Shown here piece by piece: positions 1 to 63,207 of a stretch of 63,207 bases of DNA. Position numbers and translations under genes: made by a program. The notes below the pieces were generated by a model that was not told the origin of the DNA, searched no databases, and saw only the letters and a list, made by a program, of their open reading frames with translations. How positions within the stretch are numbered: the stretch's first letter is position 1; each line of letters starts with the position of its first letter. The stretch comes from a virus, in the IMG/VR virus record IMGVR_UViG_3300035670_000204, positions 1 through 63,207 of that record, one strand, 5' to 3'.

Positions 1-122
1 CCAACCCAATGGGTATAGTAGTGGCGGGGCTTACGTATACGCATTACATATACGGGGGCATAACGCTTGACGACAGAACATACGTTTTGTTTACTAAAGG
101 TGTCGGGAGCGAGGTGCTTCCG
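1..122 (+). repeat. Left-end copy of promoter cassette repeat, identical to 62301-62422
   Basis: These 122 bases are identical to 62301-62422; the match stops at position 123. The block holds the conserved element GGTATAGTAGTGGCGGGGC, a variable AT-rich spacer and the TTGACG/TTTACT promoter. A third copy at 63021 shares the first 34 bases and the promoter, but has a different spacer. The left end of the window therefore joins the upstream half of copy 2 to the downstream half of copy 3. Confidence 0.95.
67..95 (+). promoter_or_regulatory. Sigma70-like promoter of the cassette family (copy 1)
   Basis: The -35 box TTGACG (67-72) is separated by 17 bp from TTTACT (90-95). The same promoter occurs at 61325, 62367 and 63088. 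The -10 box is part of GTTTACTA (89-96), the octamer repeated in the AT-rich region. The presumed transcript starts with a hairpin, GGGAGC-GAGGT-GCTTCC (105-121). Box matches are seen; promoter activity is inferred. Confidence 0.65.
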
Positions 123-186
123 GCGAATTTACTTACTTACTTGAGGGTACCGAAATGGCACGCAAAGCAAACAATCTGACCGTTCC
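74..186 (+). repeat. Terminal redundancy, identical to 63095-63207
   Basis: Bases 74-186 are repeated exactly at the right end of the window (offset 63021), including the first eleven codons of the gene at 155. This shows that the sequence closes on itself: a circular map, circular permutation or terminal redundancy. The match breaks at base 73 (A here, G at the right end). Confidence 0.95.
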
Positions 187-805
187 TGCGATTAAAACTG
201 TGGCTGACGTGGCGACCGTCGCACTGGCGAGTGCGACCCAAGAGTTGGAGAGCCGGAAGGCCAAACTGTACGCCGACACGGCTAAAGCGCTTGGCGCGGC
301 GACTAAACTCGCCCCGGCCATGGCGGACAAAAAGGCCGCATTTAAGACGGCGGCGGATGGATTAACGGGTATCCGGTCGGAACTGATGGGGCTGTTCGTG
401 CCGGTGGTCATCGACGCATTGACGTACGGGTCGCTGCCTGACGATTTGTTCGGACGGAAAAAGGGCAAGGGAGGGATTCCGGCGATTAAAGGGAAAGTCC
501 GCGAAACCTTGGAGCCCTTGTACGACGGAAAGCTGGTAAGCGAAATCGTGCGGAACTGCCGGGTGGTGTTCCAGTTCCATAATGAGGCGGGGTCACTTCC
601 TGACCCAAAGAAAAACTTGTCGAGTCTCTACCAGGAAGTGGTAGGGGCTAATCGGAAGAACAAGGACGCCAAAGACAAGACGGCTGCGACCATCTGGAAT
701 GAGTTGAAAGCGTGGTGCGGGGACACGCATGACCAAAACTTCCAGGATATAGAAGCCTACGTCAAGAAAAAGGACAAGGAATTGTACCGGCTCTTGACCG
801 AGTAG
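155..805 (+). CDS. Unknown early protein, 216 aa, lysine-rich
   Basis: I do not recognise this family. The protein is 216 residues, highly charged and lysine-rich, with an alanine-rich helical first 75 residues, a middle stretch with many Gly and Lys (about 95-115) and a helical C-terminus ending in Lys/Asp/Glu-rich sequence. No signal peptide, membrane segment or catalytic motif is visible. The start is chosen because GAGGG lies about 9 bases upstream and the first codons are duplicated exactly at the right end of the window. It is the first gene after a cassette promoter and is followed by a GNRA-loop hairpin, so it is probably a separately expressed early gene. A host-takeover role is only inferred from position and charge. 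Confidence 0.8.
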   Translation: MARKANNLTVPAIKTVADVATVALASATQELESRKAKLYADTAKALGAATKLAPAMADKKAAFKTAADGLTGIRSELMGLFVPVVIDALTYGSLPDDLFGRKKGKGGIPAIKGKVRETLEPLYDGKLVSEIVRNCRVVFQFHNEAGSLPDPKKNLSSLYQEVVGANRKNKDAKDKTAATIWNELKAWCGDTHDQNFQDIEAYVKKKDKELYRLLTE

Positions 806-814
806 GCCAGACAG

Positions 815-834
815 GGGAGGGGGAAACCCCTCCC
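815..834 (+). terminator. Stable hairpin with GAAA tetraloop after the first gene
   Basis: GGGAGGGG (815-822), loop GAAA (823-826), CCCCTCCC (827-834). The stem is perfect but no T-run follows, so it is not a textbook terminator; it may protect or punctuate the message. Similar hairpins lie at 3607, 4816 and 6725. Confidence 0.4.
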
Positions 835-869
835 GACCAAGACTGAACATATACTCAGAGGATAAGACA

Positions 870-1136
870 ATGACCAAGCAATTTACAGTATCCGTATTTT
901 TCACCCAGACTGACTATATCGACGTGGAGCGCACTGCGGACCAACTGCAGAAATGGGGAGACGACTCCCTGATGGCAGGAAGGTACTGGCAGGTCCAGGA
1001 TGACACTGGGGAGGATTGTATATATCGCAGCATTTCGGCGCAAGAGCTGACGCGGTACACCGACCAGGAGATGTCAGACAGGAAATTCGATATGGCTCTT
1101 GAGGCATGGTTGAAGAGGAGGGAACTGGAAGATTAA
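870..1136 (+). CDS. Unknown small early protein, 88 aa
   Basis: An 88-residue acidic protein with a beta-strand-like first half (FTVSVFFTQTDYIDV) and a helical charged second half. The start is preceded by GAGG with suitable spacing (about 858-862). No family is recognised. It lies between the hairpin at 815-834 and the gene-free AT-rich region, and is probably co-transcribed with the gene at 155. After its stop, an imperfect hairpin (CGAGG...CCTCG, 1144-1171) may end or slow transcription before the AT-rich region. Confidence 0.7.
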   Translation: MTKQFTVSVFFTQTDYIDVERTADQLQKWGDDSLMAGRYWQVQDDTGEDCIYRSISAQELTRYTDQEMSDRKFDMALEAWLKRRELED

Positions 1137-1616
1137 AAAATAACGAGGTCTGCCACGGACGGCGGGCCTCGACTACTGTACCGAAAGCAGGCGAATAATA
1201 CACACTCCCCCGGCGGTATAGTAGTGGCCGGGCTACCGGACGGCCCCACTGCCCGACTACGTCAAAACCCCCCAGAGGCGGGCTGTCATATAATTTATAC
1301 GGGATAAGGGCTTCCCATATAAATTATATAATCCATATAAATTATATGGCGGACGATTTCGGCCCTGTATCGGAGCAATAACGCGGGCTATATGTAAAGA
1401 CATAATAATCTATAAAATTACATGTAATCCAAATGTTCAGTTTGTAACTCAGGATACTTAAAATTTCGCCGAATAAATCTTACGTAAAGTAAACATATAA
1501 AATAAGTACAAACTAAACATAGTTTACGTAACCGAAGTTACATAATACACAAATGATATGTTTCATATATAGTAAACATTAGGCGAATGTAAGGACTTTT
1601 TTGTTTACTATGTGTA

Positions 1617-1636
1617 GCTAGCGTGGATAGTGAAAA
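1617..1636 (+). repeat. 20-bp direct repeat, copy 1
   Basis: GCTAGCGTGGATAGTGAAAA is found here and again at 2276-2295, exact over 20 bases. Copy 1 follows immediately after a GTTTACTA octamer (1603-1610). Its spacing and perfect conservation inside non-coding DNA suggest a protein-binding or structural site. Confidence 0.9.
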
Positions 1637-2275
1637 AAACAGTAAATCAACGACTTAATTTGTTTCTTATTCACCTATATATGTTTACTATCGTTATATA
1701 ACTACACATGTTTACAATGTAAAGCCCGAAATAGTAAACAAAATACACGTAAGTCTACACATAAGGCTAAACATACGGCTATGTAAGGCTCAAAAATATA
1801 ATTTATATAAAGCGGATAAAACGCGGATGTTTAGCCGTAAGCCCCTGAATACTTTGTGTAACATAAGTACAAAAGCCGATATGTACGCCTTTTGTTTCTT
1901 TGTTATATGTTTATGTTTGATTTTAGCGTGATATCCGAAAAATATCCAAAGTGCCAGTGGCGATATTGTAGGCGAGTTTGCGGGACGCGATTATGTCGCC
2001 AGTTGGTGTGTGGTGGCTCCAGTAAGTAATGAATTGATTTCTTTAGTATTAGTATTATTAGATTACTTAACTTATTACTACGTTTCCTAGCCACTCAACC
2101 AAGTGGTACCCAAAGATGCGAAATTACATATATACATATCTTTGTGCAGTGCGCAACAACACACCCAACTAAACATCTCGATATGTAATTGGCTACATAT
2201 CCTAATGTTTACTATGTTTAGAACATATAAATAAGTGACCGTTTGCGATTTTGCCCCCTCCCCCTCAAAAACGTG

Positions 2276-2295
2276 GCTAGCGTGGATAGTGAAAA
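2276..2295 (+). repeat. 20-bp direct repeat, copy 2
   Basis: Exact second copy of the repeat at 1617-1636, separated by 659 bp start to start. It lies about 60 bp after the octamer at 2207-2214. Confidence 0.9.
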
Positions 2296-2481
2296 TGGAA
2301 ATATACGGCACCCGTAACTTCTTGATTAGCTAGATAAATTATATATTATGTAATATCTCTATAAACTTAGTTAAAAAGCCCCTGGCTAGTTGTTGATTTT
2401 CCTAGAGATTTAGTAAACATAATCGAAAAAATACTAAACAAACTCATCTAGTAAACATAACATACATAAAATCGGGCTGGC

Positions 2482-2510
2482 TTGACATTTGGCTTTTTTT
2501 GTGGGATAAT
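2482..2510 (+). promoter_or_regulatory. Strong sigma70-type promoter for the DUF3150/MoxR/VWA operon
   Basis: A perfect -35 box TTGACA (2482-2487) is followed after 17 bp by GATAAT (2505-2510), with a T-rich spacer. It lies about 95 bp before the gene at 2604, with no gene between. Recognition by host RNA polymerase with its housekeeping sigma factor is the simplest reading. Confidence 0.8.
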
Positions 2511-2576
2511 ATACTTCACGCTGGAAATCTGTTCAGCGGGACCCGCAACCCTACATTGGGTAGGAATTGCGAATTT

Positions 2577-2589
2577 ATATAATTTATAT
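2577..2589 (+). repeat. 13-mer ATATAAATTATAT family, leader copy
   Basis: ATATAATTTATAT immediately precedes CGGAGA, the ribosome-binding site of the gene at 2604. The same 13-mer followed by the same CGGAGA is at 3647-3659 before the MoxR gene, and a reverse copy is at 4805-4817 before the VWA gene. Other copies lie in the AT-rich region. Confidence 0.8.
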
Positions 2590-2603
2590 CGGAGACCGCA
2601 GAT

Positions 2604-3581
2604 ATGGCATCTATTCGCACCACGTGTATGAAGGGTTCCTTGGTTGTAAAATACGGCGACGGAAAGAAGGGCGCAAAGGAACTGGCCCGAGATGTCGAAG
2701 CCAGTCATGGCGCCGATACGGGCACCCTGTCCACTCGTGTTGATTTATGTTCCAACATGGCGGAGTTCAAGAAAGTCCGCGATTATGTCGCGGAAGTCCG
2801 CAAGTGGTGGCGTGAGCGCAGCGCCGTGTGGGAAGACGGCGGCAGTCGCGTGTTCAAGGCCATGGCGTCGAGCACCATCGAAGCCTATATGTCGCAGGCT
2901 TCGACCCAGTTCTATAAATTGGCACAAGATGCCGTGAATGCGTATCCGGCATACGTCCAGAACCGCCTGCACGAGGTGGGAACCCTGGTCACCCAGGATG
3001 CGTTTTGGACGGTCGAGGAATTCATGGCGAAGTTTACCTTTAACTTCACCACAGAGCCGTTGCCCGATAGGGACGATTTTAGAGTCATAGACGGGCTCAC
3101 CAAACAGGAGGCCGAAGCATTCGGCCAACGTATGGTGGATGAGTCCCGCGCCCGTGTGGAGGCGGCTATGGGGGAAACCAGAGATAAACTTACGTCAGTG
3201 CTAGACCGGCTTGTCGGTCAGTTGGAAAACAAGACCAAGCAAGAAGACGGCGACGACAGCATCAAGCGTGCGCCCATAACCAAGTCCTCCCTGGAAGCCC
3301 TATGGGACGCTATCAAAGCCGTCCCTGGGCTGAACATCGCCGGGCACCCTGGCTTGGATGCCATGGCCAGCGAGCTGGAACACGCCCTGGATGGCGTAAC
3401 CGTGGATGCGCTAAAGGACGACCGGGCTACCCGTGACCGGGTTGCCTCGGTGACAAAGTCCGTGTCGGAATCCTTGAAGTCCATGCTGTCTGATGACAGC
3501 CTGGAGCACGAGGCTGAAAGCGTGGACGTATGCGGCGAGAAAGCCGCAACCTTGAAGGCTAGCCTTCAAGATATGTTTTGA
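2604..3581 (+). CDS. DUF3150-like protein, first gene of a MoxR/VWA operon
   Basis: A 325-residue protein, mostly helical and charged, with a Trp-rich stretch (about residues 68-80, KWWRERSAVW) and a long C-terminal region with Ser/Asp/Glu. It has no signal peptide, membrane segment or catalytic motif. The size, helical character and position directly before a MoxR-type ATPase and a VWA protein match the DUF3150 family, which accompanies such pairs in several phages; the family name is my recollection and was not searched. The start is supported by CGGAGA about 10 bases upstream. It is the first gene after the strong promoter at 2482-2510 and ends before a stable hairpin. It may be the substrate or adaptor of the ATPase; this is inference. 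Confidence 0.65.
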   Translation: MASIRTTCMKGSLVVKYGDGKKGAKELARDVEASHGADTGTLSTRVDLCSNMAEFKKVRDYVAEVRKWWRERSAVWEDGGSRVFKAMASSTIEAYMSQASTQFYKLAQDAVNAYPAYVQNRLHEVGTLVTQDAFWTVEEFMAKFTFNFTTEPLPDRDDFRVIDGLTKQEAEAFGQRMVDESRARVEAAMGETRDKLTSVLDRLVGQLENKTKQEDGDDSIKRAPITKSSLEALWDAIKAVPGLNIAGHPGLDAMASELEHALDGVTVDALKDDRATRDRVASVTKSVSESLKSMLSDDSLEHEAESVDVCGEKAATLKASLQDMF

Positions 3582-3606
3582 TTCTACCCTGGGGTAGGAT
3601 TAACCT

Positions 3607-3632
3607 GGGGGGATGGGCTGTTCTATCCCCCC
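3607..3632 (+). other. Intercistronic hairpin between DUF3150-like and MoxR genes
   Basis: GGGGGGAT (3607-3614) pairs with ATCCCCCC (3625-3632) over a 10-base loop; a smaller hairpin CTACC-CTGG-GGTAG lies just upstream (about 3584-3597). No T-run follows, so RNA processing, stabilisation or partial termination is more likely than full termination. Confidence 0.55.
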
Positions 3633-3672
3633 GAACCAGAGCACTTATATAATTTATATCGGAGATAAGACC

Positions 3673-4800
3673 ATGAACATGATTCAAGCCATGCGCCAGA
3701 TTAGCCTAAAGCAACTGCCCAAGGCCCTCACCTTGGCGTACGTGTCCAATCAAAACGTGTTTCTTGCTGGTCAACCCGGCATCGGCAAGACCGTCACGGT
3801 TGAAAAATATGCTCGCATGATGCGGAAACGTATCCCTGAGTTTCAAATCTGGCGGGTGTCTATGCCTGCCCTTACCGCGATGGATATTCAGGCGACCGTT
3901 CCCGATGTCGAGACCATGACCCTTACGGTAATCAACACCACGCTGTTGCCCAATGCCCTGGGCAATGACGCCGAAGCCAAGGGCTCTATCTATCTGGGCG
4001 AGCTTGCCCAAGCTGACCCCCACGCGCTAAAGCCCCTGCAGAAGTACATCAACGGCGAGCCCTTCAATGGGCTGCAGAAGCCCGAAGGTGTCAATGTAAT
4101 CGCAGATGGCAACAGACAAGAGGATAAGTCTGGCGCGATTCGACAAGGCCGCGCATTCATGTCTCGATTCTTGTACCTGGAAACCATAAACCCAGTCGAG
4201 GATGACATCGAATACGCGGTGACTCAGGGATTTCATCCAGACGTAACGTCATTCATGTCTGTCAATCCGGATTTAGTTAATACGTACAACGCAGAAGATG
4301 ACAACTCCCGCGCTGACCGGGACATTGGACGCTGGGGTGGGATGCGCCAGTGGGAGCAGCTATCCGGACTAGAATACGCGGCGGACGAGTTCAACCTGGC
4401 TCTAATAGATATGCCTCAGATGGTAGCGGCGGCAGTGGGTGCAGTAATAGGTACAAAGTATTTAGCATACAAGACCATATATAAATCTTTGCCTACGGTT
4501 GCGCAGATATGCGCCAACCCAAGCACGGCGCCCGTACCACAGGAGCACGACAAGCAACATGCGCTTATTAGCATCATCTTGTCGCGCATTACATCCACTC
4601 AACTTGATAGCGTTGTGCCGTACGTCATGCGGTTACCTGTTACTTTGCAAGTCTTATTCATGCGCGGTGTGGAGGCCCGCGCTGCACGAGCGGCCAAGTC
4701 TCGGCGTGGGGATGGGTTTACCATTTCGAGCCCGGCCTATATTAAGTTCACTTCGGACTCGAAGTTCAAGAGCCTGATTCGGTCCAGTGTGAACGAGTAA
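3673..4800 (+). CDS. MoxR-type AAA+ ATPase
   Basis: A 375-residue ATPase of the MoxR/dynein-related kind. The Walker A motif GQPGIGKT is at residues 33-40. The Walker B position reads IYLGE (106-110), with Gly at 109 where Asp is usual while the Glu is kept. This is unusual and could reduce or alter magnesium-dependent hydrolysis. MoxR proteins typically work with a VWA protein as a remodelling machine, and the next gene is such a protein. The start at 3673 is preferred over an in-frame start 60 bases upstream, because the latter lies inside the hairpin region and 3673 has GGAG 9-12 bases upstream. The leader carries the 13-mer at 3647-3659. The target is unknown. Confidence 0.85.
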   Translation: MNMIQAMRQISLKQLPKALTLAYVSNQNVFLAGQPGIGKTVTVEKYARMMRKRIPEFQIWRVSMPALTAMDIQATVPDVETMTLTVINTTLLPNALGNDAEAKGSIYLGELAQADPHALKPLQKYINGEPFNGLQKPEGVNVIADGNRQEDKSGAIRQGRAFMSRFLYLETINPVEDDIEYAVTQGFHPDVTSFMSVNPDLVNTYNAEDDNSRADRDIGRWGGMRQWEQLSGLEYAADEFNLALIDMPQMVAAAVGAVIGTKYLAYKTIYKSLPTVAQICANPSTAPVPQEHDKQHALISIILSRITSTQLDSVVPYVMRLPVTLQVLFMRGVEARAARAAKSRRGDGFTISSPAYIKFTSDSKFKSLIRSSVNE

Positions 4801-4815
4801 CCTGATATAAATTAT

Positions 4816-4838
4816 ATGGGGTGGCACATCCACCCCAT
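4816..4838 (+). other. Intercistronic hairpin between MoxR and VWA genes
   Basis: ATGGGGTGG (4816-4824), loop CACAT, CCACCCCAT (4830-4838): a perfect 9-bp stem directly after the 13-mer ATATAAATTATAT (4805-4817). No T-run follows. It is the second stable hairpin in this three-gene set. Confidence 0.6.
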
Positions 4839-4863
4839 GGCTTACTAATCTACGGAGCATAAC

Positions 4864-6336
4864 ATGAACACACTTCCCGATATCGACCGCGTGTCAGTCA
4901 ACATGGTAATCCGCTTTGGTTACTTTGCGGACTTATTGATGACCATGAACCTGCAGGTGAATCCCAACATCCCGACCTTGGCGACCGATGGTAAGAGCCT
5001 ATGGGTCAACCCCGTTTATTGGGACACTCTGTCCTTCGACTTGAAAGTCTCGGCGCTGGCGCATGAAGTCTTGCATAAAGCCTTGGCTCACATGATGCGG
5101 CGGAATGGCCGTGACCCGTTGATTTTCAACATTGCTTGCGACCACATCGTAAATCATATCTTGCGCGAGAATAATTTTCTGTTAGATGCAAACTGGATAT
5201 ACGATTCCCACATCGTGTATGATATTGAGAACGGCTGGCGAGAGCGCACCGAAGAGCAGATATATGATTTGCTTATAGAACGCAATCGTCCCAACACGCC
5301 GCCGCCCCCTCCCCCAGAGAACGAGGAAGAGGGCGAAGGCGAAGGCGAGAACGAAGCCCCCGGTGGTACCGGCGAAGGTGAAGGCGAGCAAGGCCAGGGC
5401 GAGGGTGACGAGCAGGGCCAAGGCCAGGGTACCGGCGAGGGCGAGAGCCCGAAGGAGTCCGGCAAAGGCCAGGGTACCGGCGAGGGCGAGCAGGGCCAGG
5501 GCCAGGCTGAATCGGGCCAGGACGCGGGCGACCCCGAAGACCAGGGGAAAGGCGAGGGTAGAAACAAGGGCCGCCAGGCGGGCACGGGAACAGGCACACA
5601 GACGATGCACATACCAGGGCTGGCCAACCCCGACCAGCTCAAGTTCCTGGGCGACATCGTAGAGCCGGAGGGCAACCTGACCCACGCCAAACACAAGGCG
5701 CTGTCCGAAGCGGCCGAAGCATTCAACCGGGCGGGGACCAAACCCGAAGGACTGCGCGAGCGGCTGAGCAGCTTGAACATCACTGAGCCGACCCCTTGGT
5801 ACCAGGTATTACAGCAGTACGTGACCAGCATCACTATGAACGAACGTACGTGGAATCGGTTCGACCGTAGGACATACGTAAATTACGGCGTGATGGCGCC
5901 GGGTCAGTTCAGCCATACGGTGAATCATGTAACCATAGCCGTGGACACCTCGGGCTCTGTGTTCAGTGCAGCCCAACAAGCAGGGTTCCAAGACCACATG
6001 AACGATATCATCCGGGCGTCTAACGTAAAGTCGGTGTCGGTATTGGAGTTCGACACCAGGGTTATGCGGGCGACCGAGTATGAATTGTCGCAAGGCGAGA
6101 CGATTAACTTCGACGCCGTAGGTGGTGGCGGCACAGACTTCCGGTGTATATGGGAGTGGGTGGATACCTATAAGTCTGACACTGACCTGGTAATAGTTCT
6201 GACCGATATGTTCGGCCCGATGGGTGAGGAACCCCCGTGTCCTGTGCTGTGGGCGTGTATCCACAACCGGGGTGAGCGTATGGCCAAGTTCGGTGACGTA
6301 GTGTACGTTGCACCAGCCAAAGATAGTTATTACTAG
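4864..6336 (+). CDS. DUF2201-like protein: HExxH metallopeptidase-like domain plus VWA-like domain
   Basis: A 490-residue protein with three parts. The N-terminal domain (about 1-140) carries HEVLH at 67-71, a zincin-type zinc motif in the context of a DUF2201 N-terminal domain. A low-complexity linker (about 145-245) is made of Gly, Glu and Gln repeats. The C-terminal domain (about 350-490) is VWA-like, with the metal-site motif DTSGS at 361-365 and later GGGTDF and LTDMF. This is the usual partner of MoxR ATPases. GGAG lies upstream of the start. The repeat-rich linker creates long misleading open frames on both other readings. Whether the peptidase site is active cannot be judged; Gln/Glu linkers suggest a flexible tether. 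Confidence 0.85.
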   Translation: MNTLPDIDRVSVNMVIRFGYFADLLMTMNLQVNPNIPTLATDGKSLWVNPVYWDTLSFDLKVSALAHEVLHKALAHMMRRNGRDPLIFNIACDHIVNHILRENNFLLDANWIYDSHIVYDIENGWRERTEEQIYDLLIERNRPNTPPPPPPENEEEGEGEGENEAPGGTGEGEGEQGQGEGDEQGQGQGTGEGESPKESGKGQGTGEGEQGQGQAESGQDAGDPEDQGKGEGRNKGRQAGTGTGTQTMHIPGLANPDQLKFLGDIVEPEGNLTHAKHKALSEAAEAFNRAGTKPEGLRERLSSLNITEPTPWYQVLQQYVTSITMNERTWNRFDRRTYVNYGVMAPGQFSHTVNHVTIAVDTSGSVFSAAQQAGFQDHMNDIIRASNVKSVSVLEFDTRVMRATEYELSQGETINFDAVGGGGTDFRCIWEWVDTYKSDTDLVIVLTDMFGPMGEEPPCPVLWACIHNRGERMAKFGDVVYVAPAKDSYY

Positions 6337-6345
6337 GAGGCAGCC

Positions 6346-6714
6346 ATGAATCATGCCGACATAGACATTCGTATGTGTCGGCATCGGTTCGACTTGATAA
6401 AACGCAAGATATTTGATTTGACCGAGATGCGTATATTATCAGTCGGACTCGATGCTGGCCTGTTAGACCTAGACAATCCACCTAGCAAAGATATATTGCT
6501 GGATAAGTTCCTGACCATGGGTGTCACGGTGAAGCGAAGCAAGTTTAATTTCTATGAATACGAAAACCTACTTGCTGACATTGCGCAACTGGACCCGGAC
6601 CAGCACAAGTGGGTGGATAATACAAAGATATGGCACAGCCTAAAGGTAGGTGTCCATATACTTAGAGCATATTACTTAGACAGGTGTGAGACGGAGAAAA
6701 AAATAATGCCTTAG
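6346..6714 (+). CDS. Unknown protein, 122 aa, downstream of the VWA gene
   Basis: A 122-residue protein of mixed charge with a helical pattern and no recognised motif. A perfect AGGAGG ribosome site lies 6-11 bases before the start, and the gene begins 10 bases after the VWA stop, so it is translated from the same message. The GCAA-loop hairpin at 6725-6744 follows. As the fourth gene of this unit it may belong to the AAA+/VWA system, but nothing in its sequence shows that. Confidence 0.75.
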   Translation: MNHADIDIRMCRHRFDLIKRKIFDLTEMRILSVGLDAGLLDLDNPPSKDILLDKFLTMGVTVKRSKFNFYEYENLLADIAQLDPDQHKWVDNTKIWHSLKVGVHILRAYYLDRCETEKKIMP

Positions 6715-6724
6715 TCCTATTGCA

Positions 6725-6744
6725 TAGCCCCCGCAAGGGGGCTA
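6725..6744 (+). terminator. GNRA-loop hairpin closing the MoxR/VWA operon
   Basis: TAGCCCCC (6725-6732), loop GCAA (6733-6736), GGGGGCTA (6737-6744). The stem is perfect, but only TACTAAA follows rather than a T-run. It could be a weak terminator or an RNA-stability element, separating this operon from the small-gene block. Confidence 0.5.
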
Positions 6745-6774
6745 TACTAAACCCACTAACCAAGTAACCGAGTG

Positions 6775-7032
6775 ATGACAATGAACATGCAGGAGAATAT
6801 GCGGCTCAAAAGAATTGAGACGCGACTAACCAAGCTGGGACTATTTATAGGCGTTGACCTGCGGGCACAGCCAACCCCTATCGAAATAGACTTGAAAGCA
6901 AAAGTTATTCACATGCCCAATCCCGACTTCCCGCTGTCCACTATCATTGAAGAGATGAAATATGTAGGCGCGACAGATGGGTGGTACACGTTGGAATCGA
7001 ACGGCGCAAACTTAGGGGACATTAAGATATGA
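6775..7032 (+). CDS. Unknown small protein, 85 aa
   Basis: An 85-residue protein with no recognised family. GTG (6772), ATG (6775) and ATG (6781) are all possible starts in one frame; the ribosome site is weak (CCGAG), so the exact start is uncertain. The first half is basic and helical, and the second half contains the strand-like IDLKAKVIHM. It ends in an ATGA overlap with the next gene (7029), so the two are translationally coupled. It is the first of a run of tightly packed small genes typical of phage early regions. Confidence 0.65.
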   Translation: MTMNMQENMRLKRIETRLTKLGLFIGVDLRAQPTPIEIDLKAKVIHMPNPDFPLSTIIEEMKYVGATDGWYTLESNGANLGDIKI

Positions 7033-7289
7033 GCATGACCATTCAGATGGAAATAAGCCAAGCGCAGTACCGGGCGGCGAAACGTGCGTTCCACTATATG
7101 GCCAAGGCGGTGGAGATGGTTGCCTTGCTGCCCAAGCCTGCCATGGAGCGCTTGGCCCCCCGTATGGTGCAGGTCGCATCCGAGCTGGAGTCCTTGATTG
7201 ATATGGTCGAAGACTCTTTGGAAGCGCAAGAGGATGAGGACATCGCGGACGAGTGCCGGGCTGAGGACGGCGGCCGTGGGGTTCACTAG
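7029..7289 (+). CDS. Unknown small helical protein, 86 aa
   Basis: An 86-residue protein, basic and helical at the N-terminus (RAAKRAFHYMAKAVEM) and strongly acidic at the end (EDSLEAQEDEDIADE). It starts in the ATGA overlap with the preceding gene and its 3' end overlaps the next gene in another frame. No family is recognised. The amphipathic helical pattern would fit a small DNA- or protein-binding adaptor, but this is a guess. Confidence 0.65.
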   Translation: MSMTIQMEISQAQYRAAKRAFHYMAKAVEMVALLPKPAMERLAPRMVQVASELESLIDMVEDSLEAQEDEDIADECRAEDGGRGVH

Positions 7290-7470
7290 CTTCGGGGCGG
7301 GGGACTACTATACCCCTCGAATTAAGGTCGCCAGGGTGGATGAAGGCGGCGCAGAATTGGAGCTGATTATTCCCAATTCTATAAATTTATATTTGGGCTA
7401 TGTTCCGGTGGGAGCCGAGATAGAACTGGAGCCCATAACTTTGGAGATTATCGCGCATGACAAAAGATAA
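7276..7470 (+). CDS. Unknown small protein, 64 aa, GTG start
   Basis: The reading frame is open further upstream, but I choose the GTG at 7276 because GAGG lies about 9 bases before it and the upstream codons coincide with the preceding gene. The 64-residue product looks like a small all-beta fold (RIKVARVDEGGAELELIIP, then LEPITLEIIA). It overlaps the preceding gene by 14 bases and the DUF3310 gene by 14 bases. Function unknown. Within its first codons the reverse strand carries GGTATAGTAGT (7304-7314), matching the cassette element. Confidence 0.55.
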   Translation: MGFTSFGAGDYYTPRIKVARVDEGGAELELIIPNSINLYLGYVPVGAEIELEPITLEIIAHDKR

Positions 7471-7681
7471 CATAAATCCTGAGCACTATAAGTCCATGGG
7501 GCTGGAGTGCATTGACTGTATCCAAGGGGCCGTAATGGACCTTCCTGGAATGCAGGGATACCTTACTGGAAACGTGATGAAGTATATATGGCGGTTCCAG
7601 CGCAAAAACGGCGTCGAAGACCTGAACAAGGCCAAGTGGTACCTGGAGCGATTGATTAAAACCGTGGAGGAAGCGCAGTGA
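7457..7681 (+). CDS. DUF3310 protein, T7 gp1.7-like nucleotide kinase
   Basis: A 74-residue protein with the hallmark order of this family: NPEHY near the start, then LECIDCIQ, GNVMKYIWRF and DLNKAKWYLERLI. In phage T7 the related gp1.7 is a nucleoside monophosphate kinase acting on dTMP and dGMP, and many phages carry this short form. It overlaps its neighbours by 14 and 4 bases. With the ThyX and deaminase genes further on, it suggests a phage programme to enlarge thymidine nucleotide pools. Family assignment is strong by motif; enzymatic activity of the short form is known only for some members. Confidence 0.85.
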   Translation: MTKDNINPEHYKSMGLECIDCIQGAVMDLPGMQGYLTGNVMKYIWRFQRKNGVEDLNKAKWYLERLIKTVEEAQ

Positions 7682-7941
7682 ATATAAATTTATATTTTGA
7701 CGTTGTTCAGCGTAGGAATGTCTTTGCCAAGGCGTGCCAAGAATGGGTCCTGACCTGCGAAGACACAGACAAGCATGACAAGTGGGTCCTTACCACCTGG
7801 GAGGGCAAGAAGCGCCCGTCAACGGCAGCGATACATAAAGCCATTGATGCCGCGCTGCAGGCGATGCGAATGTATAACACTATGGCGGCTGCGCGGAGCA
7901 CGTTCCACGTCTCGGCGCAATTTAATAACTTCGAGGAATAG
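7678..7941 (+). CDS. Unknown small protein, 87 aa, GTG start
   Basis: An 87-residue protein starting at GTG in a GTGA overlap with the DUF3310 stop, so it is probably made by translational coupling. It has several Trp residues and a helical middle (TAAIHKAIDAALQAMRMYNTM). The start region contains ATAAATTTATAT, which here simply encodes INLY. No known family. Confidence 0.6.
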   Translation: MNINLYFDVVQRRNVFAKACQEWVLTCEDTDKHDKWVLTTWEGKKRPSTAAIHKAIDAALQAMRMYNTMAAARSTFHVSAQFNNFEE

Positions 7942-7943
7942 CC

Positions 7944-8156
7944 ATGCCAAACCAAAACATAAATTGGGACAAGGTCCCCGAGTGGATGAATTACTTGGCC
8001 ATGGACAGCGACGGCCTTTGGTTCGGATATGCCGAAGAGCCGTACCACGAGCCGGGGTCGTCTACGTGGGACTACACGGGCCGTATGGCCACCCTGGACC
8101 GCGACGTATTTACTGACTTCACTGCGACACTAACCAAGCGCCCTAACGCGGAGTAA
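7944..8156 (+). CDS. Small protein with W..PEWM..AMD..GLW motif, 70 aa (family member 1)
   Basis: A 70-residue protein beginning with NWDKVPEWMNYLAMDSDGLW, followed by an aromatic, acidic segment. The same N-terminal pattern is seen in the proteins at 9268 (PPEWAKYKSMDADGIW) and 9979 (APAWATHAAMNRNMSW). This short aromatic module recurs in small phage proteins; I know no assigned function. It has its own gene two bases after the previous stop. Confidence 0.7.
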   Translation: MPNQNINWDKVPEWMNYLAMDSDGLWFGYAEEPYHEPGSSTWDYTGRMATLDRDVFTDFTATLTKRPNAE

Positions 8157-8160
8157 TAAC

Positions 8161-8442
8161 ATGAAGACCAAGACTGCTGATAGAAACATAAGAGTTGATA
8201 TTACCTACGAAGGTGAAGACTTCGACGGGTTCACGGATGACTTCTGCTACGAGCTGGAGACACACGGCATGGGGCTGGTCGCGGGCCTTGACGAGGATGC
8301 CATGCGGATAAAAGGCAACATCGTTCGGGACGATACGCGAACCAAGCGGCTGAGCGTGGATGATTTATATTATGTTCAAGACCTGGTCGCCCGGTTCGGA
8401 TTTTCCAAGTACGAACTGAGCATGTACCTGGACGCGAGTTAA
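8161..8442 (+). CDS. Unknown small acidic protein, 93 aa
   Basis: A 93-residue protein with a strand-rich first half (RVDITYEGEDFDGFTDDF) and a helical C-terminus. It starts 4 bases after the previous stop and is followed 4 bases later by the GTG of the helix-turn-helix gene. No recognised motif. Confidence 0.65.
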   Translation: MKTKTADRNIRVDITYEGEDFDGFTDDFCYELETHGMGLVAGLDEDAMRIKGNIVRDDTRTKRLSVDDLYYVQDLVARFGFSKYELSMYLDAS

Positions 8443-8446
8443 GACC

Positions 8447-8866
8447 GTGCGCCCGTTCACCACCACTGAAGCGAAGATTATTCGTGAGTGGACGGGCACC
8501 CTCCCCGAGTTGGGTAGAAGACTGGACCGCACAGCCAAGTCTATCTCCCAATTTCGGGTTCGCTCTGGGATAGCCCGGAAACGTCAGAATGTATCTGCGG
8601 AGATGCGCCGGGATATCATAGCAGCAGCGAAGCGGGGTGACTCGCACAAACGGATTGCCACAAGAATGAATTTATGTCTTGAGACCGTTGGCATTGTGAC
8701 CAAAAACGCCGGGTTACATAGACGCAAAAAGTATTCTGAGGCAGAGCTACAGATTGTAGCTGAGTGGACTGGTACCCTCCGTGGCCTAGCTGAGAAGATA
8801 GGGCGAAGCGTACCGGCTATAAAATATATACGTCGCACTGTAAAGAAGGGGACTACCAATGTTTGA
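8447..8866 (+). CDS. Helix-turn-helix DNA-binding protein with internal duplication, 139 aa
   Basis: A 139-residue basic protein, start GTG. It contains two matching segments: residues about 5-35 (TTTEAKIIREWTGTLPELG...) and about 97-127 (SEAELQIVAEWTGTLRGLA...), each resembling a helix-turn-helix of the SANT/Myb or sigma-region-4 kind. Between them lies another candidate (IIAAAKRGDSHKRIATRMNL). The shared EWTGTL core marks an internal duplication. Such proteins are found in phages as homing-associated or regulatory DNA binders. With three potential DNA-binding units it could read an extended or repeated site such as the octamers at 1.5-2.5 kb; this is inference. Confidence 0.7.
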   Translation: MRPFTTTEAKIIREWTGTLPELGRRLDRTAKSISQFRVRSGIARKRQNVSAEMRRDIIAAAKRGDSHKRIATRMNLCLETVGIVTKNAGLHRRKKYSEAELQIVAEWTGTLRGLAEKIGRSVPAIKYIRRTVKKGTTNV

Positions 8867-8975
8867 AGATTGGATTTACACCATCATACACTATGCACTG
8901 GTGAGCGCCGGGGCGTTCACACTGCTGGGGTTTATTATTACTGCCATTGAAGGGAAAGACAATGAGCAAGATTAG
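8859..8975 (+). CDS. Small membrane peptide, 38 aa
   Basis: A 38-residue open frame starting at ATG 8859, overlapping the previous stop by 8 bases and the next start by 14 bases. It has a short polar start, a long hydrophobic stretch (about residues 6-30, with SAGAFTLLGFIITAI) and a charged end (EGKDNEQD), i.e. one predicted membrane span. The close packing between two genes supports reality. It might modify the host membrane or act in superinfection exclusion, but there is no direct evidence. Confidence 0.55.
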   Translation: MFEDWIYTIIHYALVSAGAFTLLGFIITAIEGKDNEQD

Positions 8976-9258
8976 CGTTATGTTTGAAGTATCAGAGCCT
9001 AATCCGGATATAATACTTCAAGACAGGCTACACGCTGGGTTGTTGATGGACGACGTAACAGATGACATCGCAGCCCACCTCGAACACCGGAACCTTAGCC
9101 TGACTGGGATGTATACGCCATTCAAGTTCCACGGGTACCTGGTCGGAGCTGGAGATAGACTTAACTGCACGGTTACATTAGAGGATGAACTGCACCTAGG
9201 CGAATTCTTGAGCTTGAACCATCATGTGTGCGCGTACGATATAACAAACCAAAACTGA
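8962..9258 (+). CDS. Unknown small acidic protein, 98 aa
   Basis: A 98-residue protein with alternating strand and helix segments. The ATG at 8962 is chosen over an in-frame TTG at 8947, because AAGGGA lies at a good distance before the ATG. No family is recognised. It overlaps the small membrane peptide gene by 14 bases. Confidence 0.65.
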   Translation: MSKISVMFEVSEPNPDIILQDRLHAGLLMDDVTDDIAAHLEHRNLSLTGMYTPFKFHGYLVGAGDRLNCTVTLEDELHLGEFLSLNHHVCAYDITNQN

Positions 9259-9267
9259 GGTGATGCC

Positions 9268-9726
9268 ATGACCGATACCATACGTTTGAATCAGCCACCC
9301 GAATGGGCAAAGTACAAGTCCATGGATGCAGATGGAATCTGGACCTTCTGGAGTCACAGACCTAGACCCCTGCGCTCCATGGGAATCTGGGTGTTCCCTG
9401 AAAACTGGAGCAAACACTTCCGCAGTGCCATCGTGACCGACACGAAGTCCGACCCGAGTAAGATGCCATACCAATGGTATGAGACAGTTCAGGCCCTACA
9501 CGACAGGCTGGAAATTTGCCGTATCTGTCTGGGTGATTGTGTGTGCGCAGACCCGGACCCCGAGCAGACTATATCTATTCCTGCGACATGCGTGTGCGAC
9601 TTAGAAGAGTGGGACTTGCGCGTCCTGTCCATCTCAGTCGTATGTGATAAGTTCGTTGCGCATGATATGTTAGACGATGCCTGTCAGGTATGTTTTCACA
9701 GCCGTAAGTGCCACGCGGAGGGCTAG
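9268..9726 (+). CDS. Cys-rich protein with PPEWA..SMDADGIW motif, 152 aa (family member 2)
   Basis: The N-terminus (about 8-45) carries the same aromatic motif as the proteins at 7944 and 9979. The rest contains Cys clusters CRICLGDCVC (about 90-99) and CQVCFHSRKCH (near the C-terminus), suggesting one or two zinc-binding knuckles. So it looks like a fusion of the small module with a zinc-finger-like tail. Preceded by GAGG about 9 bases before the ATG. Function unknown; nucleic acid or protein binding is the natural guess. Confidence 0.7.
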   Translation: MTDTIRLNQPPEWAKYKSMDADGIWTFWSHRPRPLRSMGIWVFPENWSKHFRSAIVTDTKSDPSKMPYQWYETVQALHDRLEICRICLGDCVCADPDPEQTISIPATCVCDLEEWDLRVLSISVVCDKFVAHDMLDDACQVCFHSRKCHAEG

Positions 9727-9728
9727 CC

Positions 9729-9986
9729 ATGATTGACCAAGAATATATAACAATGGTATTCCGCGCCAAAGACATGCCAGACGGAGATATATCTGACTTA
9801 CTCCGTATCCAATCGTGCGTTTATATGTCATGGGGGCATATTCCCTATGACTACGACAAGCTCAAGTACAGCGTGGATAACGCCAAAGAGCTAAACCACA
9901 TGAATGACCAGCTATGCCGCCAGCTTACAGCCCTGGAGCGTATGGCCAGCGCATTAGACCGCCTATCTGGAGGGCAGCATGATTGA
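9729..9986 (+). CDS. Unknown small helical protein, 85 aa
   Basis: An 85-residue protein; the ATG at 9729 follows GGAGGG and the previous stop, and is preferred over in-frame codons upstream inside the previous gene. The C-terminal half is a likely coiled helix (about residues 45-80). It overlaps the next gene by 8 bases. No family recognised. Confidence 0.65.
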   Translation: MIDQEYITMVFRAKDMPDGDISDLLRIQSCVYMSWGHIPYDYDKLKYSVDNAKELNHMNDQLCRQLTALERMASALDRLSGGQHD

Positions 9987-10173
9987 TTGGAGCACCGCCC
10001 CCGCATGGGCTACCCATGCTGCGATGAATAGAAATATGTCTTGGTATTGGTTCTCGGCCAAGCCTATTCCCTGCGGCTGGACCTGGGCTGCACCCTTCGA
10101 AAACAGACTGCGGTTCGAAGCGCCCTGTTTCCCTGGGGATTGGACACAGTCATTACAGGAACGACCCGTATGA
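9979..10173 (+). CDS. Small protein with W..APAWA..AMN..W motif, 64 aa (family member 3)
   Basis: A 64-residue Trp- and Pro-rich protein starting MIDWSTAPAWATHAAM, a divergent third copy of the module at 7944 and 9268. GGAGGG lies 6-11 bases before the start. Its stop overlaps the polymerase start as ATGA (10170-10173), so polymerase translation is probably coupled to it. Confidence 0.65.
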   Translation: MIDWSTAPAWATHAAMNRNMSWYWFSAKPIPCGWTWAAPFENRLRFEAPCFPGDWTQSLQERPV

Positions 10174-11966
10174 ACATCATTACACTGGACTTTGAAACGT
10201 ACTACTCCAAGGAGTACACGTTATCAAAACTTACGACAGAAGCATACGTTCGGGATGCCCGCTTCGAGCCCATGATATTGGGTATCAAGATAAACGACGG
10301 CGAAACCTACTCGGTATCGGGGACAAAGAATATCAAGCTGGAGCTGGCAAATTTAGACATACGTAATAACGCTGTCCTGTGCCATCACACCCACTTCGAC
10401 GGGCTGATACTGTCCCACTGGTACGGCCTGGTTCCGCTGCTGTACCTGGACACCCTGAGCATGGCCAGAGCGGTCCTGCCTCCTATGCGGTCCCGCAGCT
10501 TGCGAAAGCTGGCCGAAGCCCTGGGCGTAGGGGTGAAGGGCTCGGAGGTGGACAACGCCATTGGGTACCACCTGAAAGACCTAAAGCCCCTGCAGCTTGA
10601 CACGTACGAGACCTACTGCCGTAACGACGTAGACTTGACCTGGCGCATCTTCCGGCGCCTGGCCAAGTTGATGCCAAAGCAAGAGCTGGCCATTATTGAC
10701 ATGGTGATTCGTATGTTCACCTGTCCACGGTTTGAGCTGGACCCAGAGGTTTTGAATACTGAGCTGTACGTTTTGAGAAAGAACAAGGCTACGTTACTCA
10801 AGAGCGTAGGCGTAGACCAAATCGAGCTGATGTCCAACGACCGCCTGGCTGCCCTTCTGGCGTCTTACGGCGTTGACCCACCGACCAAGCTGAGCGTTCG
10901 TACCAACCGCCAGACGTATGCGTTCGCAAAGAACGACGAGGCGTTCCAAGCCCTGGCAGACCACCCTAATCCGGACGTACAGGCCATCGTAGCGGCGAGG
11001 CTGGCCCACAAGTCCACCATCTTTGAGACCCGCGCAGACAGGCTCCTAGGGGTGCAGCAGCGCGGCCCGGCTCCGGTGTACATCGTGTACTACGGCGCGA
11101 AGCAAACGGGACGCATGTCCGGAGGCGATAAGCTGAACTGGCAGAACATGGGGCGAGGGAGCTTTCTGCGCCGGGCGGTACGTGCCCCTGCAGGATACAA
11201 AATCGTAGCTGTGGACAGTAGCAACATCGAAGCCCGCGTCCTGGATTGGCTGGCGGGGGAAGACCTGAGCGTGTACATGACTGGCGACCCATACTGCGCC
11301 CTGGCGTCGAAGATATACGACAAGCCCGTCACTGAAGATGACAAAGCAGAACGTATGTTAGGAAAAATAGCCAAGTTGGGATTGGGCTACGGTATGGGGG
11401 CGATGAAATTCATCACGACTTGTAAGGGTTGGGGCGTTGACATTGACCCGCAGTTTGCTGAGATGGTTGTAGATGTTTATAGGAATTCGAACCTGAGAGT
11501 CAAAGCCCTGTGGAAACGGTTCAATGATATAATACCTGCCTTGGCAACTAATAAACAAGGGCATGTAATAGACCCGAGAGAGTTGCTTATTACCGACGAT
11601 ATGAGTATAATACTCCCCAATGGGTTGAAGATAATGTACCCCGAATTATCTTATGACAGAAAGACCCGAGAGTATTCATTCTATAACGGTAAGTCACGGG
11701 AGAAACTTTATGGTGGAAAAATAACTGAAAACGTAGTTCAGGCACTGGCGAGAATAATTGTAATAGACCAAACATTAGAGCTGTCAGAACACTATCCTGT
11801 ATCCCTCACCGTACACGATGAGGCGGTGATGGTGGTACCCGAGCGGGATGCGGAACACGCGGCGCAATTATCGAAAGACCTATTTAGTACACCGCCGATA
11901 TGGGCACCCGACTTACCACTGGCAGCAAAAGCAAGCATCGGAGATACTTATGCTGACTGCAAATAA
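10170..11966 (+). CDS. Family A DNA polymerase with 3'-5' exonuclease
   Basis: A 598-residue replicative polymerase. The proofreading domain shows Exo I (LDFE, D7 and E9), Exo II (HFDG, D77) and Exo III (Y149...D153). The polymerase domain shows motif A (VDSSNIEAR, D349/E354), motif B (R395...K399...GYG) and motif C (HDE, 549-551). The residue matching E. coli Phe762 is Leu403. I chose ATG 10170, in ATGA overlap with the previous stop, because the exonuclease motif begins right there; the frame is open 43 codons upstream, but only over the previous gene. It is shorter than Pol I and lacks the 5'-3' exonuclease, as usual for phages. It should copy the genome with the helicases and primase downstream. 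Confidence 0.95.
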   Translation: MNIITLDFETYYSKEYTLSKLTTEAYVRDARFEPMILGIKINDGETYSVSGTKNIKLELANLDIRNNAVLCHHTHFDGLILSHWYGLVPLLYLDTLSMARAVLPPMRSRSLRKLAEALGVGVKGSEVDNAIGYHLKDLKPLQLDTYETYCRNDVDLTWRIFRRLAKLMPKQELAIIDMVIRMFTCPRFELDPEVLNTELYVLRKNKATLLKSVGVDQIELMSNDRLAALLASYGVDPPTKLSVRTNRQTYAFAKNDEAFQALADHPNPDVQAIVAARLAHKSTIFETRADRLLGVQQRGPAPVYIVYYGAKQTGRMSGGDKLNWQNMGRGSFLRRAVRAPAGYKIVAVDSSNIEARVLDWLAGEDLSVYMTGDPYCALASKIYDKPVTEDDKAERMLGKIAKLGLGYGMGAMKFITTCKGWGVDIDPQFAEMVVDVYRNSNLRVKALWKRFNDIIPALATNKQGHVIDPRELLITDDMSIILPNGLKIMYPELSYDRKTREYSFYNGKSREKLYGGKITENVVQALARIIVIDQTLELSEHYPVSLTVHDEAVMVVPERDAEHAAQLSKDLFSTPPIWAPDLPLAAKASIGDTYADCK

Positions 11967-12165
11967 CAATAGGTGTAACAGTAACTACATGGCCAGATTA
12001 AAGCTACAAGGTTACGATATACGGTTTGATATATCTGACGCGGGGATATCCATAATATCCAATACTACGGGGCGCAGGTATAACCCGCCCGCAGCAAATA
12101 TATGCGATGCGTTTAACATGGCAATAGCCGACATTGAAGCTAACGAGGTGTACCTAGATGAGTAA
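11950..12165 (+). CDS. Unknown small protein, 71 aa
   Basis: A 71-residue protein starting at ATG 11950 inside the last codons of the polymerase gene (17-base overlap) and overlapping the ThyX start by 8 bases. The middle looks beta-rich (DIRFDISDAGISIISNTTG). No known family. Position between polymerase and ThyX suggests co-expression only. Confidence 0.65.
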   Translation: MLTANNNRCNSNYMARLKLQGYDIRFDISDAGISIISNTTGRRYNPPAANICDAFNMAIADIEANEVYLDE

Positions 12166-13093
12166 TATATACGCCGCTGTGATAGAAGATTCACTGTTCC
12201 CGAAGGGTGACCCGGTTAAGCATAGGCTAATCAGTATTGAGATATATCTTCCAAAGATATTAGATGCTGAGTTTGAAAAGCACCGGTCCATAAATTCTAA
12301 CTCAAGCTCCGACAGGGCCATGAGTTTTACTCGCGTCTCCTGCATGGACCCTTTTATACCGAGTGACATTCGGATATCCAACGTATCCATGCGCAGCGAC
12401 AGTCCGGCCCCTTCAGCCGTAGCGGATAGTTTTATCCAGACCGTGATGGAGCTACGCGACTACACGATAGACAAGCTGCATCCATTCCATAAGATGATAC
12501 ATAAGCAACATCTTAACCGGTACATGGTCGCTTACTCGATGCAGAAGAAGTTGGCCACGGCGACCCTGGACTGGTGGAACTACTTCATCAAGTTGCGGGC
12601 CGCCCCCGATGCAGACCCGGCGATTATCAAAGTTGCGCGGTGCATCCAACAGGCCATTCAAGCATCGGAGCCCGTAGACCCCGCCGAGAAAGTTGGGCAC
12701 TTATGTTATATTACAAAAGAAGAGCGCCGAACCCTTGCCTACGAATACCCTATCCTGGCCCTTGCGTCGGCGGCTCGCTGTGCCAGAACTAGCTACCTTC
12801 GAGATGGGGTGAACGCACCTACGCTAGAGGATGACTTGATTCGCGCCAACAAGCTCATCGACGACATACACCTGACACCCTTCGACCATCAGGCGACTCC
12901 GACGACTGTCACGCAGGTCACCAATCAGGCGCTATCCTGGGGGGACCTGACTGAGTTGCTACACGACGCAACCCACATCGACAGAGAAGGGTTCGTATGG
13001 TGTAACAGCCTCAGAGGGTGGAGCCAGTTCCGAACTCACCCCCTGGTGACCCGTGGGCGTGACCTATATGGCCCAGCCAAAGAGGAAGCGTAA
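12158..13093 (+). CDS. thyX: Flavin-dependent thymidylate synthase (ThyX-like)
   Basis: A 311-residue ThyX-like enzyme, which makes dTMP from dUMP with FAD, NADPH and methylene-tetrahydrofolate. The signature region reads KHRSINSNSSSDR at 41-53, matching the ThyX pattern RHRxxSxNxxSxR with Lys for the first Arg. A second conserved zone near the C-terminus has LRGWSQFRTHP (about residues 283-293), which fits the family's substrate-binding end. The protein is longer than the usual 215-250 residues because of an extra helical middle region. It begins in overlap with the previous gene, and its stop is directly followed by the deaminase start (TAAATG). Together they would feed thymidylate synthesis. 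Confidence 0.8.
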   Translation: MSNIYAAVIEDSLFPKGDPVKHRLISIEIYLPKILDAEFEKHRSINSNSSSDRAMSFTRVSCMDPFIPSDIRISNVSMRSDSPAPSAVADSFIQTVMELRDYTIDKLHPFHKMIHKQHLNRYMVAYSMQKKLATATLDWWNYFIKLRAAPDADPAIIKVARCIQQAIQASEPVDPAEKVGHLCYITKEERRTLAYEYPILALASAARCARTSYLRDGVNAPTLEDDLIRANKLIDDIHLTPFDHQATPTTVTQVTNQALSWGDLTELLHDATHIDREGFVWCNSLRGWSQFRTHPLVTRGRDLYGPAKEEA

Positions 13094-13537
13094 ATGCCAA
13101 CTATGCGCCCGTCTTGGGATGAAACCTGGCTGTCCATTGCCCACACCATGGCCGAACGTACGACCTGCAGAAGTGGCCGCGCTGTGGGAGCTGTTGCAGT
13201 ACGAGACAAGCGCCAAATCGCCAGCGGGTACAACGGGGTTCCCTCGGGTGTAGACCACCCTACGCGCTGTATACGCCGGGAGCAGAAGATACCATCAGGG
13301 CACTCCCCCCACCTGTGCGGATGCCAACATGCGGAGAGTAACTTGGTAGCCTCGGCTGCGCGGTTTGGGATTCCCCTAGAAGGGGCGACGGTGTATCTGA
13401 CCTGTTCGCCGTGCATCGCCTGTGTCGGGATGCTGGCACATGCGGGGGTAATTGAAGTCGTGTACGCTGACGCATACCCAGACGATGCCGCGCTGCGGAT
13501 TGGAGCGCAGTCTGGGATACTGTTACGTAAAGCCTAA
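13094..13537 (+). CDS. Deoxycytidylate (dCMP)-type deaminase
   Basis: A 147-residue zinc deaminase with HAE at 79-81 and PC..C at 106-110 (SPCIAC), the complete zinc and proton-shuttle set. The N-terminal part includes RSGRAVGAVAV and NGVPSG, typical of dCMP deaminases of phages. It would convert dCMP to dUMP, the substrate of the ThyX immediately upstream, to which it is joined by TAAATG. A related deaminase specificity (dCTP or others) cannot be excluded from the sequence. Confidence 0.9.
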   Translation: MPTMRPSWDETWLSIAHTMAERTTCRSGRAVGAVAVRDKRQIASGYNGVPSGVDHPTRCIRREQKIPSGHSPHLCGCQHAESNLVASAARFGIPLEGATVYLTCSPCIACVGMLAHAGVIEVVYADAYPDDAALRIGAQSGILLRKA

Positions 13538-13544
13538 ATAAAAA

Positions 13545-13575
13545 GCCCGCGTCCTAGTGTCGGCTAGGAGCGGGC
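13545..13575 (-). terminator. Rho-independent-like terminator oriented leftward
   Basis: GCCCGCGTCCTAG pairs with CTAGGAGCGGGC (one bulge) around the loop TGTCGG. The T-run exists only on the minus strand (GGGCTTTTTATTT); on the plus strand the hairpin is followed by CAAGGGG. It would therefore stop leftward transcripts coming from within or beyond this operon, although all genes here point rightward. On the plus strand it may still serve as an RNA hairpin. Confidence 0.6.
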
Positions 13576-13657
13576 CAAGGGGTGTGGTCAAGACCGCTGC
13601 GTTCACGATTCAGAGTATAGCGGGACCAATTTTTGCCGTCAACATGAGGATACTGCC

Positions 13658-13918
13658 ATGCCATCCAGCCCGAACTACAAACGCAATTACGACCAAGAGT
13701 ACGCCACGGCTAAATCGCGGGGCGAGGTAGAAGGCTCCCGTCTCCGCAAGCAAGCCAGACGGGACATGCTGAAGCGCGGCATGGTCCGACCCGGCCAAGA
13801 CGTAGACCACAAGAAGCCCCTATCCAAAGGTGGGTCGAATGCAAAAGGTAATCTACGAGCGGCACCACCCAGCAAGAACCGGTCCTTTCCACGAAACAAA
13901 GATGGGAGCATGAAGTAA
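13658..13918 (+). CDS. Small HNH-like endonuclease
   Basis: An 86-residue basic protein. The C-terminal half reads DVDHKKPLSKGGSN then NLR, with D50-H51 as the start of the metal finger and N61/N65 following, then SKNRSF. This resembles the short HNH proteins common in phages; the last His of a canonical HNH is replaced by NRS-type sequence, so catalysis is uncertain. GAGG lies upstream. It follows the 120-base gap with the leftward terminator and is joined to the next gene by TAAATG. Confidence 0.7.
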   Translation: MPSSPNYKRNYDQEYATAKSRGEVEGSRLRKQARRDMLKRGMVRPGQDVDHKKPLSKGGSNAKGNLRAAPPSKNRSFPRNKDGSMK

Positions 13919-14590
13919 ATGTCAAACCTGGGGTTTCCATGGTCATACTCACGACTCACCGCGTACGAGACGTGTCCTAGACAGTATGAACATAAGTACA
14001 TACTAAAGACGACGAAGGACGACACCAACGAGGCCGCGATATGGGGCGTGATGGTCCACGAAGCATTTGAGTTGGCCTTGACCCATGGGACCCCACTCCC
14101 TGAGTCCCTTCAAACCCATCAACCCTACATAGATTACATCGCTGGGATACCGAGCGAGACCCGGCTGATAGAGCATGAGCTGTGCCTATCCGAGTCGATG
14201 GACCCCTGCGCCTGGGACGCTGAGAACGCCTGGGTGCGGGGTATCCTGGACGTACTGATTATGAAGGGCGACAAGGCCCTGGTGATAGACCACAAAACCG
14301 GAGCCAAGAAATATAACTTACGTCAGCTCAAGCTGTTTGCCCTGTTGGTGTTCTGGACCTATCCCCATATCAACAAGTGTCGTACAATATACGCCTGGGT
14401 GAAGACTGGTGCGACCACCATTGAGGACTTCAACCGGGACCAAGTTGCTACCCTATGGGGTGCGTTTTCCGACAGTATCAATTTATATAGAAAGGCACAT
14501 GAGACCAATCGGTACATACCGCGCCCTTCTGGGTTATGTCGCGGCTGGTGCCCTGTTTCATCGTGCGTGTTTTGGTCCGCGAAAGGATAA
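13919..14590 (+). CDS. PD-(D/E)XK nuclease, Cas4/RecB-like with Cys cluster
   Basis: A 223-residue nuclease: H47-E48 (VHEAFE), D111 (GILD) and D124..K126 (VIDHKTG), followed by QLKLFALL, the RecB-type QxxxY-like region. Cys19 plus Cys207, Cys211 and Cys216 are placed as in Cas4/AddB-like proteins that hold an iron-sulphur cluster. In phages with this gene set (PolA, VRR-NUC, SNF2 helicase) it is thought to work in DNA processing or recombination. It begins directly after the HNH stop. Confidence 0.85.
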   Translation: MSNLGFPWSYSRLTAYETCPRQYEHKYILKTTKDDTNEAAIWGVMVHEAFELALTHGTPLPESLQTHQPYIDYIAGIPSETRLIEHELCLSESMDPCAWDAENAWVRGILDVLIMKGDKALVIDHKTGAKKYNLRQLKLFALLVFWTYPHINKCRTIYAWVKTGATTIEDFNRDQVATLWGAFSDSINLYRKAHETNRYIPRPSGLCRGWCPVSSCVFWSAKG

Positions 14591-14594
14591 ACCT

Positions 14595-14891
14595 ATGGCT
14601 GCACGAACCCCAGAAGGCAAGGTAAAAGCGAAAATCAACGCCGTCCTAAAACGGCACCCCTGCTACTCCCACATGCCCGTACTGAACGGCATGGGAGCGC
14701 CCACCCTGGACTACATTGGATGCTCCAAAGGGCGGTTTTTCGCCATCGAAGCGAAGCGCGACGGCAACAGCCTGTCTCCGCGCCAAGTGCTGACTGCAGA
14801 AAAGATGCGTAGTGCGGGGGCGAAGCTGTTTGTTATCGTCGGGGAAGACTCCCCTGTGCTGCAAGAACTGGAGGACTGGTTATGCTCATAG
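14595..14891 (+). CDS. VRR-NUC domain nuclease
   Basis: A 98-residue stand-alone VRR-NUC protein: TPEGKVKAKINAVL at the start, then GMGAPTLDYIGC, FFAIEAKRDG (the nuclease E-x-K) and LSPRQ...AGAKLFVIVG. This family includes structure-specific nucleases in phages. The ATG at 14595 lies 4 bases after the previous stop with AAGGA upstream. It overlaps the helicase start by 10 bases, and the pair VRR-NUC plus SNF2-like helicase is a common phage neighbourhood. Confidence 0.9.
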   Translation: MAARTPEGKVKAKINAVLKRHPCYSHMPVLNGMGAPTLDYIGCSKGRFFAIEAKRDGNSLSPRQVLTAEKMRSAGAKLFVIVGEDSPVLQELEDWLCS

Positions 14892-16453
14892 TGCCAGAAC
14901 ATAAAGCTGTACTATTGCGGTCAAAAAACCCTGGGATGTTACATAAGCTCCTGCCTGCCCATACGCGGAGCATAGATTACAACGGACATAACGTCGCGGT
15001 CAGGCATACACTGGACACGGCGAAAATCCTGCAGAACCTAGGCATAAAAGTCCCGAGCCCCATTTCGTGGGATTACCACTGGCCGCGCCCATCGCGGTTC
15101 CAGCATGTATTCTTGCACCAAAAAGAGACTGCCGAGTTCCTTACGCTGCACCCCCGCGCCTGTGTGTTCAACGAGATGGGGACCAGCAAAACCGCCAGTG
15201 CGCTCTGGGCCACGGACTATCTGATGCAGTGCAATAAGGTCCAGAAAGCCTTGATTATCGCCCCGCTGAGCACCCTGGAGCCGGTGTGGCAGCGTGAGCT
15301 ATTCGACGTGCTCATGCACAGAACGCATGTTGTATTACGGGGAAGTCGGGATACTCGCCTCCGCCTGCTCGACGGAGATTTCGACGTATATATTATTAAC
15401 ATCGACGCCATAGATATTATTCATAAGGCCGTGATGGCACGTCCAGACATAAATTTAATTATTGCGGACGAGGCCCACAAGTTCCGCAACGGCCAGACCA
15501 AGCGGTATGAAACCTTCTCGGCCATGGTACAGCCCGCTGACCGGCGCGTATGGCTCATGACCGGGACCCCGTTCCCGAACGCCCCGACCGACGCCTGGGC
15601 ACTGGCCCACCTGATGAAGTCCCCTACTATACCGAAATGGTTCGGAGAGTGGCGGCGGCGCACCATGTTCCAAATCAACGCCACCCGCTGGCTCCCCAAG
15701 CCGGGTAGCTTCGAGCTGGCCTACAACGCGGTTCAACCAGCCATACGTTTCAAAAAGAGCGAGTGCCTGGACCTCCCGCCCATGTTGGTGGAGAACGCGG
15801 CGTGTCAACTGTCCGAGGCCCAAATATCGGCCTACCGCACCATGCTGAAGTCCTTCGTTGCTGAAACAGACGTTGGAGCTATTTCAGCGGTCAATGCGGC
15901 TGACCGGCTGAACAAGCTGCGTCAAATTTTGTGCGGGGTCGTAAAAAATACAGATACCGGGGAATATGTAATCTTGGACCATAAGCCCAGAGTGGCCGTG
16001 TTGAAAGACGCCATCGAGAGCGCATCCAGCAAGGTCCTGGTCATCGTGCCGTACAAGGGCATCATCCGAGCCTTGGAACAGGATTTATATAAAGACTATT
16101 CCTGCGCCATTTTGAACGGAGACGTACCCCCCAAAGAGCGTGTAGAGATACTAAACAGATTTAAGCACGAGCCAGACCCGCACGTCTTGTTATGTCACCC
16201 AAAAGTTATGGCCCATGGGTTGACATTAACCGAAGCGGATACCATAATCTTCTACGCGCCGATTTATTCCAGTGATGAAGCGCAACAGGTTGTGGACCGC
16301 ATAAACAGGCCCGGACAGACCCGTAAAATGACGGTTGTACGTATGGCCGCGACCACCCTGGAGTGGGATATTTACAAGATTTTGGACAATAAAAAAGAAT
16401 ATCAGGAGTCGATACTGGATTTGTATAAAAAAGCCTTGACGGCTGATATATAA
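14882..16453 (+). CDS. SNF2/DEAH-type superfamily 2 helicase
   Basis: A 523-residue helicase. Motif I reads NEMGTSKT (about 97-104; Ser where Gly is usual), motif II DEAH at 196-199, motif III LMTGTPFPN, and the C-terminal half has motif V/VI-like TLTEADTII...QQVVDRINRPGQ. It lacks extra domains, as in the phage SNF2-like proteins next to VRR-NUC. It probably remodels branched or protein-bound DNA during replication or recombination. Confidence 0.9.
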   Translation: MLIVPEHKAVLLRSKNPGMLHKLLPAHTRSIDYNGHNVAVRHTLDTAKILQNLGIKVPSPISWDYHWPRPSRFQHVFLHQKETAEFLTLHPRACVFNEMGTSKTASALWATDYLMQCNKVQKALIIAPLSTLEPVWQRELFDVLMHRTHVVLRGSRDTRLRLLDGDFDVYIINIDAIDIIHKAVMARPDINLIIADEAHKFRNGQTKRYETFSAMVQPADRRVWLMTGTPFPNAPTDAWALAHLMKSPTIPKWFGEWRRRTMFQINATRWLPKPGSFELAYNAVQPAIRFKKSECLDLPPMLVENAACQLSEAQISAYRTMLKSFVAETDVGAISAVNAADRLNKLRQILCGVVKNTDTGEYVILDHKPRVAVLKDAIESASSKVLVIVPYKGIIRALEQDLYKDYSCAILNGDVPPKERVEILNRFKHEPDPHVLLCHPKVMAHGLTLTEADTIIFYAPIYSSDEAQQVVDRINRPGQTRKMTVVRMAATTLEWDIYKILDNKKEYQESILDLYKKALTADI

Positions 16454-16507
16454 CCGGCTATACTTATACCCGTAGTCGATAAATACATTACTTACGAGAC
16501 CGCTGCC

Positions 16508-16942
16508 ATGTTTGAAATAACAGAAGATATGTTGGAAACCGTAAAAGCCAAGGCGGGCGCACAGCCCATCGAAAACCTGGTGAAATTATATACTCAAGTA
16601 CGGGAGGCCAAAGTCGAGATAGAGAAAGAGACCGAAAACCGCTTGAAATCCTACGTTAATTTACTCGGGATTTTGAGTAACGAAATGCTGGCCCGTGCCC
16701 ACGAAGAGGGCGTGACGAGCTTCAAGACGCCATTTGGTACGGCATATACCAGCGAACAGACCCATGCCAGCATCGACGATGATGCGGCGTTTTACGCATT
16801 CGTCCGGGAGACCGGCGATTTGGAATTCTTTGAACGTAAGGTGAAAGTATCCCACGTCAAGGAATACATAAAAGGTACTGGAGCGCTGCCCCCTGGGCTA
16901 TCCACGTACCGCACCCTGACCGTAAAGGTCCGTAAGAGCTAA
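16508..16942 (+). CDS. Conserved-looking phage replication-region protein, 144 aa
   Basis: A 144-residue protein with a long charged helix (about residues 5-60) and a compact C-terminal part (TSFKTPFGTAYTSEQTHASIDDD...FFERKVKVSHVKEYI). Proteins like this sit beside the ssDNA-binding gene in many phages; I cannot name a function. It starts 54 bases after the helicase stop and ends 17 bases before the next gene. An accessory role in replication or recombination is inferred from position only. Confidence 0.65.
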   Translation: MFEITEDMLETVKAKAGAQPIENLVKLYTQVREAKVEIEKETENRLKSYVNLLGILSNEMLARAHEEGVTSFKTPFGTAYTSEQTHASIDDDAAFYAFVRETGDLEFFERKVKVSHVKEYIKGTGALPPGLSTYRTLTVKVRKS

Positions 16943-16959
16943 CCCACGAGGATATGAAG

Positions 16960-18048
16960 ATGGCCAAGCAAGACCTAGTTCCATTCGACCAAGCCGAATT
17001 GCCCGTATATGTAGGTGATATGTTCGGTGGGGAATCCAATATCGTTCCCCGCGCTACGACCCCCGCCCTGTCCTACCGTGGCAAGGTATGGCGTGTCATC
17101 CAAGACGGTGAAGAGACCATCGTTGCCGGTCCAGACGGCGAACCCCGTACCACGGTGCGTATTGTGGTGCTGAACCAGAACCCGGCCCGCAGCCGTATCT
17201 ACTTCGAAGAGAAGTACGCCGAAGGGCAGAACCAAGCGCCCCGCTGCAAGTCTTCCGATGGCAAGGTTCCGGATGCCAGCATCCACGACCCGATAGCCAC
17301 TTCCTGTGGCGTATGTCCCAACGCTGTGTGGGGCTCCAAGATTACCGAAGCGGGCAAAGAAGCCACCCTATGTTCCACGGTGAAGTATCTCGCCGTAGTC
17401 CCGGCCAGCGCTCTGGGTCATACCCCCTTGTTGCTCCGGTTGGCTCCGACGAGCCTGTCCGATAAAAACGTAGACCCCATCAATGGCAAGAACTGGTTTG
17501 CGTATCAGCAAGTGCTGGATTTCATCCAGGCTCGGGGATGCACCCATACTGCTGCCGTGGTCATGCGTGTGAAGTTCGACGCCACAACGGCCTACCCCAA
17601 GCTGCTGTTCAGCCCCGAACGCTGGCTGACCGCCGCTGAACTGGAACAAGTCAAAGACGTATGGAACAGCCCTGACGTGAAGACCCTGGTGTCTGGGGCG
17701 GCCCTGCCTGACGATGGCGAGCCCATAACCGTAGCCGCACCTGCCCCGGCTCCGGCTCCGGCCCCCGCTCCGACCATCGCGGCTCGGCCCAGTGCGCCTA
17801 AGCCTGCTGCCCCCAAGCCTGCCCCGGCTCCGGCCCCACAGGCGGCAGAGGAAGACGAGGACGACTACGTAGGGGATGCGGACGATGCAGACGACGTGCC
17901 CCCTCCGGCCCCCGCTCCGGAACCGCCTAAGACTCGGGCGGCTCGGGTCCGCGCCGGGCGTCCTGCTGCCCAACCGGCCCCCGCGCCTGCCACCCCATCG
18001 GCGGCTGCCCAGACCCTAGACGACATGCTCGACGGCTGGGACGACTAA
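16960..18048 (+). CDS. Probable single-strand DNA-binding protein
   Basis: A 362-residue protein. The N-terminal two-thirds contain a possible zinc ribbon (Cys pattern CKSS...CGVCP...LCS, about residues 87-128). The C-terminal third is low complexity: long Ala-Pro runs, an acidic patch (EEDEDDYVGDADDADD) and a very acidic end, DDMLDGWDD. A flexible linker ending in an acidic tip is the classic form of phage SSB proteins. ATG 16960 is preferred over ATG 16954, since GAGG at 16948-16951 is too close to the latter. A hairpin terminator follows. The zinc ribbon reading is by eye. Confidence 0.7.
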   Translation: MAKQDLVPFDQAELPVYVGDMFGGESNIVPRATTPALSYRGKVWRVIQDGEETIVAGPDGEPRTTVRIVVLNQNPARSRIYFEEKYAEGQNQAPRCKSSDGKVPDASIHDPIATSCGVCPNAVWGSKITEAGKEATLCSTVKYLAVVPASALGHTPLLLRLAPTSLSDKNVDPINGKNWFAYQQVLDFIQARGCTHTAAVVMRVKFDATTAYPKLLFSPERWLTAAELEQVKDVWNSPDVKTLVSGAALPDDGEPITVAAPAPAPAPAPAPTIAARPSAPKPAAPKPAPAPAPQAAEEDEDDYVGDADDADDVPPPAPAPEPPKTRAARVRAGRPAAQPAPAPATPSAAAQTLDDMLDGWDD

Positions 18049-18058
18049 CAGCTCAACC

Positions 18059-18083
18059 CCCCTCCCCACTGCGGGAGGGGTTT
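18059..18083 (+). terminator. Hairpin terminator after the ssDNA-binding gene
   Basis: CCCCTCCC (18059-18066), loop of six, GGGAGGGG (18073-18080), then TTT, which runs into the AGGAGG of the next gene. It is a strong stem with a short T-run, so probably a partial terminator. Confidence 0.6.
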
Positions 18084-18094
18084 AGGAGGTCACC

Positions 18095-18430
18095 ATGAGA
18101 GAGGTTTCAAACAAAGTCCGGGCAGAGATATTCAGTGCGTGTGTTGCCAATGCGGACAACCCGTACCCCCAACTGGCTAACTTATGTATCCAGGAGAATA
18201 TACCACTGTCCACACTGGTCCTTGCTACGGGAATTAGCAGACCTACGTTGTATTCTTGGATTACTGGGGCGACCGTGCCCGATGGGACTAACAGAAAAGC
18301 TCGACACTTAGAAAAGCTGCATCGAATTCTGCTCAAAGCGAAAGCGGACGGGCTGCTCCCACTCGGACCCGGCACCGCAGCAAAAAAACTAGACCAATTA
18401 TCCCGAATTGTATCCAAGTACCTAGCCTGA
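18095..18430 (+). CDS. Small helix-turn-helix protein, 111 aa
   Basis: A 111-residue basic protein with a likely helix-turn-helix around residues 36-58 (PLSTLVLATGISRPTLYSWITG), flanked by helices. AGGAGG lies 7 bases before the ATG. It stands alone between two terminators (18059 and 18440), which means its dose is set separately from its neighbours. It could be the phage's regulator of early-to-late switching, possibly binding the palindrome at 61194 or the octamers at 1.5-2.5 kb; the target is unknown. Confidence 0.75.
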   Translation: MREVSNKVRAEIFSACVANADNPYPQLANLCIQENIPLSTLVLATGISRPTLYSWITGATVPDGTNRKARHLEKLHRILLKAKADGLLPLGPGTAAKKLDQLSRIVSKYLA

Positions 18431-18439
18431 AAGCAAGAC

Positions 18440-18461
18440 GGGGGCCAAAAGCCCCCTTTTT
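18440..18461 (+). terminator. Rho-independent terminator
   Basis: GGGGGC (18440-18445), loop CAAAA, GCCCCC (18451-18456), TTTTT (18457-18461). A textbook terminator after the helix-turn-helix gene. The primase gene after it needs readthrough or its own promoter, which I could not identify. Confidence 0.85.
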
Positions 18462-18474
18462 GCGTCGGTGCATT

Positions 18475-18490
18475 GAGCCCGATAGGGCTC
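18475..18490 (+). other. Leader hairpin before the primase gene
   Basis: GAGCCC-GATA-GGGCTC, a perfect 6-bp stem with a 4-base loop, 14 bases after the terminator and 55 bases before the primase start. It may be part of an attenuation or processing element. Confidence 0.45.
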
Positions 18491-18545
18491 ATAGGCTACG
18501 CTTACCGTCTTCACCCTTACTACGGCCTTGTCGGAGTCCGCCCTT

Positions 18546-21518
18546 ATGGAGACAAACCAAGCGTTTCTGTCAACAATACTGCCTACCGCTGGGTATTATG
18601 TGTTAGCAGAAGCTATGTCATTCATTGACAATACTGGCAGAAAAATAAATACGTTCAAACATCACGTCGCTAATTCCACACAGGAACTATTCGACCTGGC
18701 AACCACGATTGCCGGGCAAAACCGAGACGTATATTTTGCTGTTGCGTCCTTCCACGAGCCCAAAATCTGGAACGCTACAGCTATCAATACGCGCACCGGG
18801 CAAGCTGGAAAGTGGCAAACCCGAACGCAATCCAATGTGAAATACGTTCGCAGCTTATACTTAGATTTAGACGTTGATAGCGACCCTGCCCCAAACAAAG
18901 AGAACGTCACGTTTCGAAGTAAGAAAGCCGCTATCACCGCTATCAAAGACCTATGCACTTTAGTCGGACTACCCCGCCCAATTCTCATAGACAGCGGTGG
19001 GGGAATACACTGCTATTGGCCCTTCGAGACTGAAGTACCTATAGATGAATGGCGCGACATATCTGGGTTGTTGAAATCTATATGTCTGCATCACAGTATA
19101 CCCATAGACCCCGTAGTCCCCACTGACCCGGCTCGCGTTCTGCGCGTCCCTGGGACCTTCAACTTCAAGAAGCCTACGCCCCGCCCTGTCGCGGTCATCT
19201 GCCGCGAAAGCCGTACCCAAACGGCAGAAGAATTTCATGCCCTGCTGGATGCGTACTGCCAGACCAATGCTGTCTCGACTTCCACCCCCGTCGTCACCCG
19301 TATAGACCCCGCCCCCGCCATCGCCGCTGCCATACTTGGAAATGGGAACATATATAACAGCAACCCGCTGAGCGCCGCCAAGATGGAGCAGGAGTGCTTG
19401 GCCTACGCGAAGCAGGTCCAGACGGGCGGTAAAGACGCCACAGAGCCCCAGTGGTACAACGTCCTGGGAGTCGCCGCGTTCTGCGAGAACATGGAGGCCG
19501 CCTGCGAGTCCGTATCCAGCGCCCATCCGGCCTACGACAAGCAAGCCACTCTGGCCAAGGCCCGCCGCTGGCCCGCACCCGTCACCTGCGAACGTATGCA
19601 CCAGTCTGACCCGGAGTCCTGCAACGCATGTCCCCATTGGGGGCACGTCCGGTCTCCCGCCAGCCTAAGCCGCCCCGAGGTCAGGGCAGAACCCGTGACA
19701 GCCGACGTGGCCCCAATAGGGGTAGACGTGGCGCATGTCCCGGACCCACCTGCCCCCTACAAACGCCACAACGGGACCATCGTGGTCTGTGCAGAGAACC
19801 CAGCGGGGGCCGAAGTTATCGAAGAGGTATCGCCGTTCGACCTATATCCCGTGCGGATTCTGCGCCAGATAGGCTCAGCGAACGACGTGCAAGAGGTCTG
19901 TGAATGGTCTATAAAATTGGATAGGTTAGGGTATATCACCATTGAAATACCCCAGAGCGTAATCAGTGACATACGTAAACTTCACGCCCTATTTCTGACT
20001 CGCGGTGCCTATCCGAACCCCGCCCAAATCAAGAGTATTCAGACTTATATGAGCGCATATCTCAGAGAATTAGCTCGGGCAACTGACCGAGACGCCGTTT
20101 ACAACCACCTGGGGTGGGCACCTGACAGGAAAGCCTTCGTGCTTGGCCCACAGGTATTGCATCCGGACGGAACGACCAAGCCCCACAAGCAACCCAACAC
20201 CATGAAGGCCATCACCAAAAACGGCATGGAGGTGATTGGTACGCTGTATGACTGGAAGAACGCGATGCAGTTCTACAATGGACCCCGATACGTGGGGCAT
20301 AGGTTTTTCCTATACGCCAGCTTCGCCGCACCGCTGTTCCACATGACCGGCCACAAGGGCGTCCTGCTGTCTGCATCCGGCGACACCGGGCGAGGCAAGA
20401 CGACCTGCTTGGAAGCCTGCGCATCGGTCTGGGGCCACCCTGAAAAGCTCCAGCTCAACGGCAACCGGGATGGGTCTACCAACAACGCCATGCACGAAAT
20501 CCTGGGCATGTACCACTCTCTACCCCTGCTGTGGGATGACACCACGGAACGCGACTCAGAGGAAATGCGCCGCTTTGTTTTGAACATATCTCAGGGCAAA
20601 GGCAAGGAGCGCATGAAAGGCCACGAGCACGACGGACGGGTAGTCGAGTGGGAAACCATCGTGATGAGCACGGCCAATATCGACGACCTGAGCCGCCTGG
20701 CGTTATCAGGGCGAGACATCCAGCCACACCTGGCCCGCATGATAAACGTGGACTTTTCGTCCATCGACCTGACCACATCGGGGAAGGTCAAAGCCGACCA
20801 CTTCAAACGAACCATACGGCAGAATTACGGGCAAGCGGGAATAGAGTACATGAAGTACCTGCTTCCGAATTACGATGCCATCTCCGCTCGGGTCTTGGCC
20901 AACATGGAGAAGGTTGACCGGGACGTGAACGCCACGGCCCATGAACGATATTGGACCGCCCTGATTGCCGTCATTCTCACAGCGGCGGAGATTACACAGC
21001 ACCTTGGTTTACTAGAATTCGACGTATATCGTGACTACGAGTGGATGAAGGCTCACGTCGGGCAGCTCCGTGGTACCACAACCGACATCGCCCTTGACCC
21101 TGTCGAAGTGCTGGTCGGCTATCTGAATCGGCGCAAGTCGAATACCCTGGTGGTGAACACCAAAGTTTCGAACATCAACAACGTCATCATCGAACCACGA
21201 GGGGCGCTGTTGGTCAGACATGAGTTTGACAACAACACCATCTACGCCTCCCGTGACTCCATCCTGCTGTACTGCGCGGAGCTGAAGGTAAACCCTGTCA
21301 GCATCGAGCAAGAATTGGTGAACCGGGGAGTGATTACCAGTCGGCGCGTCAAACGGACGCTGGGGGCCGACACCCCGTATGCGTCCGGCCAGACGATATG
21401 CTGGCAACTCGCAGTGGATAAGCTGGGGGCCGACTTCGCTCAGGCGACCCTGGCCCCCATCGCAATGCAGCAAGCCCTACCTGGGGCGGACAAACTACTC
21501 CGTAGCAGCTTGCACTAG
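18546..21518 (+). CDS. Primase/helicase: PrimPol-like N-terminus with DUF927-like ATPase
   Basis: A 990-residue replication protein. The N-terminal part has the archaeo-eukaryotic-type primase features LDLDVD (D107, D109, D111), IDSGGGIHCYWPF and RVLRVPGTFNFKK. A central region includes a Cys cluster (SCNACPHWGH), possibly zinc binding. The C-terminal part is a DUF927-like helicase with Walker A GDTGRGKT (612-619) and PLLWDD further on. ATG 18546 is chosen over the TTG at 18528, since GGAG lies at 18533-18536. It should prime and unwind for the family A polymerase. It ends the rightward unit; its last 24 bases overlap the leftward gene at 21495, with no terminator seen. Confidence 0.85.
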   Translation: METNQAFLSTILPTAGYYVLAEAMSFIDNTGRKINTFKHHVANSTQELFDLATTIAGQNRDVYFAVASFHEPKIWNATAINTRTGQAGKWQTRTQSNVKYVRSLYLDLDVDSDPAPNKENVTFRSKKAAITAIKDLCTLVGLPRPILIDSGGGIHCYWPFETEVPIDEWRDISGLLKSICLHHSIPIDPVVPTDPARVLRVPGTFNFKKPTPRPVAVICRESRTQTAEEFHALLDAYCQTNAVSTSTPVVTRIDPAPAIAAAILGNGNIYNSNPLSAAKMEQECLAYAKQVQTGGKDATEPQWYNVLGVAAFCENMEAACESVSSAHPAYDKQATLAKARRWPAPVTCERMHQSDPESCNACPHWGHVRSPASLSRPEVRAEPVTADVAPIGVDVAHVPDPPAPYKRHNGTIVVCAENPAGAEVIEEVSPFDLYPVRILRQIGSANDVQEVCEWSIKLDRLGYITIEIPQSVISDIRKLHALFLTRGAYPNPAQIKSIQTYMSAYLRELARATDRDAVYNHLGWAPDRKAFVLGPQVLHPDGTTKPHKQPNTMKAITKNGMEVIGTLYDWKNAMQFYNGPRYVGHRFFLYASFAAPLFHMTGHKGVLLSASGDTGRGKTTCLEACASVWGHPEKLQLNGNRDGSTNNAMHEILGMYHSLPLLWDDTTERDSEEMRRFVLNISQGKGKERMKGHEHDGRVVEWETIVMSTANIDDLSRLALSGRDIQPHLARMINVDFSSIDLTTSGKVKADHFKRTIRQNYGQAGIEYMKYLLPNYDAISARVLANMEKVDRDVNATAHERYWTALIAVILTAAEITQHLGLLEFDVYRDYEWMKAHVGQLRGTTTDIALDPVEVLVGYLNRRKSNTLVVNTKVSNINNVIIEPRGALLVRHEFDNNTIYASRDSILLYCAELKVNPVSIEQELVNRGVITSRRVKRTLGADTPYASGQTICWQLAVDKLGADFAQATLAPIAMQQALPGADKLLRSSLH

Positions 21519-23417
21519 GGTACCGGCGAAGCTGGTGACACCGGACATGGCCGAACTGGCGACCTGTCCGGCGACACCGGCAGCCTGAACCATACCCTGC
21601 CCGGCCGCGACCGCTTGTTGAAGCTGGGTCTGCCATGCCATGAGGTTTTGGCGACCTGCTTCCAACACACCATTCAGCTCTGCCGTGAAGGCTCGAATCA
21701 TGTAGTCGGCGGTGGTTTTCCAATACTCCACCTCAATGCGCAGCTCTTCAGCCACGGCGCCCCACTCGGCGCGGTACCGGTCTACTTCCAGGGCGTTGGC
21801 CTTGCCCTTGGCTTCAATCATGACAGTCTCACCATGAACGGTGGCTTTCTGCCCCTCTAGGTCCGCCATGACTCGGTCGATTTCGCCCTTGTTCTTGGCC
21901 AGAATCGCATCGGTCTGGGCCTTCCAAGCGGCGACTTCAACCTCGAACCCTTTTACTTCTGATTCGTAGCTTTTAACTAGGGCCAACTCGCCTTCCATGC
22001 GCCCCTTGTAGCCCTCGACCTCAGCAGAGAAGGCTTGGATTTCCGCCGCAAACCGCTTGACCTGAGCGTTGAATATTTCAAGTCCGAACATGGACAGCTC
22101 AGCCTTTTTCAGCTCAATCTGTGCCTTGCCTTGAAAGACTTTGACCAGCGATTCATTGTACGTCGCTGTTGCGTTGCACAAATCCGCCACGGCCCGCCCC
22201 ATGGAAGTCTTTGCCACTTCCGCATCAATCTTGGCCTTGAATATCTGTATCTTGGCCGTCTCTGCATCAACCTTGGCCTTATAGACTTCGACTGCGGATT
22301 GCACACCACGCCACTGTGCCTCGTATACCCGTATGTATTGGTCATACGCCCCAATCCAGGCTTTCAGCAAATCCGCCGCCCAGAATAGGACATCCTTATT
22401 GATAGTATAAAGAATCTCAGCGTACTTCTGAGCTGTGGCTGTATGGAACTTCATGAACTCAAAACCCATGTTTTGAACAAATTCCAGCCACTTCTGTTCT
22501 AGCTCGAAACCTTTGATTGCGATGCCGGTAAGCTGGGAAGCTGCCGCTTCCGCCATGGCCAGCCGCCCCATCTGTGCCATACCGAAGGCGGCTCCACTCG
22601 GCAGGGTCAACCCACGACTGGCCGCTTGAGACAGCGCATCCGCCTCAGCACGGCGATACTCCGCATGGGTCTTGGCCTCAGTTTCGGACAGCATCAAGGT
22701 CCGCATGTGGACCGGTAGCGCCGTACCCATCATTGGGGTACTGGAGGATACCCAGCGCTCCAAGTTGGTCTGTACGCTCTTGGAGATGTTGTGCTGGTTC
22801 AGGACGTGGTTCGCCCAGTCCACGTCGTATTCCCGAACGAAATTATATATGTCCTGAACTTTGTGCATAGCCTGGTCGATTACCCCCATAACCGTCTCTT
22901 CATCCAAGAACGCTCGGGGGTCGGACGGGACGGTATTCCCTGGGTCTGGCGGCAGATTTATACCAGGGTCTTGGGGGATGGTCGGTAAGAAGTCTGTTGG
23001 GTCGAACGACGGAATAGGCTCCCACGTCGGGTCGGGAGGCATTATCGGGTCTTTCGGTTCGCGCCCGCGATACTCGGGTGGGGAGCCATACCTCGGGGAC
23101 GGGGGCTGATAGCGCGTAGGCCGCTGTACAGGTGGCGGCTTGCCCTCGAACGGGTCTGTATCCGTGATGGTAGGGTCTTTCGGTGTTATCTTGGACAGTT
23201 GCCCCAAGGGGAGTTTTTCAGGGGGCGACGGGTCTCGGTGATTCTTGTCAGGTGTGCCTAGCTCAGGGGCTTCAATCGTGTAGTCGTTACCTGCATACTG
23301 CCCAATGCCTCGGGACAGCGCACCAAAAGCGTCATAGATGGACCGAGACGCATCATTCGCAAACCGTTCCGCAAGCTGGGAATGCTGTTGAAATACTTTT
23401 TCCGGGTCTATAGCCAT
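21495..23417 (-). CDS. Long coiled-coil virion protein, 640 aa
   Basis: The last gene of the leftward unit. The N-terminal third (to about residue 190) is Pro-rich and disordered; residues about 200-600 are almost unbroken helix, with repeated Lys-Ala-x-x-Asp/Glu patterns (e.g. VYKAKVDAETAKIQIFKAKIDAEVAK), i.e. a long coiled coil; the end is Ala/Gly/Gln-rich. Such proteins are known in phage tail clusters, as fibre stalks or tail-associated proteins; it does not look like a classic tape measure. Overlaps the primase gene end by 24 bases on the opposite strand. Confidence 0.7.
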   Translation of the reverse strand: MAIDPEKVFQQHSQLAERFANDASRSIYDAFGALSRGIGQYAGNDYTIEAPELGTPDKNHRDPSPPEKLPLGQLSKITPKDPTITDTDPFEGKPPPVQRPTRYQPPSPRYGSPPEYRGREPKDPIMPPDPTWEPIPSFDPTDFLPTIPQDPGINLPPDPGNTVPSDPRAFLDEETVMGVIDQAMHKVQDIYNFVREYDVDWANHVLNQHNISKSVQTNLERWVSSSTPMMGTALPVHMRTLMLSETEAKTHAEYRRAEADALSQAASRGLTLPSGAAFGMAQMGRLAMAEAAASQLTGIAIKGFELEQKWLEFVQNMGFEFMKFHTATAQKYAEILYTINKDVLFWAADLLKAWIGAYDQYIRVYEAQWRGVQSAVEVYKAKVDAETAKIQIFKAKIDAEVAKTSMGRAVADLCNATATYNESLVKVFQGKAQIELKKAELSMFGLEIFNAQVKRFAAEIQAFSAEVEGYKGRMEGELALVKSYESEVKGFEVEVAAWKAQTDAILAKNKGEIDRVMADLEGQKATVHGETVMIEAKGKANALEVDRYRAEWGAVAEELRIEVEYWKTTADYMIRAFTAELNGVLEAGRQNLMAWQTQLQQAVAAGQGMVQAAGVAGQVASSAMSGVTSFAGTLVQAATE

Positions 23418-23418
23418 A

Positions 23419-23883
23419 TCATAGGTTCCTGTATGTGAATCGCAGCTCTGGGGTCAGCGCATCCAGCTCGAACCCATCAGCCCCACGCATACCCAAGGCC
23501 ATGTTCCGGGTACGAATCCCCCGGCCAATACTGATTCGGTGGGGCCTATGGTCGGGACTGCCCGTATGGGCGTATGTACGGACCTCTCCGGTATCTGTAT
23601 GGACCTCAAACTCTACGTCTCCGTATATAAGGCCATCCAGATAGACCGCCATCAGCCCCTTTTGGCCAGGGTGCCCATGGTCATTCAGTCCTGTTTGGAA
23701 CTCCCAGGGGATAGCCACTCCGGCATCGGTGTCCCCGCCTAAAACGTGTAGCGCTCCGTCAGGGGTCCGCCCGTAGTAAACATCTCCCAGGCGCATGACA
23801 TCCACGAAGGTATAATTCTCGTAGTACGTCACGGCCCCGCCAGCGGGGTTGACCCACCACGACCATGGTGCGGTGAGCGCCAT
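23419..23883 (-). CDS. Probable virion protein, 154 aa
   Basis: A 154-residue, Gly- and aromatic-rich, beta-type protein (SWWVNPAGGAVTYYENYTFVDV; FEVHTDTGEVRTYAHTGSPDHRP). No family recognised. It sits between the long coiled-coil protein and a Gly/Thr-rich beta protein, overlapping the latter's stop by one base, so probably a tail or fibre component. Confidence 0.65.
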   Translation of the reverse strand: MALTAPWSWWVNPAGGAVTYYENYTFVDVMRLGDVYYGRTPDGALHVLGGDTDAGVAIPWEFQTGLNDHGHPGQKGLMAVYLDGLIYGDVEFEVHTDTGEVRTYAHTGSPDHRPHRISIGRGIRTRNMALGMRGADGFELDALTPELRFTYRNL

Positions 23884-24524
23884 TACAGCCTCCTACATGC
23901 CGGTAAAGCCAACGCCCCGAACACAGATACCCCAGGGATAACATAGGGCAACGTCAGGCTACCCGCCCCGGTGTAGGACCATGAGCCCGCTGCCCCCTGG
24001 AGTGTAGGTGCAGGTATCCGCGCTCTGGTCAGACATACGTTCGCAGCAGTATACGAAGTCCCGGTCCCCGCTCCCGTGAGGGCGATGAGGGACATCGCGC
24101 TATACCCCCCGCCATACCCAGCCGCCACAACACTAGATAGGTCAGCGTCCCCATACGCCAGGGTCGCCGTAGCCCCAGTTGCCTCCAGGGTCCAAGCGGG
24201 TAGGGTTACACCCCACGACCACGACCGAATAATGTTAAACGTCGTCGTGAGTTGTATGGCCGGAATGGGGATGGCCCAGTCCGCCCCAGAATACCCAGTG
24301 CTGAGCAGCGTAGCAGGAAGCCTAAGTCGCCCGTCCCCCCTCGGGTCCAGTGATGTACCGCCCTTTACGGTCAGCGCAGGGAAGGTGACAGCAAACGTCT
24401 CCCTTCCGAACGACTCCCCAAGCGATATAAACCCCGGTGTTTCGCTGGTCTCTGCGTTGTACGACCCAACAAATACAGTAGGGGCAGTCCCGTAACTGGC
24501 GAATTTAGGCGTGTACTGCGTCAT
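23883..24524 (-). CDS. Beta-rich virion protein, 213 aa
   Basis: A 213-residue protein dominated by Gly, Ala, Thr and Ser, with repeated motifs of the form P-A-x-T/Q-L (FPALTVKGG, IPAIQLTT, LPAWTLEATG, IPAPTLQGAAG). That points to a repetitive beta structure such as a fibre shaft. No enzyme motif is visible. Adjacent to two paralogous 148/149-aa proteins. Confidence 0.65.
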   Translation of the reverse strand: MTQYTPKFASYGTAPTVFVGSYNAETSETPGFISLGESFGRETFAVTFPALTVKGGTSLDPRGDGRLRLPATLLSTGYSGADWAIPIPAIQLTTTFNIIRSWSWGVTLPAWTLEATGATATLAYGDADLSSVVAAGYGGGYSAMSLIALTGAGTGTSYTAANVCLTRARIPAPTLQGAAGSWSYTGAGSLTLPYVIPGVSVFGALALPACRRL

Positions 24525-24525
24525 G

Positions 24526-24975
24526 CTAGTAAGGAGGAATTCCTATAGCGTAACTCCCCAAAGAATAACTCTGGGATAAAGTCAGAGTTGCGCTGGGTAG
24601 GACCAAGTCTGAGCCTGCTGCGCCAGCCGTACCCTGAAGCCGAAGGGTTATCGTGGACAAAGTGTTGTCGTCCGCAGACGCCTGAAACCGGTAGAACGTC
24701 GCTGTGCCACCTGTTGCGCAGGTACCACTCCAGGTCTGTGAGGTGAGTTTACTCAGGGCACCACCTGACGCGGTCGCGTTAAAGCTCAACCCTCCGCCTG
24801 ACCCATTATCCGAAAGGGTCAAGAGCAGATAGTTGTCCCCGCCAATCAACGCGGCATCCGCCGTGACGGGGACTGTCCCCGAGTACACCTTGATTACGAA
24901 CCCTTGAAGTGCAGACTTCATAGAGTTCGTATCCAAGAGCCTATTTCTAAGCCCAGTGCTAAGCATCAGCGCCAT
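24526..24975 (-). CDS. Virion protein, paralogue A of a tandem pair, 149 aa
   Basis: The N-terminus LSTGLRNRLLDTNSMKSALQGFVIKVYSG closely parallels that of the next upstream gene (LSTGLRNAMLDGG...NGFINIYSG), and both continue with a similar Ala/Gly/Ser/Thr-rich beta sequence ending in LTLSQSYSLGSYAIGIP or similar. The pair is a tandem duplication. Probably a small tail or fibre-associated protein of unknown role. Confidence 0.7.
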   Translation of the reverse strand: MALMLSTGLRNRLLDTNSMKSALQGFVIKVYSGTVPVTADAALIGGDNYLLLTLSDNGSGGGLSFNATASGGALSKLTSQTWSGTCATGGTATFYRFQASADDNTLSTITLRLQGTAGAAGSDLVLPSATLTLSQSYSLGSYAIGIPPY

Positions 24976-24976
24976 A

Positions 24977-25423
24977 TTAGTTGCTCGGCAGAGTAATGGT
25001 GAACGAGTCGATAGTGGTCGAGTTCCCCACAGCGATATTCACGTTTGAAAGTGTAATATCCGCTCCAGCGGTACCCAGAGACCCGTCAATACGCTTCGCC
25101 GTGGAGCTGGTTGCCGATGGGGTGTCGGCGGCCTCATAGAACCGAAACCACGAGGCGTTACCCGCACTCAGGCCAGTGAACCGCCACACTTCAGCCGCTT
25201 TCGAGATTGCCCCAGCATCGGCGGACCCGAAGTTCAGCCCTGTGACGCCATCGCCATCTACGGTGACTGTGGCGAGAATGGTGCCCGTGGCGCCGGAGTC
25301 AGCGGACGACGGCTGGATACCTGAATATATGTTGATAAACCCATTAGCCAGGGCGTTCTTGATACCGCCCGACACGCCGCCGTCCAGCATGGCGTTACGA
25401 AGTCCAGTGCTCAGCCTAATCAT
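24977..25423 (-). CDS. Virion protein, paralogue B of a tandem pair, 148 aa
   Basis: Tandem paralogue of the gene at 24526: the same N-terminal pattern, the same length within one residue, and the same order of beta-rich segments. The two genes are separated by a single base. The duplication with divergence suggests either two related structural positions or receptor-contact variants. Confidence 0.7.
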   Translation of the reverse strand: MIRLSTGLRNAMLDGGVSGGIKNALANGFINIYSGIQPSSADSGATGTILATVTVDGDGVTGLNFGSADAGAISKAAEVWRFTGLSAGNASWFRFYEAADTPSATSSTAKRIDGSLGTAGADITLSNVNIAVGNSTTIDSFTITLPSN

Positions 25424-25431
25424 AAATCCCC

Positions 25432-26739
25432 CTATGTGCGAACATTGACGCCGGTCAGGACGCCCTCTTGAATCACCGAAGACAGGAAGCCAATCTCCCC
25501 ATCTCTCCGAATGGTCTTAGCATAAACCAAACCGCCAGGGTCCTCACCAAAATGTGGGGCTACAGGCTCAAACGGCATGGCCGAGTATAGCCCTCTGGTA
25601 GTCCATAGCAGAGCCTTACCAGGGGTTACGATATCCCCGCAGCGCCCTGGAACAGTCCCAAAATCTGCGACTGACTTCAGCTCCTCTCCGGTCCACAAGT
25701 GGATACTGCTGCTTGTGCCCAGCAAGAGCCCCGCCTCGATAGGCAGCATAAAATTGATGTGCCCGCTGGTCATAAAATAATTGCGCGTTAAATCAAACAG
25801 ATGGTACGTCATGGGGTCACTGTAGGCCACGACGGACGCCGTGTCTATCCAAGAACAAACGTACAGCCTACCTCCGAATGTGGTCATGTTGTTGATTGGG
25901 GTAGGACAAGGCTGACGCACCAGGCCAATCGGCTGCGCTCGGTATAGTACCTCGGTGCGAACATCGGCAGTCACTTCCACCGTTGGTGTATTTGACCGGG
26001 GGACTTCCCCCACCTGGTACAGGGCATGGCCGCCGACCGACGTGCAGAAGAACCGCGTGGCCGCGAACCCAACAGGGGGCGTAGGCGCAGACAGCCGAAC
26101 CGACGACAACAGGGCGGCATCGCTCGCTGGTACCGTCAGGGTTTCAATCGAGCTGGTAGGTCCTTCCCGCCCGTCTGCTGTGACGTACGCGGCAACAGCG
26201 CTCACGGTTGCGACTCCCACCAGGGTCCCCGTGTGGGGCGCGTAGGGGGCATTGGCGTAGGGCTGCAGGGACCCCAGAGGGGAGATGGTCAGTCCAGAGG
26301 GGGTCGGGACCACCAAGGGGACAACTTGTAAATCGTCCCGAATCAGCCAGGCCAAATGACCTGACCCGAACGCGACCCCTGTTTCCAGTTCTGCCCAATA
26401 GTACGGCTCCGATGACGCCGGGACAGCCCCTATGACAACCGGGGATGCGACGTGCGGCGGGTCTTGGAACCAATACACGGTACCCGAATTGATACCAAAC
26501 CCCGTCGTTCCGCTGGCTTTGGCGTATACCGTTTGATATGTACCAGGAAGGGCGGCGGAGTACCCGCTACGGCGAACCAGCTTTTTCTGGTCGGTTACCC
26601 GGAGATTGGTCGCCGTCCGAAGGTCTGACCACGTTTTGTCCTTTGCGGAATTTTGGCTCACTAAGCCTCGGGTCTGGAACGTGGGGCCGGAGGGTGTCAC
26701 TTGCGGGTCTGGCACCCGGCTCTGTCGGCTTTCGCGCAT
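25432..26739 (-). CDS. Probable tail/virion protein, 435 aa
   Basis: A 435-residue protein beginning MRESRQ, followed by DLRTATNLRVTDQKKLVRRSGYSAALPG, a pattern seen near the start of phage virion proteins thought to form tail hubs or stabilising rings. The rest is beta-rich (e.g. AAYVTADGREGPTSSIETLTVP). The ATG at 26739 has GGAG about 8 bases upstream, better than the first possible codon at 26760. The first 173 bases overlap the 3' end of the small Pro-rich gene in another frame. Confidence 0.7.
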   Translation of the reverse strand: MRESRQSRVPDPQVTPSGPTFQTRGLVSQNSAKDKTWSDLRTATNLRVTDQKKLVRRSGYSAALPGTYQTVYAKASGTTGFGINSGTVYWFQDPPHVASPVVIGAVPASSEPYYWAELETGVAFGSGHLAWLIRDDLQVVPLVVPTPSGLTISPLGSLQPYANAPYAPHTGTLVGVATVSAVAAYVTADGREGPTSSIETLTVPASDAALLSSVRLSAPTPPVGFAATRFFCTSVGGHALYQVGEVPRSNTPTVEVTADVRTEVLYRAQPIGLVRQPCPTPINNMTTFGGRLYVCSWIDTASVVAYSDPMTYHLFDLTRNYFMTSGHINFMLPIEAGLLLGTSSSIHLWTGEELKSVADFGTVPGRCGDIVTPGKALLWTTRGLYSAMPFEPVAPHFGEDPGGLVYAKTIRRDGEIGFLSSVIQEGVLTGVNVRT

Positions 26740-26980
26740 GGGAGACTCCAGGGGAACCAAAAGACGGGATTATATGGGGAGCATCGGCCCACCGACCAAA
26801 TCTATGCTTGGGCAGAGTATAGGGCGGCATACCGCGTTGCAATACTTCTCCCAGCGTCGGCTTACGCGGCGGAGGAGGCTCAGGAACATCTGGGACTGAC
26901 GACGGCGGTGCTCCGGTGAACACAGGATTGCCCTTGCTTCGCGTAGGGCGGTGCTCCATGTCGGGGGGTTCAGGGCTCAT
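26567..26980 (-). CDS. Small Pro-rich protein overlapping the next gene, 137 aa
   Basis: A 137-residue, Pro- and Arg-rich protein whose ATG overlaps the previous stop as ATGA (26980-26977), a strong coupling signal. Its first 80 residues are in otherwise empty DNA; the last 57 overlap the start of the 435-residue gene in a different frame. Low complexity suggests disorder. It might instead be a non-functional frame whose real role is to carry the leader of the next gene, but the coupling argues for translation. Confidence 0.5.
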   Translation of the reverse strand: MSPEPPDMEHRPTRSKGNPVFTGAPPSSVPDVPEPPPPRKPTLGEVLQRGMPPYTLPKHRFGRWADAPHIIPSFGSPGVSHARKPTEPGARPASDTLRPHVPDPRLSEPKFRKGQNVVRPSDGDQSPGNRPEKAGSP

Positions 26981-29889
26981 AGCATAGATACTCCATCAAT
27001 AGTAATTCGATAGTTGGAATAGTACGAAAACGATACTGCCCCGTTACGCTGCTCAGTAAGCCATACGGAGTCAAGTGACGATAGGCGCATAGACTTACCT
27101 TTCTGCATCATAAATGCCCCAAAATAATACGGCCCGCTACAATACTCCCACATATTAGCGTATTCGTGACGAGCCGTACCGTTTCGGTAAGTGGTCATGC
27201 GAACTGCGCTAACTTGCCACCCTTCGTAATAGTCATCTATTGGAGCATACGTAATAGCGAATTCAGGCTGTACGTGGCGCTCCATCCGCTCTGCGAACAT
27301 AGGATAATCTACAAACGGGTCTTCCTCTTCCTTGCGCTGTTTCCTAGCCTTACGTTGGTCTACGGCTAAGTTATATAGCTCTAAGTAAGTTGTATCATAG
27401 GTAAATGACTTATGCGAGCCTAAGATTTCTTCGTAACGGATTTCTAGGTGTACTTTGTCGAGCGTAAATACTGATATATTAGATGCTACAAGGTTAGGGT
27501 GTAAGCAAGGCTCATAGTGGGTCTCATTAAAATTTACATATACTTTATAGAACCCACCATCCCCATCTGCCTTATAGAAGTCCACCATAGGGATTGGGAG
27601 CGGCTTAGTAAAATAAAATATATCATTTCTAAACACAGAATACGACCCTCCTTGGTCAACATATAGAACTTTGTACGGGTCAATGCCTAGGGTACGGGAC
27701 ATATAGAACAGTAAGTAAGATGCACCCCACAGGTTAATGTTTCCCCAGTAGCTACAGTCTGCCCCACTTAAAGTCGCAATAAAACCTACTGGCATCGAAA
27801 AGTATTGTAGCGTGAAGTATGGGTTCTCCCACACCCCGCCATAAGAAAAGTTTTTGCCGTCCCGATAAAAAAATCTAGCTTGGTTAAAATAGGGGTCTGG
27901 TGGGTCTATGTATGCGTCGTCCCAAGATAAACCGGTATCCCAGTTCATCCGTATGTGAGTATCAGGGTGTATATTATTACCTCCGGGGGTCACCTGCACG
28001 ATAGGGCGCAATGGGGACCCGTGCTCCAACTCTAAGTCAGCGAGGGTAAATGGGCTATCTTCCGGTACGTAAGTATCTATATACTCCCCATGCACTATGA
28101 GGTAAATAAAAGGTACCACCATACCTACAACCTGTGGCTCCACTTCAAAACTAGGATATTGGTCAAACAGCCCGGCCCGAGTTGGGACATCATCAGTTCC
28201 AGTCAGCATGAGAATACGCCCGGAAGCCATTAGGGAGGCGGTAGTAGGGTCAAACCAGTCCAATGTGAACCACCCGCGCCCAGTTAGCGCGTTATCAAAT
28301 ATGTTCTTACTTTTCGTGTGGTTGCGCATGGGGCATAGCGCACCCTGCGCAAAGCTATATACTGCGCCCTCAGCGTCTTCCAAATACCGATAATATACAT
28401 CTAAATAGAGTATGATTAGGTCATCCCTGTCGATAGTCTTAGATATGTGCCCTCCGTAGTACCCGGCCCCTAAGACTTGTCGCCCGTTGTTAGTTGGGTC
28501 CTCTATTACATTTATTTTAGTTTCTACATCGAACTGGTGCGGTAACAAGTACGTAGCCCCAGTAATGTTAAATTCTATCTCAATCAGTCCGGTCCTAACC
28601 ATCTTAGGGTTATCGGCGTATCGCTCATGCAGCCCAGCACCATCTTGAATAAGCGTATTAGACTCGTCAAGCATCTGGGTCCTAGCTGCTATATAATTTG
28701 AGACATCTTGCTGCACCTCAGCTATCACGTTCGGGTCGAATGGGTCCTCCCCTATGTGAGCCTTATACGCTAATAGATATTCCTCTAAATCAGGTCGTAC
28801 AGGTGGAAAGTCGTCTACGGCTAATACCACTAATGCGACTTTAGTGCCGGAAGAGTTGAACTCAGCGCGATACTCTACAAAATCAAACAGTATGTCCAAG
28901 TAAGAAAAACCATACGACCCTAACGTATTTGCGTGGGTAGCTGGGTTTCGCTTAACCCACGACGGCCAGTTTATATTTATTTTCTTAACGTGGTCAGGGT
29001 TTATATTCGGGGCGAGTGTCCCGTCTTCAGCCCGGCTACCTTCCACATCTATGCTGTCTAAGGGGCAACAATAAAAGTCAGAACTCGCATCAGTAAAAAT
29101 AACGTACGGTATTTTCTGTGACCCATCCTGTTCTATAGAAACGTCTACGTATTGGATTCCCAAGCCATGCCGGTACCAATCTTGCTGAGCCGCCCGCATC
29201 TTAGTAACTGGAATTGTAGACTTATACTGAATTGTAGGGGGCGCATCCCACATTATATCTCTGGCTACAGCGGACGTTAGGGGAGTAGTAGAAACAGAAT
29301 ACTGCGTTGGATTACCCACAGGCACCCGTAGCGTAGTCGCTGATAGAGAATGGTGAGGGCACCACGCCGTTAGATATGTTACTGGATATCTAACTCTGGA
29401 GAATCCAGTGATTGGAGGGTAGGCCGCACTGCGAAGCTCAGAAACCGCATTGACCTGAAGCGGCGGAATACGACCGTCTATACTGCCAAGCTGCACTTTA
29501 TCAACGTCATCCGGCCCTACAAGGTGGGAGTATTTTCGCCCCTCTACGATGTCACACTCTAACGAAACCGACCCCCCTACCGCATTCATAATTACTCGAA
29601 CAAAATAGGCTTCCATAGACTCCATGGTCAACCCCTGCGCATCTATAATGCTGGACGTTACAGGGTCGCCGGAAATCCAAAACTGGTATTTGAGCTGGTC
29701 CTTTGGAATCAGCTCGATGACGTTCTGAGTGTTCGGCAGGCGAGTAATCCGAACGATACCCACGTCAAAAATCAACGTACGTGAGAACCATTTCTCCCCT
29801 GACCGGAGCCAGGCCGCCAATCGGTTGCGGGCCACGGCAATCAAGGGGGCCAGGCCCACGTCCCACATACGTAGAAAGGTATTTTTCAT
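26977..29889 (-). CDS. Large structural tail protein, 970 aa
   Basis: A 970-residue protein rich in Tyr, Trp and Asp, beta-type throughout, without signal peptide or obvious enzymatic motif. The N-terminal 60 residues carry a possible amphipathic helix and IFDVGIVRITRLPNTQNVIEL. It is the third largest protein of the window and lies in the block of tail genes. It could be a tail hub, tubular or baseplate-like protein; no family is recognised. It overlaps both neighbours by 4 bases. Confidence 0.75.
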   Translation of the reverse strand: MKNTFLRMWDVGLAPLIAVARNRLAAWLRSGEKWFSRTLIFDVGIVRITRLPNTQNVIELIPKDQLKYQFWISGDPVTSSIIDAQGLTMESMEAYFVRVIMNAVGGSVSLECDIVEGRKYSHLVGPDDVDKVQLGSIDGRIPPLQVNAVSELRSAAYPPITGFSRVRYPVTYLTAWCPHHSLSATTLRVPVGNPTQYSVSTTPLTSAVARDIMWDAPPTIQYKSTIPVTKMRAAQQDWYRHGLGIQYVDVSIEQDGSQKIPYVIFTDASSDFYCCPLDSIDVEGSRAEDGTLAPNINPDHVKKININWPSWVKRNPATHANTLGSYGFSYLDILFDFVEYRAEFNSSGTKVALVVLAVDDFPPVRPDLEEYLLAYKAHIGEDPFDPNVIAEVQQDVSNYIAARTQMLDESNTLIQDGAGLHERYADNPKMVRTGLIEIEFNITGATYLLPHQFDVETKINVIEDPTNNGRQVLGAGYYGGHISKTIDRDDLIILYLDVYYRYLEDAEGAVYSFAQGALCPMRNHTKSKNIFDNALTGRGWFTLDWFDPTTASLMASGRILMLTGTDDVPTRAGLFDQYPSFEVEPQVVGMVVPFIYLIVHGEYIDTYVPEDSPFTLADLELEHGSPLRPIVQVTPGGNNIHPDTHIRMNWDTGLSWDDAYIDPPDPYFNQARFFYRDGKNFSYGGVWENPYFTLQYFSMPVGFIATLSGADCSYWGNINLWGASYLLFYMSRTLGIDPYKVLYVDQGGSYSVFRNDIFYFTKPLPIPMVDFYKADGDGGFYKVYVNFNETHYEPCLHPNLVASNISVFTLDKVHLEIRYEEILGSHKSFTYDTTYLELYNLAVDQRKARKQRKEEEDPFVDYPMFAERMERHVQPEFAITYAPIDDYYEGWQVSAVRMTTYRNGTARHEYANMWEYCSGPYYFGAFMMQKGKSMRLSSLDSVWLTEQRNGAVSFSYYSNYRITIDGVSML

Positions 29890-31988
29890 GGGGTGTACGC
29901 TATAAAGACATCCTGGTCTGGAGTATGAACGATATCCCCAGGGTCCTCCACATCTGCACCAGCCGCCCGAGCCGTGGCCAGGTCTCCGGTCAACTGTGCG
30001 TTTTGGCTCGCAAGGCCGTCCAGGGTTATGTCTCGATGCACGGCACAGCTCGCCATTACACGCCCAAAGGCGGTACCCCGTGGGTCCTTATCCACAGCGA
30101 GATGCGCGGCTACGGCTGCGCCTGCCTCAATAGCGCCTTGAAGGTGTCGCCCCACCGCACACTGCCCGGCAGCCCCCGCAACCGCCTCCAGAACCCCGCT
30201 GAGGCGCGTATCGAGCGTGAGACGTAGCATGGACCTAGCATCGTCCGAGAGACGCCCAGAGAGGCCCAGGATACGGGTTACGGTACAGGCAGCAGTAACG
30301 TCCCCACTGTCGAGCACGGGGGTCAGGTTCGTACCAACCGTGAGGGTACCTGTAGCCGAAGCCTCCCCCAGGGCTTGCCCAGACAGAACCCATGCGAACG
30401 CCAGCGCCACCGTGGCATGGGCCTCCCCCAGGGCTTGCCCGGTCAACTGCGCATACTGAAGGTGCAGAGTCGCCTTAGCGTCCCCATACGTGCTCCCAGT
30501 CAGCTCGTGGGTATTGGCGATATGGAGCGCCAAGTACACGGCCAGGGCCGACGCAGAACAGCTCCCAGACAAGAACTGGGGCTCCCGAATAAACAGGCTG
30601 GCCGATGCCGCCGACTCAACAGTCAGCGCCCCCGAGATAATCAAGGATTGAACGTATAGGTCAACAACCCCAAAGGCATTCGACTCCAGCAGTCCATCCA
30701 GCCACGTATGGAGCGCATCCAGGGTCAGGTCAGCAGTGGCCTCCGCGCCCAGCACCGCATCCATCTCGACGGGGAGCCCTGCGGTCAAGTTCAGGTCTGC
30801 GCTGCACTCGGCAGTTACGGTCGCATCCAGATAGACATAGACAATGCTGGTCGGGACGTACAGGTCTAAGCTCGCCTGAGAGTCCGCTTCAGCGGTCGCG
30901 CTGAGTACAGTAGCATAGGGTATGTTGAGCGTATGTCCTGGGTATTCGAACCAGGTGTTCGGGCCAAACACGACGGCTACGTCAGCGTTCGCAGCACCGC
31001 CGCCGCTAGTCGCAGTGGTCTGCTTAATCATAAGCTCGACCCCAAAATACCGCGTAGAAGTATCGAGCGTATAATTCTCAAGGCGTTTATTGATTATAGT
31101 CCCAGTTAATACAAGCCCAGCGGTAGTTGTAACTAAACCTGAAGTAGATAATCCCCCATAGCTATATGTATCATAGTATTCATTTAGCGAGTATGTACTA
31201 GACGCGGTACGAACTGACCGCCGGTATGGGTCTTGAAACGCGGACACTTGGCCAGCAACGGTATTAGGGTCATCAGTCATATAGGTTATCATGTAGGCCG
31301 CTACCGTACCGGCGTTTCGGTCTACAGATTGAAGCTCTATGCTAAACGGCCAGGCTTGGTTTTCTTCGATTACATCTGACAACGAAGCCGGAGCTACCCA
31401 ACACACCTGTGGGGCGTAAGCACTATTACCGTCAAATGCGGCTATATTCAAACCAGCCGTTACGAACATTGGTGGCTCATTTTGAATGGTGGGGTCTCCA
31501 AAAACAAACCACCCAAGCTCCTTAGCTAAAGTAATATCAAACGTATCCCCTCGGGTTCGGGTAGGGGCTGTGGTACTCAAATCATAAATATGCGGTGGGT
31601 CACCTGGGTCTGTGCGCAGGTTAGCCCGATGGTTGTCTTGGGTAAGATATAGGCGCTGGGGAGCTAAGGTCTGCTGGATTCGTATAGCACATCTAGTAGC
31701 GGAACTCTCGCAGCTACAGCTACCCGATAGCATAGCTATACCATCATGGAGCGTCGATACGGTCGCAGTGCTGTTTCCAGAGGCCGACGCAGTCAAGTTA
31801 TACGCCATGGCCAAGGTCATAATCGCGTACGAATCGCACCCAGTCCCGATGCGGCTCCGTAGCTGCTTAGCTCCGGTAACCCCTGTGGCCAGTAAAGGGG
31901 CCGCCTGGCATATAAGGTGGTCTTCGAACCAAACCCTATCCGCTGGTAAACGAACTATCCCACCCGCAGAAAAAGGAATCTCGGCCAT
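29886..31988 (-). CDS. Structural protein with Ala/Gly-rich repeats, 700 aa
   Basis: Two halves: residues 1-350 are a mixed beta sequence with several Cys; residues about 350-690 contain many repeats of a pattern like LxGxAxGxAxAxxxLxV, e.g. LTGQALGEAHATVALAF and LSGQALGEASATGTLTV, with a matching exact 20-base DNA repeat at 30361-30380 and 30421-30440. Such regular Ala/Leu repeats suggest a repetitive beta or fibrous shaft. Probably a tail fibre or spike-associated protein. Confidence 0.7.
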   Translation of the reverse strand: MAEIPFSAGGIVRLPADRVWFEDHLICQAAPLLATGVTGAKQLRSRIGTGCDSYAIMTLAMAYNLTASASGNSTATVSTLHDGIAMLSGSCSCESSATRCAIRIQQTLAPQRLYLTQDNHRANLRTDPGDPPHIYDLSTTAPTRTRGDTFDITLAKELGWFVFGDPTIQNEPPMFVTAGLNIAAFDGNSAYAPQVCWVAPASLSDVIEENQAWPFSIELQSVDRNAGTVAAYMITYMTDDPNTVAGQVSAFQDPYRRSVRTASSTYSLNEYYDTYSYGGLSTSGLVTTTAGLVLTGTIINKRLENYTLDTSTRYFGVELMIKQTTATSGGGAANADVAVVFGPNTWFEYPGHTLNIPYATVLSATAEADSQASLDLYVPTSIVYVYLDATVTAECSADLNLTAGLPVEMDAVLGAEATADLTLDALHTWLDGLLESNAFGVVDLYVQSLIISGALTVESAASASLFIREPQFLSGSCSASALAVYLALHIANTHELTGSTYGDAKATLHLQYAQLTGQALGEAHATVALAFAWVLSGQALGEASATGTLTVGTNLTPVLDSGDVTAACTVTRILGLSGRLSDDARSMLRLTLDTRLSGVLEAVAGAAGQCAVGRHLQGAIEAGAAVAAHLAVDKDPRGTAFGRVMASCAVHRDITLDGLASQNAQLTGDLATARAAGADVEDPGDIVHTPDQDVFIAYTP

Positions 31989-33346
31989 TAGGCTATACTT
32001 ATATCAGGACAAAAATAGAGAGGCGTAGTAGAAAGATATTCGCCAGCGAGAACAGGTCTGGCAAAAACGATTCCTTCTCGCCCTATGCTTATGGTCAACG
32101 TAAGTTTGAATGCCTGCCCGGTCTGGAAGGGGTGAACCCAAGTCGCGGACGTAGCTGAAAGCGCAGTGCCGACAGCCTTCGGTAGACAAGAATTGGGGTG
32201 CATAGAAGTAGTATAGGATATAGCCGTAGCGCTGGAATAATATAAAACCTCAATCCAGGCATCCAGGTTAGTAAGTGGCCTAGGGTTCTCCGTAAAACAT
32301 TCTATCGTTATCGTCCTATTTCCCGTAAGCGTGTTATACAACGCAATACTTTTCTGGTATAGCTCCGCAGGGGCCGCAGGGGAGCATGACGTACTAAGGA
32401 TTGCCATGCTGGTAGGAATCCCATTTATAGTAGCCCCTCCTACACGGTATACATCCTGATTTGCCTCTAAGCGGCAACGCCGCCCTTGCCAGTTGTACTG
32501 CTCAAACTTAGAATCTCCATGCGTATACCCTCCAGTGTAGGGCATGTAATTTGTAAGAGTTATATCTGATATCTCTGGCTGGTCTGCCTGCTGATTATAG
32601 AGCGTCGGTAAATAGTAACTTGAGTCTACAGTATCCCGGTCGGCATAAAGCCCAACCGTCTCTCCTGGGCCAACTACATTGACGAAGGCACCGTAGACAA
32701 TAAGCGTTGTACCCAAATCAGTAGGGGCGTCGTAAACGCTATACAGTGCGCGAGGGGCTGGGTCACTAGAGCTAGTTGCGTACTCTAATAAATTTCCAAC
32801 CCCAGTAGAGCGAGATACAAGCGTCCGCGAAACAAACTTAGACGCGCCGTTCCCAGGGTAGACCATAGGAAGCGTAAGAGTAAAAGTGCCTGACCTACGA
32901 TGACGCGCCATCGGATTAAGGTATATGGGTTTCCCGTCAGGTACCATTAGTGTATACGTGTGGCTTGGCAGCGTCCCCAACAGCATATTAGAGGGAATCG
33001 CTACAGCATCAATGAGCAGGTGTGAAATGTTGGGAGCGACTACATATACATTCGTCTGCGTTGTCACATACGGCAGTGCAGTATCCCAGCTCGTAGGGGC
33101 AAACAGCTCCCACTGTGAGTCTCCCACCACAACGATATCGCCAACCTTACCGGGAGCCCCAGCGTTCATTGAGACACCGACCCCCGAAACAACGCACTGC
33201 GCGGTTAAGAGTGTATACGTTGGGTCGTCGCTGGACCAGAATATGCGTCTATCCCCGACACTAAACAGTGTTGCGCCAAATAGGGCGCCGGTTCCTGCAG
33301 TCTCCGCAGTTCCGTGCTGGCTGACGTATATGTATATAAGGCTCAT
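31988..33346 (-). CDS. Structural protein, 452 aa, beta-rich
   Basis: A 452-residue beta-rich protein, rich in Ser, Thr and Tyr. It ends LYFCPDISIA, similar to VYVCPKIDV at the end of the neighbouring 230-residue protein; the preceding segments also show a similar order, suggesting a shared C-terminal domain. It starts MSLIYIYVSQHGTAET. Likely a tail or fibre protein; no family recognised. Confidence 0.65.
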   Translation of the reverse strand: MSLIYIYVSQHGTAETAGTGALFGATLFSVGDRRIFWSSDDPTYTLLTAQCVVSGVGVSMNAGAPGKVGDIVVVGDSQWELFAPTSWDTALPYVTTQTNVYVVAPNISHLLIDAVAIPSNMLLGTLPSHTYTLMVPDGKPIYLNPMARHRRSGTFTLTLPMVYPGNGASKFVSRTLVSRSTGVGNLLEYATSSSDPAPRALYSVYDAPTDLGTTLIVYGAFVNVVGPGETVGLYADRDTVDSSYYLPTLYNQQADQPEISDITLTNYMPYTGGYTHGDSKFEQYNWQGRRCRLEANQDVYRVGGATINGIPTSMAILSTSCSPAAPAELYQKSIALYNTLTGNRTITIECFTENPRPLTNLDAWIEVLYYSSATAISYTTSMHPNSCLPKAVGTALSATSATWVHPFQTGQAFKLTLTISIGREGIVFARPVLAGEYLSTTPLYFCPDISIA

Positions 33347-33348
33347 GT

Positions 33349-34041
33349 TTACGTCGCCGCAATCACGTCAATCTTGGGGCATACATACACAGTCGTAAAC
33401 CCTGGGGTCAAATTATGAAAGTTTGCTGTCCAGGGGCATATAGCCGGATTTAGCCTAACCCCAATCATTCCGGGGCGGCGCGGGTTGACCAGAAGTCGAA
33501 TGTAGTGTGCCGTATACCCACCAGGATTACCTGTCCAGCCAGACCCGGCAGGTAGCGCATCTGGAGTACCGGAATTAGACCACCCTAAGTACCGCTGACT
33601 CCCGGATATGGCCACGTCAGAACGATACGACACTGAGTCGGACAAGTACGCAGCCGTAGTAATGTAATCGTCCTCGGTCAAGGATATCGCACTTAAAATA
33701 TGAATCCGTAACTCAAGGCCATATTCTACATTTTCATTCCAGAGAGACCAATCTATATGGTTACTAGAATACCCATAAGAACAAGGAGCATTAGCAGATA
33801 AGCTAAATAGCCCAACTTGGTCCCGCCCGATACGATATATAGTGCGGCTGCGGTACGTAGCAAAAGCAGTTGTGCCAGAAAACCCTTCTAACTTAGAGTC
33901 CGATGGAACAGTAGACCCTGTGGGGAGCGCTACGCCGCGATATAAAGGTCCAAAAGTACCTGAAGTAACGTTAGAGTATGCAGTAGCTATAGTCGTTATA
34001 GCTTGAGGTACCGCAGTCGCATTTAGGCCAATAATTTTCAT
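33349..34041 (-). CDS. Structural protein, 230 aa, related C-terminus to its neighbour
   Basis: A 230-residue protein, Ser/Thr/Tyr/Gly-rich, ending VYVCPKIDVIAAT, like the end of the 452-residue protein downstream of it in the unit. No enzyme motif. Three bases separate it from each neighbour, indicating tight co-translation. A tail or fibre component is the likely role. Confidence 0.65.
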   Translation of the reverse strand: MKIIGLNATAVPQAITTIATAYSNVTSGTFGPLYRGVALPTGSTVPSDSKLEGFSGTTAFATYRSRTIYRIGRDQVGLFSLSANAPCSYGYSSNHIDWSLWNENVEYGLELRIHILSAISLTEDDYITTAAYLSDSVSYRSDVAISGSQRYLGWSNSGTPDALPAGSGWTGNPGGYTAHYIRLLVNPRRPGMIGVRLNPAICPWTANFHNLTPGFTTVYVCPKIDVIAAT

Positions 34042-34043
34042 AA

Positions 34044-35045
34044 TTAACGATAGCAGTATAAAGGCATACCTGAGCCGGACGTATTCACTATTCTAAACCC
34101 TTCTACGTCAATCGTGGTACTGGTACTTGCGCTAGAGAAAAACCCATTGGTAACCCCACCGGATACGATAGCGTCTATTGTACAGTTCTTAAACACCCCA
34201 CCAGCCAAATGCACCCCGGCCGCGTTGTAATACGCTGTACCATTATACGACCGGACGCTTGTGCCTCTAAACGTACAATCTACAAACGTAGACCCAGACA
34301 GCCATATAAAGTAGGACGGGTGCTCATAAGTAATACCTCTATGTCGCCGTGAAGTGTGAAAATATCCCCCTGGAATATCACTCCCTAGGATACTAGAGTA
34401 GTACACCGCTGAAGACATAAGCAGCGTAGGAGAGTACGTAGGGGTAGAGCTTTCAGTTGCGCTAACTATGCTGAGACCAGGAATGTAAGTCGTAGATACC
34501 TCACTGGTACTTCCACTCGGCCAGTCGTACATGGGCGCCGAAAATGAAATGCTCGCTGTGACATCAGGCTCCGCCGCAGCAACTATATAGATAGGCCGCC
34601 CATTGTACGAAGTATCATCAAACTGACTCCTGTACTCATACGACCCAACCTCCATTACAGGTAGATGCACCATATACATCTTAGAATGCGCCATAGCCCA
34701 CGACAGTGGGAGTCTCGCCCTAAAAACAGCAGTACCATGTGTAACCCGTTCCCCGAGCCTCATAGAGCTAGAAGTCAGCCGATAGCTCGAAGTATTAGTG
34801 GTCCCAGCAGTGATACATTCGAACAAAAACGAACTAGAATCCGAGGTCGTATTTGTATAGAACACGTCTCCTACCGAAACGGGTACGCTATAACTAAACG
34901 TCGAACGGTTCAAAGAGCCCTTAAAATACCGATAGTCGCTCGGCCATAGTTTCATACCCGCTGTAGTGTCGGACTGCGCGGCAGGGTTAAAAATGTCGGT
35001 GTAACTAAACGCTACATTGGCAGATGCAATCGCCTTTATCGCCAT
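34044..35045 (-). CDS. Structural protein with beta-helix-like C-terminus
   Basis: A 333-residue protein. The C-terminal third (GSTFVDCTFRGTSV...AAGVHLAGGVFKNCTIDAIVSGG) has the rung pattern of a right-handed parallel beta helix, as in phage tailspikes and fibres that bind or cleave surface polysaccharide. The upstream stop and this start share a base (TGATG). The first codon may also be a GTG three bases earlier. Confidence 0.65.
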   Translation of the reverse strand: MAIKAIASANVAFSYTDIFNPAAQSDTTAGMKLWPSDYRYFKGSLNRSTFSYSVPVSVGDVFYTNTTSDSSSFLFECITAGTTNTSSYRLTSSSMRLGERVTHGTAVFRARLPLSWAMAHSKMYMVHLPVMEVGSYEYRSQFDDTSYNGRPIYIVAAAEPDVTASISFSAPMYDWPSGSTSEVSTTYIPGLSIVSATESSTPTYSPTLLMSSAVYYSSILGSDIPGGYFHTSRRHRGITYEHPSYFIWLSGSTFVDCTFRGTSVRSYNGTAYYNAAGVHLAGGVFKNCTIDAIVSGGVTNGFFSSASTSTTIDVEGFRIVNTSGSGMPLYCYR

Positions 35046-35992
35046 CACCCTATCCTAAACTCAAGCTCACCAGGGGCAAACTGCAACTCATCCCCGGCCA
35101 CATACGCGGTAGCCGCCCGAAGTTTCATCCAAAAAATAAGGCTCGAATCCGCACCGTCCACAGCATCTTTGAAGACCCCCACCATAGACGCTGTCCCAGA
35201 CCCGGTAGCTGGCGAGAACGTCAGGGTATTGATATTGGTAATCTTACGCTTGTATGTACTCGTGCTGTACTGAGCCGGGGCATTCCACTCGGAAGTGGAC
35301 CGCGCCACAGCGAGACGGGGGACATTGGTAAGCTCAGAGAACGCCGTAGTGCTGGACCCCACAGCAAGATATACGTTCGGATTTGAGGCGGTAGGCCATA
35401 GCGCTTCGAACGCATAGCCACGCCACAGCCAGTCTAACAGAATACCCCATACGGCTCGGCTGGTGACCGTGTCGAAGTTAGACCCATAGTACGCCTTGAT
35501 AAACATTGCCGCACGGGTATATGAGGTAGGTAAAGGGTTATCATATCGCACAGACCGCAATGTAATAACGTCACCGGGGGAAAGGTACGCAATCGCAGTA
35601 GACCCATTAGCGACCTGCCAAAATAAGACATTGCCCCCGGTTGCGCTACTGTGAATCGACACACCAACGTTCCCTACCGAACTATTTTCCATGCTAGTGC
35701 CAACGATACTAAACTCTAAAGTCTCGTTTAATATCCCGCGCATGTGCGTAGACCCAGCGCTGTTTGACATTCCAAAATTGTCGTATCCCATCGCCCCAGA
35801 TATAGACCAGTTCGCCAAAGTCAAAGGGGCTCTAGCCGCTATATCCGTACGCTCTACCGAATCAGACGTTGTGTCATAGCCCACGTTGGTCATAGTGCCG
35901 AGAGAAACATATACGGTGGTCTGCGGTGTCCCTATTTGGCCTCGGAACACCGCATTGAGAACTAAATCACCGTACGTCGCACCAAGTGGCAT
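35045..35992 (-). CDS. Virion protein related to small tail protein upstream, 315 aa
   Basis: The start (MPLGATYGDLVLNAVFRGQIGTPQTTVYVSLGT) parallels the N-terminus of the 145-residue protein at 35995 (NKLIDFLFRGQSLTAPTTIYISLHT), which indicates a common domain: a short helix, then FRGQ..x.P.T.Y.SL. The rest is beta-rich and Ser/Thr-rich, with a region LTLANWSISGAMGYDNFGMSN. A tail or fibre attachment protein is likely. Confidence 0.7.
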   Translation of the reverse strand: MPLGATYGDLVLNAVFRGQIGTPQTTVYVSLGTMTNVGYDTTSDSVERTDIAARAPLTLANWSISGAMGYDNFGMSNSAGSTHMRGILNETLEFSIVGTSMENSSVGNVGVSIHSSATGGNVLFWQVANGSTAIAYLSPGDVITLRSVRYDNPLPTSYTRAAMFIKAYYGSNFDTVTSRAVWGILLDWLWRGYAFEALWPTASNPNVYLAVGSSTTAFSELTNVPRLAVARSTSEWNAPAQYSTSTYKRKITNINTLTFSPATGSGTASMVGVFKDAVDGADSSLIFWMKLRAATAYVAGDELQFAPGELEFRIG

Positions 35993-35994
35993 CG

Positions 35995-36432
35995 CTAATT
36001 ATCAATCTGGATTTGAAGCTGGCCAGTCTGGATACTTACAGAGTCACTAGCGAATATCGTCTTTGACGACGACAGCGCTCCCCAGAACAGCCGATTGCCG
36101 CTTGTCAGCGCATCCCATACCCCAAAGTGAGTAATGGTCCCCCAGTTACCAGTCGGGGTCGAGAAGGTAATCACCGCGTTGTTTGAGGTCGTACCAGACG
36201 TGCCTGACGATGCAGTAGTAGACCCCGCCGATTGGGTACCCGCCCAGTTGACGAGAGAGGCCGCCAGAGACGCCCTGGCATACCCATTACCAGATACCTC
36301 CGTGCCGGTACTCGAATCCGTAGGGGTGGACGTGTGCAGGCTGATATAGATGGTCGTAGGGGCTGTAAGAGACTGCCCACGGAACAGGAAATCAATCAGC
36401 TTGTTTTCCAGATAGTCGGTCATTGCCGCCAT
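35995..36432 (-). CDS. Phage structural protein, 145 aa
   Basis: A 145-residue protein starting MAAMTDYLENKLIDFLFRGQ followed by TTIYISLHTSTPTD and NGYARASLAA; many phages carry this type beside tail-fibre or lysis genes. The ATG at 36432 has GAGGTAA upstream. The 3' half is beta-rich (AVITFSTPTGNWGTITHFGVWDA). Its 5' end overlaps the upstream membrane-protein gene by 41 bases. Confidence 0.75.
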   Translation of the reverse strand: MAAMTDYLENKLIDFLFRGQSLTAPTTIYISLHTSTPTDSSTGTEVSGNGYARASLAASLVNWAGTQSAGSTTASSGTSGTTSNNAVITFSTPTGNWGTITHFGVWDALTSGNRLFWGALSSSKTIFASDSVSIQTGQLQIQIDN

Positions 36433-36793
36433 TATTGTTACCTCGATAGTACGTGTAGTAGAAATCGCAATCCGTGAGCCGATACAACAACAGCCCTCCG
36501 ATATACGTTGCAAATAGCGTCCAAGCTGCCTCGGTCAAAACCAAAGCGTGGTCGTGTTCGGGGTGTGCGTAGTGGTGCCCATACGTGACCCAATACCCTT
36601 CCATGGCCATTACCCAGATACCAGCAACCAAGCTGCCAACCGCAGCCTTTTTATCTGACGTTCGTCGGCTATACGTAGACCGCACCAAACATTGGACGCT
36701 GGCGAACGCGACAGCCCCCCACATCGTAAAGACCCCAATGTACATCACCATTGGAGCAAATAGGCTCAGCGTACCAATCATTGTTTCGGCCAT
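36392..36793 (-). CDS. Membrane protein, 133 aa, lysis-region
   Basis: A 133-residue protein with about three hydrophobic segments (around residues 7-35, 53-70 and 85-103) and a Tyr/Asn-rich polar end. It lies in the gene group with lysozyme, a holin-like protein and a lipoprotein, so it may be another holin or antiholin. It overlaps both neighbours. The end region (TDCDFYYTYYRGNNNGGND) is unusual for a holin. Confidence 0.65.
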   Translation of the reverse strand: MAETMIGTLSLFAPMVMYIGVFTMWGAVAFASVQCLVRSTYSRRTSDKKAAVGSLVAGIWVMAMEGYWVTYGHHYAHPEHDHALVLTEAAWTLFATYIGGLLLYRLTDCDFYYTYYRGNNNGGNDRLSGKQAD

Positions 36794-37299
36794 ATCCGCT
36801 CCAGTAATGGCATTAGCCCGGATAGTGAAGTCCCAAGAAATACCAGGCCGCCACCCAGCCAGCCAACCGTCCGCATCCGAGCACGGGCCGTAGAAATTGC
36901 GTCGTGGTCAGCGGCAGTCGCTCGCAAATGCTCTTCGACTTTGCTCCGGCAGTGCTCCACATCTTGAAGGCGGGAATCTATACGTTTCAACTCCCCGATG
37001 AGTGAAGTCACGTCGGCATCGACGCGATACAGCTTGTTTGCGACATCAAGGAGACGGTCTACCTGCTGGTCAAGGTCCCGTAGCTGAGTCTCAACCGCCT
37101 GCGTACGCTGCTCGTAAATCTTGTCGCGCTGAATATCCCGCTGGTCTGCAAACGTATTACGAACCCGCCCCTCGTCCGCAAGCGAGTCAACACGCCGTAT
37201 CAAGTCAGCGAGCGCACTTTTTAAGTCCGCCTCAACATGTATAGTCACAGCATCAGGACCGCTTAGTAGGCAAAATATAGGGCCTATGGACCCGAGCAT
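36778..37299 (-). CDS. Coiled-coil protein with C-terminal membrane anchor
   Basis: A 173-residue protein: a short hydrophobic N-terminus, a long heptad-rich coiled coil (about 25-135) and a C-terminal hydrophobic segment (VGWLGGGLVFLGTSLSGLMPLL). The form resembles haemolysin XhlA-like or holin-associated phage proteins. The start is uncertain: ATG 37299 or GTG 37248, as neither has a strong ribosome site. Part of the lysis group. Confidence 0.55.
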   Translation of the reverse strand: MLGSIGPIFCLLSGPDAVTIHVEADLKSALADLIRRVDSLADEGRVRNTFADQRDIQRDKIYEQRTQAVETQLRDLDQQVDRLLDVANKLYRVDADVTSLIGELKRIDSRLQDVEHCRSKVEEHLRATAADHDAISTARARMRTVGWLGGGLVFLGTSLSGLMPLLERIWPKQ

Positions 37300-37424
37300 T
37301 CCAAGTCCGCTGTACCCGAAGCAGTACAGAATCCACGAAGGCTAAATGCGCTCGATAGTCTACGCGCTGTGCCCGCTGGTGCGGCGCTGGTTTAGCATCC
37401 ACGAAGGCCCCCCTGGGTATCCGA

Positions 37425-37676
37425 CTATTTATTCTGAATCTTCGCCACCAACAATTCTAGCGCAGCACGAACCAAAGCGGACCCTGCCGCCTCAAGTGCA
37501 GGAGCCAAATCGGTATATACGTTGTACAAAGAGTCCAGAACCAAATGCCGCCGCTCAGACCCGCTCAAAGGGGAGGTCGCCGCATTGAGCACCAAGGCCG
37601 CCAGGGTTTCGACGACGCGCTTGTCAATGAGCTGGCGAAGGATAGCCAGGGCTGCCGAAATCAATATACTTCGCAT
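37425..37676 (-). CDS. Small helical protein of the lysis group, 83 aa
   Basis: An 83-residue, Ala/Leu-rich helical protein, starting MRSILISAALAILRQL with a positively charged middle. It may be membrane-associated through its first 15 residues. It overlaps the lipoprotein gene by 16 bases. No family recognised. The 125 bases after it (37300-37424) hold two copies of GCCTTCGTGGAT but no convincing gene. Confidence 0.55.
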   Translation of the reverse strand: MRSILISAALAILRQLIDKRVVETLAALVLNAATSPLSGSERRHLVLDSLYNVYTDLAPALEAAGSALVRAALELLVAKIQNK

Positions 37677-37852
37677 GATATAGCCACTCCGCTATCGTTC
37701 GTCAGGATGTTGAAAACCACCGCCGAGGTCCACGTCTCGGGGTACAGGTCGTGACTCTGGAGCGTCACCCACGGAGTCACGACGCACGTCTCCACTATCG
37801 GGCTCGCGCACCCTGCCAGAAGGGCGAGACAGGGTATCAGGAGCCAACGCAC
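37661..37852 (-). CDS. Small lipoprotein (possible outer-membrane spanin), nested
   Basis: A 63-residue protein from GTG 37852: a basic start (MRWLL), a hydrophobic stretch and the lipobox LLAGC with Cys15 as the predicted lipidated residue. That architecture fits an outer-membrane lipoprotein such as an Rz1-type spanin, although the Pro-rich body of classic Rz1 is missing. The gene lies largely inside the holin-like gene in another frame, in the manner of nested Rz/Rz1 pairs. An upstream in-frame TTG (37879) is possible but has no good ribosome site. A coupled inner-membrane spanin is not evident. Confidence 0.6.
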   Translation of the reverse strand: MRWLLIPCLALLAGCASPIVETCVVTPWVTLQSHDLYPETWTSAVVFNILTNDSGVAISCEVY

Positions 37853-38000
37853 TGAAACCCCCCATAATGGCCAAGGCAAGCGCCGTAATGGCAGAAGCCT
37901 GGTCTGGAGTAGCCTCCCATATCCCGAAGGCCCCTAAAACCGCCAAAAGCCCCGCCCATGTACTCCGCTCCCCAAGCCGAGACAGTAAATAATCACGCAT
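37692..38000 (-). CDS. Holin-like membrane protein, 102 aa
   Basis: A 102-residue protein with two hydrophobic segments (about residues 14-28, TWAGLLAVLGAFGIW, and 35-52, AITALALAIMGGFSAL) and a polar, charged tail (Pro, Arg, Asp). The size, two spans and position directly after lysozyme are holin-like. ATG 38000 has a purine-rich GGGGGAG upstream, and the first bases overlap the lysozyme stop. The C-terminal half overlaps the lipoprotein gene, which may explain its low-complexity tail. Confidence 0.7.
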   Translation of the reverse strand: MRDYLLSRLGERSTWAGLLAVLGAFGIWEATPDQASAITALALAIMGGFSALAPDTLSRPSGRVREPDSGDVRRDSVGDAPESRPVPRDVDLGGGFQHPDER

Positions 38001-38421
38001 CCCCACTCCCCCCATATCGGCCTGTCCGCAACATCGCAGCAACCCGCGCCGCCCGCGCCGGAGTCTGACGCGCCCAGGTAGAATCTAGCGCCTCAGCCGC
38101 CGCTTCAGCATACTGCCCCCGCTCAAGATACGCCAGGGTCTTTTTGAAGCGCAGCACCCCGCCTACACCGAGCTGATAGGCCATGTTGACCAAGGCGTCT
38201 TGCCGAACCGCATCCAACCGATGAAACGCGGGCCAAGCGCTACTCAACGCGGCCTGCTTTTCCTCAGCCATATATTCCATCACCTTAGCGGCAAGGGTCT
38301 TCGACCAACCGCGACACAGTGTCCCGTATCCAATGGTCGGATGGCCCAGCGAATCTTGATACAGGTCCGCCCGGAACCCCTCGTCCGCCATGAGCATATC
38401 CAAAAGCCGCCGAGTGGCCAT
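37993..38421 (-). CDS. Phage lysozyme (GH24 endolysin)
   Basis: A 142-residue enzyme with the T4-lysozyme-type catalytic spacing: E14, D23 and T29 (DEGFRADLYQDSLGHPT), then IGYGTLCRGW. It cleaves the glycan backbone of peptidoglycan. No signal or signal-anchor sequence is visible, so release should depend on a holin; the holin-like gene follows immediately. The C-terminal end is Gly/Ala/Arg-rich. It starts 2 bases after the previous stop. Confidence 0.95.
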   Translation of the reverse strand: MATRRLLDMLMADEGFRADLYQDSLGHPTIGYGTLCRGWSKTLAAKVMEYMAEEKQAALSSAWPAFHRLDAVRQDALVNMAYQLGVGGVLRFKKTLAYLERGQYAEAAAEALDSTWARQTPARAARVAAMLRTGRYGGSGDA

Positions 38422-38423
38422 AG

Positions 38424-38915
38424 TTACTTCAACCCCAAGAACTTAGATACGGTAAGCGCCTTACTGTGGTCCCAGACTGCATCGGGGACTTGTGCAAGGT
38501 CTCCAGTCACAACATTCTGAACCGACGTGATGGCCTGGGTCAGACTAGACGCCTGCGCCGTAATATGCGTGGTCACACCCGGCCAGGAGTCTATATACGC
38601 AGTGTCTATGTCTATAGGAATTAGATTACCTACGATATTGACATGTATATTGGCCCCCCCATTGAACGGAGTAACCCCCCGCCAGCCCAGGTCATTGCGT
38701 ATAAAAACATACGTCCCTAGTTTTACACCCCCACCTAAGTCTTCCCCGCCCAACACGGAAAAAGCGGGAGGGTATCCCGCCCCCGCCCCAGAAAAGACCC
38801 AGGCTTTCCAGGCGGAATAAAGCTCAACAGTGGTGAAGGTGAAGACACCGTTCACCACTGCTTCATCTCGCCCGACGATGGAGAGCGTCGGACCATCAAA
38901 GATGAACTTATCCAT
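38424..38915 (-). CDS. Virion protein, 163 aa
   Basis: A 163-residue beta-rich protein (MDKFIFDGPTLSIVGRDEAVVNGVFTFTTVELYSAWKAW) with a helical, Thr/Ser-rich C-terminus (residues about 118-160). Its ATG shares the base context with the stop of the 450-residue protein upstream. Phages with the next upstream protein often encode such an associated tail component. Function unknown. Confidence 0.65.
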   Translation of the reverse strand: MDKFIFDGPTLSIVGRDEAVVNGVFTFTTVELYSAWKAWVFSGAGAGYPPAFSVLGGEDLGGGVKLGTYVFIRNDLGWRGVTPFNGGANIHVNIVGNLIPIDIDTAYIDSWPGVTTHITAQASSLTQAITSVQNVVTGDLAQVPDAVWDHSKALTVSKFLGLK

Positions 38916-40268
38916 CTACACCGGGTTACTGTAGTTACGTTCCACAGCGGGGGCGAGTAGGACATTGATACCTTGCGCCCGTGTGATATTGAACCCTACC
39001 GAGGCGAACTGCCCACCGCTCAGACCAATTCCAACCAGGGTTACAGCGGCATTTTGCCCCGCAGTCCGACCCCCTTGAACATTCGCGTCATAGGCGAACG
39101 AAAAGTTGATAGGTGACCCGGCGTATGTCCCAGTAATGTCCAAACCGTCTTTGTCCTTCACGATGACCGCGTTGGAGGTTCCGTAATCTCCGGATGGGGT
39201 GGTGTCGAAGAACAGCCAGTATTTGAAGTCCCCTGACCCAGCGTTGGACCCGAACGTAATCGTGCCCGCCGACACGAACGGGTAGCGCCGCAGTGTCCCA
39301 CTAAAATCGTAGAAATCAACACTATTAAGGTAGTTATCATTTAAGTTATCAATGTAGACCCCATTAGAACCTACCAGGGTGTCACCGACAAACGACAGGA
39401 GCGAGGTCGCTACCTTTCCGTTTACGGTACCGGCGCCAGCGTCGATATCAGAATCCTGGCGTAATTGATACTGGATTTTTTCATATATCTGCTGCGTTGT
39501 AGCAGTAGCGTCACTGGTGATGACAATGCGATACGCTTCGTTTATCGTATCACCGTCAACATCGAATAGCTGGTCCGTACCAAAATATTCAACCGTGATG
39601 TTCGTCCAGGGTGTCGTCGTGCTAATAGTCGCGTCAGACGCCGATATCTTCAGGTCAGTGCCGTTAGATAGCGGGAACCGATAGACGATGTAGGTCAGGG
39701 TCGCCGCACCGATTTGACTGTTATTCGAATAGGCGTACGTCTTACCTTGCTCACGGCAGTACAGGTCAAAGTTATCGCCATCGGTGTAGTCAAAATTGCC
39801 GTTTGTGGCGTCACCGTAAATCTGAACCGCTTCGTTTACCGGCCCTTGGTACGTGAAATTGGTCGCAGTAGCCGACCCAAACCGATAATAGGGCTGGTCC
39901 GTTGCCCCTAAAGAGCCCAGAGATACAACGCCCATATAGCGGCGTAAAACAGCACCACCAGCGTTGCGCTCAGTCCAACCCGCAGTACGCAGCAATTTTC
40001 GCGTTGCGTCATTAGCCGGGAGCCATCCATTGATAAATTCAAACTGCTCTGGAGTAATAGCCTCCATAGGGAAAGGGTACTTGATATAGGTCGCATTCGT
40101 CTTCCATTCTTCTTTAAGCCAAGAATATAGGCATTGGCCAGTTACCCCACCTGTCGCGCCTTCATCAGACACGTTACCGGTAGTCAAAATCTGAATTGTC
40201 TTCGCCGTTGTATTTACAACGATGTCGGTTGTATCAACAAGGACATCTGGGTCTACGATTACAGCCAT
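38916..40268 (-). CDS. Structural tail protein, 450 aa, C-terminal RNYxNP motif
   Basis: A 450-residue beta-rich, Asp/Thr/Gly-rich protein with an N-terminal region DPDVLVDTTDIVVNTTAKTI and a region LYSWLKEEWKTN. It ends APAVERNYSNPV, closely similar to the end of the 488-residue protein two genes upstream (TYDRNYRNPT). This shared C-terminal tag suggests both dock to the same partner or are recent relatives. It is probably a tail or baseplate-associated protein. Confidence 0.7.
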   Translation of the reverse strand: MAVIVDPDVLVDTTDIVVNTTAKTIQILTTGNVSDEGATGGVTGQCLYSWLKEEWKTNATYIKYPFPMEAITPEQFEFINGWLPANDATRKLLRTAGWTERNAGGAVLRRYMGVVSLGSLGATDQPYYRFGSATATNFTYQGPVNEAVQIYGDATNGNFDYTDGDNFDLYCREQGKTYAYSNNSQIGAATLTYIVYRFPLSNGTDLKISASDATISTTTPWTNITVEYFGTDQLFDVDGDTINEAYRIVITSDATATTQQIYEKIQYQLRQDSDIDAGAGTVNGKVATSLLSFVGDTLVGSNGVYIDNLNDNYLNSVDFYDFSGTLRRYPFVSAGTITFGSNAGSGDFKYWLFFDTTPSGDYGTSNAVIVKDKDGLDITGTYAGSPINFSFAYDANVQGGRTAGQNAAVTLVGIGLSGGQFASVGFNITRAQGINVLLAPAVERNYSNPV

Positions 40269-40272
40269 CGGA

Positions 40273-40464
40273 TTATTCCTTCACAAGTATCATTTGATAG
40301 TTTGGATTCGAAACTACAATCTCATCCCCAGACGGGTGGGCGAATACCCTATGGATAGGTACAACGTCACCATCAGAAAAAGTTACAACTTGGCCCTCTT
40401 CGACAACGTCCAGCACTTCACCTACATGCTGGCCATCCGTCGTGTGCGAAATTCGATACGGCAT
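40273..40464 (-). CDS. Small protein, 63 aa, between tail genes
   Basis: A 63-residue protein, beta-rich and acidic (MPYRISHTTDGQHVGEVLDVVEEGQVVTFSDGDVVPIHRV), probably a single compact fold. It lies 4 bases before the 450-residue gene and 10 bases after the 488-residue gene. Function unknown. Confidence 0.65.
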   Translation of the reverse strand: MPYRISHTTDGQHVGEVLDVVEEGQVVTFSDGDVVPIHRVFAHPSGDEIVVSNPNYQMILVKE

Positions 40465-40474
40465 GGGGTATATC

Positions 40475-41941
40475 CTAGGTCGGGTTTCTGTAATTTCTAT
40501 CGTACGTTTGCGAAATCGGCAATGAGCTATCAGAGGCAGCTAGGCTATACCCGTTGATTCGCCAATAATTGTATTCTACGTGATGGATAACGATATCGAC
40601 AGGCTGGGCGGACGTGTAGCTGTACGCCGGGTCTACACCGGTCTGCTTCGACTCCACACCGTACAGCTCAGTTATCGTCCCCGCCTCGTAGATACGCACC
40701 TCGGACCCATCCACAACGCCGGTCAGGGTCAAGGTCGCCGCAGATTGAACAGATACCGTACTGCCCGTGTACGTCACGCCAGAAGCCGTTCCACCACCTG
40801 ATACGTTGACCGTGATAGCAGACCCGCTTGTGTTGTTGAGGTCGAACGTATTGCCGGAGAATTTGATACCGACGAAATCTTTACTGCCGGTCGTGTTGAG
40901 CTGGATACCCCGAGAGTTATTGGAAAACGTACAGTTCTGCACTCCATTTCCGTCAGGCCAAAGGAGCGCCCCCGCTGTGTCCGGGCTCCCCGTCACGGTA
41001 TTGCCCGAAAACGACGCGGACCCCACCTGGATTTGATTGCAGCCTTGGAATACACAAGACGACACAGACTGGCCGGTTTTGAATCGAACGGCATCCGCAT
41101 TCACGACTGAGTTACCGGTAAATACCAGGGTATCCAAGGCCGCGTTGTTCAACAGCAGGTCGAACCGCGTAGACGTAGAGGCGGACTTCAGCACAGAACT
41201 GGTCAGCTTCCAGCTCGTGGTACCGGACCCCTGGGGTTCAATCTTGTAGAGGTCTGCATTGACCGGCTGGTCCTCGAAGACTACAAGCTGGTTCGTATCC
41301 TCAAAATATATGTCTGACGCAGACCCGAACACTAAGTTGGAACTTACGAAGTAAACACCGTTCACCTTTTGAACGACGCCGTACCCTGCCGTTTTGTCAG
41401 CCTGTGCAACGGTATCCCAGGTCACAGGGTCCCCAGAGGTGCCACCTGTGATGGTCAAGCCATTGCCATACACAAAGTAATCCCACCAGGTATTGACCGC
41501 GTTTCTGGGTGAGCCCGTAAGCTGGAGCGCAAACCCCAAGCTGGTCACGGCCGTCTTAGTACACGACCCGGAGTCGAACGCTCGGGACGTGTCTACAGTC
41601 AGCAATACCCAACCGCCGCCGTAGGTATCACGGCCCCCTACGTACCAATATCCCGTATTGGTCCCATCGGACATGAACAGCCGAATACCGCCATTGGACT
41701 GCAGGTCCAAAAAGCCGATAGACGCATAGTTGAGCCAAATTCGAAGATGGGTAGCGGAGAGGTTAGTAGAAGAAATCGTGAAGGACTTGGTATTCAGCCC
41801 ATTGGTGCGAAGGGTAGCCGACAGAGAATTGGTACCCTGCTTGACCACCTCCGTATCGAGCGTATTCGTACCCGACCACCCCGTTGTCGCCTCGCAAGTG
41901 GACAGCACTGTGAAGCCTGGGGTAAGGGTCGGGGTCGCCAT
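40475..41941 (-). CDS. Tail fibre/spike-like protein with beta-helix repeats, 488 aa
   Basis: A 488-residue protein. The middle (about 200-400) shows repeated Asn/Ser/Thr/Gly rungs (VFTGNSVVNADAVRF, CVFQGCNQIQVGS, CTFSNNSRGIQL) typical of right-handed beta helices. It ends QTYDRNYRNPT, the tag also found on the 450-residue protein. Such proteins often make receptor-binding spikes or depolymerases. Catalytic residues cannot be identified by eye. Confidence 0.75.
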   Translation of the reverse strand: MATPTLTPGFTVLSTCEATTGWSGTNTLDTEVVKQGTNSLSATLRTNGLNTKSFTISSTNLSATHLRIWLNYASIGFLDLQSNGGIRLFMSDGTNTGYWYVGGRDTYGGGWVLLTVDTSRAFDSGSCTKTAVTSLGFALQLTGSPRNAVNTWWDYFVYGNGLTITGGTSGDPVTWDTVAQADKTAGYGVVQKVNGVYFVSSNLVFGSASDIYFEDTNQLVVFEDQPVNADLYKIEPQGSGTTSWKLTSSVLKSASTSTRFDLLLNNAALDTLVFTGNSVVNADAVRFKTGQSVSSCVFQGCNQIQVGSASFSGNTVTGSPDTAGALLWPDGNGVQNCTFSNNSRGIQLNTTGSKDFVGIKFSGNTFDLNNTSGSAITVNVSGGGTASGVTYTGSTVSVQSAATLTLTGVVDGSEVRIYEAGTITELYGVESKQTGVDPAYSYTSAQPVDIVIHHVEYNYWRINGYSLAASDSSLPISQTYDRNYRNPT

Positions 41942-42360
41942 TAGCTATATTCCAAGGAAAGCCTATCGGTCCATCGGTGGATAAAGGAAGAAACGCCGCC
42001 CGCCCACAATACCACAGTGGAGGTATCTGGAAATATCTCAATCCGTTGGATACGCCAGACGGGGTCCGCGTCCACAGAACTGGGAGCTGCGAACCCCCGA
42101 TACACCAGGGTATCCCCCACGAAATCTGCCCGCTCCGCATACACAGAGGGCGCACTTTCCCCCGACAGAACCCCGGCCAGGGCCGCATCTACGATAGGTA
42201 CGATATACGGGGTATCTTGGGCCACCAGGGAGGGGGCTTCATGGTCGATGCACCACAGTGCATCCGATTCGACAAACGTGGCCTTGGTCTCCGGCTCAAC
42301 AACCAACATCGCCGTATCACGCAGAAATACAACATGCGTTGGGTTATCGTCGAGAATCAC
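41941..42360 (-). CDS. Small tail-region protein, 139 aa
   Basis: A 139-residue acidic protein, beta-rich (MILDDNPTHVVFLRDTAMLVVEPETKATFV...). The order with the neighbouring 207-residue and 488-residue proteins suggests a small connector or chaperone. It overlaps its neighbours by 1 and 4 bases. No family name. Confidence 0.65.
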   Translation of the reverse strand: MILDDNPTHVVFLRDTAMLVVEPETKATFVESDALWCIDHEAPSLVAQDTPYIVPIVDAALAGVLSGESAPSVYAERADFVGDTLVYRGFAAPSSVDADPVWRIQRIEIFPDTSTVVLWAGGVSSFIHRWTDRLSLEYS

Positions 42361-42980
42361 GGAGTCGTAACCTCACGCTCGACCAAGATAGTTCCACTGG
42401 ACAGCTCAGTGACCGTACCGGTCAGCTCCATCTCCAGGTCGTACACCCCACGCTGCCACGTCATAGCCGCCGTATCAGCGGCGGAGATAACCACCGTGAC
42501 CGTAGAAGCCGCTGGGTCAAGTAGGATTCCGCTTTCGTTGGGACCCAGGGTTCCGCCTGCAGGTACCGTAAGGGTAAGCAAGGCGGGTCCCCCAAGCCGA
42601 GACCGAATAGTCATTCGCGCCGTATACCCCGTGAGGTCTACCGGCGTGTAATACTGGACGTACCCACCCGAGACATAAGGCTTGAAGTCCGACGCATTGA
42701 TAGAATTTATAGACAGGGTCGTGGGGTTTACCACGGTGACCTTCTTGTAGTCCGACTTCAGCCGGGGAGGGGTACTGGCGTTTATCTCCACCATACCCCG
42801 AACCGACACAATAGCCGCCGACCATCCATCCGGGAGTTCATGGTTTTGGGCGCATGTAATGACAACAGGGGCCGTATTGGTTATGGCCGATATCGGAATA
42901 TACCGAATAGGCTCAGCCCCCCAGCGTAAAACCCTGGAGAACGTCTTGCCCTGCTTCAGCGTAAAGTCTCTAGCCTCCAT
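42357..42980 (-). CDS. Tail-associated protein, 207 aa
   Basis: A 207-residue beta-rich protein: MEARDFTLKQGKTFSRVLRW at the start and DLTGYTARMTIRSRLGGPALLTL later. Similar patterns are seen in phage tail proteins resembling baseplate upper (BppU-like) domains. ATG 42980 has GGAG 6 bases upstream and overlaps the giant gene's end by 11 bases; this start is preferred over a codon 24 bases upstream. Confidence 0.7.
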   Translation of the reverse strand: MEARDFTLKQGKTFSRVLRWGAEPIRYIPISAITNTAPVVITCAQNHELPDGWSAAIVSVRGMVEINASTPPRLKSDYKKVTVVNPTTLSINSINASDFKPYVSGGYVQYYTPVDLTGYTARMTIRSRLGGPALLTLTVPAGGTLGPNESGILLDPAASTVTVVISAADTAAMTWQRGVYDLEMELTGTVTELSSGTILVEREVTTP

Positions 42981-45900
42981 AACCACTCCAGTTGTACACG
43001 ACATCGGGCATTTCGGACGGGGACGCTTGGATGCCCCCAGTATACCGCGCTACAGCCCGTTCCCGCGCACGGGCGACCAGAGACCGATACACGGACCCGG
43101 CAATATCGCGGTTCTGAAGCGGGTACTTCTGTGCAAACTTAATATAGTCGGCCAAATCGTTGTTGTATGCTTCCGACCACTGGGTACCGCGCTCAAAATG
43201 CCGAACAATCTTGTCTCGGTAGTGCTTTCCGCGCTCCATAATGAACCGAGCCCGGTCGGAATACGCCAAATTCTGCCGCTTCACGTCGGCCAAGCGAGCC
43301 GGGGTATACCCTAGCATCTGCAAAATAATCTCGCTCCACGTCGGGTCGCCAATCATGTACGGGTTTTGCTTGGAGTTCACGAACCCCAGGTCGGCCAGCT
43401 TGTAGGCCCGATACGCCCCCGCCAGGGCACTGGGTAGCCCCTGCTCAAACGCCCCGATGAAATCCCCATGGGCGGCCATGGACGCGGAGGATATCAGGCG
43501 AGAGGCGACACCCAGACCAGGGCCAAGTACCCGGTCCCATGAAAACGAGTTTTCCACGCGCATAGGGCCAGTAATCAGCCCAGTCCCAGGTACCAGAGAC
43601 CCCCACCCCAGGCGTTCGGATACGCTGAGGTTGAAGATGCCCTCGGGGATGCCTTTCGCAAACGTACGTCCAGCCGTATCGCCAATAGCCTTGCCCAGCT
43701 CTTCCCCGACCATCGCGCCTAACACGTCACCGAACAGGGTCCGCGCCCACGTCAACAAGGCCAGGTCTGCGATGAAAGGCGGGTCATCGTCGTCCGCAAC
43801 AAAAACGGAATTTATCACCTGAGCAAGCCCCATCATGACTCCAGCAAAGGGGAGCCCTGCAGCCCCGGCCACCATTGCGGAGTTCGCCCATAACACACGA
43901 AGGGCGACCTTCGCACCAAGGCGCTCTTCCGGCGTCGTGAGGCTGCTGAACTTCTGCCGAACCAGCCGCATGTGCAGCTCCATAGATTGGAACGCATACG
44001 ACTGGAAGGCCATTATCACAGGGGTAACCGACCGTAGGAACCCAGTGTTTCCGAAGGCCCGAGCGGCATTTTGCGCGGTGTAGTTGTATTGCGTCCCGTC
44101 TACCGCGTCGATAGCAAACTTATACGCCTGGTCAACTTTGGCATTAGGGGTTATCTGCTTATATATCTCATAAGCGGCAATGGCCGTTGTAAGCCGGTTC
44201 TGAAGCTCAGAAATATGGCTGCCTATGCTAATGAACTTAGACACGGTCGCCATGTACGAGTTTCGACCCTTAGACATACGGTTGATTTCATGGGTCAGCG
44301 AAAAATCTAACCGCCCCGCGTCTTCAACGTACTGCAGTAAGTCTCTAAATTCCTGCGGCAGGGAGCTAAGGTCTACCAATCGGTCTATCCGTCTAGGCTT
44401 ACTGGAGTCTGGCTTGTACGTTTTTACAATAACAGAGCTGGCCATCCTCCAGGCTTTGGTGAGGCTCTTGGCTGCCTTCACCGCGCTCGCCGTGGCTCCA
44501 CCCTTTGTGTTGGTGGCGATATGCCCAGCCAGCCAGGCCGTCGTAATATGGAACGGCTGCAGAAGGTTGTTGAGCAAGTAGCTCGGGTTCATAGCAAGAA
44601 GCCAGTTGAACCCGAGAGAGCGAACGGTATCCATAACCAAGTTATCGTCTGCCGTGAACGACTCAGAGAACCGAGTTACGAATTCAATGTACGTTTCAGC
44701 AGCGAACCGATGGGCATCCTGAAGGTCAGGCGTACGGCCAGACCGAAGCACCTCTATAGCCGCCCGACCGTCCCGTAAGCCCTGCTCCATGACGGGCATC
44801 GCCCAGATATTACTGAGCGTAGCCGTAGCGTGTTCAATATGCTCGCTGAACGACCGAATGTAGTCAGTAGAGTACCCTGGAATCCCCCCATTGATACGCG
44901 AGATGAAGTCCTTGGAAGGGGAGGCTTCAGGCAGCAAGTCCAGGAACGTATTGTACAGGTTGGATTGAACCAGGGAGACAATAGACTGAGGGACCCCGGC
45001 CAGAATGTCGCTCATCCGGTCATTCAGGTCACGTATGATTTGCGCAGACCCAAGGTTCTTTATTGCCGTCGCGTCATCCAGAGTCCGACCGGTCTTCAGC
45101 GTCCCCGTATCAACCAGGCTTGCATCCGAGACCTCTTTGGCGAAATCCTGCATCGCTTTCTCAGATATGAACCGAAGCGCTACCGCCGTAGACTTGTCAT
45201 TCTCGTAGCTGACGCTGTGAACCGAGGCCCCATACTTACCGGCGACCAACTCTAATTGGAGATGCTTTTGGCTCCGCGAACCTGTGTTAGGCACAGTCGG
45301 CATACGGAACGTCGCCACCCAATTCCCATGCCGGGTTAGATGATTGAACGTATGGTCCCGTATGGTGTCGATGCGGTTGACAAACGTAGGAATGCTGTCC
45401 ATCAAAGACTTGACCCGCACACTCTTGGGCGGGGCAAAGGCCAAAGCCCCCGGCAGCGCGTTCAAAACGTCTCGAATCGTCTGCTCGGCAACATGCCCTT
45501 CTGCGTCGAAGTGCCCATTGGTCGTGCCAGGGGTGAGGGTAAACGTCGTGGCCTGAGCCGCCTTGCGAATACCCTTGATAGGGTCCAACTGCCGTCGAAG
45601 CGCAGCAACAGGGCCTGCCATGGCTTGAACCGTTGGGTCCTTGCTCGACTTCAGCGCCCGCTCTGCATCCTTTATCAGGCGATGGAGCCGCCCGGCAAGC
45701 TGGAGCGTCATGAGTTTTCGGCTATAGCGGATATTGTTCTCTATCGCCGTGCGGGCCGGTGCAGGCAAGGCTTTGAACCGGGCAACGATATCATCAAATA
45801 CCGCCTCGTCTTCCTGCGTGTTTCGGAGGATGGTAGCCCGATTCTGTAGATTCTCAGCGAATGTCTTAGTGTAATCTATGTTGTACCGAGTAATCTCTCC

Positions 45901-48900
45901 GGCAATCAGACCCGTTTCATGCTCCGCCGCCGCCCGCTTATCTCGGGGTAGGCTCTTTATATAATTCTCAAAGGGGCGCAAAAGCTCGTCATACGCTTCA
46001 CGCCGGTACATCTGCATAATACGGGTCTTATCATTCGTGCCACGTAAATACAACCCAAGCGCTTTTGAGAAGTCAGCCAGGCGGGAGTTATAGGTCGTAT
46101 TCTTATATAGATGATACAATGTGGAGGCGTACCGTATGCCCTCTCTGAGCTTACTCGCCACAAAGGTCTGGGACAGCGAGCGCGGGTGAAGGCTATTCAT
46201 CGCTTGCGCGACAGTGAAATGCCGCACTGAAGTGTCTACGTTGTGCCCGTACCGCTGATATAGCGCAAGAAGATTATTAACAAACTTATCATCTATACCA
46301 AGGCTATTCATAATGTTAGCATCGGTATCAGAAAGCCACGCTTGAATGGTGTTGCGAATTTTAACTAGAAAGTCCGTTATGGTGTCACTCTTGACTTTGA
46401 TATCCCCAGACAGAATGTTAGCCAACAGCTCAGAGACCTGATTGGTCTCCTTAGCAGATAGCTTCTCATCACCGTCTAAGGCGCTGACAATATCCTTGAC
46501 ATGCGCCCCATCTATAACCTTACGGGAAGTCTTATAGGGGGCTAATAGCTCAGCAAGTTGTTTTCGCTTAGCACTAGCCACCGCGATGATACCGGCCACT
46601 GCACCATGCGCGATTTCATGCGCAAGGATATGGGCTAACTCTTCTGCGGTTGGCGGTTTCCCATCAGCAAAATAGAGGACAAGCGTTTTCGTCGTATCAA
46701 TATAATCCCCGGTCGGGGCCTTCAGCCCTTGAATAGATTGAACCTGTATAGTTATATCCTTCACTTTCGGGAATAGGTCAGCTATATGCCTAATGATACG
46801 AAAATACGCTTTGGTGGCCGCGCTCGCCTTCTTAGACTGCGTGTCCAACGCACCAAGCACATCCGATACCGTATCACTTTCCGCTACAGCCTTGGCCAAA
46901 GTCCCTGCGGGGAGGCCCTTAACCCGGACGGGTGCCCCACCGATACGAGAGCCAAACGTCGGGGATGGCTCTTCGACGGTCTCTGCCGTCTCTTCAGGAG
47001 GCTTGTCTCCTAATGGCTCATCCTGCGGCTCATTCAACCACTCATCCTGCACCTCAGCAAGCAGCCCTTCAAAAGACTGGTCAGCGGGCTTAGCGGCGGG
47101 CTTAGCGGCGGGCTTAGCGGCGGGCTTGGCTGGCTTGGCTGGCTTGGCTGGCTTGGCTGGCTTGGCTGGCTTGGCTGGCTTGGCTGGCTTGGCTGGCTTG
47201 GCTGGCTCCGCTGCGGGGGTAGTCTGAGCCTTGAGTGCATCATGGACTCGTGCCCCTTTAGCGGCCTTATAGTCCAGCGCCACCGTAATCTTGGAAACAA
47301 GGTCATCTATCGCCTTTACCTCACTCGGGCGATGCTCAGTACCACCTATAGCCGCATCCAAAGCCGCGTACTGTTCGGACGCTAATAGGTCATGCTTGAA
47401 TTTTACAAACTCACGGAACGCCTTTATATATGAAAGCGCGTTATACTGGTCCTCGGTTAGATTCGACGCCGTAGCTTCGAGGGTGTCTAACAACGTAGCG
47501 TTATATAGCTTGTTTATAGCCTGTTTTATTAGACCTATATCATTAGACGCTTGCTTTATGCCAAGCCTATCTTTTAGCGCGGCGAACAGCCTTTCTTTGT
47601 ATATAACTCTAAGTTTAGCCTGAACAGACCGTATTTCCTTATCTATCTGGTCAAGAGAACGCGGAGTTTTATATTCGGCGTCTTTGATAACCTGTAGCTT
47701 ATCTAATATCTCCTTAATCTCTACTGGAATCTTAGCGTCACGGAAGATAGGCTTTATACTATCGAACAAACGCCCAATAGCAGTCTTCTGTTCTACGCGC
47801 ACAGGTTTTATCTTAGCTTCCAGCGCTTTCGCCTGCGCAGCAGCCCGCTCAGCAGCTTTAGCTTCCTGAGCCGCCTTTTGCTCAGCAGCCAGTTCTTCCT
47901 TAGTCTTCTTAGGCTTTGGAGGTGGCTTCTTAGCAGCGGCGGCAGCCTTCTTAGCAGCAGCGGCAGCAGCCTTCGTAGCGGTGGCCTCCCCCGCCCACGC
48001 TTCTATCTTTGTATCAAAGTCATCAAAAATTGCGGCAACATCATCGAACCCGAAGATAGGGTCTGAACCCGTCGCGCTATTCGCCCTCCATTCCTCAATA
48101 GAGGTCAACATGGCGTCTAGCGCTTTAATACGGTCTGGTTTATCTAAGTTCGCCAGACGGAGCGCACGGACACGCGAAGCAATCTTATTTATAGCCGCCC
48201 GCGTACTAGCATAGAAGGTCTTTATATCCGGTATATCCGGGGTCCGGTTCGGGTGCGCAGTTAAAAGCGCCTGCGCCGCATTCGGATTACTCTTGGTATT
48301 TAAGACTCGGTTTGCTACATCTATGAAAGACTGGGAAGCAAGCTCGTTAGTGGCGGCAGTACCCCAGGTTGTTTTTGGTTTGCCGCGTCTCTTACCGGTT
48401 GTTGTCTTGGGTCCTGAGTTAGAAACGGGGACATTTGTGGTACCGCCCTGGCCTCTTGCGGGTCTAACGTAACCTCGGAAGAGGGACGAACGGCGACTTT
48501 GGGGGGCTGTTGGAACTGCGGTACCGGGAGTGGCATTCCCACTCCTTGTGGCCCCATGCCTTGTGAGATTGATTTCGTTACGTCGGGTTCCGCCATATAG
48601 AGCCTCCACCAGGGGTGAGAGTTGCGTGAGTGTATCAGTAGGTGCGTTCGGAATCGTATCGGCAAGGTCCGCGATGTCCACTGTCCCAAATCGAGGGGCA
48701 AGCGTACCCACGGCGGCAGACACAGCCTCCGGGGCAACATTCGGGGCAAGCAATGGGTTGGATACTTGCTGAATAGACCCTGTGGCGGCCTGTGCGGCGT
48801 CCATAGCGCTGGGGCGCAAAGCGGCCAAAGTCTTCATGACTTCGCCTTGCTGCGCTGGATTAAGGCCGGATACGGCCTGGGTGATTGCGTAATCATACGC

Positions 48901-51162
48901 GGCATCATCCAGCACGGGGGCCGGAGTAGCCGGAGAGAGAACCGTATTGGACGCCGCCGCTGTCGTTGCCTTCGAGCTGTCTTGAAGCGACTTGGCCAGA
49001 GATTTTGCGATGGCCTGGGCGGCAGGCGCGGTAACCGGGTTCCCTTGTAGAACAGACGTAAGCGCCTTGACTACACCAGATAGATTACTCTTGTTGCCAG
49101 TAAGGGCACCGAAGTAATCAGAGATGGTGGTTTTGGTCCTGGCCTCAGCGATGTTGTCTGCCACCTCCTGGAAGTCGGCCAAGGTCTGAGCAGAACCAAT
49201 GGCATGGGACAAAACCGCCGACTGATTTTTAACGTCTTGCCGTTGCGAGATGGCCGCGTCAAACGTGGCGATATCGGCCTGATACTTGTCTACCACGCTT
49301 TGGGCCGCCGCCTGCGCAGCGGGGTCTTGAGAGGTCTCAGCGGCCTGAGCCCGCAAGGCCATCTCCCGCCCTATCAAAGCGGCGGCCCGCGCCCTATCAG
49401 GGGCTACCGACGCGAAAGAAGCGATTGCGGCGTCTACTTGCTCAAACGCACGTCCTGACATAGTCGCAGGAGCCTGGCCCGAAGCGATTTGCGCCTGGGT
49501 GGTATCGGCATACTGCGCTGCAGCATCAACGGCCCCCGTACGGAGCGCGTTACCCTGACCCGCCTGAAGCGTAACGGCTCCAGTAGTATCATCCACGGCA
49601 ACTGTCCGACCGAGCTGAACTTGGTCAACCGTAGACATCGCCGCCTCTACCAACGCATCCCGCATCGCGGCGACCGAATTACCAGGGGTCCCTGGGTCAA
49701 AAAGCGATGACCGGGCAACGAAGGCAGATGTCATATTGCGGAGCTGTGCCGCCTCTTCCTGCTGCTGGGCCGGGGTCTTGGTCCCCAACGAGGCAACGGA
49801 GGCTTTGACCCGCTCCCAGAATGATACGGCCTCTTGCTCAAAGGCAGGGGGTACCGGGTCTTGCACGGGTGCTGGGGCCGGTGCAGGCGCTTGTGTAGAC
49901 GTAGGTGCGGGGGCCGGTGCTGGGGCCGGTGCTGGGGCCGGTGCTGGGGCCGGTGCTGGGGCCGGTGCTGGGGCCGGTGCGGGCGCTTGTGTAGACGTAG
50001 GTATTACGGCAGTCGCACGACCCCAGGCGTCCGCGTACAAGGTCTGGGCCTCTGCGCTCGGGGGAGCCAGTTGCGCCGACTGCGCAAGCATGTCCAGCCG
50101 CCATAGGTTCGCGGCTTCTGTATTTCCCGTACGGGCGGCAATCGCATCCGACGCCGCCTTGAAAATAAGCTGGCGCGTAGGTTCTGCTATGGTGGGGTCG
50201 GTAGCCGCAACATCGGCGGCCTCTACCGCTGTTTTCTCGGCCCGCATCCGTTTACGAACGCTGTACGCACCCAAACCACCAAAAAAGGCAGAAAGCGCCA
50301 ACGACGGCCCAATCGCATCCACCGCCGCTTCACCAGGGGTTGGATTGCCTTCCGCGCCGTACGCATTCTCTATGGCGACTTGGCTCGCCGCCTGTCCCAT
50401 TTCCGTGCCAACATCCGTTGCGGCAGAAATACCCAACAGCTTTCCGAAGTCCTTCATGAAACTGGGGTTGCGCAGGTATGCAACCGCATCCGCGACCGAT
50501 ACGTTTTTCCCGAACAGTTTCGACAGGGGACCAACCATCAGTCGCGCCTGGGCGATATTGGCAATGGTCTCCCCCAATATCTCTACCCCACCGGTCATGA
50601 GCCCGGCCTTATGCGCCTCGTCTGGATTTACGTCCTTCAACGCATCGTACGTATCCTGATACTGGCTCAGCCCGAACGGTATAGTAGATAGCGTGGCCGC
50701 TGTACCCATACCGATAGCCGGAGCCGCCATGACGGTACCCGCAAGGGCCGCGCCTACAGGGAGCGCTTGAGAAAGCCCCGACGCAAAGGCATTGGTGACG
50801 GACCCGTAGCGCTCGGGGTATAGGTTGGGATTCATCCCAAGGACACCTTCCCGCCGAAAGTCTTCCGCTACGTTTTTGAAACTCGTGCCGAATTCATAAA
50901 CCGGCGAGTCTCGGAACTCACTCCGGTTGGGGTCTACACCCATTACGTTGTCATAAATGGTACTGGCCCCCTGGAGAGCGCCGCCGACCATCTCAGCAAG
51001 GTTAGCCACACCACCCGCAACCAATGCACCGCCTACCTCACGGAGCGAGTTTGCGGGCTTACTGAACTCCCCGTAGTGCGTCCAAAACTCTTGCTGCTTA
51101 TCAGGGGAAAGCCCCTGATAGAACTGCAATACATCCGGCTCTAAGATAGACGGGTCTTGCAC
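42970..51162 (-). CDS. Giant 2730-aa virion protein with HExxH metallopeptidase-like domain
   Basis: The largest gene by far. Hydrophobic patches near the N-terminus (about 42-65 and 130-155) are followed by an Ala-rich region with Ala-Pro repeats (about 390-435), long helical regions (to about 1300), a Lys-Pro-Ala repeat linker (about 1320-1358), a zincin-like HEIAH at 1515-1519 (EELAHILAHEIAHGAVAG), then long helical stretches and another hydrophobic segment late in the chain. Near the C-terminal third occurs DAVDGTQYNYTAQNAARAFG, a pattern seen in very large phage virion proteins. It fits an ejected internal protein of the polyvalent type. No T7-like RNA polymerase motifs are found. Start ATG 51162 lies 2 bases from the preceding stop. 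Confidence 0.8.
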   Translation of the reverse strand: MQDPSILEPDVLQFYQGLSPDKQQEFWTHYGEFSKPANSLREVGGALVAGGVANLAEMVGGALQGASTIYDNVMGVDPNRSEFRDSPVYEFGTSFKNVAEDFRREGVLGMNPNLYPERYGSVTNAFASGLSQALPVGAALAGTVMAAPAIGMGTAATLSTIPFGLSQYQDTYDALKDVNPDEAHKAGLMTGGVEILGETIANIAQARLMVGPLSKLFGKNVSVADAVAYLRNPSFMKDFGKLLGISAATDVGTEMGQAASQVAIENAYGAEGNPTPGEAAVDAIGPSLALSAFFGGLGAYSVRKRMRAEKTAVEAADVAATDPTIAEPTRQLIFKAASDAIAARTGNTEAANLWRLDMLAQSAQLAPPSAEAQTLYADAWGRATAVIPTSTQAPAPAPAPAPAPAPAPAPAPAPAPAPAPTSTQAPAPAPAPVQDPVPPAFEQEAVSFWERVKASVASLGTKTPAQQQEEAAQLRNMTSAFVARSSLFDPGTPGNSVAAMRDALVEAAMSTVDQVQLGRTVAVDDTTGAVTLQAGQGNALRTGAVDAAAQYADTTQAQIASGQAPATMSGRAFEQVDAAIASFASVAPDRARAAALIGREMALRAQAAETSQDPAAQAAAQSVVDKYQADIATFDAAISQRQDVKNQSAVLSHAIGSAQTLADFQEVADNIAEARTKTTISDYFGALTGNKSNLSGVVKALTSVLQGNPVTAPAAQAIAKSLAKSLQDSSKATTAAASNTVLSPATPAPVLDDAAYDYAITQAVSGLNPAQQGEVMKTLAALRPSAMDAAQAATGSIQQVSNPLLAPNVAPEAVSAAVGTLAPRFGTVDIADLADTIPNAPTDTLTQLSPLVEALYGGTRRNEINLTRHGATRSGNATPGTAVPTAPQSRRSSLFRGYVRPARGQGGTTNVPVSNSGPKTTTGKRRGKPKTTWGTAATNELASQSFIDVANRVLNTKSNPNAAQALLTAHPNRTPDIPDIKTFYASTRAAINKIASRVRALRLANLDKPDRIKALDAMLTSIEEWRANSATGSDPIFGFDDVAAIFDDFDTKIEAWAGEATATKAAAAAAKKAAAAAKKPPPKPKKTKEELAAEQKAAQEAKAAERAAAQAKALEAKIKPVRVEQKTAIGRLFDSIKPIFRDAKIPVEIKEILDKLQVIKDAEYKTPRSLDQIDKEIRSVQAKLRVIYKERLFAALKDRLGIKQASNDIGLIKQAINKLYNATLLDTLEATASNLTEDQYNALSYIKAFREFVKFKHDLLASEQYAALDAAIGGTEHRPSEVKAIDDLVSKITVALDYKAAKGARVHDALKAQTTPAAEPAKPAKPAKPAKPAKPAKPAKPAKPAKPAAKPAAKPAAKPADQSFEGLLAEVQDEWLNEPQDEPLGDKPPEETAETVEEPSPTFGSRIGGAPVRVKGLPAGTLAKAVAESDTVSDVLGALDTQSKKASAATKAYFRIIRHIADLFPKVKDITIQVQSIQGLKAPTGDYIDTTKTLVLYFADGKPPTAEELAHILAHEIAHGAVAGIIAVASAKRKQLAELLAPYKTSRKVIDGAHVKDIVSALDGDEKLSAKETNQVSELLANILSGDIKVKSDTITDFLVKIRNTIQAWLSDTDANIMNSLGIDDKFVNNLLALYQRYGHNVDTSVRHFTVAQAMNSLHPRSLSQTFVASKLREGIRYASTLYHLYKNTTYNSRLADFSKALGLYLRGTNDKTRIMQMYRREAYDELLRPFENYIKSLPRDKRAAAEHETGLIAGEITRYNIDYTKTFAENLQNRATILRNTQEDEAVFDDIVARFKALPAPARTAIENNIRYSRKLMTLQLAGRLHRLIKDAERALKSSKDPTVQAMAGPVAALRRQLDPIKGIRKAAQATTFTLTPGTTNGHFDAEGHVAEQTIRDVLNALPGALAFAPPKSVRVKSLMDSIPTFVNRIDTIRDHTFNHLTRHGNWVATFRMPTVPNTGSRSQKHLQLELVAGKYGASVHSVSYENDKSTAVALRFISEKAMQDFAKEVSDASLVDTGTLKTGRTLDDATAIKNLGSAQIIRDLNDRMSDILAGVPQSIVSLVQSNLYNTFLDLLPEASPSKDFISRINGGIPGYSTDYIRSFSEHIEHATATLSNIWAMPVMEQGLRDGRAAIEVLRSGRTPDLQDAHRFAAETYIEFVTRFSESFTADDNLVMDTVRSLGFNWLLAMNPSYLLNNLLQPFHITTAWLAGHIATNTKGGATASAVKAAKSLTKAWRMASSVIVKTYKPDSSKPRRIDRLVDLSSLPQEFRDLLQYVEDAGRLDFSLTHEINRMSKGRNSYMATVSKFISIGSHISELQNRLTTAIAAYEIYKQITPNAKVDQAYKFAIDAVDGTQYNYTAQNAARAFGNTGFLRSVTPVIMAFQSYAFQSMELHMRLVRQKFSSLTTPEERLGAKVALRVLWANSAMVAGAAGLPFAGVMMGLAQVINSVFVADDDDPPFIADLALLTWARTLFGDVLGAMVGEELGKAIGDTAGRTFAKGIPEGIFNLSVSERLGWGSLVPGTGLITGPMRVENSFSWDRVLGPGLGVASRLISSASMAAHGDFIGAFEQGLPSALAGAYRAYKLADLGFVNSKQNPYMIGDPTWSEIILQMLGYTPARLADVKRQNLAYSDRARFIMERGKHYRDKIVRHFERGTQWSEAYNNDLADYIKFAQKYPLQNRDIAGSVYRSLVARARERAVARYTGGIQASPSEMPDVVYNWSGYGG
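47087..47203 (-). repeat. Tandem repeats encoding (A)AKP linker in the giant protein
   Basis: Plus-strand GGCTTAGCGGCG occurs three times (47087-47122), then GGCTTGGCT nine times without a change (47123-47203). They encode the Ala-Lys-Pro linker just before the peptidase-like domain. Perfect 9-bp units make the length prone to slip. Confidence 0.9.
49883..50001 (-). repeat. Tandem 12-bp repeats encoding Ala-Pro linker in the giant protein
   Basis: GGGGCCGGTGCT is repeated about six times (49910-49980), flanked on both sides by a duplicated segment containing CGCTTGTGTAGACGTAGGT. It encodes the Ala-Pro runs with PTSTQ insertions around residues 390-430. Confidence 0.85.
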
Positions 51163-51164
51163 GG

Positions 51165-52235
51165 CTATCGAACTCCGTTCATGTGGTCTACAGTGTTCTG
51201 ACCCGTGGTTTTGTTATTCGGGTCGCTTGGATTAGAGCCGCGCATTAGCCAATCATTACCCGTAGCCTGCTGGGGCGGGTAAAGCCGCGATTGGAGTTGG
51301 GTATACAACTCGGACTCGTTCGCGCCAGGCTTGGCCATACCCTTTCGGAAAGAATTAAGCGCAGCTTGTTGGAACGACTCTTGCGCAGTAGGTCCAGTCA
51401 TCTGTGCAGGGCGAGTAAGGCCGGGTAGGGCTTGGGCACCAATCAACATGCGCCCCCTAGCATCGTTGCGGGCACTGTCTTCCGTCTCGCGTTGGTGCGT
51501 GGCCATTGAGTTAGCGACGGTCGCATCCGTACCGTACCGCGCACCTTGCGCTTGCAACGTGGCGGCATACCGGTTGTTCGCAGCGTTCTCGCTGTTTTGG
51601 TACATGGACCCCATCTGGTTAGCCCACATATCTGTCGGCGCACGTTCTGTATCAGCGTACGTTTTCGTATTCTGAGCCAGGCTTCCAAGGGCTTCCATCT
51701 GCTTACGCCCAATCGCCCGCTGATTCTTGGCGGCAATCATGCTCATCAGGTCATTAGAGCTTCCGGTCGCCTGCAGGTTGGAAAGGGCTTGCTCACGGAC
51801 AGACGCCAGCTCATCCGCATTAGGCATGGACCCCAAACCTTGCCGAGCCGCATTGGTACCCATCAGCGCATTGAGACGCCCATTTAGGCCATTCTCATAC
51901 CGGTCCATGTGCTCATAGTTGACTTTGCCAGCCTCGCCTGGATTGGCGATGGTAGGGGCCTGGGGCATAAATGGCATTTGCGTGTTGGCTTGGTCTTGAG
52001 GCCGAAACAACCCCATCTGGTCTAAAACATCAACATTTTTCTGGTTCGCCGCATCCTGACGCTGGGCGTTCATGTTTGCGACATCCCAAGGGGACATATC
52101 TGGCTTAGGCATACCCGCACCAGGGGATGCAGCCGGGGGAGCTGCAGCGGCGGGTTGCGCAGCCTGGGGCGCTCCAGAGATGGGGGAACTAAGCGTCTCG
52201 GGTTTCTCTACTTTCGGCTTCAAAAGCGGTTCCAT
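51165..52235 (-). CDS. Disordered virion protein, 356 aa, Gln/Asn/Met-rich
   Basis: A 356-residue protein with an Ala/Pro-rich start (to about 50), then a helical, Gln/Asn/Met-rich middle (e.g. NAARQGLGSMPNADELASVREQALSNLQ) and a polar end. This composition, with few hydrophobics and no cysteine, is like internal virion or ejection proteins. It lies directly upstream of the giant gene. No family recognised. Confidence 0.65.
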   Translation of the reverse strand: MEPLLKPKVEKPETLSSPISGAPQAAQPAAAAPPAASPGAGMPKPDMSPWDVANMNAQRQDAANQKNVDVLDQMGLFRPQDQANTQMPFMPQAPTIANPGEAGKVNYEHMDRYENGLNGRLNALMGTNAARQGLGSMPNADELASVREQALSNLQATGSSNDLMSMIAAKNQRAIGRKQMEALGSLAQNTKTYADTERAPTDMWANQMGSMYQNSENAANNRYAATLQAQGARYGTDATVANSMATHQRETEDSARNDARGRMLIGAQALPGLTRPAQMTGPTAQESFQQAALNSFRKGMAKPGANESELYTQLQSRLYPPQQATGNDWLMRGSNPSDPNNKTTGQNTVDHMNGVR

Positions 52236-52236
52236 G

Positions 52237-53424
52237 TTACACCCTCTGCTGCTTAGGTAATCTACGGTCTATGGTATCCGCCTCGGCTCCAGGAATACGC
52301 CCGGTCGGAGGGGCGCCGTCCATGCCATTACGGACTGGCGGGGGTTCCGGGGGTGGAGGCGGCGGCGTAAAGTCCAGACCGAACCGGCGCATCACCGCAG
52401 GAGCCGCGTCAGGACCAAGGCCGTACTTTCCGATTGCCCCGTATACGGCATTCGGGTCCGGGTTATTCCCCAACCCATGAAGCGTAGCACCCATAGCACG
52501 ACGCTGGGCAGCCATTTCAAAGGCTCGGTCCTCAGCGTTGTTTGCTGGGTCATACGCTCTGATTTCCGCTGTAGAGGCAGGGGGAGCCCCCGACGCATCT
52601 TTACGGGGGGATGGCATACCCCCGCCGAAAGCGCCTTGCGCAAAGGCTTCAGCCGCCCCAACCCCATACGGAATCATATTGCCCACCTGGGGGGCAGGGG
52701 GCGTCGGCCCGGCAATCGGGTTAGCCGAGTTTGGGTCCATCTGTCGCGGCGACCCATCAGAATTCGTATACGGCGTCACAACGGGACGCGGCGAGGCCGC
52801 AGGGGCAGCTTGCGGAGCATTACGCGCAAGAACCCTATCCATATTTGGGCCACCCATCGGGAAGAAAGCAGGGTCAATCATCCCGCCACGAAGAACCTCA
52901 TTACTCGTATACGAGTCAGACGCGGCCTGGGGCGGTTCTACCTTCGGCTGCGTGTCCTTGGGCGCACTCTTAGGGGGTGCAGCTTTGGACTCGGCTGGAG
53001 GGGGTGCAGCTTTGGACTCGGCTGGAGGTGGGGTAGGCTTAACGTACGGCTTAACAGTACCATCCGTTGCATAAGCGGGAGGGTGGAAAAATTGGGTAGC
53101 AGGCATCCCCCGATAGTTATGCTCGTAGTTTTGAAACTCACCGGGCTGTGCGCCACGGGCAGTATCAAAGGCTTTTAGCGCGGCATCCAGGCCAGCAACT
53201 CGGTCTGGAGAAACCAACATACGACCGTACTCCGGCTCAGCCGGAATAGGCTCGCCGTCCGTACGGGGGGCATCACGGAAATTTTGCCCGGAACGCTCAG
53301 CCGTCATAGCACCCAATAACATGCGCTCATAGGCTTGTCGCGCTGACTCAATACGGTCTCTACGCTCCTTCTCTAGACGCGCTCGCTCCCTAGACGACGC
53401 TACCCCCCTATGCCCAGACTCCAT
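52237..53424 (-). CDS. Disordered Pro/Ala-rich virion protein, 395 aa
   Basis: A 395-residue protein: a charged helical N-terminus (SRERARLEKERRDRIESARQAYERML) and then a long Pro/Ala-rich, probably disordered chain, including a short duplication AAPPPAESK. ATG 53424 follows a perfect AGGAGG; the frame is open 14 codons upstream, but without a ribosome site. Probably a virion or internal protein working with the neighbouring genes. Confidence 0.65.
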   Translation of the reverse strand: MESGHRGVASSRERARLEKERRDRIESARQAYERMLLGAMTAERSGQNFRDAPRTDGEPIPAEPEYGRMLVSPDRVAGLDAALKAFDTARGAQPGEFQNYEHNYRGMPATQFFHPPAYATDGTVKPYVKPTPPPAESKAAPPPAESKAAPPKSAPKDTQPKVEPPQAASDSYTSNEVLRGGMIDPAFFPMGGPNMDRVLARNAPQAAPAASPRPVVTPYTNSDGSPRQMDPNSANPIAGPTPPAPQVGNMIPYGVGAAEAFAQGAFGGGMPSPRKDASGAPPASTAEIRAYDPANNAEDRAFEMAAQRRAMGATLHGLGNNPDPNAVYGAIGKYGLGPDAAPAVMRRFGLDFTPPPPPPEPPPVRNGMDGAPPTGRIPGAEADTIDRRLPKQQRV

Positions 53425-53432
53425 ATATCCTC

Positions 53433-54167
53433 CTACCAGGAAAAGCCGTGCCGACCAAATACCCACCCTACTGGAGCAAAGACCTTATGGCGCATCTCTC
53501 GTTGGGCTTCTTGAACCGCTTGCTCAAAGCGGGCGCGATGGGTCTCTGCCTTGGGCCGATTCTCGCTATCTACATCCCAATTTCGAAGGGCTCGGAATGC
53601 CGCCCACTCTACCAAATCGAGATGGTAGATGTCAGGGATTTCCGGAACTGCCGAAGTGTCGTCTAAGGTCAACCGCCGCAGCGGGAGCCGACAAACACGG
53701 AGCTGAAGCCTGGCCCCATCCGACGCAGTGTCCGGTGTGGGAAACAGCCGTATCTGGATGCTCCCCTGGGGGCCTACTTGGTCATCAGTTGCGAAGGCAA
53801 TAGGTGTCCCAGCAAGTGTGCTACAAGACAGCGACCGAATCGCCTCGTCGAAGGCCCCAAACTCATTGGCCTGTCCCGTTCGAATCTGGTTCAGGACTTG
53901 GCCATCCAACCGCGCACTCAAGACGGCCAGAACAGACGGAGACAGCGCGTACGTTGCAACATCAGGAACCAAATATATCGCAGTCGCCGCATCCGTTGTT
54001 TCATCGCGCAAACACAACGTCAGCCGGGCGAAGCGGGTATGGGCCTCATCCAGGTACCGAATAAGGCTCTCGTCCGACCAATATCGGTCTGAAGTCCCTG
54101 CCACAAGAGCCGAAGAATCCCGCAGTACATTGGTACGAAGCTCATCTAGCAGCTCTGCGACATTCAT
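53433..54167 (-). CDS. Head adaptor / connector protein, 244 aa
   Basis: A 244-residue protein beginning LLDELRTNVLRDSS...WSDESLIRYLDEAHTRFARLT, the helical pattern of phage adaptor proteins of the DUF6682 kind that attach below the portal. The middle is beta-rich, and the C-terminus has FEQAVQEAQREMRHKVFAPVGWV. Its stop lies next to the disordered virion gene. Likely part of the head-to-tail junction. Confidence 0.7.
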   Translation of the reverse strand: MNVAELLDELRTNVLRDSSALVAGTSDRYWSDESLIRYLDEAHTRFARLTLCLRDETTDAATAIYLVPDVATYALSPSVLAVLSARLDGQVLNQIRTGQANEFGAFDEAIRSLSCSTLAGTPIAFATDDQVGPQGSIQIRLFPTPDTASDGARLQLRVCRLPLRRLTLDDTSAVPEIPDIYHLDLVEWAAFRALRNWDVDSENRPKAETHRARFEQAVQEAQREMRHKVFAPVGWVFGRHGFSW

Positions 54168-54509
54168 TTACAGGTCCTTAGCCAACACGCGGTAGGGGAA
54201 CCGAAGACGCTGCCGAAACGCTACAACCTGACGGGTACGCGGGTCAATGACGGGTACGTCCATCACGGCGTCATCCAGCACATTCAGGATTTCACAGGGG
54301 ACTTCCGCCTCTTCACCAGGACGTAGGATATATCCTTTTCCGTTCAGGCCAATGTACTGGCCGGTCGGGGGGATGCTCTCGTTCTCTTCCAATATGATAC
54401 GAAACCGCTTACCGGGGGTGTAGGTATCACGGCGGGAAAATCCGGGCATTTTGGGGGCAGGCCCAGCCAAGCCGGAGCCGTCGTTATCAGCCAACAGTGC
54501 AGAAACCAT
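54168..54509 (-). CDS. Small virion/adaptor-like protein, 113 aa
   Basis: A 113-residue protein with a disordered N-terminus (ADNDGSGLAGPAPKMPGFSRRD) and a beta domain (TPGKRFRIILEENESIPP...GEEAEVPCEILNVLDDAVMDVPVI). ATG 54509 has GGAG upstream. It follows the terminator after the capsid genes. Possibly a head-tail connector or stopper component; no family recognised. Confidence 0.6.
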   Translation of the reverse strand: MVSALLADNDGSGLAGPAPKMPGFSRRDTYTPGKRFRIILEENESIPPTGQYIGLNGKGYILRPGEEAEVPCEILNVLDDAVMDVPVIDPRTRQVVAFRQRLRFPYRVLAKDL

Positions 54510-54532
54510 AAATAACTCCAAACATAATAACT

Positions 54533-54575
54533 AAAAAGGGGAACCCCATCGTATATATTGACAGGATTCCCCTTT
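54533..54575 (-). terminator. Leftward terminator downstream of capsid genes
   Basis: Read leftward, AAAGGGGAA pairs with TTCCCCTTT (plus coordinates 54567-54575 and 54535-54543), ending in TTTTTAG. It would cap strong transcription of capsid and decoration genes and let a fraction read through to the later tail genes. Confidence 0.65.
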
Positions 54576-54589
54576 ACGGTCAGGGACGA

Positions 54590-54922
54590 TTATCCCTCAG
54601 CTCGCCAGGCAAACGCCTTGCTTGCAGGGATAGCGGCGGCTGCAACCGTAAACGTACGGTCAGACAAGGTCACCACCAAATCTGAACTGGCGTCCAATGT
54701 CCTGGTACCGGCTGCGACGGTCTTGAGTGCAGACCCAGAGGCCATCCCCGCATACCATTCATACGTAATACGGTCAGTAAGGTTGACGAAAGTAATCACA
54801 CGAGGGGTGAACCCCAGGGTGAATACGGTAGCTGCCGCTGTACCAGAGTCAGAAACGACATATCCGGTAGCGACATTAACAACGCTCGCGCTGTTATCCT
54901 GAGTATTGGTCGTAAGAGCCAT
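54590..54922 (-). CDS. Capsid decoration-like protein, 110 aa
   Basis: A 110-residue Ala/Thr/Ser/Val-rich protein with alternating strands, lying 12 bases after the major capsid gene and before a terminator. A small beta protein in this place is typically a capsid decoration or cement protein or head fibre. No family motif is recognised, so the assignment rests on position and composition. Confidence 0.6.
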   Translation of the reverse strand: MALTTNTQDNSASVVNVATGYVVSDSGTAAATVFTLGFTPRVITFVNLTDRITYEWYAGMASGSALKTVAAGTRTLDASSDLVVTLSDRTFTVAAAAIPASKAFAWRAEG

Positions 54923-54934
54923 ACAATCCCCCTA

Positions 54935-55966
54935 TTAGGCGGTGGCCGCAACTTCGGCACGAATCAAGAACGCATCTTGCAGGATTACCGCCGCCTGCCA
55001 GGCTTTCCAACCCACGGTACCGCGCTGCGCCAGGGGGTCTCCCGAAGCAGGCTTGGGATTGACCACCATGGGGGTCAAGGAGTCCTTGCCCTTCAGGGGG
55101 ACAATACCGTAGGCGTCACGAGCCAGGTACAGGATGGGATATACGTCGGCGTTAGTGCCGGTAGTAGACCGCATCAGCCCCTTCGCACCGCCGATGTCCG
55201 CCCAGGGGGCAAACACGGTAGAAGACAGGTACCGAACACGCTCCACGGACCCGATTTCATTCTCGAACGGGGACACGGTACCGTACTGCTTGGTGGGGAT
55301 GAACCCATCCATTTTACGGATATCGGTCTCCAGGTCGGGGTGGACCAACCCAATGAATGCTGCCTCAATCGGTTCGGTCCTGAACGATGCCGACGACGCC
55401 ACGCGCTGTTGGATAGGCTTGGCTTGCTGCCGCAGAAGGGCAGTCGTGATACGACGTTGCAGGTCAGTCGTAATCGACGTATTTACGTCGGTGCGGGCTG
55501 CACCATTGGCATAATATACGTTCGTACCGGCCTTCAGGATGTTGAACCGAATGGTCTCGATGGTCAACGCGGCCTGCTCAGACATAATCTGAGTCGCTTC
55601 ACGCAGCACCGGGTCTTCGTGGGTATCCATGACGACATCAGTGATGGTGACATAATCACCGTACTGATTGAGCTGGACTGAATAGTCCTGGTGCGCCAGG
55701 CGATTGCCAGACGGCGTAACGCCCTCAACCAGCGGGGTGAGCGCCAGCGGAACGTAATAGTCACCACCCGACTGACCGGCAGTACCGGTAGCTCCCTGCA
55801 GGAAGTACCGACGCCACTTGGCCGTCTTGGTGTTATTGGTCGGAATCGGGTAGGTCGAGCCGAACTGCTCAAGCACCATGTACGGCATGGCGCGTTCGAG
55901 CAAGTCCTTCATGACATACGCGGCTGTTCTCGGGGAGATATCCCCATACGTAATCATATTAGGCAT
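54935..55966 (-). CDS. Major capsid protein, N4 gp56-like family
   Basis: A 343-residue protein with the pattern of the N4 gp56-type capsid family: MITYGDISPRTAAYVMKDLLERAMPYMVLEQFG, then WRRYF, PLVEGVTPSGNRLAHQDYSVQLNQYGDYVTITDV and DAYGIVPLKGKDSL. This family shares the HK97 fold. It follows the scaffold and a 62-residue protein and precedes the decoration-like gene, the usual order. There is no visible maturation peptide of the HK97 type. It should form most of the virion shell. Confidence 0.9.
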   Translation of the reverse strand: MPNMITYGDISPRTAAYVMKDLLERAMPYMVLEQFGSTYPIPTNNTKTAKWRRYFLQGATGTAGQSGGDYYVPLALTPLVEGVTPSGNRLAHQDYSVQLNQYGDYVTITDVVMDTHEDPVLREATQIMSEQAALTIETIRFNILKAGTNVYYANGAARTDVNTSITTDLQRRITTALLRQQAKPIQQRVASSASFRTEPIEAAFIGLVHPDLETDIRKMDGFIPTKQYGTVSPFENEIGSVERVRYLSSTVFAPWADIGGAKGLMRSTTGTNADVYPILYLARDAYGIVPLKGKDSLTPMVVNPKPASGDPLAQRGTVGWKAWQAAVILQDAFLIRAEVAATA

Positions 55967-55975
55967 AGCCAGTCC

Positions 55976-56164
55976 TTATTTCTTGGTTAGAAGCGGGTCA
56001 GGGGTCAAAGTCGCCGCGTAGTCGGTGTCGCCTACGCCTGAGTCAGCGTCCAGTTTAGCCAAAAGCGCGACAATCGTCGCCCTTATTGTTGCCAAATCCT
56101 CTTGCACGTCACGCAAAATGGACTTTTGCGTGTTATCTATGTTCGCTGTATTGATGCTTGCCAT
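55976..56164 (-). CDS. Small protein between scaffold and capsid, 62 aa
   Basis: A 62-residue, mostly helical protein (NTQKSILRDVQEDLATIRATIVALLAKLDAD) with a flexible end. It is placed 9 bases before the capsid gene and 3 bases after the scaffold. It may assist assembly, but no family is recognised. Confidence 0.6.
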   Translation of the reverse strand: MASINTANIDNTQKSILRDVQEDLATIRATIVALLAKLDADSGVGDTDYAATLTPDPLLTKK

Positions 56165-56167
56165 ATT

Positions 56168-57058
56168 TTACCTCGTAGCTTCAGCCCACGCAGAATCGAA
56201 ATCGTCTTTGTCCACCGATGCCGTAGCGGCAGTGGTGCGCTTATGGTCTACCGCGCCTAGCCCTTTTGCAGCTTTACGGGCTGCGGAGGATATCCGAGAT
56301 ACCCCGGACGGAAGCGACTCGGGGGCGGAACCCCGACCTGTAGCCCGTTTGTAGTCTTGAATCAATTCGATTACCTCGGAGGCAGTTCCCGCCTCAACGA
56401 CCTCTTGGGCTCGGCCACGAATGTACCCTGGAAGGGTCGTAACCCATCTCCGTACGTCTTCATGGATGGTGTCATAGTCTGGATGTGCGTTCCGTAGAGC
56501 CGAAAGCTGTTCGCGGTCCCCTACCAGAGATGAAACGTGCGTAAATTGCTGCGCGATAGGGCCATAGACCCGGTTGACCTCTGCAAAGACATGGCCCACC
56601 AGCTCTCGATACTCGGCCCGCCTGCGAAGGGCTTCACCCCGCACAACGTCTTCCCAGTCGGAATTGTAGCTCTCCAGGAAGGCTTTCTCTTCCTCGGAAT
56701 ACAGGTCGGGCAACGATGGGGGCGGCGGGGGTGTCCCAGCCTCCATGGCGCGTTTGGCCTTTTGGCCGGGAGACTCGTACTGCGGCTGAGTGGCAGCCTG
56801 ACGGGCAACAGCGTCCTGTAGCTCGTTGTACTTGGCCTGCCAGTCTACCTCTTCAGCGGTCGCCTCTACCTCTGCGTCTTCGGCGGCCTCTTCCGGCTCC
56901 GCGTCATCGACAGCCTCTACGTCCGCGCTCTCAACTGGGGCTTCCGGCTCCACAGGGGGGTCTTCGGCAAGGGTCTCCCCTTCCGCGACCGGGTCTTCGT
57001 GGCCTATCGCCTCGAACGCCGTGGAGAATTCGTCATAATCGGATACTGTGTCTGGCAT
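56168..57058 (-). CDS. Probable scaffolding protein, 296 aa
   Basis: A 296-residue protein: residues 1-75 are extremely acidic (many Glu, Asp, Ala, Val), followed by a helical region with GQKAKRAME, a Pro-rich spot (GTPPPPPSLP), a helical domain (about 115-235) and a basic end (KRTTAATASVDKDDFDSAWAEATR). Acidic N-terminus, helices, basic C-terminus and a place directly before the capsid gene are hallmarks of podovirus scaffolds. The assignment is by form, not homology. Confidence 0.75.
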   Translation of the reverse strand: MPDTVSDYDEFSTAFEAIGHEDPVAEGETLAEDPPVEPEAPVESADVEAVDDAEPEEAAEDAEVEATAEEVDWQAKYNELQDAVARQAATQPQYESPGQKAKRAMEAGTPPPPPSLPDLYSEEEKAFLESYNSDWEDVVRGEALRRRAEYRELVGHVFAEVNRVYGPIAQQFTHVSSLVGDREQLSALRNAHPDYDTIHEDVRRWVTTLPGYIRGRAQEVVEAGTASEVIELIQDYKRATGRGSAPESLPSGVSRISSAARKAAKGLGAVDHKRTTAATASVDKDDFDSAWAEATR

Positions 57059-57072
57059 AGTAAAACCTTATA

Positions 57073-57306
57073 TTAAATTTCATGCGTAGTAAAGAAACTC
57101 AAGATTCTATCGTAGGCCCTGGCCGCCCCCTGCAAGCGGCATACCTCCGACGGGTCGCAAGTCACCAACTTCTCCTTGACCTTCTCCAGGCTGTCTTGGA
57201 GCAATATCATCATACTCTGGGTCACCGGCTCCCCCAGGGACCGCTGAAGGACCTGTAGATGTTCCTGAGCCAGCTCTCGCGGCAGCGATGTTCTCTGGTG
57301 TGACAC
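57073..57306 (-). CDS. Small protein overlapping the 3' end of the portal gene, 77 aa
   Basis: A 77-residue helical protein from GTG 57306: LAQEHLQVLQRSLGEPVTQSMMILLQDSLEKVKEKLVTCDPSEVCRLQGAARAYDRIL. The codons lie in another frame over the last 200 bases of the portal gene. A clear ribosome site GGGAGG (57318-57323) precedes the start by 11 bases, and the sequence is well balanced like a real protein, whereas the portal frame here is a low-complexity Gly/Pro tail. It continues 34 bases past the portal stop. Such small genes between portal and scaffold exist in other podoviruses. Confidence 0.7.
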   Translation of the reverse strand: MSHQRTSLPRELAQEHLQVLQRSLGEPVTQSMMILLQDSLEKVKEKLVTCDPSEVCRLQGAARAYDRILSFFTTHEI

Positions 57307-59281
57307 CTTTTTCTAAACCTCCCAAAATCGAATTGTATACCTGAGCATTTGCCATTGCAGAGTTTTTATCCGCCTGCGTGAGGTTCTTAACCGCCTCGGC
57401 CAGCGTCTTACGAATCTCAGCCCGGACCATCTCAACCTGCCGGTCCTCAGTGGCTTTCGCTTGCTCAGCGCTCTGCTCATCTATACGTTGCGCCGACTCA
57501 TCATCGACCAACACCGCGCCGATATCAATGTCTCGGACGCTGAACCGCTCTTTGGCCATCTCCCGCCAGTTGATGTACTTCGCCTCTTCTGGCCGTAGGG
57601 TTTGTGCCAGCGCGTCGTACGCGATGCCCCGAACTTCCTTGGCAATCAGGCTGGATGACCCTCGCGCCATGACCTGGAAGTCGCCACGTATGTCTGGCTT
57701 ATCGTTGAAGTGCTTGTTGAACATCACCAGGCTGGATATCACGGATTGGGTGAACAAATCAAAGTTCCGAACGACATCTTTGAACGGCAACGCCGCCTCC
57801 CCACGGAGCATAGACGCCCCTGCTGCAGTGCGGAAGGGCTCCGAGGGGCCTTTCTGGATGTCCCCACCCGTTGCCTGACTCACGAAAGTCTCTTGGTCCG
57901 CGAAGTCCCGGAACAACGAAATGATATTGATAAGCTCGGGTATATGGCTATCTATATTGATACCCCGTACTGCAGGGAGCCCCGCCTCCGGGCCTGTGCC
58001 CTCCCGATACCATATTTTGTACGAATGTACGTTGGTAATATCCTGGTCAAGCCGCATCAGGTCTGTGTTGACCTCCAAATTCGGCCCACACACCACCCCG
58101 GCATTGTCCAGGGCCATACGGGAAGCCGCCGCAACGGCCATCTGGCTATCCCGCATCACTGACGGAAGGCCATTACCCAGGATACTGGACTCGTCTTCCT
58201 CAAAGACAAAATGGTGGAACGTGTTTATCCGGGAGTCCGGTTCAAGGGCCTGCCACGGGCTCAAATCGGCCTTGATTACCTCGTTCTCCAGCATCCACAC
58301 CACGGCCATTACTTGCTCTGACAACTGTTCGTCCGGGATGTCCACCCCGGCAGACCTCAAATAGTGCCCCGACACATGGCCGTCCCAAACGATTAGCTCA
58401 TACTTACGTCCAAACTGGTCATTGACGTTGAGCTGTACGCCCAGGGACTTCAGCTCCGATTCAAACGGCTTATGCTTGTAGTTGCCCTTTCTATGGTCTT
58501 TTAGGTACTGGAGTATCACGTCCCCGAAAAAGTCCTCCCTATCCGCCAGCTCCCGGAGCTGTTGCCGGGTCATGACGTAGCGTGTGAACTGCCCATCCAT
58601 ACGATGTAGGTATCGCGCCGACATATCTGGGTAGTAGTCCCAGACGGATATATGCTCAAAATGGGGCCGCATGGCCTGTACGGATATCGGTGTCAGCATC
58701 CCCGTCATCGGGTCACGACTCCACCGCCTTTGGTCCTGCATCCGCACAAACGGGCCTTTTAGGATGCCAATACCGTAAATAATGCCCGACATCAGCACTT
58801 TTCGGCACAGGGACACGTAGTCCACCATGCGGTCTCCACCCAACTCGGCAAGCTGGTCGTCCATCTCCCGTTCCAGGTTCTTTGCCCGCTCCCGAGCAAA
58901 AACCCGTATCGCCTCTTCAATCTGAGCATCCTCTACCGGCTCGTTTGGGTCCTGGGGCATGGACTGGAGCACCATGGCCAAGTCTGCCGGGTCCAGGTTG
59001 GGTACGGGAGTGGGCTGAACTGCCCAATTTCTCTGGCCGGTCGGGAAGAGCAAATTCATCAGCCGGGAGAGCATTGACACGCACTTGACACGGGTGAGCT
59101 TGGGGTACGCCTTGGACCGGTTGTTGGGCAGGGTCACGTCAGGGTCATAGATACCCTTGTACTGGCGTAGGTTGCGCATCCACTGGTGTTCAGCAAGACG
59201 CCGGTCATTTTCGTACTGCGTAAAATCCGACGATAGGCGTTGGCCTAACGCTCGTAACTTGTCTACATTCGAAGCCGCCAT
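57107..59281 (-). CDS. Portal protein, 724 aa
   Basis: A 724-residue portal of the podovirus type: DNDFTQYENDRRLAEHQW-like start region, LPNNRSKAYPKLTRVKCVSMLSRLMNLLFPTGQRNW near residue 60-90, a long alpha/beta wing, and a helical C-terminal third. The C-terminal tail is Gly/Pro-rich and coincides with the overlapping gene at 57073. It lies directly after terL. The portal forms the dodecameric DNA gate of the head. Confidence 0.9.
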   Translation of the reverse strand: MAASNVDKLRALGQRLSSDFTQYENDRRLAEHQWMRNLRQYKGIYDPDVTLPNNRSKAYPKLTRVKCVSMLSRLMNLLFPTGQRNWAVQPTPVPNLDPADLAMVLQSMPQDPNEPVEDAQIEEAIRVFARERAKNLEREMDDQLAELGGDRMVDYVSLCRKVLMSGIIYGIGILKGPFVRMQDQRRWSRDPMTGMLTPISVQAMRPHFEHISVWDYYPDMSARYLHRMDGQFTRYVMTRQQLRELADREDFFGDVILQYLKDHRKGNYKHKPFESELKSLGVQLNVNDQFGRKYELIVWDGHVSGHYLRSAGVDIPDEQLSEQVMAVVWMLENEVIKADLSPWQALEPDSRINTFHHFVFEEDESSILGNGLPSVMRDSQMAVAAASRMALDNAGVVCGPNLEVNTDLMRLDQDITNVHSYKIWYREGTGPEAGLPAVRGINIDSHIPELINIISLFRDFADQETFVSQATGGDIQKGPSEPFRTAAGASMLRGEAALPFKDVVRNFDLFTQSVISSLVMFNKHFNDKPDIRGDFQVMARGSSSLIAKEVRGIAYDALAQTLRPEEAKYINWREMAKERFSVRDIDIGAVLVDDESAQRIDEQSAEQAKATEDRQVEMVRAEIRKTLAEAVKNLTQADKNSAMANAQVYNSILGGLEKGVTPENIAAARAGSGTSTGPSAVPGGAGDPEYDDIAPRQPGEGQGEVGDLRPVGGMPLAGGGQGLR

Positions 59282-59282
59282 G

Positions 59283-60689
59283 TTAGGTCACCGCGTAGCT
59301 GTTGATAAACTTGGGGGGCGTGAAGTCCGAGGCCGACCGCCGCGCTTCCCGCTCCGTGGAGACATGATAGTACCGACATAAGTACGTAAACGCATCCGCC
59401 ACATGGCTGTGATGGTTCTTATCGGGTTCGGCGGAGCGCTTGTTGCGCTGGTCCACGGCATACCGCCAGCCACCGCCCAGGGCACGTATCAGCGCCTTGC
59501 ACCGGGGCGCAATGATAAGGGCCGGGCCTTGCTCCGTCAGCCGGGTCGTGAAGTGCTCCACGGCCTGTAGGCGGGGCTGAAGCCGGTTGTTCATATCGGG
59601 GAACACAACTTTGTACTTATGTTTTCGCAACACGTCCACCACGGAGCGTTCATCGGTCTGGTTGCGCGAGTTCGCCGCTGGGTCAGGGGCCACCAGAATG
59701 GGCTGCGTGGCGTACCGGGCCTTTATCAGCGGCCCCAGGCGGTCGGTACACAACCGGTCAGCACCGAAGTCTTCTTGTACCAGTTCATCGAACACCACCA
59801 AGCGCCCGAATAAGTCCACCTGACCGAACACCAAAGCAGAACTGACCCCAGGGTCAAAACCAATCACCATGGGCAGAAGCGGGTTGGGCCGGAGGTTGCC
59901 CTCTGCGACGTGGATGACTTTGCTGAACGTCGGGACCACCGGCTTGCCACTGAGGGAGTACCCCCACTCGACTTCGATATACTGCTTGGTCCAGGGGACA
60001 GGTTTCCCCTTGGCCTGATTTATGTAGTATCCCTCATGTCCGGGCAGGTTATCCAAGTTCTCCGCGTCGGGGGAAAACCCGCTGGGCTGCGTGAACAGGC
60101 GGGCATTGGACGGAAGATTGTCATACAAGTAGGAGAACCACCAATCATCCTCATTGCCGGGGTTGGAGCTGCCCCATATCCCCCAGTTGGTCGCCCCACC
60201 ATCTTTTGCAGGGGGGTATCGACCGCACCGAGAAGACAGGGCGTCAACGATTTCTCGGTTGATTTGGACGAACTCATCCAAGATGGCAAACGTCACTTCC
60301 AACGACAGCACACGGGCTACGTCGTCGGGGGTGTCCAGGGGGCGAAACAGGACTTCGCACTCGACATCATTAAAACGTAGGGTGAATTTACTGTCCTGCG
60401 CCCGCCAGGTCCCGGCCTCGCCGTCCTTGAACCAATAGTTCCAGCTTGTGAGGGTCGTATCCCGAAGCTGCGGCATCGTGTTACGGACAATCACCGCACG
60501 GGACCGCCGTACCCCATCCAGGGGCGAAGGGGCCTGGAGAGACGCCATATAGACCAGTTTGAAGAACAAACCCGTGGTTTTACCCGACCCAACCGGGCCA
60601 AGAATCCACGAATAGAACAGCTCACCCTCCAAATGGTGGCGAATGAAGGAGTTGACCGTTGCAGGGGGTGTATAGTCAATAGTAGCCAT
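59283..60689 (-). CDS. terL: Terminase large subunit
   Basis: A 468-residue packaging motor with Walker A GPVGSGKTT (31-39), Walker B and catalytic Glu in VTFAILDEF, a coupling motif near GIWGSSNP, and RNase H-type nuclease positions including IGFDPG (about 280) and HSHVADAFTYL near the end. It cuts and pumps DNA into the prohead through the portal encoded by the next gene. Length and motifs are complete; start ATG lies 4 bases after the small subunit stop. Confidence 0.95.
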   Translation of the reverse strand: MATIDYTPPATVNSFIRHHLEGELFYSWILGPVGSGKTTGLFFKLVYMASLQAPSPLDGVRRSRAVIVRNTMPQLRDTTLTSWNYWFKDGEAGTWRAQDSKFTLRFNDVECEVLFRPLDTPDDVARVLSLEVTFAILDEFVQINREIVDALSSRCGRYPPAKDGGATNWGIWGSSNPGNEDDWWFSYLYDNLPSNARLFTQPSGFSPDAENLDNLPGHEGYYINQAKGKPVPWTKQYIEVEWGYSLSGKPVVPTFSKVIHVAEGNLRPNPLLPMVIGFDPGVSSALVFGQVDLFGRLVVFDELVQEDFGADRLCTDRLGPLIKARYATQPILVAPDPAANSRNQTDERSVVDVLRKHKYKVVFPDMNNRLQPRLQAVEHFTTRLTEQGPALIIAPRCKALIRALGGGWRYAVDQRNKRSAEPDKNHHSHVADAFTYLCRYYHVSTEREARRSASDFTPPKFINSYAVT

Positions 60690-60692
60690 ATA

Positions 60693-61106
60693 TTACAGGT
60701 TTATGTTTATTTGGAAGGCATTTCCAGTGATTCCCGAATTCTGAGAGGGTTTCGGCTCGTACTCGGCCCATCGAACAGTGGACTTTATCAGGTCCGCCCG
60801 CACCGATGCAGGAATAGACGTGTCATGAATCAACTTCCACGATTCCTTCAACAGCTCTTCGGCCTGCAGCTTGGCTTTGACCTTAAAGCTCATGCCGTCT
60901 TTGGCCAAAGACTCCCGAGCGTCCGCGAAGGCTTTCACGAACAGGGGGTCCCGTATCAGGTCTTCGAAGTGGTCCTTGGTCACGCCATAGGCTTCACACA
61001 CGTCCTGTAAGGGCGCAGCGTTCATCGCCAGCTCAACGGGGAACATCGGGGGGAACCCCAACCGCGCCGGGTCCAGTACGCCGTTATGCTTCACGATTTC
61101 ATTCAT
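60693..61106 (-). CDS. terS: Terminase small subunit
   Basis: A 137-residue helical protein with a helix-turn-helix-like region (APLQDVCEAYGVTKDHFEDLIRDPLFVKAF), a long helix (about 60-95) and a basic/acidic end. It sits directly upstream of terL and opens the 40-kb leftward unit. It should recognise the packaging site, which may lie nearby, but I cannot identify one. Promoter candidate at 61204-61232. Confidence 0.75.
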   Translation of the reverse strand: MNEIVKHNGVLDPARLGFPPMFPVELAMNAAPLQDVCEAYGVTKDHFEDLIRDPLFVKAFADARESLAKDGMSFKVKAKLQAEELLKESWKLIHDTSIPASVRADLIKSTVRWAEYEPKPSQNSGITGNAFQININL

Positions 61107-61193
61107 GTCTAAGTCCCAGTGTTAGCTTCAGGGGAGTGTAGGTCACCGAGATGTATACGGCAAGAGGGGGCGCAGAGCGGGGGTAGGAAAAGG

Positions 61194-61224
61194 GTTACAT
61201 ATAATTATATGTATAATATGTAAC
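61194..61224. promoter_or_regulatory. Palindromic operator-like site over the late promoter
   Basis: GTTACATAT (61194-61202) and ATATGTAAC (61216-61224) form a perfect 9-bp inverted repeat with a 13-bp spacer. It covers the -10 box and much of the spacer of the leftward promoter. An operator for a dimeric phage regulator is the natural reading; a candidate regulator is the protein at 18095-18430. Confidence 0.55.
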
Positions 61225-61232
61225 TTTGAAAA
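61204..61232 (-). promoter_or_regulatory. Candidate promoter of the late leftward unit
   Basis: On the minus strand, TTTTCA (61232-61227) and TATAAT (61209-61204) are 17 bp apart, about 100 bases before the terS start. The -10 box is perfect; the -35 box matches 4 of 6. Confidence 0.55.
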
Positions 61233-61324
61233 AATAGGAAAATTTATGTGTGATATAGAGGTATATAGGGAGGGGGGCTGCCATTTGTAACCCCCCCTGG
61301 GGGGCCTCCAGGAAAAAAGAATTC

Positions 61325-61353
61325 TTGACGGCAGAATATATGTTTTGTTTACT
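61325..61353 (+). promoter_or_regulatory. Cassette promoter (copy 0)
   Basis: TTGACG (61325-61330), 17 bp, TTTACT (61348-61353), with leader GAAGGTGTCGGGAGC shared with the other copies (one base differs in the octamer: GTTTACTG). Confidence 0.7.
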
Positions 61354-61407
61354 GAAGGTGTCGGGAGCAAGCCACTCACTAATTCACCCCCCGACGCGGA
61401 GACGAAA

Positions 61408-61596
61408 ATGAAAAGCTACGCACTACCTAAGAAGAGCCACGCCAGGTTGAATGAGTCCATGTCTTGGGAGGCCGCGTACGCGGTGACCCAAGTGGAGTGG
61501 TACCCGATACGACGACGATTCCCGAAGGACATAATACACCTGATACCAATGGAGTTGGTACTGCTCGCCATGCGCCTCAAGGCGCAGGGCAAGTAG
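61408..61596 (+). CDS. Unknown small early protein, 62 aa
   Basis: A 62-residue basic protein (MKSYALPKKSHARLNESMSWEAAYAVTQVEWYP...), with the ATG at 61408 chosen because GGAG lies upstream and the codons before it fall within the promoter leader. No family recognised. It is the first gene of the rightward cassette series, directly after a strong promoter; likely expressed immediately on infection. Confidence 0.7.
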   Translation: MKSYALPKKSHARLNESMSWEAAYAVTQVEWYPIRRRFPKDIIHLIPMELVLLAMRLKAQGK

Positions 61597-61687
61597 ACCT
61601 GACCAAGGCCAAGGATGGCCACGCGCAGCCCGGCGCGTAATCCGGGCATAACCTAAACGCAAAATGAGGATTAAGACATGAAGACGT
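61594..61687 (+). repeat. 94-bp leader repeat, copy 1
   Basis: From TAGACCTGACC through the ribosome site and the first codons ATGAAGACGT of the gene at 61678. The second copy at 61939-62032 differs at only two bases. It contains GGCCAAGGATGGCC (inverted repeat) and, in this copy, GCCCGG...CCGGGC. Confidence 0.9.
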
Positions 61688-61941
61688 ACGTTGCGACCGA
61701 CCGGCTGAACCCAAATGCCATTAACGCCCGTTATGGGCGTCCCGCAAAGGACTGTGACCGCCAACAGGTGGCGATATGGTTTCACGCAAAGGACGACGAA
61801 GAGGCTATAAGCCGCTTCATCGAGGCAATCGACGGGGGTTGGGTCGGATATTCCGACCTCAACACGACTAGGATAGAGCCGCGTTTATACCGGTCGAAAG
61901 ACTGGTATAGAAAGGGGCAGGACGCCCGCCAGGTAGGATAG
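61678..61941 (+). CDS. Unknown small early protein, 87 aa
   Basis: An 87-residue protein (MKTYVATDRLNPNAINARYGRPAKDC...), with helical and strand-like parts and several aromatic residues near DGGWVGYSDL. The ATG is preceded by GAGGAT. The leader is the 94-bp repeat shared with the next gene, so both are made from similar translation signals. No family recognised. Confidence 0.7.
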   Translation: MKTYVATDRLNPNAINARYGRPAKDCDRQQVAIWFHAKDDEEAISRFIEAIDGGWVGYSDLNTTRIEPRLYRSKDWYRKGQDARQVG

Positions 61942-62032
61942 ACCTGACCAAGGCCAAGGATGGCCACGCGCAGCCGGGCGCGTAATCCGGGCATAACTTA
62001 AACGCAAAATGAGGATTAAGACATGAAGACGT
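61939..62032 (+). repeat. 94-bp leader repeat, copy 2
   Basis: Near-identical (92 of 94 bases) to 61594-61687, covering the leader and start of the gene at 62023. The changes are C to G at the GCCCGG stem and C to T at AACCTAAACG. Confidence 0.9.
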
Positions 62033-62241
62033 TATTCACCCCAAAACACTACGATTCTTTGAGCGATTTGATGCGGGACGCCATTCACACTTCCGCCCGA
62101 CCTGGGCGGGAATCCATCGACCCGGTAACGGGGGAAGGAACCCCCGTGTTCGGCTATCACGACGGGGTCATGTACCCCGCTGTAGAGACCTGGGATGAAA
62201 TTTCCGGGGAGTGGTGGTGGGTGGCTGGTATCCCCAGCTAG
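62023..62241 (+). CDS. Unknown small early protein, 72 aa, Trp-rich end
   Basis: A 72-residue acidic protein with ISGEWWWVAGIPS at the end. The start (MKT) and leader are shared with the previous gene through the 94-bp repeat, although the rest of the two proteins does not match. It is followed by a perfect terminator. Function unknown. Confidence 0.7.
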   Translation: MKTLFTPKHYDSLSDLMRDAIHTSARPGRESIDPVTGEGTPVFGYHDGVMYPAVETWDEISGEWWWVAGIPS

Positions 62242-62254
62242 CCCGCCCCACCAA

Positions 62255-62280
62255 CCCCGCCAAGGAAGGCGGGGTTTTTA
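62255..62280 (+). terminator. Rho-independent terminator, cassette type (copy 1)
   Basis: CCCCGCC (62255-62261), loop AAGGAA, GGCGGGG (62268-62274), TTTTTA. The same hairpin with the same loop is at 62977-63000. Confidence 0.95.
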
Positions 62281-62300
62281 TTTGCCTATCGAACAGGCCC

Positions 62301-62422
62301 CCAACCCAATGGGTATAGTAGTGGCGGGGCTTACGTATACGCATTACATATACGGGGGCATAACGCTTGACGACAGAACATACGTTTTGTTTACTAAAGG
62401 TGTCGGGAGCGAGGTGCTTCCG
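62301..62422 (+). repeat. Promoter cassette repeat (copy 2)
   Basis: Identical to 1-122 of the window. It starts with CCAACCCAATGGG, contains GGTATAGTAGTGGCGGGGC and ends in the promoter leader. The part around the promoter is shared with copy 3 at 63088-63142. Confidence 0.95.
62367..62395 (+). promoter_or_regulatory. Cassette promoter (copy 2)
   Basis: TTGACG (62367-62372), 17 bp, TTTACT (62390-62395), overlapping GTTTACTA (62389-62396); followed by the leader hairpin GGGAGC-GAGGT-GCTTCC. Confidence 0.7.
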
Positions 62423-62456
62423 ACCTAATTTAATCAGTCATTCGGGAGATAAATCC

Positions 62457-62963
62457 ATGAGCGCATACGAATTCAACATGTCCTTCCCCCGCAACCTGAG
62501 CGCCCTGAGTGGGCTGTTGGGGTACTTCTACCCGGTAACCGGGTGGGTGGACCCGAAGAAAGAGGGCGCTATGTTGGAAATCCTCCGCAGCGCCCAATGG
62601 GGGCGCAGCGAGGAAGATAACGCCCACGGATGGGAGTTGATAATGAAGACCCGAAAGGGGCACGCGAGTGGATGGACGACCGCAGACATGGAGGTCGAAG
62701 TCCAAGACGACGGGTACGGCCGGTGGGAGTGGTCCACGAAGCCGGAGAACCTAAAGTGGATGGACGTGGGGGCGACGGTAACCCGATGGGGCGGGTATAG
62801 ATGGGACGCATGGGAGGAGACCTACACCCAGGTGGAGGAGGGGGTGTGGGAAAGGACAGACTACTGGAGCAAGGAGGATGAAATCAGGGACGAAGAGGAT
62901 GAGGCGTGGGCGGAGGCCCGCGAATGGGAAGGATGGGACATTGAGGTGCGGCTTATGAAGTAA
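62457..62963 (+). CDS. Unknown early protein, 168 aa, Trp/Glu-rich
   Basis: A 168-residue protein with about a dozen Trp residues and a very acidic C-terminal third (EDEIRDEEDEAWAEAREWEGW). No family recognised. GGGAG lies about 10 bases before ATG 62457. It stands alone between the cassette promoter (62367) and terminator (62977), so it is a complete single-gene module. The left end of the window looks like the junction that would remain if this module were removed. Acidic, DNA-mimic-like composition is noted, but function is not shown. Confidence 0.75.
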   Translation: MSAYEFNMSFPRNLSALSGLLGYFYPVTGWVDPKKEGAMLEILRSAQWGRSEEDNAHGWELIMKTRKGHASGWTTADMEVEVQDDGYGRWEWSTKPENLKWMDVGATVTRWGGYRWDAWEETYTQVEEGVWERTDYWSKEDEIRDEEDEAWAEAREWEGWDIEVRLMK

Positions 62964-62976
62964 CCCGCCGCACCAA

Positions 62977-63000
62977 CCCCGCCAAGGAAGGCGGGGTTTT
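62977..63000 (+). terminator. Rho-independent terminator, cassette type (copy 2)
   Basis: CCCCGCC, loop AAGGAA, GGCGGGG (62990-62996), TTTT. Same as the terminator at 62255. Confidence 0.95.
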
Positions 63001-63020
63001 ACTTACTTAACACGCAGACC

Positions 63021-63142
63021 CCAACCCAATGGGTATAGTAGTGGCGGGGCTTACCTACATATAAATATAAATACCCTGTTTTTTGTGTTGACGGCAGAAC
63101 ATACGTTTTGTTTACTAAAGGTGTCGGGAGCGAGGTGCTTCC
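63021..63142 (+). repeat. Promoter cassette repeat (copy 3)
   Basis: Bases 63021-63054 match the start of copy 2, a different AT-rich spacer follows (63055-63086), and the promoter and leader match again. The GC-rich element and promoter are thus conserved while the spacer is free to change. Confidence 0.9.
63088..63116 (+). promoter_or_regulatory. Cassette promoter (copy 3)
   Basis: TTGACG (63088-63093), 17 bp, TTTACT (63111-63116), overlapping GTTTACTA (63110-63117). It drives the gene that starts at 63176 and continues at 155. Confidence 0.7.
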
Positions 63143-63207
63143 GGCGAATTTACTTACTTACTTGAGGGTACCGAAATGGCACGCAAAGCAAACAATCTGA
63201 CCGTTCC
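63095..63207 (+). repeat. Terminal redundancy, identical to 74-186
   Basis: Right-end partner of the overlap described at 74-186; 113 bases without a difference. Confidence 0.95.
63176..63207 (+). CDS. Start of the 216-aa unknown early protein (partial, same gene as 155-805)
   Basis: The first codons (MARKANNLTV) are identical to those at 155; the window ends here. This is the same gene seen a second time because the ends overlap, not a second gene. Confidence 0.9.
   Translation, partial: MARKANNLTV

Follow-up and report, generated by a model that had tools for sequence, protein, structure and literature searches.

What does a tailed phage do with a AAA+ ATPase, a metallopeptidase-VWA protein and a third protein encoded next to its replication genes? 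The question is raised by the window, i.e., the whole 63,207-bp virus record analyzed here, which comes from a tailed phage. Its rightward genes include those of a DNA polymerase, a helicase, an exonuclease and a DUF927 primase/helicase, and its leftward genes those of a terminase, a portal-like protein and a capsid protein. The three genes considered here (the trio, 2604-6336, + strand) adjoin the replication genes. We give a probability of about 0.55 to the reading in which their products make up one AAA+ remodelling machine that acts early, along with genome replication. The pair formed by a MoxR ATPase and a VWA-metallopeptidase is present in hundreds of phages including N4; no tested function was found for it, and the wrong label "HNH endonuclease" is common. 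The third gene and the presence of the trio on plasmids narrow the range of roles, which would go beyond virion assembly, and give DUF3150 a context.

Gene layout and putative control sequences

On re-reading, the three open reading frames, their motifs and their coordinates proved to be correct in the first-pass annotation of this DNA. The first gene (P0001, 325 aa, 2604-3581, +) encodes the third component, assigned to the DUF3150 family by homologues and fold and denoted D. The second (P0002, 375 aa, 3673-4800, +) encodes a MoxR-type AAA+ ATPase, denoted A, and CGGAGA is found 8 nt upstream of its start codon. The third (P0003, 490 aa, 4864-6336, +) encodes a DUF2201 protein, denoted V, in which a HExxH zincin-like N-terminal domain is followed by a Gly/Glu/Gln-rich linker and a C-terminal VWA domain with its MIDAS. 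A 122-aa ORF located directly 3' of the trio (6346-6714, +), for which no relatives were found, possibly belongs to the same transcript. In the virion-gene half, the largest gene of the window (42970-51162, - strand) encodes a 2730-aa protein with no Pfam match. In Rollin, the nearest phage by capsid and primase, the trio is absent from the examined 30-61 kb part. An Rfam search gave no match.

The claim of one strong promoter ahead of the trio is borne out by a scan of positions 1-18600: a sigma70-like promoter (TTGACA, 17 nt, TG-GATAAT; 2482-2510, +; 11/12 matches) is the joint best of these 18.6 kb. Position and promoter suggest that the trio is used early. The palindromic 13-mer ATATAATTTATAT had been said to mark each leader. 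It does abut the Shine-Dalgarno motif of the first two genes, being found directly 5' of that of the P0001 gene (2577-2589, +) and of the ATPase gene (3647-3659, +), but the copy ahead of the VWA gene is inverted and lies immediately 3' of the ATPase stop codon (4805-4817, -). Counting both strands, the window contains 14 matches with at most one mismatch (0.04 expected), corresponding to 8 distinct sites, all inside 1288-4817 and none elsewhere. Four sites at 1288-1808 and an imperfect one at 2332 are located upstream of the operon, in an AT-rich non-coding stretch. The sites have the form of a near-palindrome, ATATAAWTTATAT, one being found before each of the three genes, and this near-palindrome may be the operator of a phage regulator covering the trio operon. 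A role as phage-wide promoter was rejected, as the remainder of the window has no copy of the 13-mer and only 2 of 153 loci match it, one of these (L001) being the window itself. The non-coding stretch (1137-2482, 1.35 kb) carries TGTTTACTA/TAGTAAACA repeats in both directions, with 10 of the window's 22 matches (at most one mismatch) in 1487-2457, as well as a 20-bp direct repeat, GCTAGCGTGGATAGTGAAAA, near 1617 and 2277. It resembles a replication origin or a control region.

GC-rich hairpins are found 3' of the first gene (3607-3632, +, without T-run), 5' of the VWA gene (4816-4838, +, without T-run on the + strand) and at the close of the gene cluster (6724-6745, +). Together with one at 815-834, each stands 10-26 nt past a stop codon. 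The hairpins without T-runs that had been described between the genes are real, but hairpins in the window are no more numerous than expected by chance (24 versus 23.4 ± 2.9 in shuffles). On this count they were rejected as a special signal, and the lack of a T-run on the coding strand led to their rejection as terminators. They may protect the mRNA or mark it for cutting. Elsewhere, two identical perfect hairpins, AACCCCGCCAAGGAAGGCGGGGTT (62253-62276 and 62975-62998), are followed by T-runs and are likely duplicated terminators.

Family membership and linkage of the three genes

P0003 carries HEVLH at residues 67-71 and DTSGS, within a VWA domain with intact MIDAS, at residues 361-365. It matches Pfam DUF2201_N (1.2e-29) and DUF2201 (4.3e-21), both above cut-off, and PHROG phrog_1314 (9.8e-76); with HExxH and DxSxS...T...D in place, it is a DUF2201 protein. 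The "HNH endonuclease" label carried by gp25-type proteins (PHROG phrog_1314, RefSeq) is unsupported, both DUF2201 domains being found instead. All 36 resolved three-gene proteins have an intact HExxH, as do 85 of 89 resolved two-gene proteins, and no resolved DUF2201 protein lacks the MIDAS DxSxS. Since the MIDAS is found in all resolved rows while HExxH is sometimes missing, the VWA grip is the feature retained throughout. The two-gene proteins without HExxH (L004, L053, L058, and L060) keep the MIDAS, and in OLIVR1 (L004) the loss of HExxH is accompanied by that of the Walker B Asp (Ser).

P0002 matches AAA_5 (5.6e-6, above cut-off) and phrog_1297 (1.6e-41). Its predicted structure (pLDDT 89.7) has NorQ, including NorQ-NorD VWA complexes, and CbbQ (2.4e-9) as best PDB matches. 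A CobS (cobaltochelatase) reading, through phrog_249 at 7.3e-5, was rejected because the match spans the P-loop only. No close relatives of P0002 and P0003 were found in viral contigs; relatives are found in 312 (P0002) and 401 (P0003) phage records.

Thus, the Pfam families anticipated for P0002 and P0003 were recovered directly, but DUF3150 was reached for P0001 only through its family. Taken alone, P0001 has no Pfam match, DUF3150 (PF11348) included; PF11348 is matched by 11 of 27 P0001 family members (best 1.2e-9). The predicted structure (pLDDT 86.9) matches a viral DUF3150 model in BFVD (Foldseek 2.4e-14, TM 0.70/0.77), and comparison with PDB sequences and folds gave nothing significant. 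Judging from close homologues and predicted fold, P0001 belongs to DUF3150. Its direct relatives come from one phage species in three records (Pag-Yong1/MinM2/Pra-JY27). In MinM2, the relative is annotated DUF3150 and lies between the ATPase and VWA genes.

The P0001 search was iterated through L009 and L071, and the resulting alignment retrieved 39 viral loci (contigs); a search of plasmids yielded 44 records. As the search for D loci was seeded by D alone, profiles then being run for all three genes, it is unbiased toward A or V. Both A and V are present at all 22 D loci having at least 5 kb of left and 3 kb of right flank; D loci missing a partner are cut by a contig end on at least one side. 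Complete three-gene loci have their genes on one strand (33/33), in the orders A-D-V (15), A-V-D (11), and D-A-V (7), and in L071 D and V overlap by ATGA. On the other hand, D is found within the flanks of none of 100 ATPase-seeded two-gene loci, and on the ATPase tree the D label requires 5 changes versus 27 for shuffled labels. P0001-type D is thus near-obligately linked to A and V in phages and plasmids. This linkage backs the DUF3150 partner in the first-pass view of a MoxR/VWA remodelling machine. As two-gene versions are common (D in 0/100), D appears dispensable for the core machine. The gene following the trio in L071 (9347-10399) encodes a DnaJ domain and an ASCH-like domain, possibly a co-chaperone link. 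No relative was found by scanning bacterial genome contigs for the DUF3150 gene. The open literature yielded no mention of DUF3150 and four articles mentioning DUF2201, none with a title concerning this system; both are weak evidence, most subscription papers being outside the scope.

The trio is also carried by plasmids of Burkholderiales and Rhodovastum, some of them conjugative. The order A-D-V is found in Simplicispira, Burkholderia ambifaria pBMC401, Rhodovastum, Cupriavidus, Paraburkholderia, and Variovorax (L147-L152). On pBMC401 and the Paraburkholderia acidisoli plasmid, the trio directly precedes virB/trb-like (type IV secretion) transfer genes, and three of the trio plasmids have PRTRC genes nearby. 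Synechocystis pSYSA has the two-gene form. On the P. acidisoli plasmid (L151, 6604-7850), the unannotated ATPase gene is in two overlapping frames and looks broken, the DUF3150 and VWA genes being open.

The Walker B site of P0002

P0002 shows the marks of MoxR-class AAA+ proteins: Walker A (GQPGIGKT, 33-40), sensor-1 Asn, Arg finger, and sensor-2 Arg. The Walker B motif departs from the expected hhhhDE: as the first-pass annotation had noticed, SIYLGE places Gly109-Glu110 at the site. As EE and DD variants occur in the three-gene subtype, this was treated as a variant site and not as a ground for exclusion. In a first set of 104 ATPases, where one of the two peptide patterns used for most of the seeding contains [DS]E and leans to D or S, the Asp is present in 102, the exceptions being the window (Gly) and OLIVR1 (Ser). 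In the three-gene set, for which the ATPase mostly did not serve as seed, the counts for the pair are 22 DE, 4 EE, 6 DD, and 1 GE (n = 33), versus 99 DE and 1 SE in the two-gene set (n = 100). The difference (11/33 versus 1/100 not DE; Fisher 5e-7) is inflated by relatedness, corresponding to about 4 changes versus 1. Alignment across relatives thus sustained the oddity of Gly109, which recurs in 0 of the 129 other ATPases with this column resolved, but set it within a three-gene subtype whose Walker B site is relaxed.

It could be argued from this uniqueness that loss of the Walker B Asp has left P0002 a degenerate pseudo-enzyme without activity, and that the complex is a static scaffold. This is improbable. 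P0002 retains Lys39, Glu110, sensor-1 Asn147, Arg165, and Arg225, i.e., all its other catalytic residues; relatives share the Walker A Lys, the sensor-1 Asn, and the Arg finger wherever these positions align, and three-gene relatives have EE or DD at Walker B. Moreover, PilT-like ATPases naturally have Gly at the same place, Mg2+ being positioned by another acidic residue (PMC5424180). Gly109 also depends on one base (GGC/GAC) of one metagenome assembly, where an error or a polymorphism is possible. With Walker B relaxed in the subtype and the remaining catalytic residues all in place, P0002 is probably an altered enzyme and not a dead one, its chemistry having changed without being lost. Gly109 is a single-lineage oddity and does not show the ATPase to be inactive. 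No other ATPase of the tree is as divergent as P0002 (end branch 3.19), so that a function shared with the others is assumed.

Possible roles and comparison with known systems

By analogy with the ring and VWA grip of NorQ/NorD (PMC9976466), it can be proposed that P0002 forms a NorQ/CbbQ-like ring. The three proteins would bind one another. The VWA domain of P0003 would dock on the ring, its MIDAS metal gripping an acidic site on the target complex, and ATP hydrolysis by the ring would pull on this target. The HExxH domain would aid docking or nick the target. P0001, a long-helix protein, would be the subunit peculiar to this subtype, selecting the target or tethering it to the machine.

Genomic context bears on the target. 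The trio and the DNA polymerase share one strand in all 11 viral contigs with a detected polymerase and in the window (12/12 phages), usually 2-6 kb apart, and the polymerase is the only neighbour that recurs widely across lineages. The terminase gene runs opposite to the trio in 3 of 4 contigs as well as in the window (4/5 phages). Together with the plasmid copies, these arrangements point to a function in replication, in establishment or in takeover of the host. The jumbo-phage MoxR-vWA(metallopeptidase) pair has been described as chaperone and co-chaperone, and a part in virion assembly has been proposed for it by analogy with a two-tailed archaeal virus (Iyer et al., 2021; PMC7824862); the pair would remodel and trim structural proteins while the head or tail is assembled. 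Four virion proteins are also encoded near the gp24/gp25 homologues of roseophage RPP1 (PMC4193335). However, the plasmids that carry the trio make no virions, and gp24/gp25 of N4 belong to the middle and not to the late genes (PMC4193335). Polymerase co-orientation and presence on conjugative plasmids make a purely virion-assembly role unlikely, and the chaperone proposal is doubtful for the trio. As the trio is also present on plasmids, its target is most likely not the virion but either a complex of the host or the machinery with which the element itself replicates or becomes established.

A counter-defence or anti-restriction function, in which the trio would disarm an immune complex of the host shortly after the DNA enters, is slightly less doubtful, though still unlikely. 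It would explain why phages and conjugative plasmids have the trio in common, and it fits the place of the trio as first operon behind a strong promoter in the window, as well as its position beside trb/virB genes for type IV secretion on two plasmids, pBMC401 and that of P. acidisoli. Against it, PADLOC defence and anti-defence models gave no convincing match to any of the three proteins, and the genes are not small and fast-changing, unlike most anti-defence genes. Inactivation of a host complex, as suggested in the first-pass annotation, is possible. Returning to the remodelling machine, a more specific version can be put forward tentatively: DUF3150, MoxR and DUF2201-VWA proteins would form a distinct mobile three-component machine of phages and conjugative plasmids, with DUF3150 as target recogniser and a drifted Walker B chemistry. 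While the element establishes itself, this machine would dismantle or reprogram a complex by which the host replicates, transcribes or defends itself.

The ATPase/DUF2201 pair itself is already described: it is homologous to gp24/gp25 of phage N4, and its jumbo-phage version is published with the proposal cited above. The pair is found in N4-like, cyano-, V5-like, and jumbo phages, as exemplified by Agrobacterium phage OLIVR1, cyanophage S-TIM5, Cronobacter phage CR9, jumbo phage MIJ3, and Rhizobium phage TM27A. What is newly added here is the DUF3150 third gene. N4 gp24/gp25 (phrog_1297/phrog_1314, Schitoviridae and others) share with the trio homologous genes and a replication-side place, but have no DUF3150 gene nearby, are about 20-28% identical and have an almost invariant Walker B "DE." The jumbo-phage pair has the same chaperone/co-chaperone architecture, but a third component is unmentioned in the available part of that work, and the role proposed is virion assembly (PMC7824862). 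The bacterial remodellers NorQ/NorD and CbbQ/CbbO resemble the trio through the predicted P0002 fold and the kept VWA MIDAS; they differ by their metabolic-enzyme targets and by having neither a DUF2201 zincin domain nor a DUF3150 partner. As to bpMoxR/VMAP-type membership, the bpMoxR match of P0002 is below cut-off (20.3 of 27 bits), with no beta-propeller or VMAP partner in the neighbouring genes scanned. MoxR-vWA ternary conflict systems (PMC7159879) likewise combine MoxR, VWA and a linked third protein, but there the third place is taken by VMAP, iSTAND or other proteins, many effectors being fused, whereas in the trio it is taken by a DUF3150 protein.
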